The notes under the pieces were generated by a model. The model saw nothing but the letters and a program-made list of their open reading frames with translations, was not told where the DNA came from and made no database searches. From a virus, in IMG/VR virus record IMGVR_UViG_3300023174_000053, positions 1 to 64,000 of that record: a DNA stretch of 64,000 nt; one strand, 5' to 3'. Below, piece after piece: positions 1 to 64,000 of the stretch. The first letter of the stretch is position 1; each line of letters opens with the position of its first letter. Both the position numbers and the translations under genes were made by a program.

Positions 1-186
1 AACACCAGAAACAAAAATATTAGTAGCAGTTAAGAATCCTACTGTTGCAACTCCAACATAAGCATTAGTAGCAGTTAAGAATCCAACTGTTGTAACACCA
101 GAAACAAAAATATTAGTAGCAGTTAAGAATCCTACTGTTGCAACTCCAACATAAGCATTAGTAGCAGTTAAGAATCCAACTGTTGT
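1..186 (-). repeat. Two perfect tandem copies of a 93-bp coding repeat
   Basis: Bases 1-93 and 94-186 appear identical. A third partial copy begins at 187 and soon diverges. Each unit encodes 31 residues made of two related half-repeats of about 16 and 15 residues. The left edge of the array is cut by the window, so the copy number is a minimum. In-frame exact copies imply recent expansion and would allow length changes in the fibre without frameshift. Confidence 0.9.
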
Positions 187-1131
187 AACACCAGAAACAT
201 AGGCATCACCTTGAACGTAAAGTTTTGAAGTTGGATTTGTAGTTCCAATACCAAGATTGCCACTAGAAGGATTATATACTAATAGTGTAGTTGCTCCAAA
301 ACCTGTTGTGTTGCCAAATGAAATTGCATAAGAAATATATTGTGCTTGATTGGTCGTATTTGATGAAATAGAAACACTTGAACCTCCACTAACACTACTA
401 CCAGAAATAGTAACATCAACAACTTTAGTTGTAGAATTATAACTAAAAGTATTACCAGAACCAATAAAATTAATAGCAGTAATTACACCAGTAGTAATAT
501 TAGTTCCACCAGACTGAATACCAATACTAAATCCACCAGTAGCAGTTATAATACCAGAAGTATTAACACTAGCAGTTGTAGAAAAACCAAGAGCAGTTGT
601 AGCAGTAGTTGCTGTACCTTGAAAAGTTGGAGCAGTAACAGTACCTATAAATCTTCCAGTACCATTTACATCTAAATTTGCTGTTGGACTATCTGTTCCA
701 ATTCCTAGTCTTTTTGAATTTGGATTATAATAGATGTAATTATATGATGATGATACAGTTGAACTAGTCCCAGATTGAGATTTTGTAAGTAAAATATAAT
801 GAGGTTGAGCATCGTCAATTGAAACAAGTTGATTTGATACCAATCCTGTTAAACTAGCACCAGAACCAACAAAACTAGTAGCACTTACAATACCTGAAAT
901 ATTTGCATTTCCACTTATATTTAATTTTTCAGTTAGAATAGTAGTTCCAATACCAACTGAATAAGAATTTGATACAATTATATTTGATACAACTTTTCCA
1001 CCGATGGAAACATCTGTGCTAATAGCAACAGTTGTTGCATTGATATTTAAATTATTAGGACTTATGATGGTCGGCGTTCCAGTTTGCCCTATTAGGTTTA
1101 AACCTCTTACGCCAAAATCTTTATCTGCCAT
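1..1131 (-). CDS. Tail-fibre-like virion protein, 3' end cut by window edge
   Basis: An ATG at 1131 opens a frame that stays open to base 1 (377 codons), so the C-terminus lies outside the window. The product is built of short, probably beta-stranded repeats on GIVSATSF, GFSTT and TVGFLTATN themes. It has two LGIGTxxPTxxL segments like those in the fibre-like genes at 3065-4735. No catalytic motif is visible. Repeat-rich proteins of this kind are common in cyanomyovirus virions and are taken as distal fibre or appendage components. It ends an all-minus structural run and is separated from the protease gene upstream by only 15 bases. A fibre role is inferred from repeat style and position. Confidence 0.75.
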   Translation of the reverse strand, partial: MADKDFGVRGLNLIGQTGTPTIISPNNLNINATTVAISTDVSIGGKVVSNIIVSNSYSVGIGTTILTEKLNISGNANISGIVSATSFVGSGASLTGLVSNQLVSIDDAQPHYILLTKSQSGTSSTVSSSYNYIYYNPNSKRLGIGTDSPTANLDVNGTGRFIGTVTAPTFQGTATTATTALGFSTTASVNTSGIITATGGFSIGIQSGGTNITTGVITAINFIGSGNTFSYNSTTKVVDVTISGSSVSGGSSVSISSNTTNQAQYISYAISFGNTTGFGATTLLVYNPSSGNLGIGTTNPTSKLYVQGDAYVSGVTTVGFLTATNAYVGVATVGFLTATNIFVSGVTTVGFLTATNAYVGVATVGFLTATNIFVSGV

Positions 1132-1146
1132 CGGTTTTTTAGTTAT

Positions 1147-3063
1147 TTATGTCTGAGTGAAGTAACATCCCGAAAGTATTACACCATTAATTGATGGAAC
1201 TACATCATTCGAGTATGGGTCATATAAAATTCTATTCTCTGCTCCTCTCATATTATAATATCCAGTCCAATATGTTGTTTGTGTATCGTCTATGTACTGG
1301 TCTTGATATAAATTTGTCCCAACCCCAACAGAACCATATGTTTTTAACCATTCTTTTACTTCTTTTGAAGATGCAGTTGGTTTTGTTTGTAAGTAAAGAG
1401 CAACTAATCCAGTCACAACAGGGGCAGCAGCAGAAGTTCCATTAAAATAATGATCGTAAAATCTATTATCATCATATCTTTGATAATCAGTGTAACCAGA
1501 AATACCATTTGTTCCTGGTGCTAAAGTCTCATCTGCAGGTGCCCATACATCAATACCAGGACCATTATTAGAATAATATGCTTTTCTTTCTGTGTAATTA
1601 GAATTTACAAAATCATCCATTGCACCAACACAAACAACAGGATGAAAATCTGTTGTTGAATTAAATCCAATTCCTTGAGGGTTCATCCAATCTCGATGAT
1701 TGCAGGGGCAATTAATCCCACCGAATTCAGGTCTAGGGTCTCCATATAAAAAATACTCATCTTCCATATAATTTAATCTGTCTGGGTCATTAGCACCTAT
1801 TCCCAATCTTTGATTATTATTGCCTGCAGCAGCAACATAAATCACACCTTCTGCCATCATTTCATTAGCGGCAGTATTTGTAGAACTTGAACGAGATGAA
1901 GATGACCAAGACTTATAAGCTCCACTAACTTGATTGGTCAATCCATCTTTCATTGCAGTTACTTGATTTGTAACTGATGCATTACCAACAAAAGTTCCAG
2001 TCACACCTCTAAATTTATATCCAACCGTATTTCCAGATCCAAAAGCTGCTTGATATCCCCAACTACCATTAATTACTGTAGGATTTTTAATACCTGTTTG
2101 TGAATTGATTGATTTATATTTGTGAAACAATTTCATTAAGTTATAATTTAGTTCAATATCCATACCAGTATTATCACTGATACCAGGCATATTCCAAATA
2201 TTTGCTTCAAATGCAAGACCCATGTATTTTCCAGCGGCAAGACCAGCACAAGAAGTTCCGTGACCACTAATTAGAGAATTAGTTCCATTCAATTGTTCTC
2301 CCATTGCTCTGGCAACAGTATATGTTGCTGGAATAGATACTGTTCCTATCGATGCAAATTGTGCTGACCTTTTTGCTCCATTCTCCCACCATTCTTCTGC
2401 AGAAGTTGTTGCAATTCCTACTCTTCCATCTGGTTTTGTATACTTAACTCCAGGTATTACATTATTAAAATAGTCTGGGTCAATATAATAAGGTCCATCT
2501 AAAACAACATCTCTAACTCTAGATTGACCATTTGAATCCAAAAACTCTGGATGATACTGAAGAACACCAGAGTCGTGAATAATAACATCAACATTCTTTC
2601 CAGTCAAACTATAACTTACATCTCCACTTTTTTCTGCAAGTTGTCCAGTCACAGCATTCCAAAAATCTCCATTTGTTTTTATTCCTACTCTTTTAATTGC
2701 CCAATTAGTTCTGCGATTTTCTGCTGAGGTTGGATTTGTTGCTGGAGGACCATTTGGGGAATCCAAATCCCGATAAATTTTTACATTACTTTTAAATCTT
2801 TTTGTGGCGGGTTGAGGTTTTGGATATACTTCTGGATGATCAGTTGGGGATAACTCTATCCATTCAACATAAGGATGATTTTTTAATTTTTCTACTTCAT
2901 CTTCATCTAATTCAAATGTTCCTCTAGTTGGACTATGTAATTTTTTATCAACACACAAAACTTCTCTATCTGGAATGTGCTCACAATTTGAAACTCCACA
3001 TAAAGTATCGTGAATTTCTTTCCAATACTCTGGTTCCGTAACTTTTATTGTATATTTTTTCAT
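1147..3063 (-). CDS. Subtilisin-like serine protease (peptidase S8) in the tail module
   Basis: The 638-residue product carries the subtilase triad in order: Asp about 164 (HDSGV), His about 268 (GHGTSCAG) and Ser about 544 (NGTSAAAP). An oxyanion-hole AAAGNN motif lies near residue 415. The first roughly 90 residues could be a propeptide-like region, and no secretion signal is visible. I chose ATG 3063 because it follows the upstream stop by one base (TGATATG); a TTG eight codons earlier also exists. The gene is embedded in minus-strand fibre genes, so it probably works in the virion or in maturing fibres. Lysate or host-surface proteolysis is an alternative. The family call is firm and the target is unknown. 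Confidence 0.88.
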   Translation of the reverse strand: MKKYTIKVTEPEYWKEIHDTLCGVSNCEHIPDREVLCVDKKLHSPTRGTFELDEDEVEKLKNHPYVEWIELSPTDHPEVYPKPQPATKRFKSNVKIYRDLDSPNGPPATNPTSAENRRTNWAIKRVGIKTNGDFWNAVTGQLAEKSGDVSYSLTGKNVDVIIHDSGVLQYHPEFLDSNGQSRVRDVVLDGPYYIDPDYFNNVIPGVKYTKPDGRVGIATTSAEEWWENGAKRSAQFASIGTVSIPATYTVARAMGEQLNGTNSLISGHGTSCAGLAAGKYMGLAFEANIWNMPGISDNTGMDIELNYNLMKLFHKYKSINSQTGIKNPTVINGSWGYQAAFGSGNTVGYKFRGVTGTFVGNASVTNQVTAMKDGLTNQVSGAYKSWSSSSRSSSTNTAANEMMAEGVIYVAAAGNNNQRLGIGANDPDRLNYMEDEYFLYGDPRPEFGGINCPCNHRDWMNPQGIGFNSTTDFHPVVCVGAMDDFVNSNYTERKAYYSNNGPGIDVWAPADETLAPGTNGISGYTDYQRYDDNRFYDHYFNGTSAAAPVVTGLVALYLQTKPTASSKEVKEWLKTYGSVGVGTNLYQDQYIDDTQTTYWTGYYNMRGAENRILYDPYSNDVVPSINGVILSGCYFTQT

Positions 3064-3064
3064 A

Positions 3065-4735
3065 TCAAAGCAACGTATTTCTCGCAAATCTATAAGTTGT
3101 CAAACCACTAACACCAGTTTGTGGAGTTGCTTGAAGAATACAATTCCCTCCACTAATTGTTGCTCCAATAGAAACAAGTAATGAATTATCATACATTACT
3201 GCATATTCTTGCGAATATGCAGTAGTTTGATTTTGCGTTATAAGAACCTTTTGTGCCTGAATATAAGAACCAAAACCAATATGAACTGTGTATTCGGCAA
3301 TCTTAAAGTCAGTAGAAGAAACAGAGAAACTATCTAATGTTGTAGAAACACCAACAGATGCAGTAAATGTTCCAACTCCAGTTTTTATTCCATAAGTCTC
3401 AACTTGAAGAGATGTCTTTGGATTTGTGGTTCCAATACCCAAATTTCCACTTGATGGAATATAAGTTAATGTACTACTTACTAAATTAGATGTTATAGTT
3501 CCACTAGTGGCACTTATAAACCCAATATATTGTGGAACAGTTGTAGAAGAAGTTGATACTGTATTAGATAATAAACCAGTTAGATTGGAACCAGAACCAG
3601 AAAATGAAGTTGCAGTAACTACTCCAGTAAATCTACCACCACCAATAACATGAAGGTTTGATGTTGGATTTGTGGTTCCAATACCAACAAAACCTGTGAT
3701 AAAAGTATCTCCAGATACTTGAAGTTTTGAGGTTCCTGTTTGTATTCCAGAACCAATTACTACTGGTCCACTAGTGAATGTAGAAAATCCAGTAACGGTC
3801 AAATTATCAAGTATTTGACCAGTGTTTGCTATAGACCCAGTAATATTAATATCATAAGTTCCAGTCAATCTTGCTCTTGCTATTGTACCAGTTGTTATGC
3901 CAGATGCGTCGGCAAGATTTGTAGCAGTAATTGCTGTTGATGCTATACCAACAAGACTTCCTACAAAACTAGAAGCAGTTATAATACCAGAAGTATTGAT
4001 ACTAGAAGTCGTAGAGAATCCAAGAGCAGTTGTTGCTGTTGATGCTATACCAGTAAGACTTCCTACAAAACCTCCAGTAGAAGTTATAATACCTGTAGTA
4101 TTAATACTAGCAGTTGTAGAGAACCCAAGAGCAGTTGTTGCTGTGGTAGCAGTTCCAGTAATTGTTCCTGATACTTTCATACTACCAACAACTTCAAGAG
4201 TTGCTGTTGGAACTGTGGTTCCTATACCAACACTTCCACTTGAATATACAAAATCAGTTGCTCCTGCCAAAAATCCATTACTTGCCTTGTAGGGTATTGA
4301 ATTTACGTTTCCTGGTCCAACTAAATCTGTTACAGTAATTCTAACTGTTGCAATGCCAGTTTGTAAGTTTGGATCAGAACTAACTGAATCAACGGTTACA
4401 CCACTACCAACAAAATTAAACTTATTAAAACTATTTGCAGCACCAACTTGAATATTATTATTGAATACAGTAAAAGAACCAGGAATTAGACCAGTACTAC
4501 TGAGAGATGAAGTATCAACCCAATATCTTTTTCCAGTATTTCCACCAGCAGCAATTAAAACATATTTACTTCCACCAATTGGAGCAGGATTTGCTCCAAT
4601 AGAAGAAAGTCCAACTAATGGATCTCCTAAATCTGGTTCTGCTTGATCTAGACCCAAAAATTCATAACGGTCTGTCGTAAGACCAGTTTGAGATTTCTTT
4701 TTAACTCTCTTGCTGAGAAATCCTGGAGTTGCCAT
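3065..4735 (-). CDS. Tail-fibre-like virion protein (556 aa)
   Basis: The product starts MATPGFLSKRVKKK and has a head region of about 150 residues, followed by repeats of GIGTTxPTxxL, ATxFSGSGSNLTGL and ALGFSTTxSINTxGI type. A C-terminal domain of about 100 residues lacks the repeats. The repeats closely resemble those in 1-1131 and 5121-8645, and one segment near 3860-3905 is almost the same in DNA as 7548-7600. No enzyme motif is seen. Its stop sits one base before the protease start, so the two are probably co-translated. A fibre or appendage role is inferred. Confidence 0.75.
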   Translation of the reverse strand: MATPGFLSKRVKKKSQTGLTTDRYEFLGLDQAEPDLGDPLVGLSSIGANPAPIGGSKYVLIAAGGNTGKRYWVDTSSLSSTGLIPGSFTVFNNNIQVGAANSFNKFNFVGSGVTVDSVSSDPNLQTGIATVRITVTDLVGPGNVNSIPYKASNGFLAGATDFVYSSGSVGIGTTVPTATLEVVGSMKVSGTITGTATTATTALGFSTTASINTTGIITSTGGFVGSLTGIASTATTALGFSTTSSINTSGIITASSFVGSLVGIASTAITATNLADASGITTGTIARARLTGTYDINITGSIANTGQILDNLTVTGFSTFTSGPVVIGSGIQTGTSKLQVSGDTFITGFVGIGTTNPTSNLHVIGGGRFTGVVTATSFSGSGSNLTGLLSNTVSTSSTTVPQYIGFISATSGTITSNLVSSTLTYIPSSGNLGIGTTNPKTSLQVETYGIKTGVGTFTASVGVSTTLDSFSVSSTDFKIAEYTVHIGFGSYIQAQKVLITQNQTTAYSQEYAVMYDNSLLVSIGATISGGNCILQATPQTGVSGLTTYRFARNTLL

Positions 4736-4742
4736 TTATCTA

Positions 4743-5105
4743 TTATTGATTTGAGGTTTCAAGAATGCTTGTAATAAACTTAAGTTTTGCTGGAGTTGTA
4801 CTTGCACTTCCGCTGATTGAAATGAAATCACCAGTTTCCAATACCAATTTACCAGGTAATAGATTTGCTGTATCGTTTGCTGGAATATAAAAATCTTTTA
4901 CGATTTCTGTGGTTACAGTTGAACCAGAACTTACACGATTATGATACCAACTAATCGATTGAGTACTAGTACTAATATTAGCACACTGTGCTAATAGAAA
5001 TACTCCAACATATCCTGCGGGTGCTGTATAAACAAGATCAGTCGTCAACCCAACAACTTTGGTATATGTTTTAAAATTATTTACTGCTGCTGCCGCAATT
5101 GCCAT
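4743..5105 (-). CDS. Small virion-type protein of unknown function (120 aa)
   Basis: I do not recognise a named family. The 120-residue product has an Ala-rich start (MAIAAAAVNNF) and alternating hydrophobic and polar segments suggesting a beta-sandwich. It ends in a Ser/Thr-rich strand and has no membrane segment. AGGAGGATTATTAGAA directly precedes its ATG. It sits between two fibre-like genes on the same strand with gaps of 7 and 15 bases, so a structural or fibre-accessory role is inferred from context only. Confidence 0.7.
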   Translation of the reverse strand: MAIAAAAVNNFKTYTKVVGLTTDLVYTAPAGYVGVFLLAQCANISTSTQSISWYHNRVSSGSTVTTEIVKDFYIPANDTANLLPGKLVLETGDFISISGSASTTPAKLKFITSILETSNQ

Positions 5106-5120
5106 TTCTAATAATCCTCC

Positions 5121-8100
5121 TTAATCTGATAGTGCAAGAATAAATGGTGTCATAGTAGTGAATAGTGCTTTTGTAAAATCTCTACCTGATATTTGACCTG
5201 TTGATTGGTTAATCACAACACCATCACCAATATTAAAATTACCTGATTGGTCTGTACTTGTATAAGTTACAGTTCCACCGTCAATTTGAACTACTTTATT
5301 TTCAGGGATTACAACACCACCAAGAGCAGGTTTTGCTGTAAAAATGTTTGTACCAGCACCAACGTGTTCGAATGAAATTGTAGATGCGAGTTGTAAACTT
5401 CCCCTTGCAAAATAGACAGTTGTTCCAGCACTAACTGTATTATTTAGTGTCTGTAAAAATGTGACCGTAGAAATACCAGCAGACGGTAAAGTTGCAGCAG
5501 CAACCTTATAATAAATTGGTTGATAATTAGAAATAGATGCTGTTGCTGTTGTTCCTGCTCCTGCTGGACCTGCGATTGTAACTGATGCCCCAACCCCCAA
5601 ATATTGAGAACCAGCATTCAAAACGTTAATTGCAGTGACTGAACCATTTACAACTGTTGCTGATGCTTGTGCTGCAACTCCATTTGGACCAGTTGGAGCA
5701 CTAATCGTAACAGTTGGTTGTCCAGTATAACCAGAACCACCACCATCTACTCGAATGGAATTGATATTGTAATATAAAGTTCCAAAATAGCAAGACTGGC
5801 CATCATAAGGACGATTGGTTCCAACACCAGAAATCGTAATTACATTCGATCTTACTGTTGCTTCTGTTGTTGCTGTTCCAGTATAACGGTAAATTGACCT
5901 TGTTGTATTATTTCCCACACCAGTCGCATAAAGTCCATAGTTACCAAAGGACGAATTGGAGTTTGTAATATCACACTGCCCACCAGATGATGTATAAATC
6001 GCAATATCATCACAAATCGTAAAGATAGAAACTAACTGTGCATATCCACCATTTGTAATTGAAACTCCAATACCACCTTGATTGTATTGTGTATAACTAT
6101 CGACACTCATTGAACCAGTTACACCAATATCAGTTTGGTCTCCTGGTTCTGCATCAAATCCATTAACTTTGAGACCAATACTATTTGCAATAAAGTTAGT
6201 GCAGTTACGAATATAAGGTCCCTTATCAATATTTCCAACACCTGGTGAATATGTATTTACTCCAATTTTTGATGAAGACCAATTATTACTTGTTTGTCCG
6301 TCATAATCTGCTGGATATGTAGTATTAATTCCTGCACCACCAAGAGCACCCAATCCGTTATTAATAACTGTTGTAATAATACCAACACAAGAGTAAATTG
6401 CTGATGTAACATTCGCACAACCACTTATACTTTGATTACCATATGCACCATCGGGTTGCATACTCAAATCTTTTACTTGTGTGTAATACGTTTGATAATT
6501 TCCACCAGTTGTTTTTGCAAAAGAAACATTATTGATACAAGACCTTGCAATTCCAACAGCATAATTTAGTGCATCAATTGTCTCTGTCTTCACTCCGACA
6601 ATATGTTGAAGTGCTCCTGCTTCTGTATAATATGATTTACCTGCTCCAACAGACTTAGAATTCCCACCTCTCGTAATATCAAAACAAACTGCTTTAAAAA
6701 TTGATACAATATCTTCCTTACAATTTCTTATTGTACTTACACCAATTGTAAATGCTGGACTTCTATAATCAGTACTTGTCAAATACCCTACAGTTTCATT
6801 TGCAATAAAATCAAGATTCAATCTAATCATTCTTGCACCATCAAAGAATCTATTTGATGAAACACCAGATAATGGAACAAATGATACAACTGATGCACCA
6901 TTAGTTGCAGGAGAACCATTAAAATTCAGGTTCGTCATATGACAACCGTTATTCACATAGAACAAATCCAAACCTGGATTTTGAGGAGTTACGGTACAGT
7001 TGCGAAGTTCTGTTCCTTGAATAGAAACATTTGCTGCTAATGTGATTGGGTTATTCTCAACAAAAGTTCCAGGAAAGACTTTAATTGTATCACCAGGTAA
7101 TGCAAGTGCTGCTGCTGCCTTTATTGTTCTCTTTGCATCACTTTCCACCAAACCAGTATTTGTATCACTTCCCAAATAAGAAACATAAATTGTTTTTCCA
7201 ATTGAAGTTTTGATTCCAACTTGAACTGTTCCTTTTCCAAGTAACTGAGAAGACGTTAAAGTAATACCAGTCCCTACCGTAAGTTGCGTTACAATTCCAA
7301 CTAAATTAATACCACTTCCAGAAAAGAAAGACCCAGTAACAATTCCAGCAGAACTCAATTGACTTACAGTAGTAACACCAAGAGTTGTAATTCCAGAAAC
7401 ATAAAGACTAGATGCTGTAATAAAACCTACTGTTGTGATACCAGGACCAACAGAAAGTTGTGTTACGGAAGCAATACCACCAATAACATTTACTGCTGTC
7501 GTTGCTGTGGATGCTTGAGAATCACCAGTAATACTTATATCATAAGTTCCAGTTAATCTTGCTCTTGCTATTGTGCCAGTTGTTATACCAGATGCATTTG
7601 AAAGATTACTAGCAGTTGTAGCAGTTCCAGTAAGATTTCCACTAAATGTGGTTGCAGTAATTATACCTGTACTAATATTAATTTCATTTATAGTTGCAAC
7701 ACCAATATAAGCATTCGTAATTGAAGCAAACCCAATAGTTGCTATTCCAACACTTGCAATTCCGGTATTGATATAATCAAGAGAAGTAATACCTAGTCCT
7801 TTGATATAGTCGGCACTTAAACTAGTAATACCAGCATTACTGATATTTTCTAACGTAGTTGCTGTTAAGACTCCAATTCTTGCATTTGGTGTAGAAATAC
7901 TAGATGCCGTTAAAAATCCTACAGTCGAAGTTCCAGAAACTCTAATATTAGTTGCGGTTAAAAATACTACAGTCGCAAGTCCAATATAAGCATTTTTTGT
8001 TGTAGAAAATCCAATCGTTGCGGTATTTGTTACTGTTAGTGATGTAACTGTTGTAATACCTAAAGTAGAAAATCCAGTAATGTTTAGACTTGTTCCAGTA

Positions 8101-8645
8101 ACATTACCACCAGAAAGATTTGTAGCAGTAGTCGCAGTTCCTGCATTTCCCAAAATGCCAATATTATAAGTTCCTGGTGCTAAATTAGATGCAGTAGCAG
8201 CAGAAGAAACAGTAATATTATATGTTCCAGTTAATCTTGCTGGATTTATAGTACCAGCAAGAATATTTTCCGCATAATTTAAAGAATCTGCTGATGCCGC
8301 ATTACCTTTAATATTAATATCATAAGTCCTACCATTCAATCTATCACTACTAATAAAACCAGAAGTTATATTCGCAGCATTTGTAAGTATATTTGCACTA
8401 TTTACATCAATTCCATAATAACCAGATAGTCTATCACTACTAATAAAACCAGAAGTTATATTCGCAGCATTATTTAATCTATCAGCAGTTGCTGCGTTTC
8501 CTTCTAAACTTCCAACAAACTTAGTTGCGGTTATAGTTGTAGCACCAACAATACCACTATTTTGGAGATTTAAATTATCACCAGAAGCCAACTCCTCAAT
8601 TTGTTTGGATGTTGGATTGGCTATAAGTGGAAATCTGTCCGTCAT
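5121..8645 (-). CDS. Large fibre-like protein with beta-helix domain (1174 aa)
   Basis: Roughly the first 430 residues are fibre-type repeats (GFISSDRL, TGTYDI, TATNIRVSG). A domain of the DUF1565 or right-handed beta-helix kind follows from about residue 475, starting near KTIYVSYLGSDTNTG and continuing with AKRTIKAA and PGTFVENNPITL. That second domain typically forms a pectate-lyase-like solenoid that binds or cleaves polysaccharide. A C-terminal part with VTISAPTGPNG-like strands comes next. The protein is a good candidate for the main adhesin or a glycan-active fibre. I see no convincing catalytic residues, so binding is as likely as cleavage. Confidence 0.75.
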   Translation of the reverse strand: MTDRFPLIANPTSKQIEELASGDNLNLQNSGIVGATTITATKFVGSLEGNAATADRLNNAANITSGFISSDRLSGYYGIDVNSANILTNAANITSGFISSDRLNGRTYDINIKGNAASADSLNYAENILAGTINPARLTGTYNITVSSAATASNLAPGTYNIGILGNAGTATTATNLSGGNVTGTSLNITGFSTLGITTVTSLTVTNTATIGFSTTKNAYIGLATVVFLTATNIRVSGTSTVGFLTASSISTPNARIGVLTATTLENISNAGITSLSADYIKGLGITSLDYINTGIASVGIATIGFASITNAYIGVATINEINISTGIITATTFSGNLTGTATTASNLSNASGITTGTIARARLTGTYDISITGDSQASTATTAVNVIGGIASVTQLSVGPGITTVGFITASSLYVSGITTLGVTTVSQLSSAGIVTGSFFSGSGINLVGIVTQLTVGTGITLTSSQLLGKGTVQVGIKTSIGKTIYVSYLGSDTNTGLVESDAKRTIKAAAALALPGDTIKVFPGTFVENNPITLAANVSIQGTELRNCTVTPQNPGLDLFYVNNGCHMTNLNFNGSPATNGASVVSFVPLSGVSSNRFFDGARMIRLNLDFIANETVGYLTSTDYRSPAFTIGVSTIRNCKEDIVSIFKAVCFDITRGGNSKSVGAGKSYYTEAGALQHIVGVKTETIDALNYAVGIARSCINNVSFAKTTGGNYQTYYTQVKDLSMQPDGAYGNQSISGCANVTSAIYSCVGIITTVINNGLGALGGAGINTTYPADYDGQTSNNWSSSKIGVNTYSPGVGNIDKGPYIRNCTNFIANSIGLKVNGFDAEPGDQTDIGVTGSMSVDSYTQYNQGGIGVSITNGGYAQLVSIFTICDDIAIYTSSGGQCDITNSNSSFGNYGLYATGVGNNTTRSIYRYTGTATTEATVRSNVITISGVGTNRPYDGQSCYFGTLYYNINSIRVDGGGSGYTGQPTVTISAPTGPNGVAAQASATVVNGSVTAINVLNAGSQYLGVGASVTIAGPAGAGTTATASISNYQPIYYKVAAATLPSAGISTVTFLQTLNNTVSAGTTVYFARGSLQLASTISFEHVGAGTNIFTAKPALGGVVIPENKVVQIDGGTVTYTSTDQSGNFNIGDGVVINQSTGQISGRDFTKALFTTMTPFILALSD
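8341..8470 (-). repeat. Two identical ~40-bp segments inside the fibre gene
   Basis: The segment starting CTATCACTACTAATAAAACC occurs at 8341-8380 and again at 8431-8470, 90 bases apart. Both copies are in frame and encode the NAANITSGFISSDRL module. This is local duplication of a 30-residue fibre unit. Confidence 0.85.
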
Positions 8646-8703
8646 TACTTATTGCGGGTACTTTTTTTCTTATAATATATAGGTTTCATTCTATAGAGCA
8701 TTT

Positions 8704-10599
8704 TTAAACAGTTCCAACACCAACAGTAGAAGAAGATGTTTTCCCAGTATCGGGGTTGAAATAATATGTTGGTGGTTCATATTGTTTCAAGTCTGTTGCT
8801 CGTAATGCTGCGAGTTCTGTTTTGAGTTTATTAATCTCAACATCACCATAAACTCTTCCTTGAAGAACAGCAAATGCCTGTCCTTCCATCTTATCTCGTA
8901 TACTTCTCAAAGCACTTGCTGATGCGATTAAACTATCAATCTTCGGAGTGTTTCTAGCAATAATCGCATCTCTACTTAATTCTTCGTTATCAATAGCAGT
9001 TTGTAAAGCAGAACAACCAGAGAAAGTAGGATTATTTGAAGATGTGCCTGTATAACCAATACCAAAAGGAGATGTAAGACCAACTCCAACATTAACTATA
9101 GTTCCCTCTTGTACATATGAAGATGATATTCCTGTTATAGGTAAAGAATGTCCACTAGTATCATAAGTGTAAGTAATCATAACAGGCCAAGAAGTGTTGC
9201 CTGGATAATATCTTGCATACCCAGCACCACAAGCAGGTTCTGGGTATGTTGCTCTTAAATATCTTTCATTATCATTTAATTGTGCGTCTGTTTTGTCTTC
9301 AAAACTAGAAGTCATTACCGATTTCCATTGAAAAGGACCAACGGAACTTCCATTATTCACTCTTACTAACTTATGACCCAAACCAAGTGTATTATTTCCC
9401 ATAATTCCAACAGTTACTGGGTCTATAGGATTATTGGAATAATCAAATGTAGTTGCTTCAGTTTGCGTAGTTCTTATATCTGTAAAATTAGTATTAGTTG
9501 CTGCCTTTATAGAAGTACCACTTAAAATTACTGACGGAAATGTGGATAAAATACCAACAGTAAATATTCCATTTGTAGTGCTGCCAATTGCTGCAACACT
9601 TACAATTAAACTTTTTACAGATACTGATGTGCTTATCATTGACCCAATACCAGCACCACCATAATTTGGGTTCCAAACAGTTTGAGTTGTAGTTGTAGTT
9701 CCAATTCCAGCAACTTTTGTATTTGATACCAAAACACCAGAAAGACTTATCGTATCTCCAACATTAATAGCACCAGTAGTTCCAATTCCAGTATGTGCGA
9801 TAATTGTAGAACCAACACTAATTTTACCACTAAATTGTGTAGAAGTTCCTACAATTGCTGTAGTTCCAAATCCAACAATTGAAGGTAAGTTCGCAGAAGA
9901 AAATACTGTTGGATTATCTACATTATCAGTAATTGTATCTCCAACTTGTAAATTGGATGTACCATCACTACTTATTATTGCTAAACTTGTACTTCCTATA
10001 CTAATAGTGCCTAAAAATTCCTTAACAATATTTGCACCATAATCCTGGTTCTGTGGTTTTCTGTAATACTTTGCCCCATAATAACCATAATCGGTTCTTA
10101 CATTTGGATTTTTCTTACATTCATATATCGTATCATAGGAAGTAATCCCAAACCAATCATATTCTTTTGTTCCTATAAGTTCCCAATACAAATCACTTTT
10201 ACAACCAGCAGTAATTCTAGTATCATAAGCAGTTTTTACTGATCCAATCGCAACATTAATCTCTTCAACAAGAGGTATAATTTCTCTATCAATATTTTGA
10301 ATAAGAGCATCAAAACGATCAATCTTAACATCCATAATTGTTAATTGATCTTTTAGCATCTCAACTTCTGCGAGTTTTCTGTCTAATTCTGTTTGGTGAT
10401 CTGCTATAATAGTTGCTGTAATTGATGTATCACTATTCCCTACACCTAATCTTTTGTTGTCTAATTGTCCTTGAAGAGCATTTACATTATTTGATGGTTT
10501 CTTATAATATTCTTGAGATTGTCCAGTAGATGCAAAGTATTGCGAAACTGTGGAATTAATCTCTTGTATTTCAGCAATATAATCTCTTTCATTAGCCAT
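8704..10599 (-). CDS. Virion structural protein with N-terminal coiled coil (631 aa)
   Basis: Residues about 60-125 form a charged heptad-like helix (TELDRKLAEVEMLKDQL and following), and another helix occurs near the C-terminus (residues about 530-600). The middle is rich in short Gly/Thr/Ser strands (SIGSTSLAII, GIGTTGAINVGDTI). There is no enzyme motif. Proteins with this helix, beta repeat, helix plan are found in cyanomyovirus baseplate and fibre regions. The gene lies between two other structural genes. An assembly or fibre-connector role is inferred; the family name is not known to me. Confidence 0.72.
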   Translation of the reverse strand: MANERDYIAEIQEINSTVSQYFASTGQSQEYYKKPSNNVNALQGQLDNKRLGVGNSDTSITATIIADHQTELDRKLAEVEMLKDQLTIMDVKIDRFDALIQNIDREIIPLVEEINVAIGSVKTAYDTRITAGCKSDLYWELIGTKEYDWFGITSYDTIYECKKNPNVRTDYGYYGAKYYRKPQNQDYGANIVKEFLGTISIGSTSLAIISSDGTSNLQVGDTITDNVDNPTVFSSANLPSIVGFGTTAIVGTSTQFSGKISVGSTIIAHTGIGTTGAINVGDTISLSGVLVSNTKVAGIGTTTTTQTVWNPNYGGAGIGSMISTSVSVKSLIVSVAAIGSTTNGIFTVGILSTFPSVILSGTSIKAATNTNFTDIRTTQTEATTFDYSNNPIDPVTVGIMGNNTLGLGHKLVRVNNGSSVGPFQWKSVMTSSFEDKTDAQLNDNERYLRATYPEPACGAGYARYYPGNTSWPVMITYTYDTSGHSLPITGISSSYVQEGTIVNVGVGLTSPFGIGYTGTSSNNPTFSGCSALQTAIDNEELSRDAIIARNTPKIDSLIASASALRSIRDKMEGQAFAVLQGRVYGDVEINKLKTELAALRATDLKQYEPPTYYFNPDTGKTSSSTVGVGTV

Positions 10600-10639
10600 A
10601 ATAATTAATTATATTCTCTTTTTTTATAATAATTAAACA

Positions 10640-10647
10640 TATTTATT
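10640..10647 (-). promoter_or_regulatory. T4-type late promoter box (AATAAATA)
   Basis: On the minus strand the octamer AATAAATA, one base from the T4 late consensus TATAAATA, lies about 40 bases before the ATG of the 631-residue structural gene, at the end of the previous gene. The phage encodes a gp33-like late coactivator, so late boxes are expected. Confidence 0.45.
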
Positions 10648-11545
10648 GAACTATTGCTGCTGTACCAAAAGAAGTATATTGTCTATTATCACCAGGATAA
10701 TCATTATAAGTTCCTTCATATTCTGGGATATTTTTATCTGTATCTGCTCTTTCACCATAAACAGTATAATAACAATTTACACCAGAACCACAATTATTTT
10801 TAATTAAAATCCTAGTTCCCCATTCAATCTTATCCACATACAATTCTTGATGTGTTCCAACTGGTGTTAAATTTACCGTAATTGTTTCTGGGTCTACTAA
10901 TCTTCTCCAATATTCTGGTAATTCAATTACATTTGAGTTATTCAGTCTTCCTCGTACATACACATCCGCACTTGGACCTTCAATACAAACGTGCCTCAAT
11001 CTCCACCCTTCTTTTGTTGGATGTGGAATATCGAATGGTTTTTTTGCAAAAACTAATCCATCACCACTAACACCAGCTAAAGTACCAGCTTTAGCAACAA
11101 TAGTGGTAAAAACTCCTGCTTGTGCTTGTATTAATGGGGTTGTAGTAACTGCCTGACAGACCTTTGGTCCTTGTGTTATTTGTACCGCAGCATTTGATTT
11201 GAGGGCAAAAATTGATTTGAATGCTGCTTGAATTTCAGCACCAATTTTACTAGTAAATCCAAAAATATTTGATACTGCTAAATCGTTTATAGTTCCTGCT
11301 GTATTTGTAATACCAGCAAAATTAGACATTCCAGTTACTTCAAGAGAAACAGGCACACCTTTTAATGGTGGTCCAATCATACAAGTTGCTCTCGCAACTC
11401 CAATCTGTGGAGTTAATCCAATATAACAAGGTCCATTTATAACTGCTGTTCCAGGAAAGACTTTATCATCAACAGTCGAAAAAGCCATATCTAGTTGTCC
11501 TACAAGTAGTTTTTCGCCTACATTAGCAATAGTTAAATCAGACAT
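10643..11545 (-). CDS. Virion structural protein with cyanophage fibre C-terminal domain (300 aa)
   Basis: The N-terminal half is Gly/Ala/Thr-rich. From about residue 170 the product has a compact domain starting FDIPHPTKEGWRLRHVC, followed by IEGPSADVYVRG, LPEYWRRLV and a C-terminal YTVYGERAD. I recall this combination at the end of several cyanophage fibre or structural proteins, where it resembles an oligomerisation or chaperone-type tip. No protease residues can be assigned. It lies six bases downstream of the 11551-12141 gene, in the baseplate and fibre operon. Confidence 0.72.
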   Translation of the reverse strand: MSDLTIANVGEKLLVGQLDMAFSTVDDKVFPGTAVINGPCYIGLTPQIGVARATCMIGPPLKGVPVSLEVTGMSNFAGITNTAGTINDLAVSNIFGFTSKIGAEIQAAFKSIFALKSNAAVQITQGPKVCQAVTTTPLIQAQAGVFTTIVAKAGTLAGVSGDGLVFAKKPFDIPHPTKEGWRLRHVCIEGPSADVYVRGRLNNSNVIELPEYWRRLVDPETITVNLTPVGTHQELYVDKIEWGTRILIKNNCGSGVNCYYTVYGERADTDKNIPEYEGTYNDYPGDNRQYTSFGTAAIVQ

Positions 11546-11550
11546 AATTA

Positions 11551-12141
11551 TTATCCCTCTGGTTTGTTTTCACAAATAGAATTAAAGAAGTTTTTAAATC
11601 TTTTAATTGCATCTAATATTTGCCCCATTAATGAAGAATTATCTGTTTCAGCACCAGAACTTATATCTGGTGGTGTAGCACCGTGTACTGTAGTGGTACT
11701 TCCAGCAACACTAGCATTTTGAGCCGCAGCTAAAGTTACATTTGTTCCTTGTGTTGTTACGGTAGGAGCATTCGTAAGAATTTTTTTTGATGCTTGAATT
11801 GTAATTTCTCCTTCTGTACCATCAACACCAACAAGACGAATATTTTTTGCTTTAAGTGTTATAGTTCCATTTAATGCTTGAATAAGAATACTCCCATTTG
11901 TAGCATCAATAATTCTCGCAAATTCCTCTGGATTTTTAACCTTAAAACCAGATACTTCTTTTAATGTTCCATTAATAGCAAAATCACAATTTCCATTTTT
12001 ATACATATTAATTCCTTGTTTAGTTGGTGTTGATAATCCCAACTCTATATCACCATTTGCAAAACTTTTAGTTCCAGCTTCAAATCTGTACCAATCTGTT
12101 TGCGTTACTTGTTGATTTTCGTTACATCCACTCATACACAA
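11551..12141 (-). CDS. Baseplate-associated beta-rich protein, gp5-C-terminus-like (196 aa)
   Basis: The middle of the protein (residues about 80-150) repeats short strands such as GSILIQALNGTITLKAKNIRLVG and ITIQASKKILT. This is the spacing seen in needle or spike beta-helices. The gene overlaps the 3' end of gp5 by about 10 bases. An inner start at MSGCNE is possible. A separate polypeptide forming a spike-like prism next to the hub is an attractive reading, but it is inferred from repeat style and position. Confidence 0.68.
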   Translation of the reverse strand: MCMSGCNENQQVTQTDWYRFEAGTKSFANGDIELGLSTPTKQGINMYKNGNCDFAINGTLKEVSGFKVKNPEEFARIIDATNGSILIQALNGTITLKAKNIRLVGVDGTEGEITIQASKKILTNAPTVTTQGTNVTLAAAQNASVAGSTTTVHGATPPDISSGAETDNSSLMGQILDAIKRFKNFFNSICENKPEG

Positions 12142-14990
12142 TCCACCACTGATGTTACAATTCCAGAAATTGCTGCTTGATTTACTTGATCTTGATTGAT
12201 CGTAGTATATGTTGGAGTAAACCTCATAATTGGGATAACATCCGCAGCAATTCCTGTTCTGGTATTTATAGTTAATGTGGGTGTTGTTTCAAATCCACAA
12301 ATTGGATTTGTAAGTGGTTGAATACCAATAATCGCACCAGAACCAGGAGTTACTATTGGAATATAAGTATTCTTACCATCTGTGATTGTATCCCCAGTTG
12401 TATAACCATATCCAGGAGCAGTCACAATTATATCCCGAACACAAGCAGTCACATCACTACCTATTCCTGGTTTTGGTTTATTTGGATCAATTATTGGTTT
12501 GATTAATACCGAAACTAAAGACAATTTGTTATTAAGGGATAGTTTAAATATTTCACTAGCTTTAAGTATCCCTTCATTTGTATCGATATTGATTTTTGAT
12601 TGATTGTTCAAAACAGTAAAAGAACCACTTAATGATTGATTTTTCAACAATCCATCTGTTATGCCAGTAATTGTATATGGAACTATTGTATCATTTTCGA
12701 CATTTTGTGTTACCAAATTGACAACAAAAGATTGACCTTCTGTAATTACAGATTTTGATGAAGTCAAATAATATTGTTGTTTTCCTGTTTGTGGTTTGTT
12801 TAATTTATTAATAAAAATTTCTACCGACTTATTATATTCTGGTAATGAGAATTTCAATACTTTAGAAGTATCAATTACATCTTTAAATGTATCAATAGTA
12901 ATTGAAGATTTATTATCCCCAACAGTAAGATTTCCAGTTAAACTTTGATTGATTGCTTTATTGCTTATTCCTGTAATTTCATATTCAATTGGTGTGTTGT
13001 CTAATATGTTTTCACTAGTTGTATTAATATCAAAACTATCACCTTCATTAATTGCATTTTTTGTTGAAGTAAGATTTATACTTGTCGTAATACCAGGGTT
13101 ATTTGGGTCAAAAAGATTTGTATAATTTCCAGGACAATACCCAGACCCTACATCAGTCAAATAAATTGAAGTTATAGAACCATCTACAATAATTGCTTTT
13201 GCATATGCTCCAGTTCCATATCCTGAATTATCAACAATAGAAATCGTCGGTGGAATTGTATATCCAACACCACTACTTAATATTTCAACTGAAAATATTG
13301 ATCCAGTACTATCCACAATTGGAATAGCACTTGCACCCACACCATCTCCAAAAATATTAACAATTGGTGGAATACAAGTAGAATACTTTGACCCAACTGG
13401 TAATGGGACAATATCATATTGACTTGTTGGATTTTGAACTTTTTGATTACATTGACTAAATGCATCATTAAACACCCCAGTTATTCCAGCATAAAGTGGA
13501 GTTTCACCTAAAGCATCTTCAATTGAACCCAACCCATCACTTACACCTTTAAATACATTCACACTACCAACCATTTTTTCCCAATCATCTGCATCTTTTT
13601 CACTTGGGCCAAATTTGGAAGCCCATACACTTGGAGCTTTACAAGCAAGACCAGTACATTCAAGAAAACTAAAAATTTGTGATGCTAATGAATTTGCATA
13701 ATTTAAAATTCCAGAAACAGTCTTAATACCACCAGTCAACCAACCAATTCCAGACATAATAGTGGAAAGTGCATTTTCAATACTATCCATTACTTTTGCT
13801 AAAATTCCAGCAGTCCATTGCTCTACTGCACATATTGGGGCATTAATTGTATTTGCTGCTAAATCACCAAGCAATCCTTCGATATAATCAATAATTCCAC
13901 CAGGTAGTTTTTCAAGAATACAAAAAATAATATCCAAATATCTTTTCATCGCTTCCAAAATAATTTTTTGTTGCGAAAGTGGAACTTTTATAGCAACAAG
14001 TTTTCTAAAAGCCCAAGTAATACATTTGAAAATTGTATTTCTTAAATTATTAATAATTAACTTTACAATTCCACCAATTTGTCTAGCACAATTTTTAATT
14101 GAATTTCCAATATCTACAATTTCATTTAATACTGGATCAATAAAAGCACCCAAATACTGATCCAATCCATTTGTAATTGCGATAAAATCTTGAAGTACTT
14201 GTGTAATTTGACCAATTAAATTATTTTCACACCCATTCACTCCAATATAAGTTTTATCACATTTTTTTTCTATACCATAAGTTGATTGAGCCTGACAGAC
14301 CAATTTATCCCCAAATAAATTTAATTTGGGATCAAATGCGTTGATATTTGTTGTAAATCCTTTTACACTATCCCAAGAAACACTGTTTTTTGGAACACCA
14401 CTAGTATCAAGTCCTAAGTCAAGATTTGCTGCATCAGCAAAAGAAATTGGTATTGGTGAAGTTTCTGCGGATTGTTCGTTTCTTTGTTCTGTAGTTGTAG
14501 TTTGATCTATTTCTTTATTTTGTCTTACTTCTCTTTGTGTTGATTGTACTTTATTTCCAGGATGACCAGTAAATGGTTTAAATCCTGAACTCATATCTGC
14601 TTTTACATTCTGCTCACTAATTAAATTCTTAACTCCATCACTTCTATGAAGAAGACCAAGAACTACTGGTTGTTGTGCGTCATCACCATCCAAGAAAAAA
14701 CCAAAGCAAGTTTCTCCACCTTTTAAATCTAATGTTTTTCCTGTTCCACCTTGAGCACTACCAAAGGCAGGATCAATCATTACCTGTGCCCAAGGCAAAT
14801 CTTCATCACTTAAAACAGAACCAGAAAAGGGATGATAACCAATAATTCTTACTTTACAACGATAGTTCCAATCACCATTGAAATAATCTGCTGCCTTTTT
14901 CCAATAATCTGGATGTGCGACTTGGCCTATCCACCAACTGAAACCATCCTTTCCAATATAATTGGATTTTAATAAAGCCTCTTCAATCAT
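12132..14990 (-). CDS. 5: Baseplate hub / spike protein gp5-like
   Basis: The N-terminal 130 residues match the T4 gp5 OB-fold: WIGQVAHP, RCKVRIIGYHP, DEDLPWAQVMIDPAFGS, ETCFGFFLDGDDAQQPVVLG. No lysozyme domain follows, unlike T4 gp5. Instead there is a long helical region (about 225-480) and two Calx-beta-like repeats with INEGDSF and ITEGQSF signatures near residues 640-800. It is 952 residues long, much longer than T4 gp5 (575). Wall-degrading functions appear to have moved to the two large hub-associated proteins encoded upstream (16487-20448). The OB-fold assignment is strong. Confidence 0.88.
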   Translation of the reverse strand: MIEEALLKSNYIGKDGFSWWIGQVAHPDYWKKAADYFNGDWNYRCKVRIIGYHPFSGSVLSDEDLPWAQVMIDPAFGSAQGGTGKTLDLKGGETCFGFFLDGDDAQQPVVLGLLHRSDGVKNLISEQNVKADMSSGFKPFTGHPGNKVQSTQREVRQNKEIDQTTTTEQRNEQSAETSPIPISFADAANLDLGLDTSGVPKNSVSWDSVKGFTTNINAFDPKLNLFGDKLVCQAQSTYGIEKKCDKTYIGVNGCENNLIGQITQVLQDFIAITNGLDQYLGAFIDPVLNEIVDIGNSIKNCARQIGGIVKLIINNLRNTIFKCITWAFRKLVAIKVPLSQQKIILEAMKRYLDIIFCILEKLPGGIIDYIEGLLGDLAANTINAPICAVEQWTAGILAKVMDSIENALSTIMSGIGWLTGGIKTVSGILNYANSLASQIFSFLECTGLACKAPSVWASKFGPSEKDADDWEKMVGSVNVFKGVSDGLGSIEDALGETPLYAGITGVFNDAFSQCNQKVQNPTSQYDIVPLPVGSKYSTCIPPIVNIFGDGVGASAIPIVDSTGSIFSVEILSSGVGYTIPPTISIVDNSGYGTGAYAKAIIVDGSITSIYLTDVGSGYCPGNYTNLFDPNNPGITTSINLTSTKNAINEGDSFDINTTSENILDNTPIEYEITGISNKAINQSLTGNLTVGDNKSSITIDTFKDVIDTSKVLKFSLPEYNKSVEIFINKLNKPQTGKQQYYLTSSKSVITEGQSFVVNLVTQNVENDTIVPYTITGITDGLLKNQSLSGSFTVLNNQSKINIDTNEGILKASEIFKLSLNNKLSLVSVLIKPIIDPNKPKPGIGSDVTACVRDIIVTAPGYGYTTGDTITDGKNTYIPIVTPGSGAIIGIQPLTNPICGFETTPTLTINTRTGIAADVIPIMRFTPTYTTINQDQVNQAAISGIVTSVVDCV

Positions 14991-15192
14991 CGTAAATTCT
15001 ACACTCCAGTGCGTGTGGGTTTAAATCACAAAATAATTCTAATACACTTGGAATACCAATAGCATCAGGATTGTTCTTTTGGTATTCTAAAAGTTCTTCT
15101 AGATATGCATTTAAATATCTTTTTCTTTGTTTATTTGATGAGGATGTTTCTAGTTCCTCACAAATATCGTTAATAAGTTCTTGCAGTTCCAT
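14983..15192 (-). CDS. Small acidic helical protein before gp5 (69 aa)
   Basis: I do not recognise a named family. It is a 69-residue protein, mostly helical and acidic (MELQELINDICEELE at the N-terminus). Its stop overlaps the gp5 start by eight bases and it follows the gp27-like gene by five bases. The tight packing supports a real gene, probably a tail-assembly accessory. Confidence 0.72.
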   Translation of the reverse strand: MELQELINDICEELETSSSNKQRKRYLNAYLEELLEYQKNNPDAIGIPSVLELFCDLNPHALECRIYDD

Positions 15193-15197
15193 TTCTC

Positions 15198-16487
15198 TTA
15201 TTTATTTGAACTATAAAGACCGTAACTATCACGAAGCAATCTTAAACTTGTAACCATTTGTCCACCCTCAAAATGATGTCTTAATTCTTTAATTAAATAA
15301 TATCCACTTTGCTCTTCATCTGATGTCATATTTGTATTTCTATCTATTCGTGGAAACTCTGCGTGAATAATTCCACCAACCTTCAAATTAACATTACAAG
15401 GAACAACCATATTTAGTGCCTGTGTGAACAATAAATTGTACCGAGAATAAGACATAGCCATATCAGCACCACTTCTCAACTTATCACTCACTGAACCATC
15501 TGGTTTTAATGCTCCCCTATCTGATGTTCTCACCATAATACGAGAAATACTATCACCAAATTCATCAGATACGGCAATACTTTCAGCACCGCCCAATTTA
15601 TTCTTAACTTGGTCTTTTACTTTATAAGTATACAAATCCAAAGTATTGGAATACAAATCATAAAAATAAGTTTTATTCACATACATACCAACTCTTAATG
15701 ATTTCATTAAGTCAATATTCTTTTCATAATTATAATTTAATATATTAAAATTAGTTTTTGCCTGGTTTTCCTCAATTACCTGTGTAAAAAGATAATATGG
15801 TATATTTTCTTTATCGGCACTATTAGTTTGTATCTTTGTACTTGAAACTAAACTATCAATACTTCTAAAATTAAATCCATCTTTGTTTTCATAAAATAAG
15901 AAACCAGCAGTTCCCCTTGCTTCTTCACCAGAAGTTCCCGAATTTTGTCCGTTTGCTGGAACTGCTTTTGGACCTAACCAAGTTAAAATGTGAAATGGTT
16001 TGCGATTATTTCCAATAAAAGAATAATCATTTGATGTTCCTTCTATATTTTCACTCTTATACTTTTTAGTCTTCAAATCATCTTTAAGAATTTTAGTTAC
16101 GGTAGTTTGTAAATTTCCTCTATAAATTGTTTGACACCTTGAAGTTTCATTTGTTAATCCTTCACGAGAAACAAGATTCAAAGTAAACATTTCATTTGAA
16201 TGTTGTGCATCAAGATTGCTGACTTTATAAACATATAAGTCATCAAGCACAAATTCACCAAAAGCAGTATCAACACTAATTGTAACTTTCTCTCCACCAC
16301 GAATTGGTAAGATGTTAAACAAAGACGAACTATTGATTAGTTGTGCGATAGCAGTAACACAAGGAGATAAAATATCTTCAAAATAATCAAAGAACAAACA
16401 AGAGTTTGTAACATCAACAGTTGTCTTGCCATCCAAAGTTTGAATGGTAAAATAATTTGGTTTAAATGCGCCTACTGCTGCTGCCAT
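15198..16487 (-). CDS. Baseplate hub protein, gp27-like candidate (429 aa)
   Basis: The product begins MAAAVGAFKPNYFTI and continues with beta-strand-rich sequence: GGEKVTISVDTAFGEFVLDDLYVYKV at residues about 60-85, then NEMFTLNLVSREGLTN. That is how hub proteins of the gp27/gp44 class look. It lies next to gp5, where T4-like phages need a gp27 partner, and it is about the size of T4 gp27 (391). Sequence identity to gp27 is not obvious by eye, so the hub call rests on context and strand pattern. Confidence 0.6.
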   Translation of the reverse strand: MAAAVGAFKPNYFTIQTLDGKTTVDVTNSCLFFDYFEDILSPCVTAIAQLINSSSLFNILPIRGGEKVTISVDTAFGEFVLDDLYVYKVSNLDAQHSNEMFTLNLVSREGLTNETSRCQTIYRGNLQTTVTKILKDDLKTKKYKSENIEGTSNDYSFIGNNRKPFHILTWLGPKAVPANGQNSGTSGEEARGTAGFLFYENKDGFNFRSIDSLVSSTKIQTNSADKENIPYYLFTQVIEENQAKTNFNILNYNYEKNIDLMKSLRVGMYVNKTYFYDLYSNTLDLYTYKVKDQVKNKLGGAESIAVSDEFGDSISRIMVRTSDRGALKPDGSVSDKLRSGADMAMSYSRYNLLFTQALNMVVPCNVNLKVGGIIHAEFPRIDRNTNMTSDEEQSGYYLIKELRHHFEGGQMVTSLRLLRDSYGLYSSNK

Positions 16488-18613
16488 TACGTTGCGGAAA
16501 GATTAGTGAGTAACATTGTTTTCATAAGACTATTTACCACTTGACCTTCAGATGGTCCAGGCATAATCACAGTTCCACCACCTCCACCCCCTCCAACGGG
16601 AATATAGACGGGTCTTTGTTGTCCTCCACCACCTCCACCCATCATTATAGGCATTACAGTCATACTTGATTGTGGTTGATTATAAGATGGATAAGTTTGT
16701 ATTTGAGGTACTGGTGGGGCAGCAGCAGGAACAACTTGTGCTTGTGGTGCTGGTTGTACTATTGCTTGTATAGCAGTTAATTGCTTATTATATGCCGCAG
16801 CATCAGCAGGATGTACATTATCTGCTCCTGGAGTAAATCCACCACCAAACTTTACAAATCCAGGGTATTTTGCTGCTAATGCAGCAAGTTCTTTATTTGC
16901 TTGTATTTGGTCTTTTCTATTTCCAGATTTAGCAGTTCCTGACAATAAAACAGAAGCAGCACCCATATACTTCAATAATTCAAGTTGCTTTTGAACATTT
17001 CCAATATCTTTTACATTATTTGCAAGTCCAGAAGATAACTCAACTGTATTTCCTTTTATTCTTCCATTTTGGTTCAGTTCATTAATATATCCCATCACTT
17101 TATCTGGAGAAGCACCAACAACTGCCTTTCCTTTTTTTCCAGTCGCATCCATTTGTCCCTTTGCAATACTATCACCAATTACTACATTTTCCTTTCCTTG
17201 TTTTATTCCTGCCGTAATATCTTCTGCTTGTTGAGTTGAACTTTTTATGATCTTTGCTTCATCAGTTTTTTTGGAACCTTTCATTCCATGACCAACAAAA
17301 GCATTAGTACCCATAATTCTAGCAGCGTTTCCAAATCCATGAACACTAGAAACAACATCCCCAACAGGTAGGGGCATTCTTAATCCAGGTGCTCCAGCTA
17401 TGTCAAGACCACCCCAAGAACCACCACCACTTCTATTTGCATGTGCGTTCTGTTCTTTTTCCACATATTTCATCAAGGTATCATCATCCAATTTAGATCC
17501 AGGATTAACATCAATTCCAGCATTGGTGAATCTGAAATATTTTTTTCTCTGCATAAGAGATTTTGCAACTTTAAAGGCAGCTTCTCTTGCATCTTTTTTT
17601 CCTTGTTCTGTTGTTTTGCCAACCCACTTGTCTCCTACTGGATCATATAATTCTGTCGGTCCTATATGAAAATGTGGTCCTGTTGATTGTCCTGTTGATC
17701 CTTGAATAAAAGTTCCTTCTCCATCTAGTGTAAGATTTTCACCACTTGGAGTGTTGCCTTGGTTTTGGGAGGCATTTGGATCAATATTTTCACCATATTG
17801 TTCCCCAGAAGCATCCCCCATAGTCTGTTCTGTACCTGAGAATAAACTTAATTTGACAATTCCCCTTTCAAATTTACCAACTGCTTGGTCAAATTTAGTT
17901 ATGGAATCAGCAAAAGATCCAGAACCACCAGTAAGTGTTTTTTGTTTTGCTTCTTGTCCTTTTAATTTTTCAGAAAGTTTTTGTTTAAGGGCACTTCCAC
18001 CTTCATATACCCTATCAGCAGCATATCCACCAAGAAAACTACCAGCCATACTTCCAACAACAAAACCAAGTCCAGGAATAGGAATAAGTGTTTGACCAAT
18101 TGCTCCTCCAAGAAGACTACCAGCAAGTGCTCCACCTGCTCCTGCTGCTGATTTTCCTACACTTTCACCTTCCGCAAGACCAGTCGCAAAATCAAGTCCA
18201 GCAAAGAGTGCATTACCAACACCAACTGCTCTCATACCACCCAATTTTAATTTTGGTCCTTTAATTGTTGGTTTTGGTGGTTTTAATTTTGGTGGTCTTT
18301 GTGGTTTTCCAAATTTTCCTCTACCTGGAAACATATTACCAACAAATCCACCAAGGTCTAATGCTCCACTAAACAAAGAACCTAATAGATTTCCTGGTCT
18401 TCCAAAATTACTTGCGATATTTAAACTCGCAAGTGCTCTTATTTTTTTCTTGTCTGGTAGTTTTAATTTTTCTAATGACTTTTTTTCTACTTCTAAAAAT
18501 TTACCAAAATCTTTATACTCACGTTGAAATCTCGGTAAGGAGTTTGACCTTGAACCAAGTGAAACAATATTATTTGCCGCAGCAACTAATGGAGAAGAAA
18601 GTGTTTTTTTCAT
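16487..18613 (-). CDS. Hub-associated protein with M23-like and SGNH-hydrolase-like segments (708 aa)
   Basis: After a basic N-terminus and a Gly/Ala-rich hydrophobic stretch (about 150-205), the protein has GQSTGPHFHIG (about 310). This resembles the second metal-binding motif of M23 peptidases, although the first motif is not clear. Further on are VVIGDSIAKG (about 470) and DNVHPAD (about 610), which match block I and the Asp-x-x-His block V of SGNH/GDSL hydrolases. The C-terminus is Pro/Gly-rich with two Gly runs. The gene overlaps its neighbours on both sides. A wall or envelope hydrolase delivered with the hub is the best guess. Confidence 0.62.
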   Translation of the reverse strand: MKKTLSSPLVAAANNIVSLGSRSNSLPRFQREYKDFGKFLEVEKKSLEKLKLPDKKKIRALASLNIASNFGRPGNLLGSLFSGALDLGGFVGNMFPGRGKFGKPQRPPKLKPPKPTIKGPKLKLGGMRAVGVGNALFAGLDFATGLAEGESVGKSAAGAGGALAGSLLGGAIGQTLIPIPGLGFVVGSMAGSFLGGYAADRVYEGGSALKQKLSEKLKGQEAKQKTLTGGSGSFADSITKFDQAVGKFERGIVKLSLFSGTEQTMGDASGEQYGENIDPNASQNQGNTPSGENLTLDGEGTFIQGSTGQSTGPHFHIGPTELYDPVGDKWVGKTTEQGKKDAREAAFKVAKSLMQRKKYFRFTNAGIDVNPGSKLDDDTLMKYVEKEQNAHANRSGGGSWGGLDIAGAPGLRMPLPVGDVVSSVHGFGNAARIMGTNAFVGHGMKGSKKTDEAKIIKSSTQQAEDITAGIKQGKENVVIGDSIAKGQMDATGKKGKAVVGASPDKVMGYINELNQNGRIKGNTVELSSGLANNVKDIGNVQKQLELLKYMGAASVLLSGTAKSGNRKDQIQANKELAALAAKYPGFVKFGGGFTPGADNVHPADAAAYNKQLTAIQAIVQPAPQAQVVPAAAPPVPQIQTYPSYNQPQSSMTVMPIMMGGGGGGQQRPVYIPVGGGGGGGTVIMPGPSEGQVVNSLMKTMLLTNLSAT

Positions 18614-20448
18614 TATCCGTCAACGATATTATAGACCATTCTAGAATAAAGAACTAAGAAATTATTAGGATTTCCTGCTGGTAAAAATGAAACTGATGGA
18701 CCACTACCTTGCGAACCCCCTCCACCTCCACCTCCACTACTGCCTCCTCCTGATTGTTGTTGTCTTCCACCACTCATATCAATAGGAAGATAATTTACTT
18801 GTGGTTGAGATTGTGCTGTTTGAGAAACTGCTGCTGCTCTTTGTGCTACTTGAGTTTGTGCTGTTTTTGCTGCTTCTACTTGTGCTGCTTGTGCTTGTGG
18901 TGTTGCTGCTACTTGTACTCCTGGTTTTTGTGCTGCTTGTGCTTGTGCTGCTTGTGCTTGTGCTGCTTGTGCTTGTGCTGCTTGTGCTTGTGGTGATTGT
19001 GTAGATTTTTTAAGTTCTCCTGTCTTGTGTAATTGGTTGTAAGTTAATTGTATATCTTTAGATCTGGATTGATATTCTGAAGATGATGGGTTATCATAAC
19101 CTAAAAATCTCTCTCCTCCAAAAAATGCATTTTGGACTTGTTTGAGATCAGTAGATTTTTGTGCTGCTTTGATTGCTGGAGTTGCTTGGTCCTTCTCAGT
19201 TTCAGTAAAATATTGTATTTGCAATGCAAGTGCTTTCTTTTGTAGTTGTTTATCGTTTCGTCTTGGATCTTTTGAATTTGTAAAAATTGCTTTTGCATTT
19301 GGAATTCCATTTGCTTCCAAATATTTTATCATTTGGTCCCCTCTTCCGGCACGAAATTGAAAAGTTCCATATGAAGGGGCTCCCATATCATTTGGATTAT
19401 ATGCAAAAGGATTTCCTCCAGATTCGTGACTTACTTGAGTCAATAACCCCGCAGTAAATTGTTCTGAAAATCCTTTTTGTTGTGCATATTCAATTACTCC
19501 CTTTTTTCCACTAGAACTTAAATCGGGTGTAGATCCTGGTGGAGTTTCTCCTGGTGCTGGTCCTGCTGATGGGGCACCTTTTTCTTTTTTCTCTCCTTTA
19601 CCACCAGAAGATTGTTGCTGCTGCTGCTGCTTTGATTTTTGTTTGTTAGTTTCAAATAACTTACTAATTGCATTTGCAAATCTATCAACAATTGAAGAAA
19701 ACCTATCAGCAATATCCCCAGGAATTTCTGGTGATGTTCCTGCTGCTTGTACTTGTGGACTATCAGAAAGAGCATTCACCGCACCAGCACCAGCAGCACC
19801 AAGTCCTAATGCACCAGCACCAAGAGCAAGCATTTTCCCTTTACCTTTCATCATTCTTCCAAGTCCTCTTGGGGCAGATTTCTTCAATCCACCACCAGGA
19901 ATATCAACATCAAGGTTCAATCCTCCACCACCAGAAGGTGAAGCAACAGGAAGATTAGATAATTGTTTTACGATTTTAATTATAACTTGACGAATTAATT
20001 TCGCAACCTCAAAACTTTCAGTAAATGATTTTTTAAGTGCTTCTAAATTATCTCTTACCTTATCAATATTTTTTTTATTACCAAAGAAGTTTATAAAACC
20101 TAATGCAGTATTATAAACATTTAAAAACTTACCAAGAATTCCAATTGGTTTTGCATCATCTACTTGTTTTAGTCTTCTTTGATAATCAGCAGAAAATCCT
20201 TGAAGTGTTTTGTTAATTGTGCTCGTTACATTATTATTAATATTTGTAGATATTGTGCTTACAATACTACCTGTTGCCGAAGGTGCTGGTTGAACTCCTG
20301 TTCTTTGAAACCCTACAATTTTATTCGCAGCACCATTCACAACAGAAGCACCAAGTACAGAACCACCCGAAATAAAGTTCTGTGCTGCTGCTTTATTTGT
20401 ATTCTGTCTTCCTACTACTTTTTCTGGACTAAGAACAGAACTAACCAT
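18613..20448 (-). CDS. Hub-associated protein with phage-tail-lysozyme-like domain (611 aa)
   Basis: Residues about 310-460 look like a tail lysozyme domain: ISxQ-like helix, then LLTQVSHESGGNPFAYNP, SYGTFQF and an FxGGERFLGYDNP segment. The Glu of HESGG is the likely catalytic acid. A putative amphipathic or membrane-interacting stretch lies at about 205-225 (MLALGAGALGLGAAGAG). After the lysozyme domain come an AQAAQ repeat array and a Gly/Ser-rich tail. It overlaps the gene downstream by one base and the 59-codon gene upstream by eight. It probably opens peptidoglycan during DNA delivery. Confidence 0.7.
   Translation of the reverse strand: MVSSVLSPEKVVGRQNTNKAAAQNFISGGSVLGASVVNGAANKIVGFQRTGVQPAPSATGSIVSTISTNINNNVTSTINKTLQGFSADYQRRLKQVDDAKPIGILGKFLNVYNTALGFINFFGNKKNIDKVRDNLEALKKSFTESFEVAKLIRQVIIKIVKQLSNLPVASPSGGGGLNLDVDIPGGGLKKSAPRGLGRMMKGKGKMLALGAGALGLGAAGAGAVNALSDSPQVQAAGTSPEIPGDIADRFSSIVDRFANAISKLFETNKQKSKQQQQQQSSGGKGEKKEKGAPSAGPAPGETPPGSTPDLSSSGKKGVIEYAQQKGFSEQFTAGLLTQVSHESGGNPFAYNPNDMGAPSYGTFQFRAGRGDQMIKYLEANGIPNAKAIFTNSKDPRRNDKQLQKKALALQIQYFTETEKDQATPAIKAAQKSTDLKQVQNAFFGGERFLGYDNPSSSEYQSRSKDIQLTYNQLHKTGELKKSTQSPQAQAAQAQAAQAQAAQAQAAQKPGVQVAATPQAQAAQVEAAKTAQTQVAQRAAAVSQTAQSQPQVNYLPIDMSGGRQQQSGGGSSGGGGGGGSQGSGPSVSFLPAGNPNNFLVLYSRMVYNIVDG
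18930..18996 (-). repeat. 15-bp tandem repeats coding AQAAQ
   Basis: About four and a half copies of a 15-bp unit (GCTTGTGCTTGTGCT on the plus strand) encode a low-complexity Ala/Gln linker in the tail-lysozyme-like protein. The same repeats create misleading open frames on the plus strand. Confidence 0.85.
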
Positions 20449-20620
20449 TTTGTTGTTGCTGCTGTTTTAATTTTTCTTCTTCAATATGTTGCTGTAAAAG
20501 TGCTAAGTAGATGTCCCTTTCCCAAGGCATCATATTTTCAATCTCAGTTAATGAATATTTATGGAACTGCATTAAGGCAAAATTGATTCTAAAATATGAC
20601 TCTAGTTCCATATGAGCCAT
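20441..20620 (-). CDS. Small tail/hub assembly-type protein (59 aa)
   Basis: A 59-codon frame starts MAHMELESYFRINFALMQFH, continues through NMMPWERDIYLALL and ends in a Gln-rich tail. The start lies two bases after the gp26-like stop, and the stop overlaps the start of the tail-lysozyme-like gene. The MPWER pattern followed by a helix resembles small tail-assembly chaperone or hub-assembly proteins that follow gp26 in cyanophages. It may correspond to T4 gp51 by position, but that is a guess. Confidence 0.72.
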   Translation of the reverse strand: MAHMELESYFRINFALMQFHKYSLTEIENMMPWERDIYLALLQQHIEEEKLKQQQQQNG

Positions 20621-20622
20621 AC

Positions 20623-21351
20623 TTAACCGAAAAAAGATGTTAAACCCTCCAACGTCACATCACTTTCAACTTTAGTTTTTGGATTTATAACTTTCACAGT
20701 ATGAGAAAGTCTAGGCATCGTATCAAAGAACTTCTCAATTTCCTTAAACTGATTTGGGGTTAAAGTTTCAATCCAATCAGTCAATTCTTTTTTGGTGGAA
20801 TCAGCAGCAGACCAACTTTCTTCTGCATTAAAAATAACATCAATACAAGAAGAGATTATATCAAAAGACCTATCAATACTTGATGAACTTTGTTCTGCAC
20901 TAAAATCAAAATTAGTTTTAATGAATTGGTCTAATGAAGGATACTTCATTCTCAAAACCAAATCAGTATCAAGTTGAATATCCCTCTTATGTTCTGGGTC
21001 TTCTTCAACTTTAATTTGGTCTATAAAAACTGTAATTGGAACTTGTGTTTCTCCATCATCACCACAAGTTATAATCAAGTCAAGACTTTCTCCAACTGAC
21101 TTACCACGAACATTTAAGAAAATATACTCAATATCAAAAGTAGGTAGTTCTTCTACTTTAATACCTTTGGTTACAATACAATCTTTTAATACTTGTTTGA
21201 TTGCATTTGTAATTTCTTTTGTGCTTTGACTTTCAAGAGCAAGAATCAATATCTTCTCTTCTTTGACTAGAAATGGTCTGTATTTAATTGTTTTTCCAGT
21301 TGATGGTAAAACCAATTCATACGTTGGTGTAGAAATCTTAGGTAATGGCAT
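20623..21351 (-). CDS. 26: Baseplate hub subunit gp26-like
   Basis: The 242-residue product has the plan of the T4 baseplate family to which gp26 belongs: LPSTGKTIKYRPFLVKEEKILILA at the N-terminus, LPTFDIEYIFLNVRGKSVGE in the middle, and a helical half ending in FFDTMPRLSHTVK. A late-type box (AATAAATA) lies 22 bases upstream. It heads the minus-strand hub genes, and the next reading frame starts two bases after its stop. I am fairly confident of the family. Confidence 0.82.
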   Translation of the reverse strand: MPLPKISTPTYELVLPSTGKTIKYRPFLVKEEKILILALESQSTKEITNAIKQVLKDCIVTKGIKVEELPTFDIEYIFLNVRGKSVGESLDLIITCGDDGETQVPITVFIDQIKVEEDPEHKRDIQLDTDLVLRMKYPSLDQFIKTNFDFSAEQSSSSIDRSFDIISSCIDVIFNAEESWSAADSTKKELTDWIETLTPNQFKEIEKFFDTMPRLSHTVKVINPKTKVESDVTLEGLTSFFG

Positions 21352-21372
21352 AATTTATTCAGTTATTAAATT

Positions 21373-21380
21373 TATTTATT
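21373..21380 (-). promoter_or_regulatory. T4-type late promoter box before gp26
   Basis: AATAAATA on the minus strand, about 22 bases before the gp26 ATG, differs by one base from TATAAATA. It overlaps the stop of the gp54-like gene. Confidence 0.45.
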
Positions 21381-22140
21381 TACGCAAATTGCCGTAATTC
21401 TTCTCCATTACATATCTTATATACTGGAATGTGACTGTTGTTTTTACAATTTGACTTCCTTCATAAGTTAAAGGCATCGCAGTAATATTTGTTGGGAATG
21501 CTTCAAGCATTCTATAAGTTAATTGTGGTGAGAATCTTATATCATTTGGTTTTGAACTATCAAAATTTCTCTCAAACTTTGTAATTGATATAATTCTCTT
21601 ATAATCATCTGGGTATCTAAAACGAAAGAAATCTCTTCTATCTTTTCCTAGATTATTACCTTGTCCTTTTTCATTTGCTGGTAATAAACCAGCATCACTA
21701 TATAATGGATTGATAAAGTTCATCCATTCTTCAAAAAGACGAATTAAATTATATTCATTATCAACATAAAAAGTCATTGTAAATTCTGGGAAAAGTCTTC
21801 TCGTTGGAAATCTTTCAATTGTTCCTTGACGACTTCCCATTTCTTCGGTCACATCAAAAGATATTCCAGGAATAACTGCTTCGGCACAATAAAAGTCATA
21901 GATAAAAGGATTTTTTCTATTATATTTGGGATTATTAATTACACCAGAATTTTTTAACCAATCCATCAACTCACTTCCACCATCCGTCAAATGCAATGAT
22001 ACTTTGAATTGACTAGTGAGAGATAAATTACCAAAAATCTCTCTTGCTGACGGCATCCTATTCTGCGGGGTGCCTTCAGTCATCTTAAGATATATTGGTC
22101 CTATATGTGGAGACCCTCTTCCTTGAGTTGGAACAGCCAT
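21376..22140 (-). CDS. 54: Baseplate-tail tube initiator gp54-like
   Basis: The 254-residue product has the tail-tube-like fold signature shared by gp54 and gp48: CAEAVIPGISFDVTE, then FPEFTMTFYVDNEYNLIRLFEEWMN (positions about 118-142), and a final VKTTVTFQYIRYVM. T4 gp54 caps the baseplate and starts tube polymerisation. It is divergent from the gp4 gene with only 15 bases between start codons. gp48 is close by on the other strand, which supports the pairing. Slightly shorter than T4 gp54 (320). Confidence 0.72.
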   Translation of the reverse strand: MAVPTQGRGSPHIGPIYLKMTEGTPQNRMPSAREIFGNLSLTSQFKVSLHLTDGGSELMDWLKNSGVINNPKYNRKNPFIYDFYCAEAVIPGISFDVTEEMGSRQGTIERFPTRRLFPEFTMTFYVDNEYNLIRLFEEWMNFINPLYSDAGLLPANEKGQGNNLGKDRRDFFRFRYPDDYKRIISITKFERNFDSSKPNDIRFSPQLTYRMLEAFPTNITAMPLTYEGSQIVKTTVTFQYIRYVMEKNYGNLRK

Positions 22141-22141
22141 C

Positions 22142-22149
22142 TATAAATA
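22142..22149 (+). promoter_or_regulatory. Perfect late promoter box TATAAATA
   Basis: The exact T4 late consensus TATAAATA lies seven bases before the first gp4 ATG. With the usual spacing, transcription would start at about 22155. The gp4 message would then be nearly leaderless, or translation would begin at the ATG at 22171. Confidence 0.7.
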
Positions 22150-22155
22150 TCTAAA

Positions 22156-22638
22156 ATGCCTATACTATGTATGCCTCGTAACGAAGATAGTAAATATAGA
22201 CAGGGTAAATATAGACCACATAATCCCCAAAAGTATGGTGGAGACCCATCAAATATTGTCTATAGGTCTTCTTATGAATTGAAATTTATGCAATATTGTG
22301 ATTTGACTGAAAGTGTGAATTCTTGGAAAAGTGAAGAGTTTTTTATTCCTTATCGTTCTCCAATAGATAATAAGTATCACAGATACTTCCCTGACTTCTT
22401 TGTGAAATATAAAGATAAGGACGGAAATAATAGAACTCTTGTTGTTGAAATCAAACCAGCAAAAGACTTAAAAATGCCCGAAACAAACCCAAAACGAAGA
22501 ACTAAGTCTTGGGCTTATTCAGTAAAAATGTGGGCAATCAATCAAGCAAAATGGGAAGCAGCAAAGAATTGGTGTGCTGATAGGAAATATGAGTTTAAAA
22601 TATTCACAGAAAAGGACTTGGGGATTAATGTAAAATGA
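22156..22638 (+). CDS. 4: Head completion protein gp4-like (nuclease fold)
   Basis: The sequence matches T4 gp4 (gp50/65) along its length: KYRPHNPQKYGGDPSNIVYRS, SSYELKFMQYCD, NKYHRYFPDFFVKYK, LVVEIKPAKD, AINQAKWEAAKNWC and FKIFTEKDLG. The Asp and Glu-x-Lys (PDFF...VEIKP) form a PD-(D/E)XK-type nuclease core known in this family. The role is to complete filled heads before tail joining. A second possible start is at 22171 (MPRNEDSKY). The gene overlaps the next by four bases. Confidence 0.92.
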   Translation: MPILCMPRNEDSKYRQGKYRPHNPQKYGGDPSNIVYRSSYELKFMQYCDLTESVNSWKSEEFFIPYRSPIDNKYHRYFPDFFVKYKDKDGNNRTLVVEIKPAKDLKMPETNPKRRTKSWAYSVKMWAINQAKWEAAKNWCADRKYEFKIFTEKDLGINVK

Positions 22639-23132
22639 TTGCAGACGATATTAGAAAACAAGCAGGCAACAAATATCGTAGTAGTGATTGGTGGACCAAT
22701 TCACTAATGAATGAATTAAGAAACAAACAAAAGAGAGATATTAATGAAGAAGATACTGGATTTATAAAACCAGGAGATTTGGTTTTCTTTTTATATTCCG
22801 CAAAGTATCCACAAAAATACGAATATTGGGATAAACACCCTTTATCTTATGTTTTGGATATTAATCTCAGTGAAGGTTCGTTTCTTGGAGCAAATCTTCA
22901 TTACCTCAATCCACAATATCGTGGAGGTGTCGCACAATCCTTTCTAAATAAAGAAGGAATTGTAAATGCACCCAAGAAAACTTTACACAAATACCTCTTC
23001 TCTGGAGTAATAACTGAATTCTTTAAAGTGCCTGAAAAAGAATGGAGAGAAGTATCATTGCTTCCAACAGAGAAGTTTGTTGATAAAAGAGGACAACCAG
23101 TATTTAAAACCAAAGTTTGGGACGCACCATAG
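22635..23132 (+). CDS. Conserved T4-like phage protein, function unassigned (165 aa)
   Basis: The product has DLVFFLYSAKYPQKYEYWD (about 47-66), PLSYVLDINLSEGSFLGANLHYLNP and a basic C-terminal half with KKTLHKYLFSGV. The FLGxNxHYL motif is one I recall from many T4-like phages, where the protein carries no agreed function. It overlaps gp4 (ATGATT) and abuts gp48 (stop TAG then ATG), so it is co-transcribed with tail and head completion genes. A structural or assembly role is inferred. Confidence 0.75.
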   Translation: MIADDIRKQAGNKYRSSDWWTNSLMNELRNKQKRDINEEDTGFIKPGDLVFFLYSAKYPQKYEYWDKHPLSYVLDINLSEGSFLGANLHYLNPQYRGGVAQSFLNKEGIVNAPKKTLHKYLFSGVITEFFKVPEKEWREVSLLPTEKFVDKRGQPVFKTKVWDAP

Positions 23133-24734
23133 ATGGCATATGAAGTATTAAAAGATAATTACTATCGTTCATCTGTGGGACCATTGGGCCTTGATCTTGG
23201 TATTAGATATGATGCAAAAACTGGTGATTATGAATTGAAAGAAAAAAATGCACTTGGTTATGATGCGTTAACGGGAAATGCAATATTTTATAAAAATGGT
23301 AGTTATACAAGTGATGCAATAAAAGATCCAAAATTGTTTGTAGATGGTGACCCAAACAAACCAACAGCACTAGCGCAACAACTCTCAATTGATATAAGAA
23401 AGAAGGTATATGCAGCATATCAAGCAAAAGGAGGTACTGCTGGGGGAAATGTAGTCAATACTACCGCAACACCAAAACATCAAAATGATCCAGCAGGAGT
23501 TAATAATAGTGCTGCAGGAACAAATCCAGGAATAGCAACAGCAGTACCAGGAACGGCTGGATTAGCAGCACCACCAGGACAAGGTAATATTTTTGATCCT
23601 ATGAACCTTGATTTTAATAGCAAAACCGAAGAAAGAATTTTTAAAGATGGTGGCCTTTTAAAATACCCAATTGATATCTTAGAAAATCAACAAGATACAT
23701 TACAAATTACAATGTATCGTTATCGTCCACCAACTGGAAACCTATTTCTGTCTTCTCCACTATCAGTTGGAGGAGTTATTGATACAATCGGCAACATAGT
23801 TGCTCCCCTTGCTCCTAGTCTTGGTATTGGTTCAAAGGGTGGAGAAATTGCCACTAAAGGATTACAAAGAAATAGTGCTTTAAAAAAAGTTATAGCAACT
23901 ACTATTTTACCAATTCCTTCTGGTATCCAAGATAATAATGCTATAAGTTGGGGTGATGATAGTATGAATAATTTGACGGCAGCAGTTGCTAGTAATATTT
24001 ATGACAAGCCAGGGAGAGCATTGGGTGGGAACCTTACATTAGACGTTGGAGCTGCTGTAGCAAAAACATTCGGAGTCAATTTGGACCCTGGAGCTATAAA
24101 ACAGATAGGAGCAATGGCAGACGCCGTAGGAATTACAAATCTACCTGATTTACTGAAAAATCCGCAAACCAAAGCAGCAATAACTTCATTAATAGCAAAA
24201 AGTGCTGGATTTGAAATTCCACCAGAAACAATTTTAGCAAGAGGATTTGGAATTGTTCCAAACTCAAATATAGAACTGCTATTCCAAGGACCAACACTTC
24301 GTTCATTTGGTTTTACTTGGCGTATGAGTCCAAGAAGTAAATTAGAAGCAAGAAATGTAAAAAGAATTATTCGTATGTTTAAACAGGGTAGTGCCCCAAG
24401 AAAATTAAACTCACAATCTGGTGCTGGGGCAGCATCTGTTTTTCTTGGAACTCCAAATGTTTTCAAACTTTCATACAAAACAGGAAATAAAGAAATATCT
24501 GGGTTAAATAAATTTAAGATATGTGCTCTTGTTAATATGAGTGTTGTTTATGCCCCTGACGGTCAATGGGCTGCTTATGCTGAAGGACAACCAGTATCCA
24601 TACAGATGTCTCTAAGCTTCCAAGAAATTGAACCTGTATATGAAAGTGATTATCAAACAGATATTTTTGATAACTTTAAGAAAGACGGCACAGGCGATTA
24701 TTCAATAGTCAAAGACGACGACGTAGGATACTAA
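23133..24734 (+). CDS. 48: Baseplate tail tube cap gp48-like
   Basis: The C-terminal third resembles T4 gp48. It has LRSFGFTWRMSPRSKLEARNVKRIIRMFK (about 388-416), then FKLSYKTG and an end segment PVSIQMSLSFQEIEPVY like the gp48 terminus. The N-terminal 200 residues are a cyanophage-type extension including a Gly/Ala/Pro-rich linker. At 533 residues it is longer than T4 gp48 (364). gp54 and gp53 are adjacent, which fits a baseplate-tube cap. Confidence 0.78.
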   Translation: MAYEVLKDNYYRSSVGPLGLDLGIRYDAKTGDYELKEKNALGYDALTGNAIFYKNGSYTSDAIKDPKLFVDGDPNKPTALAQQLSIDIRKKVYAAYQAKGGTAGGNVVNTTATPKHQNDPAGVNNSAAGTNPGIATAVPGTAGLAAPPGQGNIFDPMNLDFNSKTEERIFKDGGLLKYPIDILENQQDTLQITMYRYRPPTGNLFLSSPLSVGGVIDTIGNIVAPLAPSLGIGSKGGEIATKGLQRNSALKKVIATTILPIPSGIQDNNAISWGDDSMNNLTAAVASNIYDKPGRALGGNLTLDVGAAVAKTFGVNLDPGAIKQIGAMADAVGITNLPDLLKNPQTKAAITSLIAKSAGFEIPPETILARGFGIVPNSNIELLFQGPTLRSFGFTWRMSPRSKLEARNVKRIIRMFKQGSAPRKLNSQSGAGAASVFLGTPNVFKLSYKTGNKEISGLNKFKICALVNMSVVYAPDGQWAAYAEGQPVSIQMSLSFQEIEPVYESDYQTDIFDNFKKDGTGDYSIVKDDDVGY

Positions 24735-24735
24735 A

Positions 24736-25569
24736 ATGGGATACTTTAGAGAACTTCCAAATTTCCAATATATTGCGAATTTTCCTAATCAGTCATTCAA
24801 TACTGATTATGTCGTAGCAAAAAATATATTCAAAAGAGCAAAATTAAGAACTGATATTGCGAGTGCTATAACTGCCTTTAATTATTATCAAATTGTTGAT
24901 AATGAAAGACCAGACCAAGTTGCTGCAAAAGTTTATGATAACGCAGAACTTGATTGGGTAATTTTAACAACCAATAATATTACAAATATTAATCAACAAT
25001 GGCCTTTAGATAATAATAGTTTTTATAAGTATCTTATTGATAAGTATGGAAGTGACGAAGAACTTGGAAAAATTCATCATTATGAGACTGTAGAATTTAG
25101 AGACGAATATGGACGTGTTGTAGTTCCTGGTGGTTATCAAGTTGATCCGACAAAAGCACTATCAGTCACCACTTCTGAAGGTCAAAATGACTATGTTTTA
25201 AGTGAGTTTCCAAATGAAAATACAAATTATAGTATTACAATTAATTTAAATCAATATCTTCCTGTTTATAAAAACAATACAGAAACTACACAAGCAATTA
25301 TAACTGATATTACTACTAACTTTTCTAAATTAAAAGTTGCTGGAAGAGAAAATAAAATTGATATCAAGATCACAAATATTTTAACTAATTGGCCCACAAG
25401 TTGGGGTGGAAACACAATAGTAAAAAGAAGAACTGGAAATACTACAGTTCAAGTTCTTGATATTGTATTTGAAAATGATGTAGTCCTTTCCCCATTATTA
25501 TACGAAATTGTCGGTGAAGAAGTTAATGGTGTAATTGTCCCAGTATTTAAACTCAAACCACAAATCTAA
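24736..25569 (+). CDS. 53: Baseplate wedge subunit gp53-like
   Basis: Residues about 5-110 match T4 gp53: MGYFRELPNFQYIANFP, IFKRAKLRTD, YYQIVDNERPDQVAAKVYDNAELDWVIL and WPLDNNSFYKYLIDKYG. The PDQVAxxxYxxxxLxWVIL core is typical of gp53 and of LysM-like wedge proteins. It starts two bases after the gp48 stop. The C-terminal 130 residues are beta-rich and not in T4 gp53. It clamps wedge units in the baseplate. Confidence 0.85.
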   Translation: MGYFRELPNFQYIANFPNQSFNTDYVVAKNIFKRAKLRTDIASAITAFNYYQIVDNERPDQVAAKVYDNAELDWVILTTNNITNINQQWPLDNNSFYKYLIDKYGSDEELGKIHHYETVEFRDEYGRVVVPGGYQVDPTKALSVTTSEGQNDYVLSEFPNENTNYSITINLNQYLPVYKNNTETTQAIITDITTNFSKLKVAGRENKIDIKITNILTNWPTSWGGNTIVKRRTGNTTVQVLDIVFENDVVLSPLLYEIVGEEVNGVIVPVFKLKPQI

Positions 25570-25585
25570 ATAAAATAAAAACCAT

Positions 25586-25882
25586 ATGTCTACCCCAACT
25601 CCTATAATTGGTGTAAAAATAAAAATATCAACGGACGTTCAACCAATTTCTATTACAAATACAAATGCGTCTAAAATTACAACTACATCCATCAAAGAAG
25701 TAAGTAATTATGAATATGAAGTTTTGGAAAATGAAAAGAAAAGAAAACTTTTAATCCTAAAACCAGAATACTTAGCAGTCTTTATAAGTGATATGAAGAA
25801 TATTATGAAATATGCGGAATCTTCACAATACGTAGATCAAAATACTAAACGTGGTTATAATCCAAAAGTAACAGGGGTATGA
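25586..25882 (+). CDS. Small conserved protein after gp53 (98 aa)
   Basis: I do not recognise this family. The product is Thr/Lys-rich, with a beta-stranded first half and a helical LKPEYLAVFISDMKNIMKY segment around residues 58-76. It is the last gene of the plus-strand tail operon and lies 16 bases after gp53. Function unknown; probably virion-associated by position. Confidence 0.65.
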   Translation: MSTPTPIIGVKIKISTDVQPISITNTNASKITTTSIKEVSNYEYEVLENEKKRKLLILKPEYLAVFISDMKNIMKYAESSQYVDQNTKRGYNPKVTGV

Positions 25883-25893
25883 ACCCTACAGAC

Positions 25894-25924
25894 AAAAAAA
25901 TACCCCCGATTTTTTTCGGGGGTA
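25894..25924 (-). terminator. Rho-independent terminator for gp32 operon
   Basis: TACCCCCG (25901-25908) and CGGGGGTA (25917-25924) form a perfect 8-bp stem. On the minus strand it is followed by seven U (A run 25894-25900), ideal for ending gp32 transcription. On the plus strand no U run follows, so it would be a poor terminator for the tail operon. Confidence 0.85.
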
Positions 25925-25951
25925 AAATGGATTTAAAAGTCGATTTTGAAA

Positions 25952-26848
25952 TCAGGACTCTGCCAACTTCTGGAAGTAAGACATCGCATCATCGTCCTCG
26001 TCATCACTAGAAGCAGAAGGACGAACTGAAACAGATTCCTTTACAGGACGTGATACTTCATCTTCTTCCTCTTCACCAATCGTCTCGGGGTCTTGATACT
26101 TAGGAGTTCCTTTAATACCAAGTGTATAATCAAGGCGTTTCTTCAAATCTTCATAAGACTTGAACTCACTTGGAGCAATAAACTCATTCAAGTTGTTGAG
26201 TGATTTGTAGATTGTTTCCAGTTCATCATCATCATCAAGAAGAGCAGAAGGTGGTGCAAACTCTGACTTATCATAGTTCCAATAACCATCTTTCTTCACC
26301 AACTTCAGTTTGAAGTTAGCACCCTTCCAGAAATCAAAAGGATTGATTGGTTCTTCATCATCAAACTCTGGTTGCATAGAAGCCATAATCTTATCAAAGA
26401 TTTTCTTACCAAACTTATAAAGGAACACTCGTCCTTCATTCTCAGGGTTGGCAGGATCTTTTACAACATAGATGTTTGCAAAATAAGAAAGCTTACGCTT
26501 ACGATCACGAACAATGTTTTGATTGTCCTTACTACCAGTATTCCAAAGTTCACGGTTTGCTTCACATACAGGACAGTTTTGTCCCAAAGTAGTGAGGCAA
26601 TTATCAATCATCCATTTTCCATTTGATTGAAATGCGTGAGACCAAACCTGTGCCCAAGGAAGATCACAACCCTCTGGTGCAGGAAGAAATCGAATGATTG
26701 CGGAACCAGTACCACCCTTATCCATTACAGGTTTCCAAAAACGTTCGTCATCTTTGGACCCATTATCATTCAATTTTTCAACTTGTTTGATGAGTTTTTC
26801 AGTCAAAGAACCCATTTTTGATTGCTTCTTCAAATCAGCAAATGACAT
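25952..26848 (-). CDS. 32: Single-stranded DNA-binding protein gp32
   Basis: The protein has the gp32 core: FWKPVMDKGGTGSAIIRFLP, WAQVWSHAFQ, and a zinc site formed by His of SHAFQ plus three Cys in NCLTTLGQNCPVCE (about 70-97). Later come LSYFANIYVVKDP and NEGRVFLYKFGKKI. The tail (about 255-298) is strongly acidic (EEEEDEV, DDEDDDAM), the part that recruits partner proteins in T4. It is 298 residues long versus 301 in T4. It binds ssDNA at replication forks. SD-like GGAG precedes its ATG. Confidence 0.95.
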   Translation of the reverse strand: MSFADLKKQSKMGSLTEKLIKQVEKLNDNGSKDDERFWKPVMDKGGTGSAIIRFLPAPEGCDLPWAQVWSHAFQSNGKWMIDNCLTTLGQNCPVCEANRELWNTGSKDNQNIVRDRKRKLSYFANIYVVKDPANPENEGRVFLYKFGKKIFDKIMASMQPEFDDEEPINPFDFWKGANFKLKLVKKDGYWNYDKSEFAPPSALLDDDDELETIYKSLNNLNEFIAPSEFKSYEDLKKRLDYTLGIKGTPKYQDPETIGEEEEDEVSRPVKESVSVRPSASSDDEDDDAMSYFQKLAES

Positions 26849-26919
26849 TTGTATTCTCCGTATTTTTTGTATTGAGAGTATTGGATATATTATCCGTATT
26901 AATCATAGCAGGTATAAGG

Positions 26920-27252
26920 TTAGTCGTCAAGGGTCTTTTCAAGTTTTTCAATTGACTCTTCCATCTTCGCAAAGAATGTATTAATATCATCTCCTGGTTC
27001 TAACCCAAACAGTAAAGCAGAATCAAGAATTCGATTTCTCATTTCTACTGCTTCTGGGTCATCAGATAGAGACATTCTAAAAATAAAAACTTTTTGTTTT
27101 TCCAAAAATAGTTTCATCGTTTCTAGATGTTCCCTTTTTTTATCTGAATCTGAAAAAGGAAGTTCCATCAATTCAGTAAAGAGTTTATGTTGTAATTCAT
27201 CAAGTTCAAACAAAGATTCTCTGACTTGTTCTGAATCAAAAAATCTACTCAT
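26920..27252 (-). CDS. DUF1825 family protein
   Basis: FFDSEQVRESLFELDELQ at the N-terminus and a following helix with ETMKLFLEKQKVFIFRMSLSDDPEA match the DUF1825 family, which is found in cyanobacteria and their phages. The function is unknown. The protein is all-helical, 110 residues. It sits between gp59 and gp32 and overlaps the gp59 stop by four bases, so it is expressed with replication genes. A link to replication is inferred only from that. Confidence 0.8.
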   Translation of the reverse strand: MSRFFDSEQVRESLFELDELQHKLFTELMELPFSDSDKKREHLETMKLFLEKQKVFIFRMSLSDDPEAVEMRNRILDSALLFGLEPGDDINTFFAKMEESIEKLEKTLDD

Positions 27253-27839
27253 AAAACAATCTCCTTGAGAATTTCTTTATACTTTGCTACGTCAATATTT
27301 AGGAATGGTTGATACTTTCGAATTCTTAAACTGACGGTTTCCCACACTGGGTCTGTTAATTTCTTATCAAACTTTTTTACATAACCCAATATCATATCCA
27401 ATATCACCATGGTCTCTAAACTGATTGCTTTTTGAAAATACTTTTTGAGAATCTCTGGATGTTGATTATTTTTTATCTCAAATAATTCTACAAAACTATC
27501 TTTGTTTATAAAAACTTCTGCTTCTGTTTTGAATAAGTAAAAAAGACTTTGAGATTTCTTTAACCAATTTGTATAAATTTTTTCTCCATTTTCAATGATT
27601 TCACCAATCCACAAAGATTGAGTATCATTACATTCAGCAAAGTTTGCTACAAAATATGCTTTGATTTCATCATCATTCTTCTGCCTAGAAGTTCGTTCAA
27701 AGAAATATCTATCCTTTCTCTTATGAAAAGAGTCCAGAGATGCTCTGGACTTTCCACAATACTTAAAGTAGTCGTAATTTTCTTTTGTAAAATGATTTTT
27801 GAATGCTAAGTAAGTTTTATATACATCAAAGGGTGTCAC
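27249..27839 (-). CDS. 59: Replicative helicase loader gp59-like
   Basis: MTPFDVYKTYLAFKNHF at the start, then YDYFKYCGKSRASLDSFHKRKDRYFFE (about 23-50) and YFVANF, match the T4 gp59 N-terminal domain. The helical C-terminal half with LFKTEAEVFIN and ending in RKYQPFLNIDVAKYKEIL is also like gp59. The family loads the gp41 helicase onto gp32-coated forks. Gene overlaps of four bases on both sides place it in a translationally coupled set with gp33 and DUF1825. Confidence 0.9.
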   Translation of the reverse strand: MTPFDVYKTYLAFKNHFTKENYDYFKYCGKSRASLDSFHKRKDRYFFERTSRQKNDDEIKAYFVANFAECNDTQSLWIGEIIENGEKIYTNWLKKSQSLFYLFKTEAEVFINKDSFVELFEIKNNQHPEILKKYFQKAISLETMVILDMILGYVKKFDKKLTDPVWETVSLRIRKYQPFLNIDVAKYKEILKEIVL

Positions 27840-28093
27840 AACGGCAATTTAGCAGCACGAGTAGTTTTTTTCAAAAAATTTAATTCCGTTGCATCATTTT
27901 TAAGTTTCTCCTTCAAAGGTTTAGAAACTAATTTAGATATAGTATCAATTTCAATACTATTTTCTTCACAATACGTGACGATTGCATCAATATAATTGAT
28001 TTTAGATTCTTTGACAATATTCTCTATATCCTGAGCAAACTTTTGGGGACACAAAAATTTGCTGTCTATTTCTTCCTTGATTTTATCATTCAT
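27836..28093 (-). CDS. 33: Late transcription coactivator gp33-like
   Basis: From the start at 28093 (MNDKIKEEIDSKF) the 85-residue product has IENIVKESKINYIDAIVTYCEENSIEID and KPLKEKLKNDATELNFL, matching the T4 gp33 helical core. gp33 bridges RNA polymerase and the sliding clamp at TATAAATA promoters. An open frame extends 35 codons further upstream inside the exonuclease gene; I prefer 28093 because the stop and start interlock (ATGAATGA). It fits the many late boxes in the window. Confidence 0.82.
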   Translation of the reverse strand: MNDKIKEEIDSKFLCPQKFAQDIENIVKESKINYIDAIVTYCEENSIEIDTISKLVSKPLKEKLKNDATELNFLKKTTRAAKLPL

Positions 28094-28826
28094 ATTGCTG
28101 AAGTTTATCTCTAACAAATTCTCTAATATATTCGGTGAGTAACTTGATGTACTTTCCTTTGTCGTATTCTTCATAAATTTCACATTCTCCGTTTTCACAA
28201 GCCATTATAATTACAAACTTCTTTACCATTATACCAGTCATCTCGTATAACATGCAAGCATAGGCAGCACACTGTACGAAATAATGCTCAATCCAATCTC
28301 TTGGTTTTGGTTTCTTAGAAGTCTTAAAGTCAATAACTGCTAATTCACCATTATATTCTGCAATACAATCAACAGTTCCCGCAATACCTAAAACTTTGCT
28401 ATACAAAGAGTTTTCAAGTGCATGAATATTATTTATCTTATTCAAATAAGGTTTCGCTATCCCAAATAACATTTGCGAAATTGGAAGAACCTCAGAATTA
28501 AACTCTTCATTCTTCAAATACATTTCGGCAAGTGTATGCATATCAGTCCCACGACTGGTTGCTTGCTTTGTGATTTTGTTTGCCTTTTCTTCTCCTACTT
28601 TCTTTCTCCAATCAGCAAAGAACTGACGGTTCTTATGACTGGTTACAGAAGTAATAGAGACAAGTCTTAATAACTCATCCTCATTGGGAACTTTATAATA
28701 TCTTACCCCATCAATAGTCTCCCTCTCCAATTGAGGGAGATTCAAATCTACATAATTAAATCTTTCTACTTTCTTTTGCTTTGAACCATATAGTTCATTA
28801 TATTTTTCAATTGAAGGATTTGTCAT
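28086..28826 (-). CDS. PD-(D/E)XK exonuclease-like protein
   Basis: The product carries a RecB/lambda-exonuclease-type core: RGTDMHTLAEMYL (about 93-105) as the helix with the conserved Glu, then GIAGTVDCIAEYNG with the catalytic Asp, AVIDFKTSKK with Asp-x-Lys, and QCAAYACML as motif QxxxY. 246 residues, about the size of YqaJ/Cas4-like phage nucleases. It sits at the head of the gp33-gp59 set. It likely processes DNA ends in recombination or host DNA breakdown. Confidence 0.83.
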   Translation of the reverse strand: MTNPSIEKYNELYGSKQKKVERFNYVDLNLPQLERETIDGVRYYKVPNEDELLRLVSITSVTSHKNRQFFADWRKKVGEEKANKITKQATSRGTDMHTLAEMYLKNEEFNSEVLPISQMLFGIAKPYLNKINNIHALENSLYSKVLGIAGTVDCIAEYNGELAVIDFKTSKKPKPRDWIEHYFVQCAAYACMLYEMTGIMVKKFVIIMACENGECEIYEEYDKGKYIKLLTEYIREFVRDKLQQYE

Positions 28827-29479
28827 TATGACTCATTATTATGTTTTGTAATTTTTCTTTGTAATGCTTTTTGCTTAATTTTTTCAATAGTTTCAGGTGA
28901 ATGTTTTTTTCCATACATAGGATTATTTTTTCCAGAAATGTCGTGATGATTTTCACTAATTTTTTTCTTAGTTTCATTACTAAGATTTTTGCCTAAATGT
29001 TTTTTTCTAATTTTTTCTTTAGTTTCTTTACTTAGTTTTCTATCCAAACAATATTGTTTGCCTTTATGGGCATCTTTCATTTTTTCAATAGTTTCAGGAG
29101 AATGTTTTTTGCCATACATACCAACTTTTTTTTCTATATGAAGTTTTTTAACTCTTTCAGAGCACTCTTGTCGATATTCTTCTGTTACTTCCCAACCAAA
29201 AATTCCATCACCTCCATCAGTTATATTGTAACCATAAGGAACTTTACTATTATACTCTTTAATATAATACTGTTCCAATTCATATGCTCTTCCGGCAGTA
29301 TCAACTTCTTCAATCAATTCAATAAAAAAATTATCTTCACCATATTTTTTAATTGCTTCAGTTAAAATAAAGCCTCTTTTGGAATGTTGATAAAATCTTT
29401 CAGTAATAGAGAATTTTGTTATTCCAACATACTTCTTTTTATTTTCAAGATTGGTAATTAAGTAAATATTATAAGACAT
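28826..29479 (-). CDS. GIY-YIG free-standing homing endonuclease
   Basis: The N-terminus has the GIY-YIG variant NIYLITNLENKKKYVGIT with a conserved Arg in ITERFYQHS (Arg28) and a Glu in ELEQYYIKEYN (about 68), ending in GYNITDGGDG. The C-terminal half contains at least two NUMOD3-type DNA-binding motifs (MYGKKHSPETIEKM). It shares one base with the exonuclease gene downstream. Seg-type enzymes of this kind occur between T4-like genes and spread by cutting uninvaded relatives. Confidence 0.92.
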   Translation of the reverse strand: MSYNIYLITNLENKKKYVGITKFSITERFYQHSKRGFILTEAIKKYGEDNFFIELIEEVDTAGRAYELEQYYIKEYNSKVPYGYNITDGGDGIFGWEVTEEYRQECSERVKKLHIEKKVGMYGKKHSPETIEKMKDAHKGKQYCLDRKLSKETKEKIRKKHLGKNLSNETKKKISENHHDISGKNNPMYGKKHSPETIEKIKQKALQRKITKHNNES

Positions 29480-29481
29480 AT

Positions 29482-29532
29482 TAGTTCGTGAAATCTAAAA
29501 TTATTTATCTAAATTACAACTTACACGAACTA
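29482..29532. repeat. 9-bp inverted repeat before the GIY-YIG gene
   Basis: TAGTTCGTG at 29482-29490 and CACGAACTA at 29524-29532 are perfect inverse complements 33 bases apart. They lie between the GIY-YIG start and the phoH stop. The right arm includes the last bases of phoH. It could be a weak terminator, an mRNA processing signal or a trace of the insertion of the endonuclease gene. Confidence 0.6.
29502..29509 (-). promoter_or_regulatory. Late promoter box for the GIY-YIG gene
   Basis: GATAAATA on the minus strand lies inside the loop of the inverted repeat, about 25 bases before the ATG. Homing endonucleases in T4 are often expressed late, and this fits that pattern. Confidence 0.5.
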
Positions 29533-30297
29533 TCTAGTTGATAATCCCAATTCATGTTTTGCTGTTAGATACTGTTTAACTAAACCAGAACGAACAATAT
29601 CATCAATACCAAATTCAATCAATTCAAATGAATCCATTTTTCTTAAAATATTCATAAAGTCAACAATACCATTTCTTTCATTTGATTTTACTAAATCACT
29701 TTGTTCTGCGTCACCACAGAAACAAATTTTACTATTTTCTCCAACACGAGTAATAATGGAATCCAATTCGTGAAAATTTAAATTGGAAAATTCATCCACT
29801 ATGATGATTGAATTATCAAGTGTTGTGCCACGAATGAAAGATGTGCTCCAGAACTTTACAGTTTCTTGTGATTTGAGATTACCATAAAGCATCTCAAAGT
29901 CAGCATCACTTGGCATCTGGAACATATACTTTACCATATTCTTATAAGGAATTTGATAAAGAGCAGACTTATCATCATGGTCTCCTGGAAGAAAACCAAT
30001 CTCACGAGTTGCTACAAGAGAACGAACCACATAGATTTGTTCGTATGGTGTTGTCTCGTCAAATACATCTTTGAGTGCGTTATAAAGAGTAATAAAGGTC
30101 TTACCTGTACCAGCAGCACCATAAGCAACTAAATGCTTACCTTCTTTGTATGCTTCAAAAAGTTTCCTTTGATTTTCTGTAAGAGGTTCAACATCAACCA
30201 AATACTCAGCACTAATTGGTTTCTTTCTCTTTGTTTGCCTAGTCGTCAAACCAACTCCAATTGGGTGGTTATCATTGCTCCTTCTTTTTCTTGCCAT
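29530..30297 (-). CDS. phoH: PhoH-like P-loop ATPase
   Basis: The 255-residue product has Walker A GAAGTGKT at residues 60-67, Walker B IIIVDEF near residue 160, and the PhoH-specific YVVRSLVATREIGFLPGD and GDAEQSDL segments. The gene is widespread in cyanophages and is often linked to phosphate starvation, although its biochemical role is not settled. It sits between a mobile endonuclease gene and small conserved genes. No Pho box was recognised upstream. Confidence 0.95.
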   Translation of the reverse strand: MARKRRSNDNHPIGVGLTTRQTKRKKPISAEYLVDVEPLTENQRKLFEAYKEGKHLVAYGAAGTGKTFITLYNALKDVFDETTPYEQIYVVRSLVATREIGFLPGDHDDKSALYQIPYKNMVKYMFQMPSDADFEMLYGNLKSQETVKFWSTSFIRGTTLDNSIIIVDEFSNLNFHELDSIITRVGENSKICFCGDAEQSDLVKSNERNGIVDFMNILRKMDSFELIEFGIDDIVRSGLVKQYLTAKHELGLSTR

Positions 30298-30299
30298 AG

Positions 30300-30539
30300 T
30301 TAAATAGGTTTTACGTTTGCGCCTGGAACTTTTGAAACCTTGTGTAGAACATCATTCCATCCAGGGTTTCTTCTAACGTGTCTACTCAATAAATCACCCA
30401 CCTCCCCAACATTCATTTGTGTGGGAATGAGTGGTTTGATATTTGGATTTTCTTGGAGAAAAGGTTCCTTTTCCGCCATATACATCCATTTTTCAAAGAT
30501 TTCACCAGTTTCTGTATTTTCGAATCGATAAGTTGGCAT
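30300..30539 (-). CDS. Small conserved cyanophage protein (79 aa)
   Basis: The product begins MPTYRFENTETGEIFEKWM and ends DVLHKVSKVPGANVKPI. The opening resembles the first strand of FmdB-type zinc ribbons (MPTYxYxC), but no Cys remains, so a ribbon is unlikely. Two bases separate it from phoH. I know it as a frequent phoH neighbour but not its function. Confidence 0.75.
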   Translation of the reverse strand: MPTYRFENTETGEIFEKWMYMAEKEPFLQENPNIKPLIPTQMNVGEVGDLLSRHVRRNPGWNDVLHKVSKVPGANVKPI

Positions 30540-30563
30540 TATTTTAATAATATGTAAAGATAT

Positions 30564-31253
30564 TTATTCCAATGTAATAGAAGGTGCATCCATACATTCA
30601 GGGCAGTTTTTTCTACTCCAACCAAGAGCAGAAGAGATTGTAGGAAACTGACAGGTAAAGATACAACGGATTGCTTCAGCAACCTCCATATGCTCCTTCT
30701 GGGTGCCGTGAGCACTACGAAGGTCAATATAGTGCATCCATGACCTTAGAGAACCCGACATATACAAACGGGTCTGTGTTGCCTGTGGGAGCACGAAACG
30801 GGCACATTCTTTTGCTACTCCTTGAGCAAGAAGAAGATTGTAGATATTCAAACTCTCTTCAAAATGATTTTTAATCAACAAACTCATAGTTTCTGTTAGA
30901 TCACTTCCAAGATCGTCCGTACTATTTTGTCTATTTTTTGTATCTTGTCTCCGCAGATCAGGTACAGGAAGTTCAACTTGAAGTTCCGTACTATCGGCAT
31001 ATCTTTGACTGAATTGTTGGAATGTGAAAGACCTATGACGCAAGATTTGCGTAGCAATCGCCAACGAGGTATTAATTTCAACTGTGAGGAATGCATGTTC
31101 AAAGATGCTCCAGTGTTGATTCTTAATACAATATTTAAGCAATCCTTCAAAGTTTGAGTTCTCTTGATTTTTTGGATTACTTACACGGGCACAATAAGCA
31201 ATATGTTGTTCTGCGTTTGGTGTGGCAGAAATGAGTTTAACTTCTGGTTTCAT
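30564..31253 (-). CDS. thyX: FAD-dependent thymidylate synthase ThyX
   Basis: The ThyX signature RHRSFTFQQFSQRYA is at residues 72-86, with a conserved HWSIFEHAFLTVEI before it and an RxxxxLPQATQTRLYMSGSLRSWMHYIDLR segment later. It makes dTMP from dUMP with folate and FAD, independent of ThyA, and supports phage DNA synthesis. 229 residues is normal. The start overlaps the preceding small gene by four bases. A late-like AATAAATA box lies just after its stop, for phoH-side genes. Confidence 0.96.
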   Translation of the reverse strand: MKPEVKLISATPNAEQHIAYCARVSNPKNQENSNFEGLLKYCIKNQHWSIFEHAFLTVEINTSLAIATQILRHRSFTFQQFSQRYADSTELQVELPVPDLRRQDTKNRQNSTDDLGSDLTETMSLLIKNHFEESLNIYNLLLAQGVAKECARFVLPQATQTRLYMSGSLRSWMHYIDLRSAHGTQKEHMEVAEAIRCIFTCQFPTISSALGWSRKNCPECMDAPSITLE

Positions 31254-31414
31254 TTTCCAAATCCTTTTGATGTAAGTTTTTCTAATTGAACAAGTTCAGT
31301 TTCTACCACCCTCAATTGTGATTTCATTTCTTTCAGTTGTTTATCTGAATACAAATGTTCCTGTTTGATTAATTTTTTAAGTAGTTTAACCAATTGTTTT
31401 GATCTGCTAGTCAT
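31250..31414 (-). CDS. Small basic coiled-coil protein (54 aa)
   Basis: From ATG 31414 (MTSRSKQLVKLLKKL) the product is a Lys-rich heptad helix through QLKEMKSQLRVVETELVQLEKL. It overlaps thyX by four bases and the upstream 51-codon gene by eight. The frame extends ten codons further upstream but the inner start fits the overlaps better. Function unknown. Confidence 0.65.
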   Translation of the reverse strand: MTSRSKQLVKLLKKLIKQEHLYSDKQLKEMKSQLRVVETELVQLEKLTSKGFGK

Positions 31415-31562
31415 CATTATCCTCAAATACTTCATCGTAATCAATAATTCGTTGATTACTCTTTACTTTATGTGCTTGAACGTCTGTATAGATTTCTGCT
31501 TTCAAAGAATCTAAAAGCAGTTCCATATTTCTTATAATCAATTTAACTTTTTCTCTATCCAT
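31407..31562 (-). CDS. Small acidic protein (51 aa)
   Basis: A 51-codon frame starts MDREKVKLIIRNMELLLDSL and ends in an acidic tail DEVFEDNDD. It follows a strong terminator and precedes the coiled-coil gene with an eight-base overlap. The amphipathic helix and acidic end resemble small protein-binding phage factors. No family recognised. Confidence 0.65.
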   Translation of the reverse strand: MDREKVKLIIRNMELLLDSLKAEIYTDVQAHKVKSNQRIIDYDEVFEDNDD

Positions 31563-31593
31563 ATTATAAAGTTATCTTCAGTTATTCTAGCAT

Positions 31594-31620
31594 AAAAAAA
31601 GGAGGGAATCAATCCCTCCT
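31594..31620 (-). terminator. Rho-independent terminator
   Basis: AGGAGGGA (31600-31607) and TCCCTCCT (31613-31620) form an 8-bp stem with a 5-base loop, followed on the minus strand by seven U. It closes the transcript of the 37-codon gene and separates it from the thyX-side genes. Confidence 0.85.
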
Positions 31621-31626
31621 AGATTA

Positions 31627-31740
31627 TCAACGCATTGCCATTGCTAGTTTTGCTTGATGTTCACGTTGTTCTTTTTCTTTTTGTTGCTTGATTAAAACAA
31701 GCTGCCAGTTATTATTAGTTTTTACTTTTACTTGTGACAT
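31627..31740 (-). CDS. Very small basic protein (37 aa)
   Basis: A 37-codon frame encodes MSQVKVKTNNNWQLVLIKQQ followed by a Lys/Glu/Gln helix ending AMAMR. AAGGAGAAAACCTA precedes the ATG, a strong ribosome-binding site. The frame ends just before a good terminator. Together these make a real gene likely despite its size. Function unknown. Confidence 0.65.
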   Translation of the reverse strand: MSQVKVKTNNNWQLVLIKQQKEKEQREHQAKLAMAMR

Positions 31741-31780
31741 TAGGTTTTCTCCTTAGTTGTTTAGATTAAAGAGCGTTCCT

Positions 31781-31933
31781 TCAGTCGGCGTTTGCGTCTA
31801 TTTTACACCTTTTGGGAGTAATCTTTTTGATTTCCCAAATTAAATCATTACGAGTTTGTGGAGGCATATTTGCCTTCATAACTCTTCCAATAATCAATTG
31901 TGCCTGAAGACAACTGAGTAAGAGTGTTTCCAT
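31781..31933 (-). CDS. Small conserved protein (50 aa) with structured upstream leader
   Basis: I place the start at 31933 (METLLLSCLQAQLIIGRVM); the product ends in a basic NDLIWEIKKITPKRCK segment. The open frame reaches up to 32005, encoding TVRSTHFGSEVSRRGTDRSS, and I cannot exclude that this part is translated. The same stretch contains two small GC-rich hairpins, unusual against the AT-rich surroundings. Confidence 0.6.
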   Translation of the reverse strand: METLLLSCLQAQLIIGRVMKANMPPQTRNDLIWEIKKITPKRCKIDANAD

Positions 31934-31934
31934 A

Positions 31935-32005
31935 GATGAACGATCCGTTCCGCGTCGGCTTACTTCCGACCCAAAATGGGTTGAACGTACTGTATATATT
32001 AGCAT
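31935..32005 (-). promoter_or_regulatory. Possible structured RNA leader
   Basis: On the minus strand GTCGG (31970-31966) pairs with CCGAC (31958-31954) around a 7-base loop, and CCCA with TGGG at 31980-31970 can form a competing hairpin. The segment 31942-31980 is much more GC-rich than its neighbours and lies directly before METLLL. It may be a leader element or part of a longer coding region. Confidence 0.35.
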
Positions 32006-32055
32006 AAAAATAAAAAAATAGCAACAGATGCTTTAAGTGTATCGTGCTGCTACTT

Positions 32056-32316
32056 TTATCTGCGTTTTTTCGTTTCTTTGGGAACATATCCATACATCTT
32101 TGGACTTACTTTTCCGTCAGTCCATTTAATTTCTTTAAGTGCTCCCTTTCCATACTCATCATAATAAGTATCAAACACTTCAACCTTACCACCTGCTTGT
32201 ACTATATCATATTTTTCTGTATCTTTTACAAGATACGTCACAAGATAAGAATTAATAGGAAGACTTGTATCTTTTGATAATGATTTATCGCAGTCTTTAT
32301 GTATAATATTCAACAT
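32056..32316 (-). CDS. Small conserved protein (86 aa)
   Basis: Start 32316 is chosen because GGAGG lies six bases upstream (GGAGGAAAAATG); six further in-frame codons exist. The product begins MLNIIHKDCDKSLSKDTSLP and has a beta-rich middle (YLVTYLVKDTEKYDIVQAGG) and a Lys/Arg-rich end. The upstream gene's stop lies 15 bases before this start. No family recognised. Confidence 0.68.
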   Translation of the reverse strand: MLNIIHKDCDKSLSKDTSLPINSYLVTYLVKDTEKYDIVQAGGKVEVFDTYYDEYGKGALKEIKWTDGKVSPKMYGYVPKETKKRR

Positions 32317-32330
32317 TTTTCCTCCAGTTT

Positions 32331-32888
32331 TCAACCTCTATTTCCCCAAACAATATCAGGGTATGCTTCCGAAATAATCTCTTTATTGACTTTATATCTA
32401 CTTTCAAGTTTCTTATCTTTACATAAACAAAGAATTTCTGCTTCCAAAGGATGCAAACCTTCCAAAAGATTTACAAAAATATTTTCTCTACGAATTCCAT
32501 TCAGTGTATCGTTTCCACCTTTAATGAAATTATAAAACTTAGTATATTCTTTACGAATTGTAGAATATCTTTGATCAAGTGCTCCTATTGATGAACCATT
32601 CATTTGTTTGATTGCATCTTCAATTCTTTCAGACATTGTTGATGTCTTCATATCATTCTCACCAAAAAATGGAACATCACCTTCTGGTAAAACAGATATT
32701 ACCGATTCATCAAAATTCCAAATAAAAATTGCTTTTAACGAATCGTGCTCGTATGTTTTAAGAACTTCTACTTTCTTTGCCTTTGATCTTTGTTTTGAAG
32801 CAAGAGCAAGGATTTCAAATATAAATGGATTTGTTGGAAGAATTTCGAGTTCAGTCTCTGTCTTCTTCGTCGTCGTTGTCGTCGTCAT
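32331..32888 (-). CDS. Conserved T4-like phage protein, DUF6433-like (185 aa)
   Basis: The diagnostic part is NPFIFEILALASKQRSKAKK, then EHDSLKAIFIWNFDESVISVLPEG, and a helical C-terminal half with LNGIRRENIFVNLLEGLHPLEA. I recall this family (DUF6433) from many T4-like phages without assigned function. The start MTTTTTTKK at 32888 overlaps the upstream membrane-protein gene by 38 bases. The Thr-run N-terminus may be dispensable. Confidence 0.68.
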   Translation of the reverse strand: MTTTTTTKKTETELEILPTNPFIFEILALASKQRSKAKKVEVLKTYEHDSLKAIFIWNFDESVISVLPEGDVPFFGENDMKTSTMSERIEDAIKQMNGSSIGALDQRYSTIRKEYTKFYNFIKGGNDTLNGIRRENIFVNLLEGLHPLEAEILCLCKDKKLESRYKVNKEIISEAYPDIVWGNRG

Positions 32889-33081
32889 AATTTTCAAATC
32901 GTACTGCTAAAATTTCGTCTGGTATGAGATTACCGTTCTCATCAAACATTTCTGGATGAGTATAAAATTGTCTAACTTGATTTTCATACAAGTGAGACTT
33001 CGTTAGCCAACCTATTACTCCGCCCACAAGTAAAAATAAAAAAGTTAATATAGTGAAAATGGTGAGTTCTGATGCTAACAT
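32851..33081 (-). CDS. Small single-pass membrane protein (76 aa)
   Basis: One hydrophobic segment spans residues about 5-27 (ELTIFTILTFLFLLVGGVIG), followed by a polar cytoplasmic-type tail ending in an acidic run (DDDNDDEED). The reading-frame overlap with the downstream gene falls in this acidic run. Function unknown; one of several tiny membrane proteins in the window. Confidence 0.7.
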   Translation of the reverse strand: MLASELTIFTILTFLFLLVGGVIGWLTKSHLYENQVRQFYTHPEMFDENGNLIPDEILAVRFENYDDDNDDEEDRD

Positions 33082-33098
33082 TTTTTTTCTCCAAGAGA

Positions 33099-33284
33099 TT
33101 ACGTTTTCTTTGCCACTCTTAGTTCAATTTTAAAATGTATCTCTCGTTTAAAAAGAGAAAACATTTTCCCAAAACTGAACTGTCTGGAATCCAATTCTGG
33201 TTGATTTGTCCCTCCTTTTTTGCGAAGTAATAACTCAACACCACGATTGATGTCTGTTCTTCCAGAATTATTTATAGTACTCAT
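33099..33284 (-). CDS. Small basic protein (61 aa)
   Basis: The product MSTINNSGRTDINRGVELLL continues RKKGGTN and ends HFKIELRVAKKT. It shares one base with the glutaredoxin stop. It is Arg/Lys-rich without Cys pairs or membrane segment. I do not recognise it; the tight coupling to glutaredoxin supports that it is real. Confidence 0.65.
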   Translation of the reverse strand: MSTINNSGRTDINRGVELLLRKKGGTNQPELDSRQFSFGKMFSLFKREIHFKIELRVAKKT

Positions 33285-33532
33285 TAAAACATATTATTCT
33301 CTTGTAAGTACTTCACGGTATCACTACATCCACCAATATGTTTTTGTTCAAAAACAACTTGTGGAAATGTAGAACCTTCTCCAAATTCAGCATAGAATTG
33401 CTCTCTTGTAAATTCAGTTCCAAGTTCATAACAAATGACTGGGTATCCTTTTTTGACACTCAAATCACCTAAAACCATTTTAATTTTGTCACAATAAGGA
33501 CAACCTTTTTTTGAATAAACTGTAAAACTCAT
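33284..33532 (-). CDS. nrdC: Glutaredoxin
   Basis: The 82-residue protein has the CPYC active site at residues 11-14 after the FTVYSKKG strand. The cis-Pro motif STFPQVV is near residue 53, and the GGCSDT glutathione-side motif near residue 67. It would supply electrons to ribonucleotide reductase, as cyanophage glutaredoxins are thought to do. The nrdC symbol follows T4-like usage. It overlaps the neighbouring membrane peptide (ATGA). Confidence 0.93.
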   Translation of the reverse strand: MSFTVYSKKGCPYCDKIKMVLGDLSVKKGYPVICYELGTEFTREQFYAEFGEGSTFPQVVFEQKHIGGCSDTVKYLQENNMF

Positions 33533-33624
33533 AAAATTATTAATAAGGGTATAAGAATTATTAAAATTGAAATTAAGGTCCCCATTACATTTGCTGCAAT
33601 GGGGTAGATACTACCATCATCCAT
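33529..33624 (-). CDS. Tiny membrane peptide (31 aa)
   Basis: A 31-codon frame encodes MDDGSIYPIAANVMG followed by a very hydrophobic TLISILIILIPLLIIL. The stop overlaps the glutaredoxin start by four bases (ATGA). One membrane span and a short acidic outside end. I recall similar peptides beside cyanophage glutaredoxin; function unknown. Confidence 0.65.
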   Translation of the reverse strand: MDDGSIYPIAANVMGTLISILIILIPLLIIL

Positions 33625-33629
33625 GAATA

Positions 33630-34001
33630 TTAAGACGCATTATTTCTTCTTGGTCTATACTTATATAGATTTGAATTTTCTTCTGGTTTCATCCATTTTA
33701 CTATAGCATCTCTTTTTGCTTCTGTAAAGAAGTCTTGATTATAATACCACTGTTCCCAAGGAGTATGTCCCTTGGATTGATTACAAGAATGACAACAAGC
33801 AATTACATTTGTCTTAATATCTAAACCACCTTTACACTGGGGAGTAATATGGTCTAGTGTGATATTTTCTTCTGAGTCACAATAGGCACACTTATGTTCC
33901 CATTGTTCTTTTATAATCCTCCTCCACATTCGTTTTGCTTCTGCTTTACTTGTTGTCTCTAGATTAAACAGATAGTCCTTAAAAGAATGTAGAGGAACCA
34001 T
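33630..34001 (-). CDS. HNH endonuclease
   Basis: The HNH fold is clear: CAYCDSEENITLDHITPQCKGG (residues about 38-59 from start 34001), then NVIACCHSCNQSKG with the last His and Cys pair. Two CxxC pairs bind zinc, and DHITP holds the catalytic His. I prefer ATG 34001 (MVPLHSFKDYLF), although the frame opens 17 codons earlier and would overlap the upstream gene. Could be a homing-type or a DNA-packaging-linked nuclease; the first is more likely here. Confidence 0.85.
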   Translation of the reverse strand: MVPLHSFKDYLFNLETTSKAEAKRMWRRIIKEQWEHKCAYCDSEENITLDHITPQCKGGLDIKTNVIACCHSCNQSKGHTPWEQWYYNQDFFTEAKRDAIVKWMKPEENSNLYKYRPRRNNAS

Positions 34002-34020
34002 AAGTATTTGCAACTTATGA

Positions 34021-34215
34021 TTATTTATTGCCGTTTTTCTTCTTACAGGCATCTCGTGCCCATGCTCTCAATAAACTATTTACATAAGAACATCCTTTTT
34101 TAGATTCCCCACAGTATGGACATTTTGTATCTGGGGGATCTTTTAGGTAACCCTCAGGTGTGTACATCCTCTTCTTTTTAAGATTATCAGATTGTTTATG
34201 CTTTCGGTAATTCAT
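34021..34215 (-). CDS. Small putative zinc-binding protein (64 aa)
   Basis: A CPYCGESKKGC segment near residue 32 offers three Cys, with a fourth in ARDACKKK. The product is highly basic and may bind nucleic acid. It overlaps the 34212-34526 gene by four bases. No family recognised. Confidence 0.65.
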   Translation of the reverse strand: MNYRKHKQSDNLKKKRMYTPEGYLKDPPDTKCPYCGESKKGCSYVNSLLRAWARDACKKKNGNK

Positions 34216-34526
34216 ACCCTAAAAGGTTCTTGTTGCCTTTCTGGTAGTTTGATTTGCGGTAATTGATTAATTTTCTCAACCATCCATTCATCTTGATGTT
34301 CTTGATAAGGTTTAGGGTTGATAGTAATTTCATTGGTAGGAAGTGCTTTGGGCATTTCAATATCAATCACCTGACCCATCAGAAACTTATTTCTTGTAAT
34401 TGTCCGATTGGCAGGGTCAAATGCAACCATTGCATGAGCATCTTGTTCATCACCACAATCTACAATTTTTCTACCAGTCTTAGTCTCAATGACGGAAAAG
34501 TAATCTTCGGTATTATACTTGTTCAT
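34212..34526 (-). CDS. Conserved small cyanophage protein (104 aa)
   Basis: The product begins MNKYNTEDYFSVIETKTG and contains KIVDCGDEQDAHAMVAFDP and RTITRNKFLMGQVIDI. It has alternating strands and no membrane segment. It overlaps a 40-codon gene upstream by 14 bases. Function unknown. Confidence 0.7.
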   Translation of the reverse strand: MNKYNTEDYFSVIETKTGRKIVDCGDEQDAHAMVAFDPANRTITRNKFLMGQVIDIEMPKALPTNEITINPKPYQEHQDEWMVEKINQLPQIKLPERQQEPFRV

Positions 34527-34635
34527 TTTTTGAAGTTTTTTGATTATTATACTCCCTTTTCATCGGTCTGTAAAGTTGTGGCCATGTATCTCTGATAATC
34601 TCTGCGAGTTTGTATGGTGTGTGTGAGGATATCAT
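34513..34635 (-). CDS. Small basic protein (40 aa)
   Basis: A 40-codon frame begins MISSHTPYKLAEIIRDTWPQ and ends in a Lys/Asn-rich tail. The HTPYKLAxIIRxxW opening is one I have seen at the start of longer cyanophage proteins, so this may be a shortened member. No good ribosome-binding site is visible. It follows the psbD terminator. Confidence 0.55.
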   Translation of the reverse strand: MISSHTPYKLAEIIRDTWPQLYRPMKREYNNQKTSKNEQV

Positions 34636-34697
34636 AATAGGGACATTAGAAAGAGGAACACTCCGAAGAGTTGGAATGCTAGGAGGATGAGGAGCAT

Positions 34698-34722
34698 AAA
34701 AAAAGGAGTTCTAGGAACTCCT
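34698..34722 (-). terminator. Terminator after psbD
   Basis: AGGAGTTC (34704-34711) and GAACTCCT (34715-34722) form an 8-bp stem with a 3-base loop, followed on the minus strand by seven U. It lies 11 bases past the psbD stop. Confidence 0.88.
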
Positions 34723-34732
34723 CTTATTTATT

Positions 34733-35794
34733 TTAGAGTGCGTTCCCGCGAGGCAATACCTCATCAGGAAATACGAACCGTTCCCCTGGCTGGTCTATTG
34801 GTGCTAACCAAGCACGTAAGCCTTCGTTTAAAAGCACGTTTTTTGTGTAAAAGGTCTCGAATTCAGGGTCTTCAGCAGCACGAATCTCTTGACTCACGAA
34901 ATCATATGCACGAAGATTAAAGGCAAGGCCAATAATGCCAATGGAAGAAGTCCAAAGCCCCATGACTGGAACAAATAACATTAGAAAATGAAGAAATCTT
35001 TTATTACTAAAAGCAACACCGAAGATTTGCGACCAGAAACGGTTAGCAGTCACCATACTATAAGTCTCTTCCTCTTGAGTCGGTTCAAATGCTTTGAAGG
35101 TGTTTGCCTGGTCACTGTCCTCAAAGAGTGTATTCTCCACAGTAGCACCATGAATGGCACATAACAATGCTCCACCAAGAATACCTGCAACACCCATCAT
35201 ATGAAAGGGGTTGAGTGTCCAGTTGTGGAAACCCTGCAGGAATAGGAGGAACCTAAAAATCGCTGCAACACCAAAACTCGGCGCAAAGAACCAACTCGAT
35301 TGTCCGAGTGGATACATGAGAAACACACTGACAAAAACAGCAATAGGCCCAGAAAACGCAATAGCATTGTACGGTCTAATCCCTACTAAACGAGCAATCT
35401 CAAACTGACGAAGCATAAATCCAATTAGAGCAAAGGCACCGTGGAGAGCAACAAAGGGCCAAAGCCCTCCAAGTTGGAACCACCTGACGATATCCCCCTG
35501 AGCTTCAGGACCCCAGAGAAGCAGAAGAGAATGACCCATAGCGTCTGCTGGAGTACTAACTGATGAAGTAAGAAAGTTTGCACCCTCAAGATAGGAAGAT
35601 GCAATGCCGTGAGTGTACCAACTCGTAACGAAAGTTGTCCCAGTAAGCCAACCACCAAGAGCAAGATAAGCAGTGGGAAAAAGAAGAAGTCCAGACCATC
35701 CAACAAATATAAAACGGTCGCGTTTAACCCAGTCGTCCAAGACATCAAACCATCCTCTCTGTGAAACTGGTTGTGAAAGTGTAGATGAAACCAT
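34733..35794 (-). CDS. psbD: Photosystem II D2 protein
   Basis: The 353-residue product aligns throughout with cyanobacterial D2: [74 protein letters not shown] and the C-terminal [12 protein letters not shown]. Helices and the His ligands for chlorophyll and iron ([20 protein letters not shown]) are intact. It maintains host PSII during infection. Start 35794 ([10 protein letters not shown]) is chosen over an ATG two codons earlier; the N-terminus differs from host D2. It is downstream of psbA in the same direction with two endonuclease genes between. Confidence 0.98.
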
Positions 35795-35862
35795 AAGCAC
35801 CTTTAGTATTTCTCATATTTATGTTATCATATCATAACATAGAAGTCAATGAGTGCTTTTAT

Positions 35863-36651
35863 TCAGTTTTTGATTTTCATTCCAGGTATCCAATTATCAC
35901 CAGGGCATTCTATACTCATTTTAAGATTTCCACAACCATCATTCCACCACTTTTTGCCTTTCATTTTGTCTCTCCTTTTTTTTCTGGTTTCTTCACTTAC
36001 TACATTTCTTCTTCCAAGAACCCAACCATCTCCGGGGCATTCATTAGACATACAGAATTTATTTATTGATAGATTATGCCACCATTTTTTTACTTTCATT
36101 TTGTCTCTCCTTTTTTTTCTGGTTTCTTCACTTACATTTCTTGATTTTTCCCCCAATTTCTTTCGTGTTTCTTCCGAAACAATTTTTCCTTTATGCACCT
36201 TACTCAATTTAAGTTTATGTTCTTCGGAAATGGTTTTACCATACTGGGGATGATTTTCTCCTTTCGATGCTTCACTTATTTTCCTTATATTTTCTGGGGT
36301 ATGTTTTTTTCCATAAAAAGGATTATTTTCACCTTTTTTTGACTCACCCATTTTTATTTTAGTTTCTTCACTTCGTATAGCACCAGAAGTCCCCTCACCC
36401 CCATCAGTTTTATTTCTTAAAATGCCTGTCCCCAAATCCTTTCTACCAAAGACAGCAATCATATACTTTTCGTGTTTGAATGCTTCTTGTTCTGTTAAAT
36501 TTTGTTTGAGAAATATTATTCTCGATTTATCATTTGGTAAAATAATACTTTCTTTTTTACCTTTTTTATATGCTCTATTATCTTTCCCCTTACCAATATA
36601 ATAGGGGGTTCTGTCTTCTCTCAAATAGGCATAAGTGTAAAAATCATTCAT
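35863..36651 (-). CDS. GIY-YIG homing endonuclease with duplicated C-terminal module
   Basis: The N-terminus has YTYAYLREDRTPYYIGKGK, a GIY-YIG variant, followed by a region with Glu in EKYMIAVFGRKD and GILRNKTDGGEG. Several NUMOD3-type motifs (NPFYGKKHTPENIRKI) follow. The C-terminal third contains two copies of VSEETRKKRRDKMKxKKWW, each followed by a segment with ECPGDxW, which looks like a recent DNA-level duplication. It overlaps the endonuclease VII-like gene by eight bases. Confidence 0.9.
   Translation of the reverse strand: MNDFYTYAYLREDRTPYYIGKGKDNRAYKKGKKESIILPNDKSRIIFLKQNLTEQEAFKHEKYMIAVFGRKDLGTGILRNKTDGGEGTSGAIRSEETKIKMGESKKGENNPFYGKKHTPENIRKISEASKGENHPQYGKTISEEHKLKLSKVHKGKIVSEETRKKLGEKSRNVSEETRKKRRDKMKVKKWWHNLSINKFCMSNECPGDGWVLGRRNVVSEETRKKRRDKMKGKKWWNDGCGNLKMSIECPGDNWIPGMKIKN
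35960..36138 (-). repeat. ~40-bp direct repeat in the GIY-YIG gene
   Basis: The stretch that starts TCATTTTGTCTCTCCTTTTT recurs 138 bases later, almost base for base through CTGGTTTCTTCACTTAC. It encodes the duplicated VSEETRKKRRDKMK DNA-binding module. Confidence 0.8.
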
Positions 36652-37174
36652 AATTTTTGTATTTTTTTAGGTATAATACTGCGGATTGTAAGGTACTTAT
36701 ATTATCACCAACTAGTCCTAACATACGATTACAATTACTACAGAGCAACCCACGAACTTTACCTGTAGAGTGGTTGTGGTCTACATAAAGACTATTACTA
36801 TCTTTTCTACCATTAGTATTTGGATTTAAGCAAATAGCACATACCTCGTTTTGTTCTTGGAGGATATTTTCATACTGTTCCAATCCAAAATCTTTACCAT
36901 AAGTATACTTTAACATATAGTCCTTCTTCTCACTATAAGAAGGTCTCTTATCTCTATAAGTTTCACTATAACAACTCTTACATCTCTTATGACCTTTATA
37001 GTATTCTGATATTGGTTTTTCTACACTACATTTATTACAAGTAATATGAGTTTTACTAGACCAGTTTTCAGCATAAGTTTTTTCTTCGCATCTTATACAT
37101 CTTCTACGACCTTCTCTAAAATCAGAGGTAGGAAGTTCTTTGGTGCAAGTTCTACAAATCTTCGTGGTTCTCAT
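36644..37174 (-). CDS. Endonuclease VII / HNH-type free-standing homing endonuclease (F-CphI-like candidate)
   Basis: The 176-residue protein starts with two CxxC-type zinc segments (ICRTCTKELPTSDF; ITCNKCSVEKPISEYY). It ends in a recombination-endonuclease-VII core: CAICLNPNTNG, LYVDHNHSTGKVRGLLCSNCNRMLGL. The DHNHSTGKVRGLLC motif holds the catalytic His. It lies 87 bases downstream of intron-containing psbA. In phage S-PM2 a free-standing enzyme of similar size, F-CphI, targets the intron site of psbA, and I infer the same role here from location and family. Confidence 0.82.
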   Translation of the reverse strand: MRTTKICRTCTKELPTSDFREGRRRCIRCEEKTYAENWSSKTHITCNKCSVEKPISEYYKGHKRCKSCYSETYRDKRPSYSEKKDYMLKYTYGKDFGLEQYENILQEQNEVCAICLNPNTNGRKDSNSLYVDHNHSTGKVRGLLCSNCNRMLGLVGDNISTLQSAVLYLKKYKNYE

Positions 37175-37227
37175 TATGGTGTTTAATCTTTTAACTATTT
37201 ATAAAATATTAAACTCCATTATACCAC

Positions 37228-37254
37228 AAAAAAAGAGACCCGTAAAGGGTCTCT
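37228..37254 (-). terminator. Terminator after psbA exon 2
   Basis: AGAGACCC (37234-37241) and GGGTCTCT (37247-37254) form an 8-bp stem with a 5-base loop, followed on the minus strand by seven U. It starts eight bases after the psbA stop at 37262, which supports the exon 2 assignment. Confidence 0.9.
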
Positions 37255-37261
37255 AATGTTA

Positions 37262-38552
37262 TCAACCGATTGTTGGTGCAGTAAGAGCAACTTGTGTTGT
37301 CTCAGCAGCAGCAAGGTCTAAAGGAAAGTTATGTGCATTCTTAAACTTTTCTTAACTATCTGGTATTACTACCAGGATTGGACTATATCATCACCATTTC
37401 TGGTGTCGGACGCTTATTCCTGTTATTAAGGGAACTGTATCCCTCAGGTAGTCTCTGAACCTTTCTCAGATGTATCTGAGACTTGGCTGCTGATTGTCCC
37501 GTAGGATTTCCAGCAATTCATCCGATTTAAAGAGCGCAAAGCACAACTTGACGCTCATGAACCACTTCCAGTCCCAAATTTGCCCGATTAAGCACATCTG
37601 CCCAAGTAGGAATCACTCTACCTTGATGGTCAAGAATTGATTGATTAAAATTAAGACCATTAAGATTGAAAGATGAAACTGCAATACCCATAGCAGCACA
37701 CCAGATACCAAATACTGGAAGTGCAGCAAGGAAAAAGTGAAGACTACGGGAGTTATTGAAGGAAGCATATTGAAAAATAAGACGACCGAAATACCCGTGT
37801 GCAGCAACTATCGAATAAGTTTCTTCTTCTTGGCCAAACTTATATCCATAATTTTGAGATACTTGTTCGGTAGTTTCACGAACAATAGAAGAAGTCACAA
37901 GGGAACCGTGCATTGCTGATGCCAAAGCACCACCAAAAACACCAGCAACACCTAACATATGAAATGGATTCATAAGAATATTATGCTCTGCAGAAAATAC
38001 AAGCATATAATTAAAAGTTCCAGAAATACCAAGAGGCATTCCATCACTAAAACTTCCTTGACCAAAGGGATAAATCAAGAATACTGCGGTTGCAGCAACA
38101 GCAGGAGCACTATAAGCAACTGCAATCCAAGGACGCATACCCAAACGGTATGAAAGTTCCCATTCCCGACCAAGATAGCACCAGACACCAATCAAAAAGT
38201 GGAATACCACTGCTTGATATGCCCAACCATTATAAAGTGCTTCGTCAATAGAAGCAGCATCCCAAAGATTATAGAGATGCAGTCCAATCGCATTAGAAGA
38301 AGGAACAACAGCACCAGAGATGATGTTGTTTCCCCACATTAGAGACCCAGCAACAGGTTCTCTAATGCCATCAATGTCTACAGGGGGATTTGCAATAAAT
38401 GCAATAATAAAAACCGAAGTAGCAACAAGAAGGCAGGGAATCATCAGAACACCGAACCAACCAACATAAAGACGATTATCGGTAGAAGTCACCCAGGAAC
38501 AAAATTCGTCCCAGGCATTAAAAGTTTTGCGTGTAGCAATTGTAGCAGTCAT
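37262..38552 (-). CDS. psbA: Photosystem II D1 protein, split by a group I intron (exons 38552-37551 and 37339-37262)
   Basis: Exon 1 encodes residues 1-334 of D1 and ends VHER. Without splicing the frame runs six codons into the intron (QVVLCAL) and stops at 37527. Joining to 37339 gives [10 protein letters not shown] and a C-terminal TAPTIG, total 359 residues, normal for D1. Tyr161, Asp170, Glu189 and His190 are present. His332 and Glu333 lie in exon 1; Asp342 and Ala344 lie in exon 2. Residue 130 is Glu (GREWELSYR), the high-light D1 form. psbA has a late-type box and a hairpin-rich leader upstream and a terminator downstream. Confidence 0.97.
37340..37550 (-). ncRNA. Group I intron in psbA (211 nt)
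   Basis: The 5' exon end GAGCGU pairs with GCGCUC at 37537-37532, forming P1 with the required U-G wobble at the splice site. Conserved core elements follow in order: P-like AATTGCTGGAAA (about 37518), Q-like AATCAGCAGCCAAG (37495-37482), R-like GTTCAGAGACTAC (37460-37448) and S-like GATATAGTCC near 37387. The intron ends in G at 37340. It has no internal coding region. The position between codons 334 and 335 and the size fit the psbA intron of phage S-PM2 (about 212 nt, as I recall). Confidence 0.95.
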
Positions 38553-38576
38553 TTTTCGTTAAAGGGGTAGGTAATA

Positions 38577-38696
38577 GTTCAGGAGGTGCTGAACGGTAAA
38601 AGTATTCCTACGCAACCCTCCTGCGTAGGTATAAGGACGGATTTTACTTGCCTATTCCTGGTGCGGCAAGGTTAAGAAATGTGTTGATTCCTTAAC
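38577..38696 (-). promoter_or_regulatory. Structured psbA 5' leader with four hairpins
   Basis: On the minus strand from 5' to 3': GTTAAG/CTTAAC (38696-38671), CTTGCC/GGCAAG (38670-38647), CCTACGCA/TGCGTAGG (38629-38607) and GTTCAG/CTGAAC (38594-38577), all perfect stems of 6 or 8 bp. The loop of hairpin 3 is GGAGGGT and that of hairpin 4 is CACCTC, so a GAGG/CCTC loop-loop contact is possible. Known cyanophage psbA leaders include the PhotoRC RNA motifs, and this may be one of them. Confidence 0.75.
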
Positions 38697-38699
38697 ATC

Positions 38700-38707
38700 T
38701 ATTTATC
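38700..38707 (-). promoter_or_regulatory. T4-type late promoter box for psbA
   Basis: GATAAATA on the minus strand differs by one base from TATAAATA. With usual spacing the RNA would begin near 38695, exactly at the first leader hairpin. Leader length would then be about 142 nt. Confidence 0.65.
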
Positions 38708-38738
38708 ATACCACTGGGTGCCAATGGTGTCAAGGCAT

Positions 38739-38761
38739 AAAAAAAGTCCCCCTTCGGGGAC
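38739..38761 (-). terminator. Terminator upstream of psbA
   Basis: GTCCCC (38746-38751) and GGGGAC (38756-38761) form a stem with the stable CTTC/GAAG loop, followed by seven U on the minus strand. It isolates psbA transcription from the 74-residue gene upstream. Confidence 0.88.
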
Positions 38762-38767
38762 CGTAAA

Positions 38768-38992
38768 TCATTCTGCTTCTGTCTCAGTTTCTTCTGTTTC
38801 TGGTAGTGGGATTTCTTCGGGTTCTGGTTCTGGAAGAGATACTCCTGTTTGCGTAAGATACTCAATCGCACCTTGTACTTTCAAAAATAGTTCTCTTTTT
38901 ACTGTAGCCTTGTTTTGTAGTCCTTCCAATTCAAGGGATAGGTCTTGTGCTTGCTTTACAAGATTTGCAAGATGTTCTTGTTGTTCAGTCAT
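38768..38992 (-). CDS. Small conserved coiled-coil protein before psbA (74 aa)
   Basis: The product MTEQQEHLANLVKQAQDLSL continues as a helix, with KRELFLKVQGAIEYLTQTG, and ends in a Pro/Glu-rich tail. It is a common psbA neighbour in cyanophages in my memory; function unknown. It has its own perfect late box (39014-39021) and terminator, so it is expressed as a single-gene unit. Confidence 0.8.
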   Translation of the reverse strand: MTEQQEHLANLVKQAQDLSLELEGLQNKATVKRELFLKVQGAIEYLTQTGVSLPEPEPEEIPLPETEETETEAE

Positions 38993-39013
38993 AAAAATTT
39001 AATAAGTTTGACT

Positions 39014-39021
39014 TATTTATA
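39014..39021 (-). promoter_or_regulatory. Perfect late promoter box TATAAATA (minus)
   Basis: The minus strand reads TATAAATA 22 bases before the ATG of the 74-residue gene. It is divergent to the late box at 39058. Confidence 0.75.
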
Positions 39022-39057
39022 CTATACCATAAGTAATCAAATTTGAAAAGTAGTATC

Positions 39058-39065
39058 CATAAATA
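39058..39065 (+). promoter_or_regulatory. Late promoter box for the exported-protein cluster
   Basis: CATAAATA on the plus strand lies 25 bases before the first gene of the exported-protein cluster. It is one base from the late consensus. Confidence 0.6.
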
Positions 39066-39089
39066 CTAATAGTCCTATAAAATAGAACA

Positions 39090-39584
39090 ATGAAAAGACT
39101 TCTATTAGCCTTTTCGTTATTCCTTACGACTCCTGTTTTTGCAGGTGAAATTACATCAACAATCACTGATTCCGTTCAATTAACAGTACAGGGTGCAGCG
39201 GTACAAACAGAAAGAATTGGTAGTTCCTATGCAGTTTCGGGAACTAATATTGGAGTTTCAGCATTAGGTGGATTGACTGGTGGTACATCAAGTGCAGCAG
39301 CAACAATGAGTGCTGGTACTTATGCTATTAATAATGATGGTCAAGCATTCACATTTGCAGAATCACTAACTGTTGGAGACAGCACTGTTTCATCACAAAC
39401 AGTATCTAATGGTGCGATTACATCACCAACTCTGTATGGTAAAAATACCACACAGGCAGCAGGTGATAAAGGTACTCTTGCAGGTACAATTAATACCTCT
39501 ACTGGTGCTCTCACATTTACTGCTGGTGGTGCTGGAACCACTGCTATTGGTCAACGTAGTGTAGAACTGAGCGTATTCAAGTGA
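39090..39584 (+). CDS. Exported protein with Sec signal, unknown function (164 aa)
   Basis: A clear signal peptide MKRLLLAFSLFLTTPVFAG has a basic start, a hydrophobic core and a VFA cleavage motif. The mature part is Gly/Ser/Thr-rich and beta-patterned (YAVSGTNIGVSALGG), without Cys. No known enzyme motif. First of three consecutive exported proteins; its stop overlaps the next start by four bases. It may act in the periplasm or outer membrane of the host. Confidence 0.78.
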   Translation: MKRLLLAFSLFLTTPVFAGEITSTITDSVQLTVQGAAVQTERIGSSYAVSGTNIGVSALGGLTGGTSSAAATMSAGTYAINNDGQAFTFAESLTVGDSTVSSQTVSNGAITSPTLYGKNTTQAAGDKGTLAGTINTSTGALTFTAGGAGTTAIGQRSVELSVFK

Positions 39585-39940
39585 AACATATCCTAGCAGG
39601 CATTTGTCTGCTAGGGTTTTCTTTACCATCCCTAGCAGCTCCAGTCACACCAAACTTTACTAGTGGTACTGTAACTTCTCATACTGAATCCACCACAACA
39701 GTAAATGAGATAATTAGACAACAAGATTTCCAAACTGGATTTAGTTATACAGTTACTGGAACAAATATCAATATTCCAGGAACTCCAACTCTTGGAGCAG
39801 GATATTCTATTGTAAATCAAGGACAACCATTTCAGTTTTCAGAAACTTATATGGGTCCTGGATTGATTAAAGATACAACAGTCAATAGAACCACGACAAT
39901 TCAATCTGTCACAGATTCAATGTCAGTATTTACCCAATAA
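39581..39940 (+). CDS. Exported protein with Sec signal, unknown function (119 aa)
   Basis: The signal peptide MKHILAGICLLGFSLPSLAA ends in a typical SLA cleavage site. The remainder resembles the first exported protein in composition and in short motifs (YTVTGTNINIPG; GYSIVNQGQPFQFSETY against YAINNDGQAFTFAESL). The two are likely paralogues. It starts within the end of the first gene and is followed by the third after one base. Confidence 0.78.
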   Translation: MKHILAGICLLGFSLPSLAAPVTPNFTSGTVTSHTESTTTVNEIIRQQDFQTGFSYTVTGTNINIPGTPTLGAGYSIVNQGQPFQFSETYMGPGLIKDTTVNRTTTIQSVTDSMSVFTQ

Positions 39941-39941
39941 A

Positions 39942-40664
39942 ATGAAATGCCTACAAACAATCCTTGCTCTAGGTGTCTTTGTTCTCCCTGCGTATGCAGA
40001 GGGGGATACTCCTGTAACTGCAATTGCAAATCCTCAGGCAACATCAACAGGAAGTGTAACAAACCAAGCAGTACAAGTCTTACAAGGTCCATACGTGACC
40101 AATTCATACGGTGGTGGAGTAAGTTGTCAGGGACCAACCTTTAATCTTACTCCCTTTATGACCACATCCAAAAGTGGTTCAAGACCTTTTGAAGCATATG
40201 CGGATATTGATAATGACCCAACCACAGGAATAAATGGATTAGAAAGAACTGGTCAAAAAGATACATTCTCAAATAACTTTGGTCTGTCAGCAACTCTTTC
40301 ATTTCCATTAGATGGTGGATTACAGGAAAGATGTAAGACTGCTGCAGATACTTGGACTGCTAGACAAAGAGCAGAAACAGATAAGGCGAGATTAGATTTT
40401 GAACTTGTAAGATTATTAAAATGTGGAGAAGCAAAGAAAGCAGGTATTTTCTTTATTCCTTCTTCTCCCTACGCAAGGATATGTGCGGATGTCGTCGTGA
40501 TTCAGCAAATTCCTGCCTCTGGCGTAATTTCTCAGCCTTCTGTTCCTTCTTCAAAAGTTTCAAAGTCTTCTTATCCAGTTCCAAAGCAAACAACATCTGA
40601 GTCTCGTAAGGCGTCAGATCTCGGTTCAACAATTGCTTCCCCCGAACAAAAGTTTGCTCAATAA
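39942..40664 (+). CDS. Exported protein with Sec signal (240 aa), 3' end overlapped by an opposing gene
   Basis: The signal peptide MKCLQTILALGVFVLPAYAE is followed by a beta-rich domain (GGGVSCQGPTFNLTPF) and a helical RCKTAADTWTARQRAETDKARLDFE section around residue 125. The last third (from about residue 170) lies antisense to 40453-41181 and is of low complexity. That part could be dispensable. Function unknown; the unit with its two neighbours suggests an envelope complex. Confidence 0.75.
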   Translation: MKCLQTILALGVFVLPAYAEGDTPVTAIANPQATSTGSVTNQAVQVLQGPYVTNSYGGGVSCQGPTFNLTPFMTTSKSGSRPFEAYADIDNDPTTGINGLERTGQKDTFSNNFGLSATLSFPLDGGLQERCKTAADTWTARQRAETDKARLDFELVRLLKCGEAKKAGIFFIPSSPYARICADVVVIQQIPASGVISQPSVPSSKVSKSSYPVPKQTTSESRKASDLGSTIASPEQKFAQ

Positions 40665-41181
40665 TAGGTTTTAAAACTTTTACCAACTGTTCAACCAAAG
40701 ATTTGCCAATAAGAGCCGCAGCGACACTAGCAGTAGCAGTGGTGCCAGATAATACAACCGTTTGTGTAGAGGGGACTGGAATTGGTCCAATATAAGGAAC
40801 ATTAATAGTCGGAGCATCTATTTCTGGTGTTGAAGAATCAATCTTCTGTTGTTGTGGTGGTAATGAAATTGGTGCTTGTTTTAAAGTATCAGTAATTGAT
40901 TTAGTGTCTGGAAGTCCTCTGGATTTATCTTGTATTTCTTCTTCTTTCTTTGGTTCTTGTTGGGCATTTACCATTTTCCTAAACTCTTCAGTTGTAGGAG
41001 CATCAATAGGTTCATAGTTTGGAATACCATCCATAGGAACATCCACAATAGGTTTTGGAAGTGTTCTATTAATTGGTATAAGAATAGGTGGAGGTTCCAA
41101 ATTACGAATAACTGGAACCTCCACCCTTGGTGTTTCTATACTATTTGTTTTTATATCAGGAATTTCTGGTACGTTTGGCAT
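40453..41181 (-). CDS. Proline-rich protein with central hydrophobic segment (242 aa)
   Basis: The first 140 residues are Pro/Ile-rich with many VPVI, PPPILIPI and PYIGPIPVP elements. A hydrophobic segment TTATASVAAALIGKSLVEQLV follows (about 148-168). The C-terminus is Lys/Arg-rich (LKLLKKEQKAEKLRQRQ). It overlaps the end of the exported-protein cluster by 212 bases in antisense and the SNase gene by 26. I do not recognise the family; an envelope-spanning role is a guess. Confidence 0.7.
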   Translation of the reverse strand: MPNVPEIPDIKTNSIETPRVEVPVIRNLEPPPILIPINRTLPKPIVDVPMDGIPNYEPIDAPTTEEFRKMVNAQQEPKKEEEIQDKSRGLPDTKSITDTLKQAPISLPPQQQKIDSSTPEIDAPTINVPYIGPIPVPSTQTVVLSGTTATASVAAALIGKSLVEQLVKVLKPIIEQTFVRGKQLLNRDLTPYETQMLFALELDKKTLKLLKKEQKAEKLRQRQEFAESRRHPHISLRREKKE

Positions 41182-41575
41182 CTAATTCAGCAAAGTTTTT
41201 CTTTTTTGTACCTCCATCGTAAGACCAGGCCATGCCAGCATCAATCATTTGTTCATTAAGTGAGTTTGTTTGGTCATTAATGAATAGGTGACCAATAATT
41301 CTTCCATACTTCTCAGTACTATCTGGAAGCTCAGTTTTAATTAAAATGTTCTTAGCATTTTCTATTTTATGCTTCAACCATTCTTTTGACTCAATCCCAT
41401 ACTTTTTCTCATTAACATCTGCCGTTCTTGATTCGGGAGTATCTACACCAGCAAGACGAATTCTTTTTTCTAATGCAATATCAAACCCCAAATCTATTGA
41501 TGCGTCAATCGTATCACCATCAACTACTTTTAAAATCTGTTTGATTCTGTAAATATAAGGATCCTTATTATCCAT
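41156..41575 (-). CDS. Staphylococcal-nuclease-like protein
   Basis: SNase motifs are in order: VVDGDTIDA (about 17-25), RIRLAGVDTPE (about 37-47) and EKYGRIIGHLF (about 87-97). The key Arg, Asp and Glu of the active site are present. It is 139 residues with no obvious signal peptide, so it probably acts on nucleic acid inside the cell. The gene abuts the 74-residue membrane-protein gene. Confidence 0.88.
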   Translation of the reverse strand: MDNKDPYIYRIKQILKVVDGDTIDASIDLGFDIALEKRIRLAGVDTPESRTADVNEKKYGIESKEWLKHKIENAKNILIKTELPDSTEKYGRIIGHLFINDQTNSLNEQMIDAGMAWSYDGGTKKKNFAELDAKRTRNS

Positions 41576-41799
41576 CAGAATGGTAACTTAAACTTCGAAG
41601 TATTTAGGTTGGGAATGGGTAATTTTTGAAATGCTTTGCCGACTTGTTCTTCCACAACTTTATCTACGATGGAACTTACAAAGTCTTCTGGGTGATTGAT
41701 AATCGTTTCTGCTTTTTTGTAGGTTATATAAGCACCAACTGCTAAACCTAAAGATACAGTTAAACTGAGTGCTGATAGAATTAGTGATAGTTCTTTCAT
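41575..41799 (-). CDS. Small membrane protein (74 aa)
   Basis: Start 41799 is chosen because AGAGGAAAGGGA directly precedes it; the frame is open 31 codons further upstream. The N-terminal hydrophobic span is MKELSLILSALSLTVSLGLA with GAYITY after it, followed by a soluble helix (ETIINHPEDFVSSIVDKVVE). One membrane pass. Function unknown. Confidence 0.68.
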   Translation of the reverse strand: MKELSLILSALSLTVSLGLAVGAYITYKKAETIINHPEDFVSSIVDKVVEEQVGKAFQKLPIPNLNTSKFKLPF

Positions 41800-41906
41800 T
41801 CCCTTTCCTCTAAATATGCCATTCTTAGTATATAGTAAATACAATAACAAGTAAAAATTAAACCAGAACCGAGAATTATGCAAACTCCCCAAGGAAAATC
41901 AGTCAT
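41796..41906 (-). CDS. Tiny membrane peptide (36 aa)
   Basis: A 36-codon frame encodes MTDFPWGVCIILGSGLIFTC followed by YCIYYILRM and a charged end. Its start overlaps the previous stop and its stop overlaps the next start (ATGA type on both sides), strong evidence for translation. Single-span membrane peptide of unknown function. Confidence 0.65.
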   Translation of the reverse strand: MTDFPWGVCIILGSGLIFTCYCIYYILRMAYLEERE

Positions 41907-42097
41907 TCTCTTCCTTCCTCTTTGTGTATAAAAACTTTTAAATCTTTAACATACTTTCTTAGTATCTGTGCCTGTTCCTCATGCCAAAAATTACCCGTCT
42001 CCAAATGAAGACGGGTGTGGTTATCTATGGCTTTCAGAATTTGATGTATTGGTTTATTCCAACACTCACGTTTGGGAGTGTTCCACTCTCTTGCCAT
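41903..42097 (-). CDS. Small helical protein (64 aa)
   Basis: The product MAREWNTPKRECWNKPIHQI continues with a Trp/His-containing helix (ETGNFWHEEQAQILRKYV). It is basic with three Trp and one Cys. It ends in an ATGA overlap with the membrane peptide. Family not recognised. Confidence 0.65.
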   Translation of the reverse strand: MAREWNTPKRECWNKPIHQILKAIDNHTRLHLETGNFWHEEQAQILRKYVKDLKVFIHKEEGRE

Positions 42098-42103
42098 AAG
42101 TCC

Positions 42104-42208
42104 TCATTTTTTCTTGCCACCATTCTTTGCTTTCTTTGCTGTAGCATTCCCTTGATTCTGTTTGGAACCATTGGAATCTTTCTTGCCTTTGTTTGATGAT
42201 TTTGCCAT
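42104..42208 (-). CDS. Tiny lysine-rich protein (34 aa)
   Basis: A 34-codon frame encodes MAKSSNKGKKDSNGSKQNQG, ending AKNGGKKK. It is strongly basic and probably disordered, perhaps nucleic-acid or membrane binding. Its start overlaps the stop of the holin-like gene by one base. Confidence 0.6.
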   Translation of the reverse strand: MAKSSNKGKKDSNGSKQNQGNATAKKAKNGGKKK

Positions 42209-42552
42209 TATGCACCAGTTGTACGAGGTTGAACTTGTCCTTCCTCAAGTGCTTCAACTCTTTCTTCAAGAGATACAGTTGTTTCGTCAATTGTTGAAAC
42301 AGGTGGTTCGGGAGGTGCTTCTACAACTGTCTCAGTTCTTGGAAGTTCCTTCTTTTCATCTTCATCATCACCACCTTTCTTCATTGTATTAATACCAAAA
42401 GTAGCAGCAGAAGCAGTAAATACTGTAGCAATGAATGTGGGATCCATTTTAGCAAACATACCAGCATAACTTGCGGTAAGTAGTGCGGCAGACCAACTCA
42501 AAATCACAACACGAATTAGTTGTCCCATACCATTTTCCTTTTTGTTGTTCAT
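42208..42552 (-). CDS. Holin-like membrane protein (114 aa)
   Basis: Two hydrophobic segments lie at about 10-30 (GQLIRVVILSWSAALLTASY) and 38-54 (PTFIATVFTASAATFGI). A charged KKGGDDEDEKKE stretch follows, then an acidic C-terminus with a short coiled coil. It lies 18 bases downstream of the lysozyme gene. Size, topology and position fit a holin or antiholin, but sequence alone does not prove it. Confidence 0.55.
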   Translation of the reverse strand: MNNKKENGMGQLIRVVILSWSAALLTASYAGMFAKMDPTFIATVFTASAATFGINTMKKGGDDEDEKKELPRTETVVEAPPEPPVSTIDETTVSLEERVEALEEGQVQPRTTGA

Positions 42553-42570
42553 TTTTGTTAGTTTAATAGG

Positions 42571-43242
42571 TTAACCTTTTTTCCAAGATTCACCTTCTGC
42601 TTTTCTTCTACGAGCAAGTCCTGCTTCTACATTAGATCCAGGATTTCTGTACAAGTAAATCGCATCGGGAACTAAGTCCCATTCTTTATTCTTCAGTGTG
42701 CGTGTAATAGTATTGAAATTATCACCACCATAAAAACCAGCACCAAGATTATAAGCAAAGGAGAGAAGTGCTCCTCTTTTGCCGTCAGACATTTCATTCC
42801 AGTGTGGAATTTTACGAAGTGATGGAAGAAACTGGTTCTTACATTGAGTAATCAATAACTCATCTGCTTCCTGTTGAGTGATGGTATCACCCATATGGAA
42901 TGGTGATCCATCCTTCTTACGGGTAGTTCCCCAACCTATGGTGATTGGAAGTCCACCTGAGAGAGGATCTGGATATGCTTTGAGATGGCATCCTTCAAAC
43001 TCTTTAATGAGTTTTAGACCTGTCATGGGCATATCATCACCACCTGCTACAGGAGCGGCAGCAGTTGATGTAGATGCTGGTGTCGCATTACCCCTTTTTC
43101 CTCTATAAATCTCCGCCCAATCTACAGTATCATCAAGATACTTAACCGGGAGATTATCTTCTAACCACTGAACTGCTTTGATGTGATTAGGGTTCTTCTC
43201 GTCATAAAACTTGAAGAAGTTGTGTAAGTCGATACGTGCCAT
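42571..43242 (-). CDS. Lysozyme (GH24-like) with N-terminal shared module
   Basis: The catalytic domain follows T4 lysozyme spacing: Glu83 in KEFEGCHLKAYPDP, Asp92, and Thr101 in ITIGWGTT. RRRKAEGESW near the C-terminus is typical of GH24. The first roughly 40 residues (LHNFFKFYDEKNPNHIKAVQ and WLEDNLP) recur in the next gene upstream. AAGGAGAAAACTA precedes its ATG. It should cut peptidoglycan at lysis or act from the virion. Confidence 0.88.
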   Translation of the reverse strand: MARIDLHNFFKFYDEKNPNHIKAVQWLEDNLPVKYLDDTVDWAEIYRGKRGNATPASTSTAAAPVAGGDDMPMTGLKLIKEFEGCHLKAYPDPLSGGLPITIGWGTTRKKDGSPFHMGDTITQQEADELLITQCKNQFLPSLRKIPHWNEMSDGKRGALLSFAYNLGAGFYGGDNFNTITRTLKNKEWDLVPDAIYLYRNPGSNVEAGLARRRKAEGESWKKG

Positions 43243-43260
43243 TAGTTTTCTCCTTATGTA

Positions 43261-43932
43261 TCAATCGAAAATGCGACCCCAACCATCGTTGCCACCTGGG
43301 CACCAACGATGCTTAAGAACTGCTTTGGTGTAAATGGTCTTCTTACCATTTTCTACTGGTCCAGTATAGTTATCATTTAACGAACCATAAGGATCGTTAA
43401 CATAATATCCTTTACCATCTGGTGTCTTACCAATAATTACACACATGTGCCCACCAGTAGGTGAAGAAAGAGAACCCCTATGAAGAATACCAATAACAAC
43501 AGGTTTACCAGCATCCAAACTCTTATCAATATCAGAGAAAGAAAGATTGTAACTAAAGTGTGACTTAACACCAAAACCTTGTAGAACTTTGGTTTGAACT
43601 GAGTGATCAGTTGTGTCACCAATGGCAAATACTTTCTTAACATACTCATCATCACCTTTGATGCTTCCTGGTTTTAGGAACGCAAGGCACATAGCACACG
43701 ATGAAGAGTTACATGTGCGGTGAGCATCTCTGTAGTTGTCTACTTGATTAAAGTAAGGAACCGACAATACTGATGGTGTTGGCGGTTTTGTTCTAAACAT
43801 TCCTATCCACTCGGTTTCAGAATCATCAAGGAATTCAGCAGGTAGGTTATCCTCTAACCATTGAACTGCTGCTACATGATTTGCATTACCATCATCATAA
43901 TACTTAAAAAAGTTATGAAGATCCAGTGTCAT
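43261..43932 (-). CDS. C39/papain-like cysteine peptidase with the same N-terminal module
   Basis: After the shared N-terminal module (LHNFFKYYDDGNANHVAAVQ, WLEDNLP) comes VPYFNQVDNY with Cys74 in RTCNSSSCAMCLAFL as probable nucleophile. GGHMCVIIGKT provides the His and YYVNDPYGSL the Asp. This is the order of peptidase C39-like domains. It lies 18 bases upstream of the lysozyme gene. A wall-peptide-cleaving role is inferred from pairing with lysozyme. Confidence 0.75.
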   Translation of the reverse strand: MTLDLHNFFKYYDDGNANHVAAVQWLEDNLPAEFLDDSETEWIGMFRTKPPTPSVLSVPYFNQVDNYRDAHRTCNSSSCAMCLAFLKPGSIKGDDEYVKKVFAIGDTTDHSVQTKVLQGFGVKSHFSYNLSFSDIDKSLDAGKPVVIGILHRGSLSSPTGGHMCVIIGKTPDGKGYYVNDPYGSLNDNYTGPVENGKKTIYTKAVLKHRWCPGGNDGWGRIFD

Positions 43933-44039
43933 TTTACCTCGTTTGTAACACTATCCTATTTAGATGATGCTGTTTTTATTAACAAAACAACAACAAAAAT
44001 TGAAAAATAAATTTGGAAAATATGATAAATCATCCAAAT

Positions 44040-44071
44040 AAAAAAATCCTCACCCTATTTAGAGTGAGGAT
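44040..44071 (-). terminator. Terminator after the hli cluster
   Basis: ATCCTCAC (44046-44053) and GTGAGGAT (44064-44071) form an 8-bp stem, followed on the minus strand by a U run. It ends the hli transcript about 30 bases past the last stop. The remaining 43933-44039 holds only the leader of the peptidase gene, with a weak TCTAAATA late-like box. Confidence 0.85.
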
Positions 44072-44100
44072 AAGTATGATTACCTATTTGTGTTAGTGTT

Positions 44101-44220
44101 TTAAAACACGCCAGGAAGAATCTGCCCAGTTGTGAGATATGTTCCAACTGCGATTACGAATCCAAGCATAGCAAGTCGTCCGTTTAAAATCTCTCCCTCA
44201 GGTGTAAATCCAAATTTCAT
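44101..44220 (-). CDS. hli: High-light-inducible protein, short form (39 aa)
   Basis: A 39-codon frame reads MKFGFTPEGEILNGRLAMLG followed by a hydrophobic helix FVIAVGTYLTTG. ExxNGRLAMxGF is the chlorophyll-binding signature of Hli proteins. AAGGAGAACTAAA precedes its ATG. Hli proteins protect photosystems from excess light and accompany D1 turnover. Last gene of the three-gene unit. Confidence 0.93.
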   Translation of the reverse strand: MKFGFTPEGEILNGRLAMLGFVIAVGTYLTTGQILPGVF

Positions 44221-44231
44221 TTTAGTTCTCC

Positions 44232-44318
44232 TTAATAAGTTTCTGAAAGTTGATCAATAGAATGTGCAAGAAGCACAAAGAAGGCAATGCTTGTGATGGT
44301 AAAGATTGCTTCACTCAT
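44232..44318 (-). CDS. Tiny membrane peptide between two hli genes (28 aa)
   Basis: A 28-codon frame encodes MSEAIFTITSIAFFVLLAHS and ends IDQLSETY. Start and upstream hli stop overlap (TGATG), and the next hli follows 11 bases after its stop. One membrane span with short charged ends, as in small photosystem subunits, though I cannot match a named one. Translation is likely given the coupling. Confidence 0.65.
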   Translation of the reverse strand: MSEAIFTITSIAFFVLLAHSIDQLSETY

Positions 44319-44527
44319 CATACTACACCAAAGAAGAGATGTCCAGTAATAGCATAAGATACAAGTCCAGCAATGATGCCAAGCATTGCCCAACGACCGT
44401 TAGCAAGTTCTGCTCGTTCGTTATGAGTCATCATACCATACTTGATGGCATCGGCATCAGAGATGTACATCTTGGGTTCTTTAGCAAACATGTTTTGTTG
44501 CCCGAACTCATTAGTCGTTACAGTCAT
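44318..44527 (-). CDS. hli: High-light-inducible protein (69 aa)
   Basis: The C-terminal helix contains NERAELANGRWAMLGIIAGL, the full Hli chlorophyll-binding motif, followed by VSYAITGHLFFGVV. The N-terminus is soluble. It heads the hli unit directly behind a consensus-like sigma70 promoter, so it is probably expressed by unmodified host polymerase early in infection. Confidence 0.96.
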   Translation of the reverse strand: MTVTTNEFGQQNMFAKEPKMYISDADAIKYGMMTHNERAELANGRWAMLGIIAGLVSYAITGHLFFGVV

Positions 44528-44555
44528 TTTCCGTTTTGTTACGAAACATTACACA

Positions 44556-44584
44556 ATTATATAGCAAATATAAAGGGGTGTCAA
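44556..44584 (-). promoter_or_regulatory. Consensus sigma70-type promoter of the hli unit
   Basis: On the minus strand TTGACA (44584-44579) and TATAAT (44561-44556) are both perfect hexamers separated by exactly 17 bases. The start point would be near 44549, leaving a leader of about 22 bases before the first hli ATG. Confidence 0.88.
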
Positions 44585-44587
44585 GTC

Positions 44588-45382
44588 TTACTTGCCTTCC
44601 CATCCTGGGGGAAGGGTTCCAAAGTAAGGATCATAATCAAATATTTCATTCCAATCAGAAATATCAACTGCTTGATTTCTCCAAAAATGCCACAATCCTT
44701 CATAACTTGATTTGTGAAATACATCTACATGCTCTGTATGAATGGAAGATCCCAATTCAATTCTATAAAGAAATAAAGGTATAGCAAAAGTATTTCCTGA
44801 GTTATAAATCAAATCATCCGCAACTGCTCTTGGTTTAACTCCATTATCAAGCTTATACTTATCACCACGAACGTGAAGATTGATAATTTTTTGTGCATGA
44901 TATCGAGTAATTAAATAGCAAGCAGTCGAAAAATCATTTACAAATCTGCGGTGCATCTTGAGATGGACTTGTGCAGGATTAATAATCGCAAGTTGAATGA
45001 CATCATAATCATAAGGAACTTTAGAAAAGAAATCTTTCCAAGTAAATCCCCAATGCTTTACCGTATCAAGATCACAATCATCTTCCATAATTAAGGCATA
45101 AGGTGAATCAGAAGTTTCCAAAAAATGTTGAAGGGCCTTCAGGTGCGATGTCACGCAACCAACCTCACTAGAGGACATATTATCAGGATAACGACCTTTA
45201 AGAATATCTCCAAGGTCTCTCCCGTCCCTTCCATCATAAGCAGAGATACGAGTATAATTTTCAATCTCCCAATACTTGAATTGATCCTCCATATATTCTC
45301 TTCTTTCTGGTTGCCCATCAAGATTTAAATAATAGATTGGACCAATACCTTGAAGTTTATAAGTTGATTTGTTTTTATCCAT
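44588..45382 (-). CDS. Glycosyltransferase family 25 (LPS biosynthesis type)
   Basis: The GT25 pattern is present: IYYLNLDGQPERREYME (about 16-32), SSSEVGCVTSHLKALQHFL (about 70-88) and ALIMEDDCDL with the acidic metal site. 264 residues. It is the last gene of the glycan cluster, 15 bases after the fused GT4-GT6 gene. The sigma70 promoter of hli begins inside the region at its end. The acceptor sugar is unknown. Confidence 0.88.
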   Translation of the reverse strand: MDKNKSTYKLQGIGPIYYLNLDGQPERREYMEDQFKYWEIENYTRISAYDGRDGRDLGDILKGRYPDNMSSSEVGCVTSHLKALQHFLETSDSPYALIMEDDCDLDTVKHWGFTWKDFFSKVPYDYDVIQLAIINPAQVHLKMHRRFVNDFSTACYLITRYHAQKIINLHVRGDKYKLDNGVKPRAVADDLIYNSGNTFAIPLFLYRIELGSSIHTEHVDVFHKSSYEGLWHFWRNQAVDISDWNEIFDYDPYFGTLPPGWEGK

Positions 45383-45397
45383 TATTATAATTTATAT

Positions 45398-47131
45398 TTA
45401 AGAATTTAAAATTTGTTTTTTATCATAAGGTGAATGTATAATTCTGGATTTAAAATTAAATTGATCATCAGGATAATCTCCAGGTTTTGCAAATGAAGGA
45501 CTTAAAACATTAAAATTATCTATATTTTCTATTCTATATTTGTTTAAATAACTTTCATCATGAGCAACAGTGATAATTTCATTTTTTAAATCTTCTAATA
45601 TTCTATCATCTAATTCTTCAATCATATCGATGATATCTGGAATTTTTCCTCCCCACACACACCCCTGAAGATACAAATCGTCTTTTTGATCTTCTATTTT
45701 AACACATGCTAAAGACTTTTCATTTCTTTCAAATGGAAGTTTTTCTCCAGATGATGAAGTAAATTTACATAAATTTGAATTTTGGCAAGGATGCTGAACA
45801 CCAAAAAATGACTTACTTTCATCAAAAAATTCTTCATATCCAATAACTTCGGAACAACAATACATATCAGCATCAAAATATACATACCAATCATAATTTA
45901 AAAGTTGTTTTTTAATTTTTTTGAGTTCACCAAATCTTCTCAATCCACCAATACTATTATAAGTCAACTTATATCTATCAGAATAATCCGATATAGTTAT
46001 TTCATCATTTTCAGATACTGGTATTATTTTAATATTTTCTGGGAGATTTCCATCAAGATCACCATCAGTAAAGACGAAAAAATCTTTTTCACATTCAGGA
46101 ACAAAATATTCCATAAATGTTTCATAATACTTAGGGAAAAATTTAAGATAATTTCCACTACCAATAAAATTAATTGCTATTTTCTTTTTGGACATCATTT
46201 TTTCAATATTTGGTAAGTAATAGTTTTGAATGACTGTTTCCCAATCAAATTGTTTTGCATATTCCAATATTTCTTCCCTATGTGAAATTGAATATTCTCT
46301 ATTTTTTACAATTTGATTTTCAATATAATTTATATCATTTATTTTATCTTCAGAAATAATAGTAATAAACTCTTTATTTGGATCTAAATTTGCTTTTCCC
46401 CATTCACAAACAACTACACCAAGTCCAGCAGCAAGTGCTTCCATACAAACTAGAGGATGTGCTTCTCCATCAGAAAGAAGTACAAGATTTCCATAGTCAG
46501 TTAAATTTTCATACAAATATTGTTTGTCCCATTCTCCAAGATAATTTTTATTTTTATCAAATCTATCATCTCTAATATTTCCAGCATACCAAAGAGATTT
46601 AATATCTTGAAATAAAAATTGCCTTTTTCTGTGATCTATAGTTGCCAAATAAATTGATTTATGAAAAAATTTTGGATTTTTAGATATTTTAAAATTTTCA
46701 AAATTTACACCATTGGGATTCAAAAATAATTTATTAGATGGAATATCACATACATCTTTATAAACTTTATTGATACTATCAGAGAGTCCAAATAAATTAG
46801 GTTTAATTTTTGAATATACATCAAATACTCTTTCTTTATATGGACCCATCATTTCAGGTCTTTCTAAATATGCAAAGTGTGTTGTTATAGCGCATGGATA
46901 CTTTATATGGGGATAAAGATATACATAATCATCATAATGAATGTGAACAAAATCTGGATTAAATTTATCTATTTGTTCTATAACTTCATTTAAATTTTGT
47001 GTATTAATAATTTGAATTTCATGCCCCAACTTTTCTAAAGTTAGTTTATAATCCCATATCAAAATTTCTATTGCACCCCAACCAGTAGGTGGGATAGGCA
47101 TAATACCTGGACCGATTAAAGAAATTTTCAT
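45398..47131 (-). CDS. Fused glycosyltransferase: GT4-like N-terminus and GT6 (ABO-type) C-terminus
   Basis: Residues 1-312 are GT4/GT-B-like: MKISLIGPGIMPIPPTGWGA, and SDGEAHPLVCMEALAAGLGV as the nucleotide-sugar site. Residues about 317-577 match GT6: NYDWYVYFDADMYC (DxD at 420-422), LYLQGCVWGGKIPDII and VAHDESYLNKY. GT6 contains the human A and B transferases. Bacterial GT6 enzymes usually have NxN in place of DxD; this one keeps DxD, as I recall for a cyanophage P-SSM2 homologue. One polypeptide could add two sugars in sequence. Confidence 0.85.
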   Translation of the reverse strand: MKISLIGPGIMPIPPTGWGAIEILIWDYKLTLEKLGHEIQIINTQNLNEVIEQIDKFNPDFVHIHYDDYVYLYPHIKYPCAITTHFAYLERPEMMGPYKERVFDVYSKIKPNLFGLSDSINKVYKDVCDIPSNKLFLNPNGVNFENFKISKNPKFFHKSIYLATIDHRKRQFLFQDIKSLWYAGNIRDDRFDKNKNYLGEWDKQYLYENLTDYGNLVLLSDGEAHPLVCMEALAAGLGVVVCEWGKANLDPNKEFITIISEDKINDINYIENQIVKNREYSISHREEILEYAKQFDWETVIQNYYLPNIEKMMSKKKIAINFIGSGNYLKFFPKYYETFMEYFVPECEKDFFVFTDGDLDGNLPENIKIIPVSENDEITISDYSDRYKLTYNSIGGLRRFGELKKIKKQLLNYDWYVYFDADMYCCSEVIGYEEFFDESKSFFGVQHPCQNSNLCKFTSSSGEKLPFERNEKSLACVKIEDQKDDLYLQGCVWGGKIPDIIDMIEELDDRILEDLKNEIITVAHDESYLNKYRIENIDNFNVLSPSFAKPGDYPDDQFNFKSRIIHSPYDKKQILNS

Positions 47132-48024
47132 TTAAAAGAAATCCAATTAATTAAATTTACTTGAGGTTTCCACTCAAAAACATTTTTAATTTTATCTATA
47201 TTTGCAAGTGTTGTTTTTGCTTCTCCAGATCTTGGGGGAATAAAAACATAATTATCGGAAATAATTTTAGCAATTTCTATTATAGAAATATTTTCTCCAG
47301 TTCCAACATTATAAACTTGTCCATAATATTTCTCATCAATCTCTTTTGTTGCCGCAACTATATTTGCATTCACTACATCATAAACATGAACAAAATCTCT
47401 TTTTTGCATCCCATCATCTACAATTGTCAATGATTGATTATTTCTTTTTTGTTTTTGAAAAATACCAATCACTGGGGCATATTGTCCTGTTGTAGGACAT
47501 CTTTCTCCATAGACATTAAAATACCGAAGTATAATTGTCTTCAATCCATACAAATTAGTATACATCTTACAGAGTTTCTCTCCAGCAATTTTAGATACCG
47601 AATAGGGATTTAAACAATCATCAGGTTGATTTTCAACATTTGGGTATGGATTCATTCCATATCCAGAAGAAGTAGAAGAATAAATGACTTTTTTTACTCC
47701 TGCTTCTCTTGCACATTGAAGAACAGTACATGTTCCAACAGCATTTTTTGTTACTGCTTCAATAGGATTTAAGATTGCTGGTTGAAGTCTTGATTCTGCG
47801 GCAAGATGAAAAACATAATCAACTCCATCATAAAGAGATCTAGTTTTTTTATAATCACAAATATCATACTTATAATTTTGCGATTTATCATTCCAATAAA
47901 ATTTTTCATTACATTCAGAACTTTCATTATCAATTGTGATAACTTTATGTCCCTGTTTGATTAATTCATCAACAAGATTTGAACCAATAAATCCTGCTCC
48001 ACCAGTCACTAAACATTTAGTCAT
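47128..48024 (-). CDS. NAD-dependent sugar epimerase (GalE-like)
   Basis: An SDR extended fold with GGAGFIGSNL at residues 8-17, HLAAESR, a catalytic Ser/Tyr/Lys set (YSSTSSGYG; PYSVSKIAGE) and LRYFNVYGERCP. It resembles UDP-glucose or UDP-GlcNAc 4-epimerases, which could provide UDP-Gal or UDP-GalNAc for the adjacent GT6 enzyme. It overlaps the GT4-GT6 gene by four bases. The exact substrate cannot be read from the sequence. Confidence 0.88.
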   Translation of the reverse strand: MTKCLVTGGAGFIGSNLVDELIKQGHKVITIDNESSECNEKFYWNDKSQNYKYDICDYKKTRSLYDGVDYVFHLAAESRLQPAILNPIEAVTKNAVGTCTVLQCAREAGVKKVIYSSTSSGYGMNPYPNVENQPDDCLNPYSVSKIAGEKLCKMYTNLYGLKTIILRYFNVYGERCPTTGQYAPVIGIFQKQKRNNQSLTIVDDGMQKRDFVHVYDVVNANIVAATKEIDEKYYGQVYNVGTGENISIIEIAKIISDNYVFIPPRSGEAKTTLANIDKIKNVFEWKPQVNLINWISFK

Positions 48025-48757
48025 AATTTTCCATTTCTTGTTTTTTTAATTTTATAGATTCATATATTGAAGTCTTCAATTTAGTAGAAGAATACTCATG
48101 AGATTCTCTATCCAACCAAACAATTTGAATTGAAATATTTTCTCCTGTATAAGGTCTTGTTTTATAATCAGTACCTAAAAACCTTATATTATATTCCCCA
48201 CTTCTCAAATAGTCAAGATATTCTTCTTCTACTTTATAAGTAACCACATCATCAATATATTTGATGCTTCTAAGAATCTCCATCCTTTCTTCAACACTTT
48301 GAACTGGTTGAAGTTTATATGATCGTTCTACTGATGGATCTTCATGAAGTGCAACTGTTAAATGATTACAATACAATTTAGCATCCTTAAACATGCGGAT
48401 ATATCCAGGATGAATTACATCAAAAGCACTCGCAATAATACCTTTTTTTAATGAGCAAGTTTTTTTCCACTCTTCTACATTAATACCCTTATCATCAATA
48501 AACAGATGCGCGTGTGGTTTCACATGCATAATAAGTTGGTGATGATAAACTCCCCAAGCACGTAACTGCTCTTTGGTGAGATCTGAATGATCCACACCAC
48601 TCACGCATCCACGAGCAGTCATAATTATAATTTTATGTCCACAATTAAAAAGACGATTAATCTCTTTAACAACTGTTAAATCGGGAAGTGCGTTTTGATA
48701 CTGACTCCCCTCAACAGAAGTACAGATAGTTCCATCTAAATCAAAACAATAAATCAT
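48017..48757 (-). CDS. HAD phosphatase fused to cytidylyltransferase-type nucleotidyltransferase
   Basis: From start 48757 (MIYCFDLDGTICTS) the N-terminal domain has the HAD DxDGT nucleophile motif, MTARG as motif II and FIDDKG as motif IV. The C-terminal domain begins GIIASAFDVIHPGYIRMF and ends with STKLKTSIYES, like the HldE C-terminal or glycerol-3-phosphate cytidylyltransferase family. The usual HxGH reads HPGY here. Next to a GmhA-like isomerase and a heptose-kinase-like gene, it could do both the GmhB and nucleotidyltransfer steps. Confidence 0.82.
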   Translation of the reverse strand: MIYCFDLDGTICTSVEGSQYQNALPDLTVVKEINRLFNCGHKIIIMTARGCVSGVDHSDLTKEQLRAWGVYHHQLIMHVKPHAHLFIDDKGINVEEWKKTCSLKKGIIASAFDVIHPGYIRMFKDAKLYCNHLTVALHEDPSVERSYKLQPVQSVEERMEILRSIKYIDDVVTYKVEEEYLDYLRSGEYNIRFLGTDYKTRPYTGENISIQIVWLDRESHEYSSTKLKTSIYESIKLKKQEMENYD

Positions 48758-49257
48758 ACTACTCCATGCAAAAAGATTTGATGAACACACTCAACGATTC
48801 CATAATCTCTACTGTCAATATGATAGTCCCAGAGAGCATTATTGGCAATACTTCTTGCTTTATTTGTAAAGTTAAAACCAGTCAAAATACCATAAGAAAT
48901 CGTGTTACTCTCACAATACTTAATACAGTTAATAATATTTTTAGATTCACCACCAGAACTAATTAAGATGCAAAGAGTTTCTGGTGTTGAATAATATTCC
49001 AGAAATTTTCGATATGCATTCTCCATTCCAAAATCATTAATAAAACAAGTCAACATTGATGGATCAGAAAACACCAAAGAATTCTTATTATGAAATTTTA
49101 CATAATCCTGAGAGATATGTGATGCAACGGAATTGCTTCCACCATTACCAAGAATGATAATATTATTATACTTGTTGAAGGCATCTTTAAATTTAGAAAA
49201 TTGTTCTTCAATATGAGCACCATGAAGTGCATCAATATAATTTGAAAAAGGATTCAT
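48754..49257 (-). CDS. gmhA: Phosphoheptose isomerase-like SIS protein (GmhA-like)
   Basis: The SIS fold motifs are IIILGNGGSNSVASHISQDYVK (about 34-55), DFGMENAYRKFLEYY and LCILISSGGESKNII. This is close to GmhA, which makes D-glycero-D-manno-heptose 7-phosphate from sedoheptulose 7-phosphate. 167 residues. It overlaps the kinase gene upstream and the HAD fusion downstream. The symbol is given by family and context, not proven. Confidence 0.83.
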   Translation of the reverse strand: MNPFSNYIDALHGAHIEEQFSKFKDAFNKYNNIIILGNGGSNSVASHISQDYVKFHNKNSLVFSDPSMLTCFINDFGMENAYRKFLEYYSTPETLCILISSGGESKNIINCIKYCESNTISYGILTGFNFTNKARSIANNALWDYHIDSRDYGIVECVHQIFLHGVV

Positions 49258-50201
49258 ATTTTTCTACCAACAACTCCATTAGATTCTACATTTATTTTAA
49301 CAGATTGGTATGGAACAGTCAAGGAATCCTTTTCAGAAAACACGAGAAAAAATCCACCATTACCAGCACCACATAGTTTATGAGCAAGAACAGTTTCATT
49401 TTCATTTAATTGTTCGTCTATTTCTTTTATAGTAGAACTCTCAGTAATTGTGGAACTTGTTTTCTTTTTTTGAATCCAACTTTTATTCAAATAATTAAGA
49501 AACTTGCCATAATCTTTTTGGAGAAGAGCATCATATGCCTTATCTACAGTTGCAAGAAGTGGTTTAGACTTATCAATGTTATCAGTAACATCTTTCAAAA
49601 CATTTTTGGAATTGCGAGTTACTCCAGTAAAGACAAGATGAGCATCATATATTTTAAAGAATTCTGTTGGAAGAAAATCATATTTTACGATTCCACCTTT
49701 CTTAAATTCCATTCTTTTGAATCCACCAATACCACATCCATAAGGATCTTGATATCCACAATAAGGATTCATTTCTAGTTCTAATTGATATGCAAGTTCG
49801 CAGATTTCAATATCAGTCATCTGCAAATCATTAAATATAGAAATTGATTTAATTAAACTAATAATATAAGACGAAGATGATGCCAATCCACTTCCCTGTG
49901 AGTAAGCATCACTCGTCATAGAAACATTAATTGGGTGAACTCCAAAATAATTGAGAACAATTCTTACCAATTCATTTTCAATATCTCCAATAAATTCCGT
50001 TTCTTCTCTTTTAGAGTAATTAATAATATATTTGCTCTGATTGTAATTATACCCAATTTTATCCTCATGAAGAGTAATATAGGTTTTTAAATCACAAGTA
50101 AAACTAATTACAGATCCATACCCATACTTTTCTACAAAATATGGATTATCTGTTGAACCACCAAATAAAGAGACTCTTAGTGGACAAGATGATATAATCA
50201 T
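49254..50201 (-). CDS. hddA: GHMP kinase, heptose-7-phosphate kinase-like (HddA-like)
   Basis: MIISSCPLRVSLFGGSTDNP at the N-terminus, the GHMP ATP motif SQGSGLASSSSYIISLI (about 103-119) and a C-terminal LAHKLCGAGNGGFFLVF match HddA-type sugar kinases. It would phosphorylate D-glycero-alpha-D-manno-heptose 7-phosphate at C1. Its place between GmhA-like and GT genes supports this over mevalonate or galactokinase roles. Four-base overlaps on both sides show tight coupling. Confidence 0.83.
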   Translation of the reverse strand: MIISSCPLRVSLFGGSTDNPYFVEKYGYGSVISFTCDLKTYITLHEDKIGYNYNQSKYIINYSKREETEFIGDIENELVRIVLNYFGVHPINVSMTSDAYSQGSGLASSSSYIISLIKSISIFNDLQMTDIEICELAYQLELEMNPYCGYQDPYGCGIGGFKRMEFKKGGIVKYDFLPTEFFKIYDAHLVFTGVTRNSKNVLKDVTDNIDKSKPLLATVDKAYDALLQKDYGKFLNYLNKSWIQKKKTSSTITESSTIKEIDEQLNENETVLAHKLCGAGNGGFFLVFSEKDSLTVPYQSVKINVESNGVVGRKI

Positions 50202-51163
50202 AAATTTATAATATTTTCAATATCATTTACATATTTTTTCATTTTTTCAACCAAGGAAAATGATTCAATTCCATACTCTCTAATTTCATTCCTTCTTTCC
50301 AAAGATACTTTTCTATTTTCAAATATTTTTTTAGAAATATATTCTAAATCATTCAACTTTTCATTAGGAATTACCTCAATAAAATTTAAACTAGTATCAA
50401 GTTCATTTACATTTTGCTCGGAAACTACAACTCCCAAACCAAGAATTAGAGCTTCCATTATAACCATTGCTGTGCCATTTTCACCATCACTAAGATGAAC
50501 AAGATTTGCATATGATGTAATTATACCATTACTTTTCAATTCCCCCAAATAATTTTTATTTTCTGGGTCAAAAGATGTTCCAGGAAAATACTTACCAACA
50601 AAATCTATTCCTGGAATAGATTGATATAGATATTGTTTTTTCCTTTGATGAATTTGACCAAGATAAAGAGATTTATTTGGATTTTCGCATTCACTATTAT
50701 ATCTAAATTCAGAAACTAGGGGTCCTTCTCTTAAATGAAAAATTCTATCTTTTGGAAATCCATTTTCAATAAAAAAATCATAATTTTTTGGAGAAACAGA
50801 AAAATTATAAAATTTATTTCCATTATTTAAAATATAGTCAAAAATTTTATCATATCCATCACGTCTATGCATATTTACCTGTTCAATATATGGGTAATGA
50901 CTGCTAAACAAAATTGGACATTTTACTTTATCATACAAATAATCAACAACAGGATAATGTTGATCATAATGAAAATGAATTACATCATAATCACCATTTA
51001 AACATTCTGCAGTAATCTCATTCATATCTGGAGTATTCAAAATATCCCCCTCATGCCCTAATTCACTTAAAGCACAAGATCTATACCAAATAGCTCTTTC
51101 TACTGCACCCCATCCTGTTGGTGGGATAGGCATTATTCCTGGACCGACTAAACAAATTTTCAT
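50198..51163 (-). CDS. Glycosyltransferase GT4-like
   Basis: Start 51163 (MKICLVGPGIMPIPPTGWGA) is almost identical to the N-terminus of the fused enzyme at 47131, so the two GT4 domains are paralogues. The nucleotide-sugar site is SDGENGTAMVIMEALILGLG. It is 321 residues, with no GT6 part. The open frame reaches 12 codons further upstream. It overlaps the HtrL/YibB-like gene by four bases. Confidence 0.86.
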   Translation of the reverse strand: MKICLVGPGIMPIPPTGWGAVERAIWYRSCALSELGHEGDILNTPDMNEITAECLNGDYDVIHFHYDQHYPVVDYLYDKVKCPILFSSHYPYIEQVNMHRRDGYDKIFDYILNNGNKFYNFSVSPKNYDFFIENGFPKDRIFHLREGPLVSEFRYNSECENPNKSLYLGQIHQRKKQYLYQSIPGIDFVGKYFPGTSFDPENKNYLGELKSNGIITSYANLVHLSDGENGTAMVIMEALILGLGVVVSEQNVNELDTSLNFIEVIPNEKLNDLEYISKKIFENRKVSLERRNEIREYGIESFSLVEKMKKYVNDIENIINL

Positions 51164-51963
51164 TTTGTTAACTCTGTAAATAACTCCATTTGTTTCCAAT
51201 TATTTCTATAAAATATTTCAAAAAATTCTGGTTTATTTTTTACAAGATAACCCAAAGCAATTTGTTCGTTATTTAAATTATTTTTAGAAATCATATCATT
51301 AAAAAGAATATTTTCAATTTCACCTAAAATTTTGGGGTGAATGTTTTTATGCATACCAAAAAAAGTACCACAAACGAATGACCTAGCATCATAAAAGTAA
51401 CTTCTATCTAAAGAATTTGAAGATACAAGATCAGAATAAGATTCCATATTTTGTTGTATAAGAAATTTTTCTCCCAATTCATCCAATTCTTTATTAGCAG
51501 CAACTCCTGGAAATTCTTGTTCCAAATTAAATCCATCAAAAAATCTAGATGCTCCTGCATCAATCCAAAAAAATAATTCACTATTAAAATCATTATTTTG
51601 GATTGATTTTTCAATCCATTTAAATTTAGAATACTGAATAATAGAATAAAGAGAATAATTACACTCTATTCTATCCAAAACTGTCATTTTATTTTTATAA
51701 TCATCGGATTGAAGAATTGAATCCATTTTATCTTTTAAGTAATAATATGGAATTTCGTCAAGTCTTTGGGAAATAATCTTAGTATTTTGATCTTCTCTAT
51801 GACTTTTTACAAAATCCACAAGACTCTCTTCTACAAAAATAACCATAGGGCATTTTAATTTTAACGTCACAGAAAACCATTGAAGATATTCATCCCAGGT
51901 TCTTCCATCCATATTTTCCCTATTAATATTAAATAAAGCCGTGGTAATTGTTATATTTTTCAT
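51160..51963 (-). CDS. HtrL/YibB-type glycosyltransferase-like protein
   Basis: NITITTALFNINRENMDGRT at the start, followed by EYLQWFSVTLKLKCPMVIFVEE, IIQYSKFKWIEKS and LFFWIDAGASRFF, match the HtrL_YibB family, found in LPS core clusters of bacteria. 267 residues from start 51963 (MKNITITTALF); the frame opens six codons earlier. The substrate is unknown. Confidence 0.8.
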   Translation of the reverse strand: MKNITITTALFNINRENMDGRTWDEYLQWFSVTLKLKCPMVIFVEESLVDFVKSHREDQNTKIISQRLDEIPYYYLKDKMDSILQSDDYKNKMTVLDRIECNYSLYSIIQYSKFKWIEKSIQNNDFNSELFFWIDAGASRFFDGFNLEQEFPGVAANKELDELGEKFLIQQNMESYSDLVSSNSLDRSYFYDARSFVCGTFFGMHKNIHPKILGEIENILFNDMISKNNLNNEQIALGYLVKNKPEFFEIFYRNNWKQMELFTELTK

Positions 51964-51965
51964 AA

Positions 51966-52784
51966 TTAAATTCTTTCCCAATTTTTAGGTAACTGATCTT
52001 TTAAAATTAAATGTTCCAATTCTGTCCCATACCATTTTTTTGGAGCAATTACTTTTTTATTCTTATTTTTTGACAACCAAGCCCCCCACCAAGAAAATGT
52101 ACTGTTTGCCATAATAAAATCATTACACATTGCCATCAAACAAAGATCAAAATGACCTTTATATATTCTATCAGGTGTATCAACAAAAAATGAATTTCTA
52201 TTTGTAAAAATTTCTTGTTTTTTGCACCATTCAATATCATCAGAAAAAATTAAAATATCTCTACCTTCAAATTTTTCCAAGGCAGTTTTATAATAATCTA
52301 AACTACAAACAGGATGACGATTCAAATGATGTGGTAGTAAAAAATCACCTCTTCTTACAGTCAAAGCAACTGGTTCATTTTTTAATATATCCTTTCCATA
52401 TGATAAACATTTTTCAACAATAAAATCTTTAAATTCATAATTTTTTCTAATTTTATCTTCTACGTGTTTAAAATATTTTTCACTTTCAAAATATCCAATC
52501 AAAGTTACATTATCTGGACACTCATCAAGCAATTCTTCACAAAAATGATATTGATTTAATTCAACAATATCACCATCAACAAATCCATATTTTCCTTCAA
52601 ATTCAGACATTTTAAAACATCCTTGAAGTTCATGGTGTTGAAAACCACCAAAATCATTATATATGGAATGGTCTGGAATGCAATAATCATACTTACGATG
52701 TGCTGCAATTCCTAAAAGTGCAGCACACTGAAACATTTGATTTCCTAGTCTTCCTATTTGTCCTAAATGATTAAATCCTATCAT
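51966..52784 (-). CDS. Alpha-1,2-fucosyltransferase-like (GT11)
   Basis: GRLGNQMFQCAALLG (about 11-25), VALTVRRGDFLLPHH with the conserved basic pair for GDP-fucose, and NDFIMANSTFSWWGAWLS (about 224-241) are the three GT11 hallmarks. Such enzymes add L-fucose alpha-1,2 to galactose, making H-type antigen. GT6 enzymes act on exactly that acceptor, and one is encoded in the same cluster. Family call is firm; linkage is inferred. Confidence 0.92.
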   Translation of the reverse strand: MIGFNHLGQIGRLGNQMFQCAALLGIAAHRKYDYCIPDHSIYNDFGGFQHHELQGCFKMSEFEGKYGFVDGDIVELNQYHFCEELLDECPDNVTLIGYFESEKYFKHVEDKIRKNYEFKDFIVEKCLSYGKDILKNEPVALTVRRGDFLLPHHLNRHPVCSLDYYKTALEKFEGRDILIFSDDIEWCKKQEIFTNRNSFFVDTPDRIYKGHFDLCLMAMCNDFIMANSTFSWWGAWLSKNKNKKVIAPKKWYGTELEHLILKDQLPKNWERI

Positions 52785-52789
52785 AATTT

Positions 52790-53539
52790 TTATTTGTCAT
52801 AATATTCTCTAAATTGATGAACTAATGGATTTGTTTTTGTTCTCCAATTAGCATCTCTGGTACATTCAATTATATCTGGATTGAATACTTCTTCTTCTCC
52901 TACCATAGCAAATAGAGTTGGTATCAAAGCATCATGGGCACACATAGCATACCATTCATATGAAAGTTTATCAAGTATTCCATCGTACTCTCTAAATTTT
53001 TTCAATGCTTTTAAAAAAGTTTCAACTTCAAATACACAAGGAGATGCACCCCATCTTGTTAAAATTTTTGCACCATCAACAGATGCAAGAACATCACGAT
53101 ACCCCTTTGGCGAACAACAATTAATTCTTGATCCCAAAAGTTTAGCATCATCTGGAATTGTCAATTTTCCTCTGATTAAAGCATCAGGATCCATCATAAC
53201 CATCCAATCTGGATATTTACAATATTCTATTGCTCTTTCCAATCTATCCAAAACAGTCAGAGCACACTTTTTGATTACATTTTGATAATAATCTTCTCTA
53301 AAATTTCCTGGACCTGCACCATTAGGTCCTGCTGTTATTTTAAATATGTCTGACATTGTATCTTCTTCCAAAGATACAAATAAATTATCATAGATATCTT
53401 TTAAATATGAGAAATCCAATCCACCATCAGAAACCAAATAAATTAAAGAATCTGGGTAATGAATTCTTAATTGTTGAACAGAATAATCAACCGCACGTTG
53501 TTCATTAAAACAACTATACATAAATCCTAATGTTTTCAT
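52790..53539 (-). CDS. Glycosyltransferase-like protein (GT-A fold type)
   Basis: From start 53539 (MKTLGFMYSCFNEQRAVDYS) the 249-residue product has QLRIHYPDSLIYLVSDGGLDF, a DPDALIRGK acidic motif (about 112) and a C-terminal His-containing VHQFREYY. This is like GT-A enzymes, but no numbered family can be assigned by eye. It starts two bases after the FkbM-like stop. Confidence 0.72.
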   Translation of the reverse strand: MKTLGFMYSCFNEQRAVDYSVQQLRIHYPDSLIYLVSDGGLDFSYLKDIYDNLFVSLEEDTMSDIFKITAGPNGAGPGNFREDYYQNVIKKCALTVLDRLERAIEYCKYPDWMVMMDPDALIRGKLTIPDDAKLLGSRINCCSPKGYRDVLASVDGAKILTRWGASPCVFEVETFLKALKKFREYDGILDKLSYEWYAMCAHDALIPTLFAMVGEEEVFNPDIIECTRDANWRTKTNPLVHQFREYYDK

Positions 53540-53540
53540 A

Positions 53541-54149
53541 TTAATTAAATTTTGCAATTATTTCTGAAGGATATTCACTCTCTGATTTTAATTTTTCTAT
53601 TAAAGATTTATCAAATTCAGAAGGATCAATCCACCAATCTTCAAAAGGATATTCTTTTCCTTCATATCCAGATTGTTGGACATACACGTTAGAGCAAAGT
53701 AAAAAATATCCAAAAGATTCTAAAATACTTCTCTGTTGTTCTCTATATTCATCTCCATAAAGATATCCGTCATGTTCAATTGTGATTACTTTAAATCTAT
53801 ATTCATCAAGTGGTAAAATTTTAAGAACATTAAGACTTAAAGTATCTACATCCAAAGAAAGATAATCAATATTTTTAGGAAATTCATATTCTTCAAATAC
53901 TTGTATATAATCAACACCAAGAGCATCTTCATTCAAATGAACACCACTTTTTCTAGTTCCATAACTTTCATTATATGAACTTTCGATCTCAACACTTATC
54001 GATGACCAATCTAGGTCTTGAAAATAAAAAGTATTATTGAAAATGATAGAATGGCAACTTCCAATATCTACACAATATCCATTTTTTTTAAAATTTAAAA
54101 TATTTGCAACAAATTGATCTTGCTTTGCATCAGAATAAAAACGATTCAT
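53541..54149 (-). CDS. FkbM-like methyltransferase
   Basis: NGYCVDIGSCHSIIFNNTFY (about 23-42) is the SAM-binding motif I region. NIDYLSLDVDTLSLNVLKIL and FKVITIEHDGY follow, as in the FkbM family where the DVDG motif usually occurs (here DVDT). 202 residues. Likely O-methylates a sugar of the surface glycan. It follows an 86-base gap that holds a broken small reading frame. Confidence 0.82.
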   Translation of the reverse strand: MNRFYSDAKQDQFVANILNFKKNGYCVDIGSCHSIIFNNTFYFQDLDWSSISVEIESSYNESYGTRKSGVHLNEDALGVDYIQVFEEYEFPKNIDYLSLDVDTLSLNVLKILPLDEYRFKVITIEHDGYLYGDEYREQQRSILESFGYFLLCSNVYVQQSGYEGKEYPFEDWWIDPSEFDKSLIEKLKSESEYPSEIIAKFN

Positions 54150-54152
54150 AAT

Positions 54153-54246
54153 TTACTTCAAATTGCTTATAATTGTTTCTAAAGTATGTATAAACTTTTC
54201 ATTGGTCCAAGAATTATACTTTTTTAAAAATTTTATTAAAATCCAT
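54153..54246 (-). pseudogene. Small reading frame broken by a one-base homopolymer difference
   Basis: ATG 54246 starts MDFNKIFKK and then stops after one more codon. Deleting one A from the run of six would join it to YNSWTNEKFIHTLETI and ISNLK, which stops at 54153. The second part reads like genuine coding sequence. Either a small gene was recently damaged or the base call in the A run is wrong. Confidence 0.4.
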
Positions 54247-55006
54247 CTTCATGCCACCCTTCAACGTTGAGATCAAATGGAAAATAATAAATATTATTTT
54301 TTGGCCAAATAAAATCTATTCCTTTTCTTGGAAAAGATTTAAAATATTTTGGCATTACCTCTGTACTAACTTGTTTGGCATACTCCCAATTTACTGCCCC
54401 ATCATACAAATATTTTTCTTGGTCATTTACCATATCAACAACTCTATCATCAAATCTACTACAATAATAAGCACCAATATATGTTTCTGATCTAGTGAAC
54501 AAGTTCATATATGAAGACATATTATTGCGGTTAATTCCCATTTTCTGACACAAATCATTTTGTTCAAATGGTATATCAAACAAATTAATCATATCTTCTT
54601 TATATCCCATAAAAACATGATCTCTCGGATGGAACAGATGTGCAAAAATATTTCCACAAATAAAAATTGTTTCCTTCTTCTTATTTTCAATAAAGTAGTT
54701 AATCATATTATCCATACCTTGATGATTAAACTTTTGATCACTTCTCATCTTAATAATGTATTTTGCTTTAGATGCTTTTACACCATTTAAAGATGTAGTT
54801 AGTTGCATATTAACGTTTCCTACACCAGAATATGGAGGATAAACTGAATTTCTTACGAATTTAACTCTATCCAATTTATATTCTTCTGTCTTGTCTACGT
54901 CCCAACAAGAAATAATAATATTGTCAATTAAATCAATTTTAAGATACAAATCAATAACTTCATCTGTGAATTCTGTATATGGACCTTGAATAACTATGTC
55001 TATCAT
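54236..55006 (-). CDS. WavE-like LPS biosynthesis protein
   Basis: MIDIVIQGPYTEFTDEVIDL and KYIIKMRSDQKFNHQGMDN, then FICGNIFAHLFHPRDHVFMG, match the WavE family of LPS outer-core enzymes. 256 residues; probably a glycosyltransferase. One base separates it from the nucleotidyltransferase-HAD gene. Acceptor unknown. Confidence 0.83.
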   Translation of the reverse strand: MIDIVIQGPYTEFTDEVIDLYLKIDLIDNIIISCWDVDKTEEYKLDRVKFVRNSVYPPYSGVGNVNMQLTTSLNGVKASKAKYIIKMRSDQKFNHQGMDNMINYFIENKKKETIFICGNIFAHLFHPRDHVFMGYKEDMINLFDIPFEQNDLCQKMGINRNNMSSYMNLFTRSETYIGAYYCSRFDDRVVDMVNDQEKYLYDGAVNWEYAKQVSTEVMPKYFKSFPRKGIDFIWPKNNIYYFPFDLNVEGWHEDGF

Positions 55007-55007
55007 A

Positions 55008-56066
55008 TTATTTTAAAAACTCTGTTAGATTATCGGAATTTCTTGGAAGATTAATTGATTCACATGCTGGATAGGGATTACTATTAGCAAAATCATTGAT
55101 AATAACTCGTTTACAGTGAGGAAGTCCCATAATAAGTGTATCATATGGAATATTATACTTGTACATCTCATCTATTGTCAACTCTCTAAGTCTTTCTGGT
55201 CTACTTGTTGTCAAAATAATTTTAACTTTTCCAGAATCATAAAGTTTCCTTAAAAGAGAAATATTACTATTCAGTGGTTCTCCAGTTCCAACATATGGTG
55301 GAAAGTGTATTGAAGAATTAAAAACTAGTGTTCCATCAATATCTACAAATAAACAACGGTACTGACTTTTATATTTGTTCCATGCATCAAGAGTTCCCCA
55401 ATCTTTAAAGTTAGTAGTTGACAATCCATTAAATCTAGATCCAGAAAGAATCATTTCAAAAATAATATTGCTAATATAACATTCTCCATCAAGATCTTCA
55501 ATTTGCTCATATGCTTTACAGAATTCTTTGGCATCTTTAAATCCATATCCACCAACAGAAAAAGTAGAACTAATAACTTTTTTCTCAACTATATTAGTTA
55601 CAATACCATTAATGTCAAATTCAACATAACTTTTTGTTTTTGCATTAATATCATCCATGTTATTCAAATCAAAAAATGCAATTTGATTCTCATCATCGAC
55701 TAATTCACATTCATAGTAACCATCAGAGTCTTTAATAAAAATAAATCCTTCAATATTTTCTAATTTAATTGCATTATAAACTGTTTCAGACTGAGAGGAA
55801 GTTTGATTATCCAAAAATATTATTTTTGACTTATTTTCAATTCCACATTCTTCAAGTTCTTCATGAAATCCTTTTGAAAAACCATACTTAATTTCATGCT
55901 CATTTAGGCATATAAAATAGATGGCATCAAAAAAGTCTAGATTAATTCCAGATATTGCATCCATAACCATAAACTTGTTTTTCATTGGATGAGTTAACAT
56001 CCATTTAGGTTTCATATTTGGAAATCTAGATGATTTCCCTGCCATTGGTACAATTAAATTTTTCAT
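55008..56066 (-). CDS. Sugar nucleotidyltransferase fused to HAD phosphatase
   Basis: The N-terminal domain (about 1-235) has the nucleotidyltransferase start MKNLIVPMAGKSSRFPNMKP and a metal motif FIKDSDGYYE near residue 110. The C-terminal domain starts LFVDIDGTLVFNS (about 240), a HAD DxDGT motif, with TTSRPERLRE as motif II. The combination suggests a phosphosugar is activated and a phosphate removed by one protein. It overlaps the kinase-like gene upstream by 41 bases. Confidence 0.82.
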   Translation of the reverse strand: MKNLIVPMAGKSSRFPNMKPKWMLTHPMKNKFMVMDAISGINLDFFDAIYFICLNEHEIKYGFSKGFHEELEECGIENKSKIIFLDNQTSSQSETVYNAIKLENIEGFIFIKDSDGYYECELVDDENQIAFFDLNNMDDINAKTKSYVEFDINGIVTNIVEKKVISSTFSVGGYGFKDAKEFCKAYEQIEDLDGECYISNIIFEMILSGSRFNGLSTTNFKDWGTLDAWNKYKSQYRCLFVDIDGTLVFNSSIHFPPYVGTGEPLNSNISLLRKLYDSGKVKIILTTSRPERLRELTIDEMYKYNIPYDTLIMGLPHCKRVIINDFANSNPYPACESINLPRNSDNLTEFLK

Positions 56067-56868
56067 ATAGATCAGTTTTTAAAATGCTACTATTAAGTAT
56101 ACTTTTTTGTTTTGAATTAATCAAGTAAGGTTCTATTCGCAATAGATTTAAAGAATCTAATATTTTAAATTCATCACTTTCAATATAATTTTGATACCTA
56201 AAATATAAATTTTTCCAAATATATTGATACGATTGTTTGATTCTTATATCATCAATTTTATTTAGTTTCAAATTCCAAAAATAATACAAATCTTGTTTCA
56301 ATTTAACCATATCACACAAGAAACTATCAATATAAGAATCTAAAAAATCTATAAAAAATAATCTATTTTTATGAAATAAAATATTTGAGAAGGTTAAATC
56401 ACCATGACAAAAAGTTTTTGGTATTGATACAATTTCTTTACTCAAGATATTATTTTTTATAAAATTCAAATAACTACCATATTTTGTTTTTTCTTCCAAA
56501 CTTTCAATCTTTGATATTAATTTATTTTTAATATTAGATATTTTTATATTAGAAATTAAAAAATCAAAATATTCAAATAAAGTATGAACAACAAAATCAA
56601 TATTGTTAATACAAGAAGTAGAAAAATATTCTTCAAAAGAAAGTCCAGAGATATACTCCATATCAAAATAATACAAAGAATCAAAATTTGAGTTATAAAT
56701 TTTTGGAGTATCTATATTTTTTAATATAAAATTTGAAAATAATTTTTGCTTCTCAATTTGGGATGATAATCTGGAATTATACTCCATCGAAGATGAATAT
56801 TTTCTCAAACTTAAGTTATCTAATAATTCAAGTTTGCATCCAGATAATCCAGATTTTAAATTACTCAT
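56026..56868 (-). CDS. APH/choline-kinase-like phosphotransferase
   Basis: KTFCHGDLTFSNILFHKNRL and FFIDFLDSYIDS (about 152-187) are the catalytic HGDxxxxN and DxD/DF motifs of the aminoglycoside-phosphotransferase and choline-kinase fold. 280 residues, very AT-rich. Paired with a nucleotidyltransferase-HAD gene, it likely phosphorylates a sugar or alcohol that is then activated. The large overlap (41 bases) with that gene suggests coupled translation. Confidence 0.8.
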   Translation of the reverse strand: MSNLKSGLSGCKLELLDNLSLRKYSSSMEYNSRLSSQIEKQKLFSNFILKNIDTPKIYNSNFDSLYYFDMEYISGLSFEEYFSTSCINNIDFVVHTLFEYFDFLISNIKISNIKNKLISKIESLEEKTKYGSYLNFIKNNILSKEIVSIPKTFCHGDLTFSNILFHKNRLFFIDFLDSYIDSFLCDMVKLKQDLYYFWNLKLNKIDDIRIKQSYQYIWKNLYFRYQNYIESDEFKILDSLNLLRIEPYLINSKQKSILNSSILKTDLYEKFNCTNGREII

Positions 56869-56876
56869 GAATGAAA

Positions 56877-57701
56877 TTAATATCCATTTAAATGCAAATA
56901 AGTTACTATTCTTTGCAAATAAAAATCTTTAGAATCATACAAATATTCTTTTCCATAATTCAAATTAAATTCTTCTATTGAAGATTCATGCAATGGATGC
57001 ATTCCTGATGGATGATCATAAGTAGAATCTGGAATATTTCTATCATTCACTGTTTTAATTATATCTTCACCAAGTTCTTTCATATTTAATCTTTTTAAAA
57101 TTTGATTAGTAACATATAAAAATACTAAACTAGTTGGATGATGTGGGATTAAAAATAAAAGTTTATTTGAAAGATTTTCTTCTATAAAATTTGAAACTTT
57201 AATATCTGTCAATGTTTCTTTTTGTTTTAAAATTTGTATACTTTTATCAAACCTATTTTTATAATCCCAGTTTATTTTATTTTTATGATATAAATTGAGT
57301 ATATCATTTCTTTTCAATCCCTTTGAAAGTAAATTCTCAATTACTTCTCCACCAAACCATATGTTTATATTTTTTCCTTTTTGAACAAGTGGCCACATAG
57401 CAGAGGAAAAAATGTAAGGATATGCTATTTTAATAGCATCATTTTTTACATAAGATCCAATAGATCCTTCAACACTTGGATCCGTAGAATAACACCCATG
57501 AACTATTCGCAAAGGATGATATATAAACAGATCCGCATTTTGAATATCATTCATAGGAATTTCACAATTATTTTTAATTAATTGCCAATTAGTATAATGT
57601 TTCATCTCATAAGTTTTATTAAACTCATCACTTTGAGATAGATAATACATTATTCCATCATTTTGGCAATTTCCTATCAATAAGCAATTTAATTTTTTCA
57701 T
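56877..57701 (-). CDS. WcbI-like polysaccharide biosynthesis protein
   Basis: The opening KKLNCLLIGNCQNDGIMYYL, IYHPLRIVHG with a later HPSGMHPL and a C-terminal DFYLQRIVTY resemble the WcbI family, acetyltransferase-like enzymes of capsule clusters. 274 residues; highly AT-rich like its upstream neighbour. It overlaps the GT-B-like gene by four bases. Confidence 0.75.
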   Translation of the reverse strand: MKKLNCLLIGNCQNDGIMYYLSQSDEFNKTYEMKHYTNWQLIKNNCEIPMNDIQNADLFIYHPLRIVHGCYSTDPSVEGSIGSYVKNDAIKIAYPYIFSSAMWPLVQKGKNINIWFGGEVIENLLSKGLKRNDILNLYHKNKINWDYKNRFDKSIQILKQKETLTDIKVSNFIEENLSNKLLFLIPHHPTSLVFLYVTNQILKRLNMKELGEDIIKTVNDRNIPDSTYDHPSGMHPLHESSIEEFNLNYGKEYLYDSKDFYLQRIVTYLHLNGY

Positions 57702-58669
57702 TTTAATATAGAAAGCAAACTATTGACTCTATTGATATAGGTATGATTTTCTTTTACATATTTCATACCATCTAAAATTAACTTTTCATTTTCTCTATTT
57801 TTCATTGCTTCATAAAATAACTCTGATGTATCATCACAATAAACACAATTACCATCAAGTTCTTTGTATATCTCTTCTGAATTAGTCAATCCAAGATGAC
57901 CATAACTTATATTTTTAAAAACTCTACAAGTAAGAAGTTTTTGTTTTAAGTGCTGAAGTCCTCTAATATCAATTCCAAGAAGAGATTCTTGGGTTCTTCG
58001 AATTACTTCTTCATTTGAAAGGGGATTTGTCCAAGGATCATTATGAACAAACCCAATATTATTTTTTTTACATTCTTCTATGAAAGGAAGAAAATTTGAA
58101 TAATTTTCACAAATGCCAAATGAAGATATTGTTCCACAATAATAAACATTTGGTTCTCTTGGAATGTAAATATCATCCTCATTGAATTCATCTGGAAGTT
58201 TATTAGTTGCCCAACTTATATAAACTTTATCATAATCACTCATCTCATAATCAACATAATCATTTTTGACCTTAACTTTTTCAAGTGTTTTGGGGACAAA
58301 ATAACAAGCAGGTCCAATTTTAATTGCAGTGTTTTTATCTAAAGAATATTCTTGAATATGATCTTTAAAGTCAACTGCTGCCATTCGAATATCAATATAC
58401 CTTTCAGCATCTTGATATTTAATAGGAGATGGGCAATACATAATCAAATAACAACTTGTATTATTGATAGGTATTTTTTTATCTGCAAATCCTTCACCAA
58501 CAAAAAGACAATTTGTAAAATCAAATTCTATTGGATAATCATCATCATGAAACCAGTAGACATCATACCCAAGATGTTTAAATGTCCTATAATATGCCTC
58601 ATGAACATACGAATGTGTATGAGAGTATAATGGATGTCCCCAAATAACTACTTTAGAATATTTCATCAA
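57698..58669 (-). CDS. GT-B-like glycosyltransferase (CgeB-type) candidate
   Basis: The N-terminal half has SKVVIWGHPLYSHTHSYVHE and a HLGYDVYWFHDDDYP segment. The C-terminal half has ESLLGIDIRGLQHLKQKLLT and CRVFKNISYGHLGLTNSEE, then NCVYCDD, as in CgeB or Glyco_trans_1_2 proteins. 323 residues. The fold is likely GT-B; sugar and acceptor cannot be assigned. Confidence 0.72.
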   Translation of the reverse strand: MMKYSKVVIWGHPLYSHTHSYVHEAYYRTFKHLGYDVYWFHDDDYPIEFDFTNCLFVGEGFADKKIPINNTSCYLIMYCPSPIKYQDAERYIDIRMAAVDFKDHIQEYSLDKNTAIKIGPACYFVPKTLEKVKVKNDYVDYEMSDYDKVYISWATNKLPDEFNEDDIYIPREPNVYYCGTISSFGICENYSNFLPFIEECKKNNIGFVHNDPWTNPLSNEEVIRRTQESLLGIDIRGLQHLKQKLLTCRVFKNISYGHLGLTNSEEIYKELDGNCVYCDDTSELFYEAMKNRENEKLILDGMKYVKENHTYINRVNSLLSILK

Positions 58670-59901
58670 ATAATTTGAATATAAGGAAGTGGAAAAATGA
58701 ATTTACCCCCAGAATTTAGATAATCTTTCTCTCTTTGAATTATACCATTTTTAAAATGCCATGGCAACACTATCATATAATCTGGTTTCATATCTTTAAC
58801 TTCTTGTTCAGAAATAATAGGAATATTAGTTCCAGGGGTTACACATCCAAATTTGTCAGGATTCACTTCACCAATTGCAGCAATATCATCAGAAGTAAAT
58901 CCACACCATTGCAGAAGAACATTTCCTTTGGTAGATGCACCATAACCATAAATTATTTTTCCTTCTGATCGAAGAGATTTCACTAATTCCACAAGAGAGT
59001 TTCTATGCTCATATGTCCTTTGAGCAAACTCAAAATATGGTTTAACTGTATGAAGACCCATTCTATATTCTTCTTCAATCAACCAATTAATAACTGCAAT
59101 ATTTTTTCCAATGCTTGTATTTTCTGCTTTACATGCAGTCACTGCAAAACTACCACCATTGATGTCATTTAATGTCACATCAACAATTCGCATTCCTGCT
59201 CGATTAAGAATATTTTCAACAGAAAGCATTGAATAATATTCAATATGTTCATGGCATCCAGTATCATAAGACAATGATCTCAAAGTAGATGGAAGATATG
59301 CTTGCTCAAAATGCCACAATCCATCATCTGCAAGAATAGAATGAATATCTTTTACAAATGAAACTGGATCATCTAAATCATAAAAACAAGAAATAGATGT
59401 AACTAATTTTGCATTTTTTGATTTTTCTACAGATCGATAAGCATCTTCGGAAAAGAAATCCGCAACATAAGAAATTTCTTCTGGATAGTAATGACTAAAC
59501 TTTTTAATAGTCGGGTCAATTCCAATTCTTTTTGTAAACACAGGAAGTGCTTTCAAAAAAGTACAATCATTTGATCCAATATCTACTACAACATCACCGT
59601 CTTTAAGATTTGCAAGTTCTGTAAGATAATTTGCTTTTTGAACCAAATGTTGAATCATAGAATTATTCAAACTAGAAAGATAACCATAATTATCTCCATA
59701 CATATCTGTTGGTTCATATGTATGCTTTAACTGTACCAAATAACTAGATGGACTCCAAACAAGTTCAAGTGGACCTGATGCAATTTCTTCATTTGGTTTT
59801 GGAAAAACTCCTGTAAGTTTTTGATTTCCAAGATTCAAAAAAGTAACAAGATCAGATTCACCACTAACTCTACAAGATTGAATTTCAGTATATGCCGTCA
59901 T
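58666..59901 (-). CDS. C-methyltransferase-like protein for deoxysugars
   Basis: The three-domain plan of TylCIII/NovU-like enzymes is visible: a short N-terminal zinc region (about 8-60), a SAM domain with [20 protein letters not shown] (about 103-122), and a C-terminal Rossmann part ([17 protein letters not shown]). The N-terminal CRVSGESDL lacks the second Cys of the usual CRxC zinc site. 411 residues. It overlaps the GDP-mannose dehydratase gene by 17 bases. Confidence 0.85.
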
Positions 59902-60934
59902 AATTTTTTTCCTTTGCTAATTTAAGATCATTCTCACACATTTCTTCAACAAGTTGTTCAAATGTATATTCAGGTTTCCATTTTAGTATTTCTTTTGCTT
60001 TAGAACAATCACCAATAAGTGATTCTACTTCTGCTGGACGATAATATTCTGGATTAATTTGTACTAATGGTTTTCCTACATTTATATCTATACCAATTTC
60101 ATTTATACCTTCTCCAGACCATTCCATATCAAAACCAAAATATTTACAAGATATATTTACAAAATCCCGAACAGAGTGTTGCTGTTCCATACTTATAACA
60201 TAATCATCAGGTATATCATTCTGAAGCATCATCCACATAGAACGAACATAATCTTTAGCATGTCCCCAATCACGTTTCGCATCTAGATTGCCAAGTTCAA
60301 GAGGTGCTTTCTTTTTTCCAATTGAAATTTCTGCAAGTGCTTTGGTGATTTTACGAGTTACAAACAATTCACCTCTTCTTGGTGATTCGTGATTAAAAAG
60401 GATCCCATTACACCCAAACATATTATATGATTCTCTATAATTTTTCACAATCCAAAAACCATAAAGTTTGGATACTCCATAAGGAGAACGTGGATAAAAT
60501 GGAGTTGTTTCTTTTTGGGGTGTTTCTTGTACTTTTCCAAAAAGTTCTGAGGTTGAAGCTTGATAGAATCTTGTTTTTTCTGATAATCCAAGAATTCGAA
60601 TTGCTTCTAAAATTCTCACAACACCAACGGCATCAACATCAGTTGTATAGAGAGAATTTGTAAATGAAAATTTTACATGACTTTGTGCTGCTAAATTATA
60701 AATTTCATCTGGACGAGTTTCTTGAATAATAGAAGTAATATTAGAAAAATCCGTCAAATCTCCATAATGAAGATGAATATTTGAATTACTCAAAAGTGGC
60801 GTAATTCGTCCCGTACTATCTGAAATAGAATTACGACGAATAATACCATGCACATCATATCCTTTATTCAAAAGAAGTTCAGCAAGATAAGATCCATCTT
60901 GCCCAGTAATTCCAGTAATTAATGCTGTTTTCAT
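59885..60934 (-). CDS. gmd: GDP-mannose 4,6-dehydratase
   Basis: [20 protein letters not shown] (start 60934, preferred to the ATG at 60970) is the Rossmann motif. [12 protein letters not shown], the [15 protein letters not shown] motif with catalytic Thr/Glu, [16 protein letters not shown] and [10 protein letters not shown] are diagnostic. It makes GDP-4-keto-6-deoxymannose, the precursor of GDP-fucose, GDP-rhamnose or GDP-perosamine. 349 residues. First gene of the glycan cluster. No GDP-fucose synthase was found in the window. Confidence 0.96.
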
Positions 60935-60990
60935 AAAGTTGTAATCCAACGATTGTTTTGAAGTGTCCATTTAGTGACTATTTAGATTAG

Positions 60991-61078
60991 TACGAGTGCC
61001 TGGATTCGAACCAGGTCAAAGCCGCTAATCTGGCGGAAAGAGTTTATAAGGCTCCTCTGACTACCAAGTCTCACTCGC
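60991..61078 (-). tRNA. Irregular long-variable-arm tRNA or tRNA remnant, anticodon uncertain (UAU by position)
   Basis: The 88-nt segment has a 7-bp acceptor stem (GCGAGTG/CACTCGT with G-U first), a perfect T arm CCTGG-TTCGAAT-CCAGG and a long variable arm CCGC-CAGATTA-GCGG. The D arm is short (GACT-TGGT-AGTC) with little room for positions 8-9. The anticodon stem GGAGC/ACTCT has a C-A mismatch at its loop end. The loop CTTATAA would give anticodon UAU, which does not go with a long variable arm. It may be a degraded leucine or serine tRNA. Confidence 0.55.
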
Positions 61079-61084
61079 ATAAAA

Positions 61085-61297
61085 TCAACAACCCTCTTCG
61101 TGATCCGTGTGTATTCGAATCAGGTCGTCATGTTCTTCTAAACCATCCACTATGTACTCATAATCCTTTGCTGGCATTATAACTACTTCATTTCCTTCAT
61201 CGGTGACTATAAAAGATTCTCCATTTTCTACTCTTTCTATTAGATTATCAAAGTCTTCTTGGAATTCTTCTACCGTAAACTTTTTCATTTGCTTCAT
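61085..61297 (-). CDS. Phd/YefM-like antitoxin without a toxin
   Basis: MKQMKKFTVEEFQEDFDNLI, then GESFIVTDEGNEVVIMPAKDYEYI, match the Phd/YefM DNA-binding antitoxin fold (strand, helix, EPxAVLxPxDE-like). 70 residues; an inner start at the second Met is possible. No toxin frame is adjacent on either side: a tRNA lies downstream and a 51-codon gene upstream. It could neutralise host toxins. Confidence 0.75.
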   Translation of the reverse strand: MKQMKKFTVEEFQEDFDNLIERVENGESFIVTDEGNEVVIMPAKDYEYIVDGLEEHDDLIRIHTDHEEGC

Positions 61298-61354
61298 TAA
61301 TATAAGATTATCATATCAGTTATTGAAAGGTCTGTCAATATAATTATAAAAAAA

Positions 61355-61510
61355 TTAAAACTTATTCAAATGGTCTTCCAATCTATGTAATAGTTTTTCC
61401 ATTTTAGGCATATCTGGAACTTCTAAATTTGACGCATAAAGATACTCATCCAATGCGATTGTAAGTAATTCAATATCACCCTTAGACAGGTTTGGGGATT
61501 CCCAACTCAT
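61355..61510 (-). CDS. Small acidic helical protein (51 aa)
   Basis: A 51-codon frame begins MSWESPNLSKGDIELLTIAL and ends KLLHRLEDHLNKF. Its start overlaps the stop of the zinc-type gene (ATGA). It is helical and amphipathic. No family recognised. Confidence 0.62.
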   Translation of the reverse strand: MSWESPNLSKGDIELLTIALDEYLYASNLEVPDMPKMEKLLHRLEDHLNKF

Positions 61511-61761
61511 TTAATTTCAAACTCCATTTTTCTAACTTTACGGTTTCTTCTTGCTTCTTGATATGCAAGATCTTCTCTTGTAAAAAGAGAAGAAGAATTA
61601 TTTTTTAAATTTGGATTTGATATTAACTCTACCAAACTTAAATCTAATGCAGTAATTTTATCATCTTTTACTGTGGTTAAATTATCACATCCACAACACT
61701 TAGTCTGTGTTTGATGAGAGTGCAACTCTTTGTTGCACATTTTACATCTGACCTTTAACAT
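61507..61761 (-). CDS. Small zinc-finger-like protein (84 aa)
   Basis: MLKVRCKMCNKELHSHQTQT and KCCGCDNL supply CxxC plus a second CCxC pair, a probable zinc ribbon within the first 27 residues. The C-terminal half is basic (YQEARRNRKVRKMEF). Probably nucleic-acid binding; function unknown. Confidence 0.7.
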   Translation of the reverse strand: MLKVRCKMCNKELHSHQTQTKCCGCDNLTTVKDDKITALDLSLVELISNPNLKNNSSSLFTREDLAYQEARRNRKVRKMEFEIK

Positions 61762-61812
61762 TTTATATCATTCCTTTAAATTAGTCAAGTATTTACATTA
61801 TACCATTAATTT

Positions 61813-62256
61813 TTATTCTAGAAAAGATCTCAACATCCAATGGAATTTGCCGTGCGTTTCCATTATAGTTTGAACTAAATTTGAAGTTGCATACTGTTTT
61901 TGTTTATCTGCTTCTTCTGAAATTTCTGTAAATATTTCTACAATCTTTTTATTATCATCTCTCAACTGCCTAACCATTTCCATAGCACCAATATCTTGGG
62001 CACTATTTGATGCTTGTTCAATTTGAGTTACTTCAGTAATTCTTGTGAGAGTGCTGACTGGTTTCATTCCCAAATATCTCATATGTTCTGTGAGAGTATC
62101 AATCTCTTCAAACATTTCATTATATTGTTCACCAAAGACAGTGTGTAGTTGATGAAAGTCTGGTCCAACAACATCCCAATGATAAATCCAAGTTTTTTGA
62201 AATAAAACAAAAAGTGATGCCTGAGCATCACTCAAAGATTTAAATAAAGTTTCCAT
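61813..62256 (-). CDS. Dps/ferritin-like protein
   Basis: KTWIYHWDVVGPDFHQLHTV (about 21-40) followed by FGEQYNEMFEEIDTLTEHMRYLG matches the Dps ferroxidase region, with His, Asp and Glu ligands. The usual AER after the second helix reads TEH. The C-terminal helix is HGKFHWMLRSFLE. 147 residues. Dps proteins bind iron and protect DNA; here it might protect phage DNA or manage iron in the host. Confidence 0.87.
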   Translation of the reverse strand: METLFKSLSDAQASLFVLFQKTWIYHWDVVGPDFHQLHTVFGEQYNEMFEEIDTLTEHMRYLGMKPVSTLTRITEVTQIEQASNSAQDIGAMEMVRQLRDDNKKIVEIFTEISEEADKQKQYATSNLVQTIMETHGKFHWMLRSFLE

Positions 62257-62292
62257 TATACTTTTTGAAGTATTTATAAATGATCAAATACC

Positions 62293-62313
62293 AAAATCCC
62301 CCTTGTGGGGGAT
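62293..62313 (-). terminator. Terminator after the SLH-porin-like gene
   Basis: ATCCCCC (62296-62302) and GGGGGAT (62307-62313) form a perfect 7-bp stem around TTGT, followed by four U on the minus strand. The U run is short but the stem is strong. Confidence 0.75.
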
Positions 62314-62339
62314 AAATGGTACTTATACCTTAAAGGTTA

Positions 62340-63230
62340 TCAGAACTTGATACCAAGACCAGTTGTGAACACGGGACTATAAGTTCCATTTGAACTACCA
62401 TAACTGTTACCAGCATTGGTAGTGGGGAACTTAAGATCTGCAAAACCAACCAAGGAATCAGTAATACGACCTTCAACACCCAAAGCAAGAACAACTTGAG
62501 TCTGAGAACCAACAGCAGATTGATAATTGGAAGTGGTGTTATTCACAAAAGGAGTTTGAACACCAATACCACCATAGATGTTTGCACGACTTACTTTAGT
62601 TCCATTTGCAAGATTCTTGCGTGAAATGGAATAATCATAAGTAGCAAGAGCACCACCAGCAGCACCAATCTGTCCAGCAGGGTTACCAACAAAGTTGCCA
62701 TAAGGGCGAATTGAAACTTCATTTCCCCAAGCAGTAGCAACAGGAAGACGTGCCTGAACAGTAGCACCGGAGATGGTTTGATTAGTACCATTACCACCGC
62801 CAGCAACTCCTTGCTTATTCAGCAGAACGCCAACACCTACATACTGACCAACTCCTTGTGCCTTACGAGCAGAAGCAACTTCCAGAGTCGTTACACGAGT
62901 ATTAGTGGCAGCAATTTCTTTGGAGAATTGAGCACGAAGCGCGGCAGCAAGAGCAGCATCAGCAGCAGTCTGATACTCACTAATGCGATCCAGGCAAGCA
63001 CTAGTCAGTGCAGCAAGTTGGGCACGAGTGGCAGGTTGTCCTGGTTGAAAAGTTCCATTAGGGAAACCAGCAACACATCCATAACGCGATACCAGATTTG
63101 AAACTGCCTGATAAGACCAGTCAGTAGGTTGCACATCACGCAGTTGAGAAACACTGGTGACTTGTGCCATAGCAGGAGCGGTCATTGCAGAAACAACAAC
63201 GGCACTAGCAAAAAATGATTTAAAATTCAT
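62340..63230 (-). CDS. SLH-domain outer-membrane porin-like protein
   Basis: A signal peptide MNFKSFFASAVVVSAMTAPA with an MAQ cleavage site is followed by an SLH domain (about 30-80: DVQPTDWSYQAVSNLVSRYG, FPNGTFQPGQPATRAQLAAL). A coiled coil (about 95-120) and a beta-barrel-like half ending in GLGIKF with terminal Phe follow. This is the plan of cyanobacterial Som/OprB-like porins but much shorter (296 residues). Terminal Phe favours BAM insertion. It may alter the host envelope. Confidence 0.83.
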   Translation of the reverse strand: MNFKSFFASAVVVSAMTAPAMAQVTSVSQLRDVQPTDWSYQAVSNLVSRYGCVAGFPNGTFQPGQPATRAQLAALTSACLDRISEYQTAADAALAAALRAQFSKEIAATNTRVTTLEVASARKAQGVGQYVGVGVLLNKQGVAGGGNGTNQTISGATVQARLPVATAWGNEVSIRPYGNFVGNPAGQIGAAGGALATYDYSISRKNLANGTKVSRANIYGGIGVQTPFVNNTTSNYQSAVGSQTQVVLALGVEGRITDSLVGFADLKFPTTNAGNSYGSSNGTYSPVFTTGLGIKF

Positions 63231-63289
63231 AAGATTGTATTAAGATTTACAACTACGAGGATTATTTAGTATTCCCAAAAAATTGGGAA

Positions 63290-63361
63290 AGCGAAATAGG
63301 AGATTCGAACTCCTGACGTTCTGCTTGGAAGGCAGACATTCTACCGCTGAATTAATTTCGC
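63290..63361 (-). tRNA. tRNA-Gly (UCC)
   Basis: The 72-nt segment folds fully: acceptor GCGAAAT/ATTTCGC, D arm with AGCGGTAGAA, anticodon loop CTTCCAA (anticodon UCC), T arm AGGAG-TTCGAAT-CTCCT and discriminator T at 63290. No CCA is encoded. Its first 21 bases overlap the 3' end of the gene upstream. A 7-bp inverted repeat TTCCCAA/TTGGGAA (63273-63290) follows and may be a terminator or processing signal. Confidence 0.95.
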
Positions 63362-63772
63362 ATCTTTTGGGCAGTCATCAACCCAAGGAGAACACAATCT
63401 CATTTCACCTCCAAGAACTGATTGGGCATAAGACCCATCTGGTGGTTTCTCTGAGTATCGTGGTGAAGGTATTTTAACCTTTCCATCATCTCCTGTCAAG
63501 CGTTCATACTCTGCGATTGCTGCATCAACATCACGCTTGATTCTTCTATCAAGTTTTTCTGGATCTTTAATCACAAAGTCGTTGAGAATAGTTTGTGGGA
63601 AATATCTTCTTTGAACTTCGTCAAGTAAGTCCCAAATACTATCTTGCTTAATACCACTACATTGGGAAAGTGTTGCAATAATAGAACTCAATACAATTCC
63701 TATGATTGCGTACTGCTTTATATCTGGTTTTTGTTTTCCAAATTTAAACATAAGAAAGGAGAGCAGTAACAC
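63341..63772 (-). CDS. Putative anchored protein with C-terminus ending inside tRNA-Gly
   Basis: One hydrophobic segment near the N-terminus (KQYAIIGIVLSSIIATLSQC) ends in a Cys, so it may be a lipoprotein-like or single-pass protein. The rest is soluble with DEVQRRYFPQTILNDF and a Pro/Asp-rich end DDCPKDAKLIQR. The last seven codons lie in tRNA-Gly and the stop TAG is in the D loop. The start is uncertain: GTG 63772 or an ATG seven codons later (MFKFGKQK). Confidence 0.7.
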   Translation of the reverse strand: MLLLSFLMFKFGKQKPDIKQYAIIGIVLSSIIATLSQCSGIKQDSIWDLLDEVQRRYFPQTILNDFVIKDPEKLDRRIKRDVDAAIAEYERLTGDDGKVKIPSPRYSEKPPDGSYAQSVLGGEMRLCSPWVDDCPKDAKLIQR

Positions 63773-63784
63773 TCCCCTTATATA

Positions 63785-64000
63785 TTAGACTTCTACTTGA
63801 ACTAGTCGAGATGCATAATCATAAGCATAAGATGTGCGAGCACCATGATGCCCCCAACCAATCCAATTGTACGCATAGTCCATATAACGATTAATTGATT
63901 TACCAGGAGTTTTCATCTTCTCCTCAATTCGTTGCCATTGAACTTCATTTGTAAGATAACGAAGTTGCGTTTGAAGTGATGATGGAGAACCACCATACTT
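63785..64000 (-). CDS. Partial gene at window edge, C-terminal 71 residues visible
   Basis: A frame open from base 64000 ends at 63785. It encodes KYGGSPSSLQTQLRYLTNEV and then QRIEEKMKTPGKSINRYMDY, AYNWIGWGHHGARTSYAYDY and a short VQVEV end. The end looks like that of a structural or lysozyme-linked protein, with GWGHHGARTSYAY as a compact aromatic domain. I cannot name it. The gene lies 12 bases upstream of the tRNA-overlapping gene. Confidence 0.65.
   Translation of the reverse strand, partial: KYGGSPSSLQTQLRYLTNEVQWQRIEEKMKTPGKSINRYMDYAYNWIGWGHHGARTSYAYDYASRLVQVEV

Follow-up and report, generated by a model that had tools for sequence, protein, structure and literature searches.

A GT11-GT6 glycosyltransferase pair that probably builds a blood-group-like sugar tip in many cyanobacterial viruses, and its altered form in one cyanophage cluster

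The window analysed here is a stretch of 64,000 nucleotides, positions 1 to 64,000 of the IMG/VR virus record IMGVR_UViG_3300023174_000053. The virus is a cyanophage with psbA and psbD, and the sugar genes of the window form a single 16-kb cluster with the following features:

44588-45382, minus strand: GT25-family glycosyltransferase (PF01755, E 1e-12), by synteny the recurrent last gene of such clusters
45398-46210, minus strand: GT6 domain, residues about 308-577 of a fusion protein (PF03414, E 3e-14; ABO and BoGT6a structures in the PDB by sequence and fold; residue mapping)
46211-47131, minus strand: GT4-type domain ahead of GT6 (phrog_33732, 514 bits; ~55-68% identity to stand-alone cyanophage glycosyltransferases)
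47128-48024, minus strand: SDR nucleotide-sugar epimerase, GalE/WbpP-like (galE 158 bits, cut-off 262; heptose epimerase 117 bits; PDB 4zrm, wbpP, WbgU)
48017-48790, minus strand: HAD phosphatase-nucleotidyltransferase fusion, HldE domain II-like (rfaE_dom_II, E 6e-15; phrog_7878)
48754-49257, minus strand: GmhA-like sedoheptulose-7-phosphate isomerase, SIS (NCBIfam gmhA-type models, best E 5e-14)
49254-50201, minus strand: HddA-like heptose-7-phosphate kinase, GHMP (NF049969, E 3e-29; PDB 4n3o, 3k85)
50198-51199, minus strand: second GT4-type glycosyltransferase (phrog_33732; 39% with the fusion's GT4 domain)
51160-51981, minus strand: HtrL/YibB-family protein (PF09612, E 1e-17), by synteny a recurrent neighbour in related clusters
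51966-52784, minus strand: GT11 of a divergent subfamily, TVRRGD replacing HxRRxD (PF01531, E 1e-28; tree, motif alignment, fold)
53541-54149, minus strand: FkbM-type methyltransferase (PF05050, E 6e-5), with similar genes in the clusters of loci L003 and L023
58666-59901, minus strand: sugar 3-C-methyltransferase, nearest to D-mycarose 3-C-methyltransferase (PDB 4rv9, E 4e-54; TcaB9), overlapping the next gene
59885-60970, minus strand: GDP-mannose 4,6-dehydratase, GMD (TIGR01472, 522 bits, cut-off 415)

Positions 45398 to 47131 of the minus strand form one open reading frame of 577 amino acids with the GT4-type domain at the N-terminus and the GT6 domain at the C-terminus, as an earlier note on this DNA had read it. 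The phrog_33732 match covers residues 1-315, and the Pfam GT4 profile gives just 20 bits. The junction GAAAAAATGATG holds a run of six A before an internal ATGATG, and an assembly error is conceivable in that one A fewer would leave two overlapping genes; GT4 and GT6 genes are indeed separate (stand-alone, overlapping or nearby) at loci L002, L016 and L024. The same 577-residue fusion is found, however, without the A-run in L012 and L013, contigs from other metagenomes, and fused forms with different linkers occur in L014, L026, L035 and L055. These independent contigs with other junctions rule out an artefact as the general explanation and make one in the window extremely improbable.

The GT6 domain passes its family profile (PF03414, 52.8 bits, cut-off 25), is also matched by phrog_3317, and matches the NCBIfam model Gltr_6 below its cut-off (129 versus 250 bits). 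A Foldseek search with an AlphaFold model (pLDDT 89.7) returned BoGT6a and the human ABO transferases as best PDB matches, with E about 1e-18. Residue mapping shows that the DxD motif is kept as DAD, aligned to ABO 211-213, together with the equivalents of His233, Arg188 and the nucleophile motif His301-Asp302-Glu303 (HDE). Two acceptor contacts are lost, with Pro in place of Thr245 and Ala in place of Trp300, and such contacts are altered throughout the GT6 clade of the window, not in the window alone. The corresponding residues, Thr245/Thr134 and Trp300/Trp189, are substrate contacts in BoGT6a (PMC3961637).

Viral GT6 relatives were collected by an alignment scan (best 80 of 502), a single-sequence scan having yielded only one. 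DxD was present in 101 of the 101 viral copies found. In the GT6 phylogeny, which the earlier note had suggested as a check, the phage proteins formed a separate clade joined by three DxD genes from MAGs. The resemblance to vertebrate enzymes seen by that note is thus confined to the DxD motif. The same note had named a GT6 in cyanophage P-SSM2, correctly, yet about 70 deposited phage records carry one. P-SSM2 was rejected as the closest known case since its GT6 falls outside the main cyanophage clade.

The GT11 named in the earlier note is the sole GT11 in the record, and its identity is upheld by the family profile (PF01531, 100.6 bits) and by fold comparison, in which the model matched POFUT1, FUT8, AtFUT1 and NodZ with TM about 0.5-0.6. 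A PDB search with GT11 sequences gave no useful match. In motif I the two arginines and the aspartate are kept and the histidine is missing, as in L023 and L025; this histidine is present in 181 of 189 viral GT11 proteins with a recognisable motif. L023 and L025 share the divergent GT11 and also have GMD and the methyltransferase; a GDP-fucose synthase (GFS) was not seen in either. The window GT11 as an ortholog of the GT6-adjacent GT11 of relatives was ruled out by the tree.

Each of the 45 viral GT6 loci with good flanks also has a GT11, most often immediately next to GT6. The reverse does not hold (GT6 at 5 of 21 GT11 loci), a pattern that would follow from GT11 supplying the acceptor on which GT6 works. 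Of 58 distinct GT6 clusters, 39 have the two genes no more than 60 bp apart, in both gene orders, although these counts are not independent, related phages sharing clusters by descent and exchange. The pairing is therefore common in cyanophages and not special to the window, and gene content supports a functional link between GT11 and GT6 in phages, as the earlier note had supposed for this virus. It is doubtful that the two are mere co-members of a large exchangeable glycan cluster, adding sugars at separate sites and kept close by shared inheritance. One 16-kb cluster does house all the genes, genes of the GT4, GT25 and YibB kinds are likewise found repeatedly next to GT6 and GT11, and 5.8 kb separates the pair in the window; the tight spacing in either order and the asymmetry by which GT6 depends on GT11 argue otherwise, as does repetition of the pairing in bacteria (within 3 kb in 51 of 79 clusters) and in the separate P-SSM2 lineage, where GT11 is likewise close (1.5 kb).

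The gene directly before canonical GT11 was GFS or GDP-mannose-3,5-epimerase (GME) in 15 clusters. Among 50 records, 31 had GFS, 11 had GME and none had both (Fisher 2e-6); GFS and GME were opposite in 6 of 7 independent pairs (p 0.03). As the two never occur together before GT11 in these records, phages seem to exchange the GDP-sugar and keep GT11 and GT6. In S-CAM9 the epimerase next to GT11, annotated as UDP-glucose 4-epimerase, matches plant GDP-mannose-3,5-epimerase (275 bits), and those of Bellamy and SynMITS9220M01 are 65-67% identical to it; a GalE assignment was rejected for all three on this match. The GFS that accompanies the methyltransferase forms a separate subfamily, with 72-100% identity to the reference versus 51-59% where the methyltransferase is lacking. 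Copies of the methyltransferase 81-84% identical to that of the window occur in two further GT6 phage records.

The GMD placed by the earlier note on the path to GDP-fucose is real, though it lies outside the range given there. GFS was not found in the whole 171-kb record, nor GME in the window, so that of a phage-encoded GDP-L-fucose supply (GMD plus GFS) GMD alone is present, paired with the 3-C-methyltransferase. A dedicated reductase for this branch was not identified in the window. A Campylobacter-type action of GMD on GDP-heptose is not favoured, because the GMD equivalog cut-off is exceeded by 107 bits and the cassette nucleotidyltransferase is HldE-like.

The epimerase that the earlier note called GalE-like is likewise a real gene with GalE as its top-scoring family, but it scores far under the GalE cut-off and stands at the end of a heptose-type cassette inside the sugar cluster. 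Cassette and epimerase abut the GT4-GT6 gene. Within the retrieved regions, 6 of the 13 clusters in the window's GT6 clade have the cassette, versus 1 of 45 others, counts that ignore relatedness and compare loci of unequal length. These observations, with the acceptor contacts changed across the whole clade, could mean that GT6 was re-purposed for a heptose-containing chain, acting on or next to heptose independently of GT11. Clade members L002, L015 and L016 have canonical GT11 adjoining GT6 and no cassette in the retrieved region, and such re-purposing is considered unlikely. Less probable again is that the window GT11 makes Fuc-alpha-1,2-Gal (H) with GDP-fucose completed by a host GFS, and that GT6 adds a true A or B epitope. 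The two confirmed families, the retained catalytic residues and the linkage in relatives are consistent with it, as are L016 and L018, of the same GT6 clade, with canonical GMD, GFS and GT11. Against it stand the absent GFS, the divergent GT11 without its motif I histidine, the two lost GT6 contacts and the overlap of the GMD and methyltransferase genes. With both enzymes and the sugar supply so much changed, the blood-group-like epitope of the earlier note survives as an architecture plausible for the phage module, and this phage is unlikely to make a genuine A, B or H antigen.

The best explanation as a whole, given a probability of about 0.5, is that the cluster encodes a surface-glycan pathway belonging to the cyanophage itself, in which the phage GT11-GT6 pair works in the H-to-A/B style and the window is a derived form with an altered donor. 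For the order of transfer, linkages, donors, acceptor and destination we infer the following. GT11 would move a residue from a GDP-sugar onto a terminal hexose, and the metal-dependent, retaining GT6 would then attach an alpha-hexose, probably from UDP-Gal, to the branched acceptor. The choice of GDP-sugar would be set by a dedicated gene beside GT11: GMD and GFS would yield GDP-L-fucose, GME probably GDP-L-galactose, and GMD with the methyltransferase, with or without GFS, a 3-C-methyl-deoxyhexose. GDP-L-Gal is accepted by fucosyltransferases (PMC8787198). In the window, gene content suggests that GMD and the 3-C-methyltransferase would convert GDP-mannose to a branched 6-deoxy sugar for transfer by the divergent GT11, and that the fused GT4-GT6 would finish a related motif, not identical to A, B or H and perhaps on a heptose-containing chain. 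The glycan would be destined for the host envelope or the virion. The methyltransferase may instead supply another transferase, and the host could provide GDP-fucose.

In many cyanobacterial viruses, then, the likely product of the pair is a branched sugar tip resembling a blood-group antigen. More tentatively, the pair may be a portable module in which GT11 and GT6 are fixed and the GDP-sugar cassette is swapped (GDP-L-fucose, GDP-L-galactose or 3-C-methyl-deoxyhexose), giving each phage a different trisaccharide of ABO architecture; the window would have a C-methylated sugar at the fucose position and GT4-GT6 as one fused enzyme. Phage glycan clusters are usually catalogued as a heap of unspecified sugar genes. 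Here the asymmetric dependence, the fixed linkage and the exchangeable donor genes lead to a testable prediction of the glycan tip and its diversification. GDP-L-galactose is flagged as a probable donor for a viral glycan, and ABO-type DxD GT6 enzymes prove to have a large viral branch apart from vertebrate and most bacterial members. A full-text literature search found no paper joining GT11, GT6 and phage.

Human GTA/GTB share with the window the GT6 fold, DxD, His233 and HDE motif. They are 23-24% identical to it by fold alignment, and the window carries Gln at 266 and Cys at 268, both of them donor-selecting positions, lacks Thr245 and Trp300, and has its GT6 behind a fused GT4 domain. BoGT6a from Bacteroides ovatus (PMC3961637) also shares the fold (Foldseek E 2e-18) and the equivalents of the catalytic Glu, His and Arg, whereas it is NxN, metal-independent and Ala-Gly-Gly at 155-157 where the window is DxD and Gln-Gly-Cys; its Thr134 and Trp189 correspond to Pro and Ala. 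The P-SSM2 GT6 (AAX44645) is likewise a cyanophage DxD enzyme near a GT11, with GMD and GFS in the cluster, and differs in being unfused and in retaining Ala-Gly-Gly and Trp300. Coxiella burnetii has a proposed virenose route (GMD, a TylCIII-type C-methyltransferase and GMER; PMC3539893) that includes GMER, absent from the window; the GMD adjoining a sugar 3-C-methyltransferase is shared with it, as is, in many GT6 phages, the addition of GFS/GMER. The O-antigen cluster of E. coli O86 (WbwK GT11 and WbnI GT6, blood group B epitope; PMC4202792) is bacterial, whereas that of the window is from a phage with a divergent GT11, no GFS and a GT6 altered at the acceptor site and fused to GT4; both place GT11 and GT6 in one surface-glycan cluster with an H-then-B logic.

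The window is part of a virus record of 171 kb, which is assigned to a cyanophage because it carries two photosystem reaction-centre genes (PF00124); its relatives are Kyanoviridae. The following features were considered:

44588-60970, minus strand: glycan cluster
45398-47131, minus strand: GT4-type domain plus GT6 domain, 577 aa (phrog_33732, PF03414)
51966-52784, minus strand: GT11 (PF01531, E 1e-28)

Residues 1-315 of the fusion form the GT4-type domain (phrog_33732, 514 bits) and the C-terminal part the GT6 domain (PF03414, E 3e-14). The GT6 part was modelled with AlphaFold2 from 35 sequences (pLDDT 89.7, pTM 0.89), and the model best matched Bacteroides ovatus BoGT6a and the human ABO transferases (E about 1e-18). 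The first matches of the GT11 model (pLDDT 92) were the GDP-fucose-using enzymes POFUT1, FUT8, Arabidopsis FUT1 and NodZ. Profiles and model folds thus confirmed both families named in the earlier note.

A run of six A lies upstream of an internal ATGATG in the fusion gene, and losing one A would split the ORF into two genes that overlap; in three related loci (L002, L016, L024) GT4 and GT6 are separate genes, overlapping or nearly touching. A sequence artefact was therefore tested for. It was ruled out by two loci from other metagenomes (L012, L013), in which a fusion of identical length (577 aa) has a different junction, and by further fused contigs with other linkers (L014, L021, L026, L027; L035, L041, L045, L047, L051, L052; L055, L056). 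Among the viral branches of the GT6 tree, the fused or separate state changed at least four times. The fusion, as first noted, is real, and it recurs in independent contigs.

A heptose-type cassette (HddA-like kinase, GmhA-like isomerase, HAD-nucleotidyltransferase, epimerase) separates GT11 from the fusion; such a cassette was found in 6/13 clusters of the window GT6 clade vs 1/45 others, a count that ignores relatedness and compares loci of unequal length. HddA, GmhA and HAD-nucleotidyltransferase (48017-50201) occur in a phage whose likely hosts reportedly have LPS without heptose; the LPS of marine Synechococcus is reported to contain neither heptose nor KDO (PMC4515613). A WcbI-like protein, an APH-like kinase and a nucleotidyltransferase-HAD fusion make up a sub-cassette at 55008-57701, and similar kinase and fusion genes stand side by side on a related contig (L250, 4265-6113). 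Adjacent lysozyme-like and C39-peptidase-like genes (42571-43242, 43261-43932) carry a common N-terminal domain, about 60 residues long and 50% identical between them, as if one targeting module served two lytic or processing enzymes.

The window GT6 retains the equivalents of Arg188, DxD, His233 and His-Asp-Glu 301-303. Thr245 is replaced by Pro and Trp300 by Ala; the equivalent residues of BoGT6a, Thr134 and Trp189, contact substrate (PMC3961637). The 266/268 pair is Gln/Cys, and we infer, only by analogy with the Met/Ala of human GTB, that this might favour UDP-Gal. Among the matches listed, DxD was present in 101/101 viral GT6 copies and NxN in 68/80 cellular copies from the genome scan. 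In the GT6 tree, built like the GT11 tree by a quick method, 57/58 viral rows form one set with three DxD MAG genes (Saprospiraceae, Omnitrophota, Pacearchaeota), and human ABO lies elsewhere on a very long branch. In Parachlamydia, the DXD enzyme needs metal (PMC3961637). The motif had been likened to that of vertebrate enzymes; it is indeed present, but because the viral and MAG DxD genes cluster apart from human ABO, it suggests metal dependence rather than vertebrate kinship.

The window GDP-mannose 4,6-dehydratase (GMD; 522 bits, cut-off 415) is encoded by a gene overlapping that of a methyltransferase, whose closest match is a D-mycarose 3-C-methyltransferase. Neither GDP-L-fucose synthase (GFS) nor GDP-mannose-3,5-epimerase (GME) was found in the 171-kb record. 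The absence of GFS carries weight because relatives hold GFS inside the glycan cluster and both ends of the window's cluster are intact. With no GFS and this gene overlap, the proposal that the GMD is on the way to GDP-fucose is not supported for the window. GMD and methyltransferase also occur without GFS at L025 and, on a shorter contig, at L023; the L035 record has the methyltransferase without GFS, yet GME is present.

In the GT11 tree, the record's only copy, the L023 and L025 proteins and second copies with a disrupted motif (L031, L033, L034) form a group separate from GT6-adjacent GT11 (support 99). The His of HxRRxD is replaced by T in the window and by V in both L023 and L025. In the second copies (L031 11364-12215, L033 12192-13037, L034 11562-12359) substitutions and an insertion of 4 residues interrupt the motif; these copies are possibly inactive or use another donor.

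Directly before the canonical GT11, the HxRRxD copy beside GT6 in relatives, GFS was found in 8 clusters and a second SDR in 7. This SDR is identified by sequence similarity as GME: the S-CAM9 protein matches Arabidopsis GME (2c59) at 275 bits, and it shares 65-67% identity with those of SynMITS9220M01 and Bellamy. In their deposited records the three genes (L007 12065-13183, L006 14096-15145, L008 16113-17195) are labelled UDP-glucose 4-epimerase or simply epimerase. Among 50 viral records GFS was present in 31, GME in 11 and both in 0 (Fisher 2e-6), a value that overstates the evidence because contigs share ancestry; the fair test, on phylogenetically independent pairs, gave 6/7 opposite for GFS and GME (p 0.03). 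A sugar 3-C-methyltransferase was present in 18 records, 15 of them with GFS. The accompanying GFS is 72-100% identical to the DSL-LC02 reference, and complete GFS without the methyltransferase 51-59%. A GDP-L-virenose route using GMD, C-3-methyltransferase and GMER (GFS) has been proposed in Coxiella (PMC3539893), and GDP-L-Gal is accepted by fucosyltransferases (PMC8787198).

Donor type needed 14 changes on the GT6 tree, which argues that the GDP-sugar cassette has been exchanged many times beside a retained GT11-GT6 pair; the cassette products are predicted from gene content. An exchangeable GDP-sugar gene next to a fixed pair is a more interesting result than the A/B/H reading. Among the papers searched, none described such an arrangement; for S-SCSM1, PMC9602691 lists GMD, GFS, GME and a GT11 but does not link them in this way. 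In the phage of L002 (L250, 6900-7088), GFS is reduced to a 62-aa N-terminal stub next to an intact GMD, likely a recent loss.

In the window phage, GMD and the methyltransferase would most likely yield a 3-C-methyl-6-deoxy sugar bound to GDP. The divergent GT11 would then most likely place this sugar, or a host GDP-fucose residue, onto a chain, to which the GT4-GT6 protein would most likely add two more residues, the last an alpha-hexose. The linkages, their order and the destination (host envelope or virion) are likewise predictions. The suggested blood-group-like epitope has partial support in the phage group but is weak for the window phage, where GFS is missing, GT11 is divergent and Thr245 and Trp300 are lost. 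Relatives that combine a canonical GT11 with GFS or GME give its H-like logic much better support than the window does.

GT6 was found in about 70 deposited phage records and at least 502 IMG/VR stretches. Scans took the best 80 matches, ranked by similarity to the window proteins (for GT6, the best 80 of at least 502), and among the matches listed viral GT6 formed 58 clusters at 90% identity. GT11 lay within 60 bp of GT6 in 39/58 and within 3 kb in 54/58; the others were three on truncated contigs and the window, at 5.8 kb. Adjacent pairs occurred in both orders (GT11 first, 34; GT6 first, 5). Among listed loci flanked by 8 kb or more on each side, GT11 was present at 45/45 GT6 loci and GT6 at 5/21 GT11 loci. 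The pairing first noted is therefore real, and it extends further than originally claimed. This one-way pattern would be expected if GT11 made the GT6 acceptor. In two uncultured huge-phage records of about 640 kb (LR756502, LR745206), relatives of both GT6 and GT11 are present, separated by about 12-20 kb.

Bacterial GT6 had GT11 within 3 kb in 51/79 clusters, and E. coli O86 (PMC4202792) has GT6 and GT11 together, like the phage loci. The GT6 of P-SSM2 falls outside the main cyanophage clade, beside a Parachlamydiales sequence (a long branch of unsure placement), but like other GT6 phages P-SSM2 has a GT11 near GT6, at 1.5 kb.
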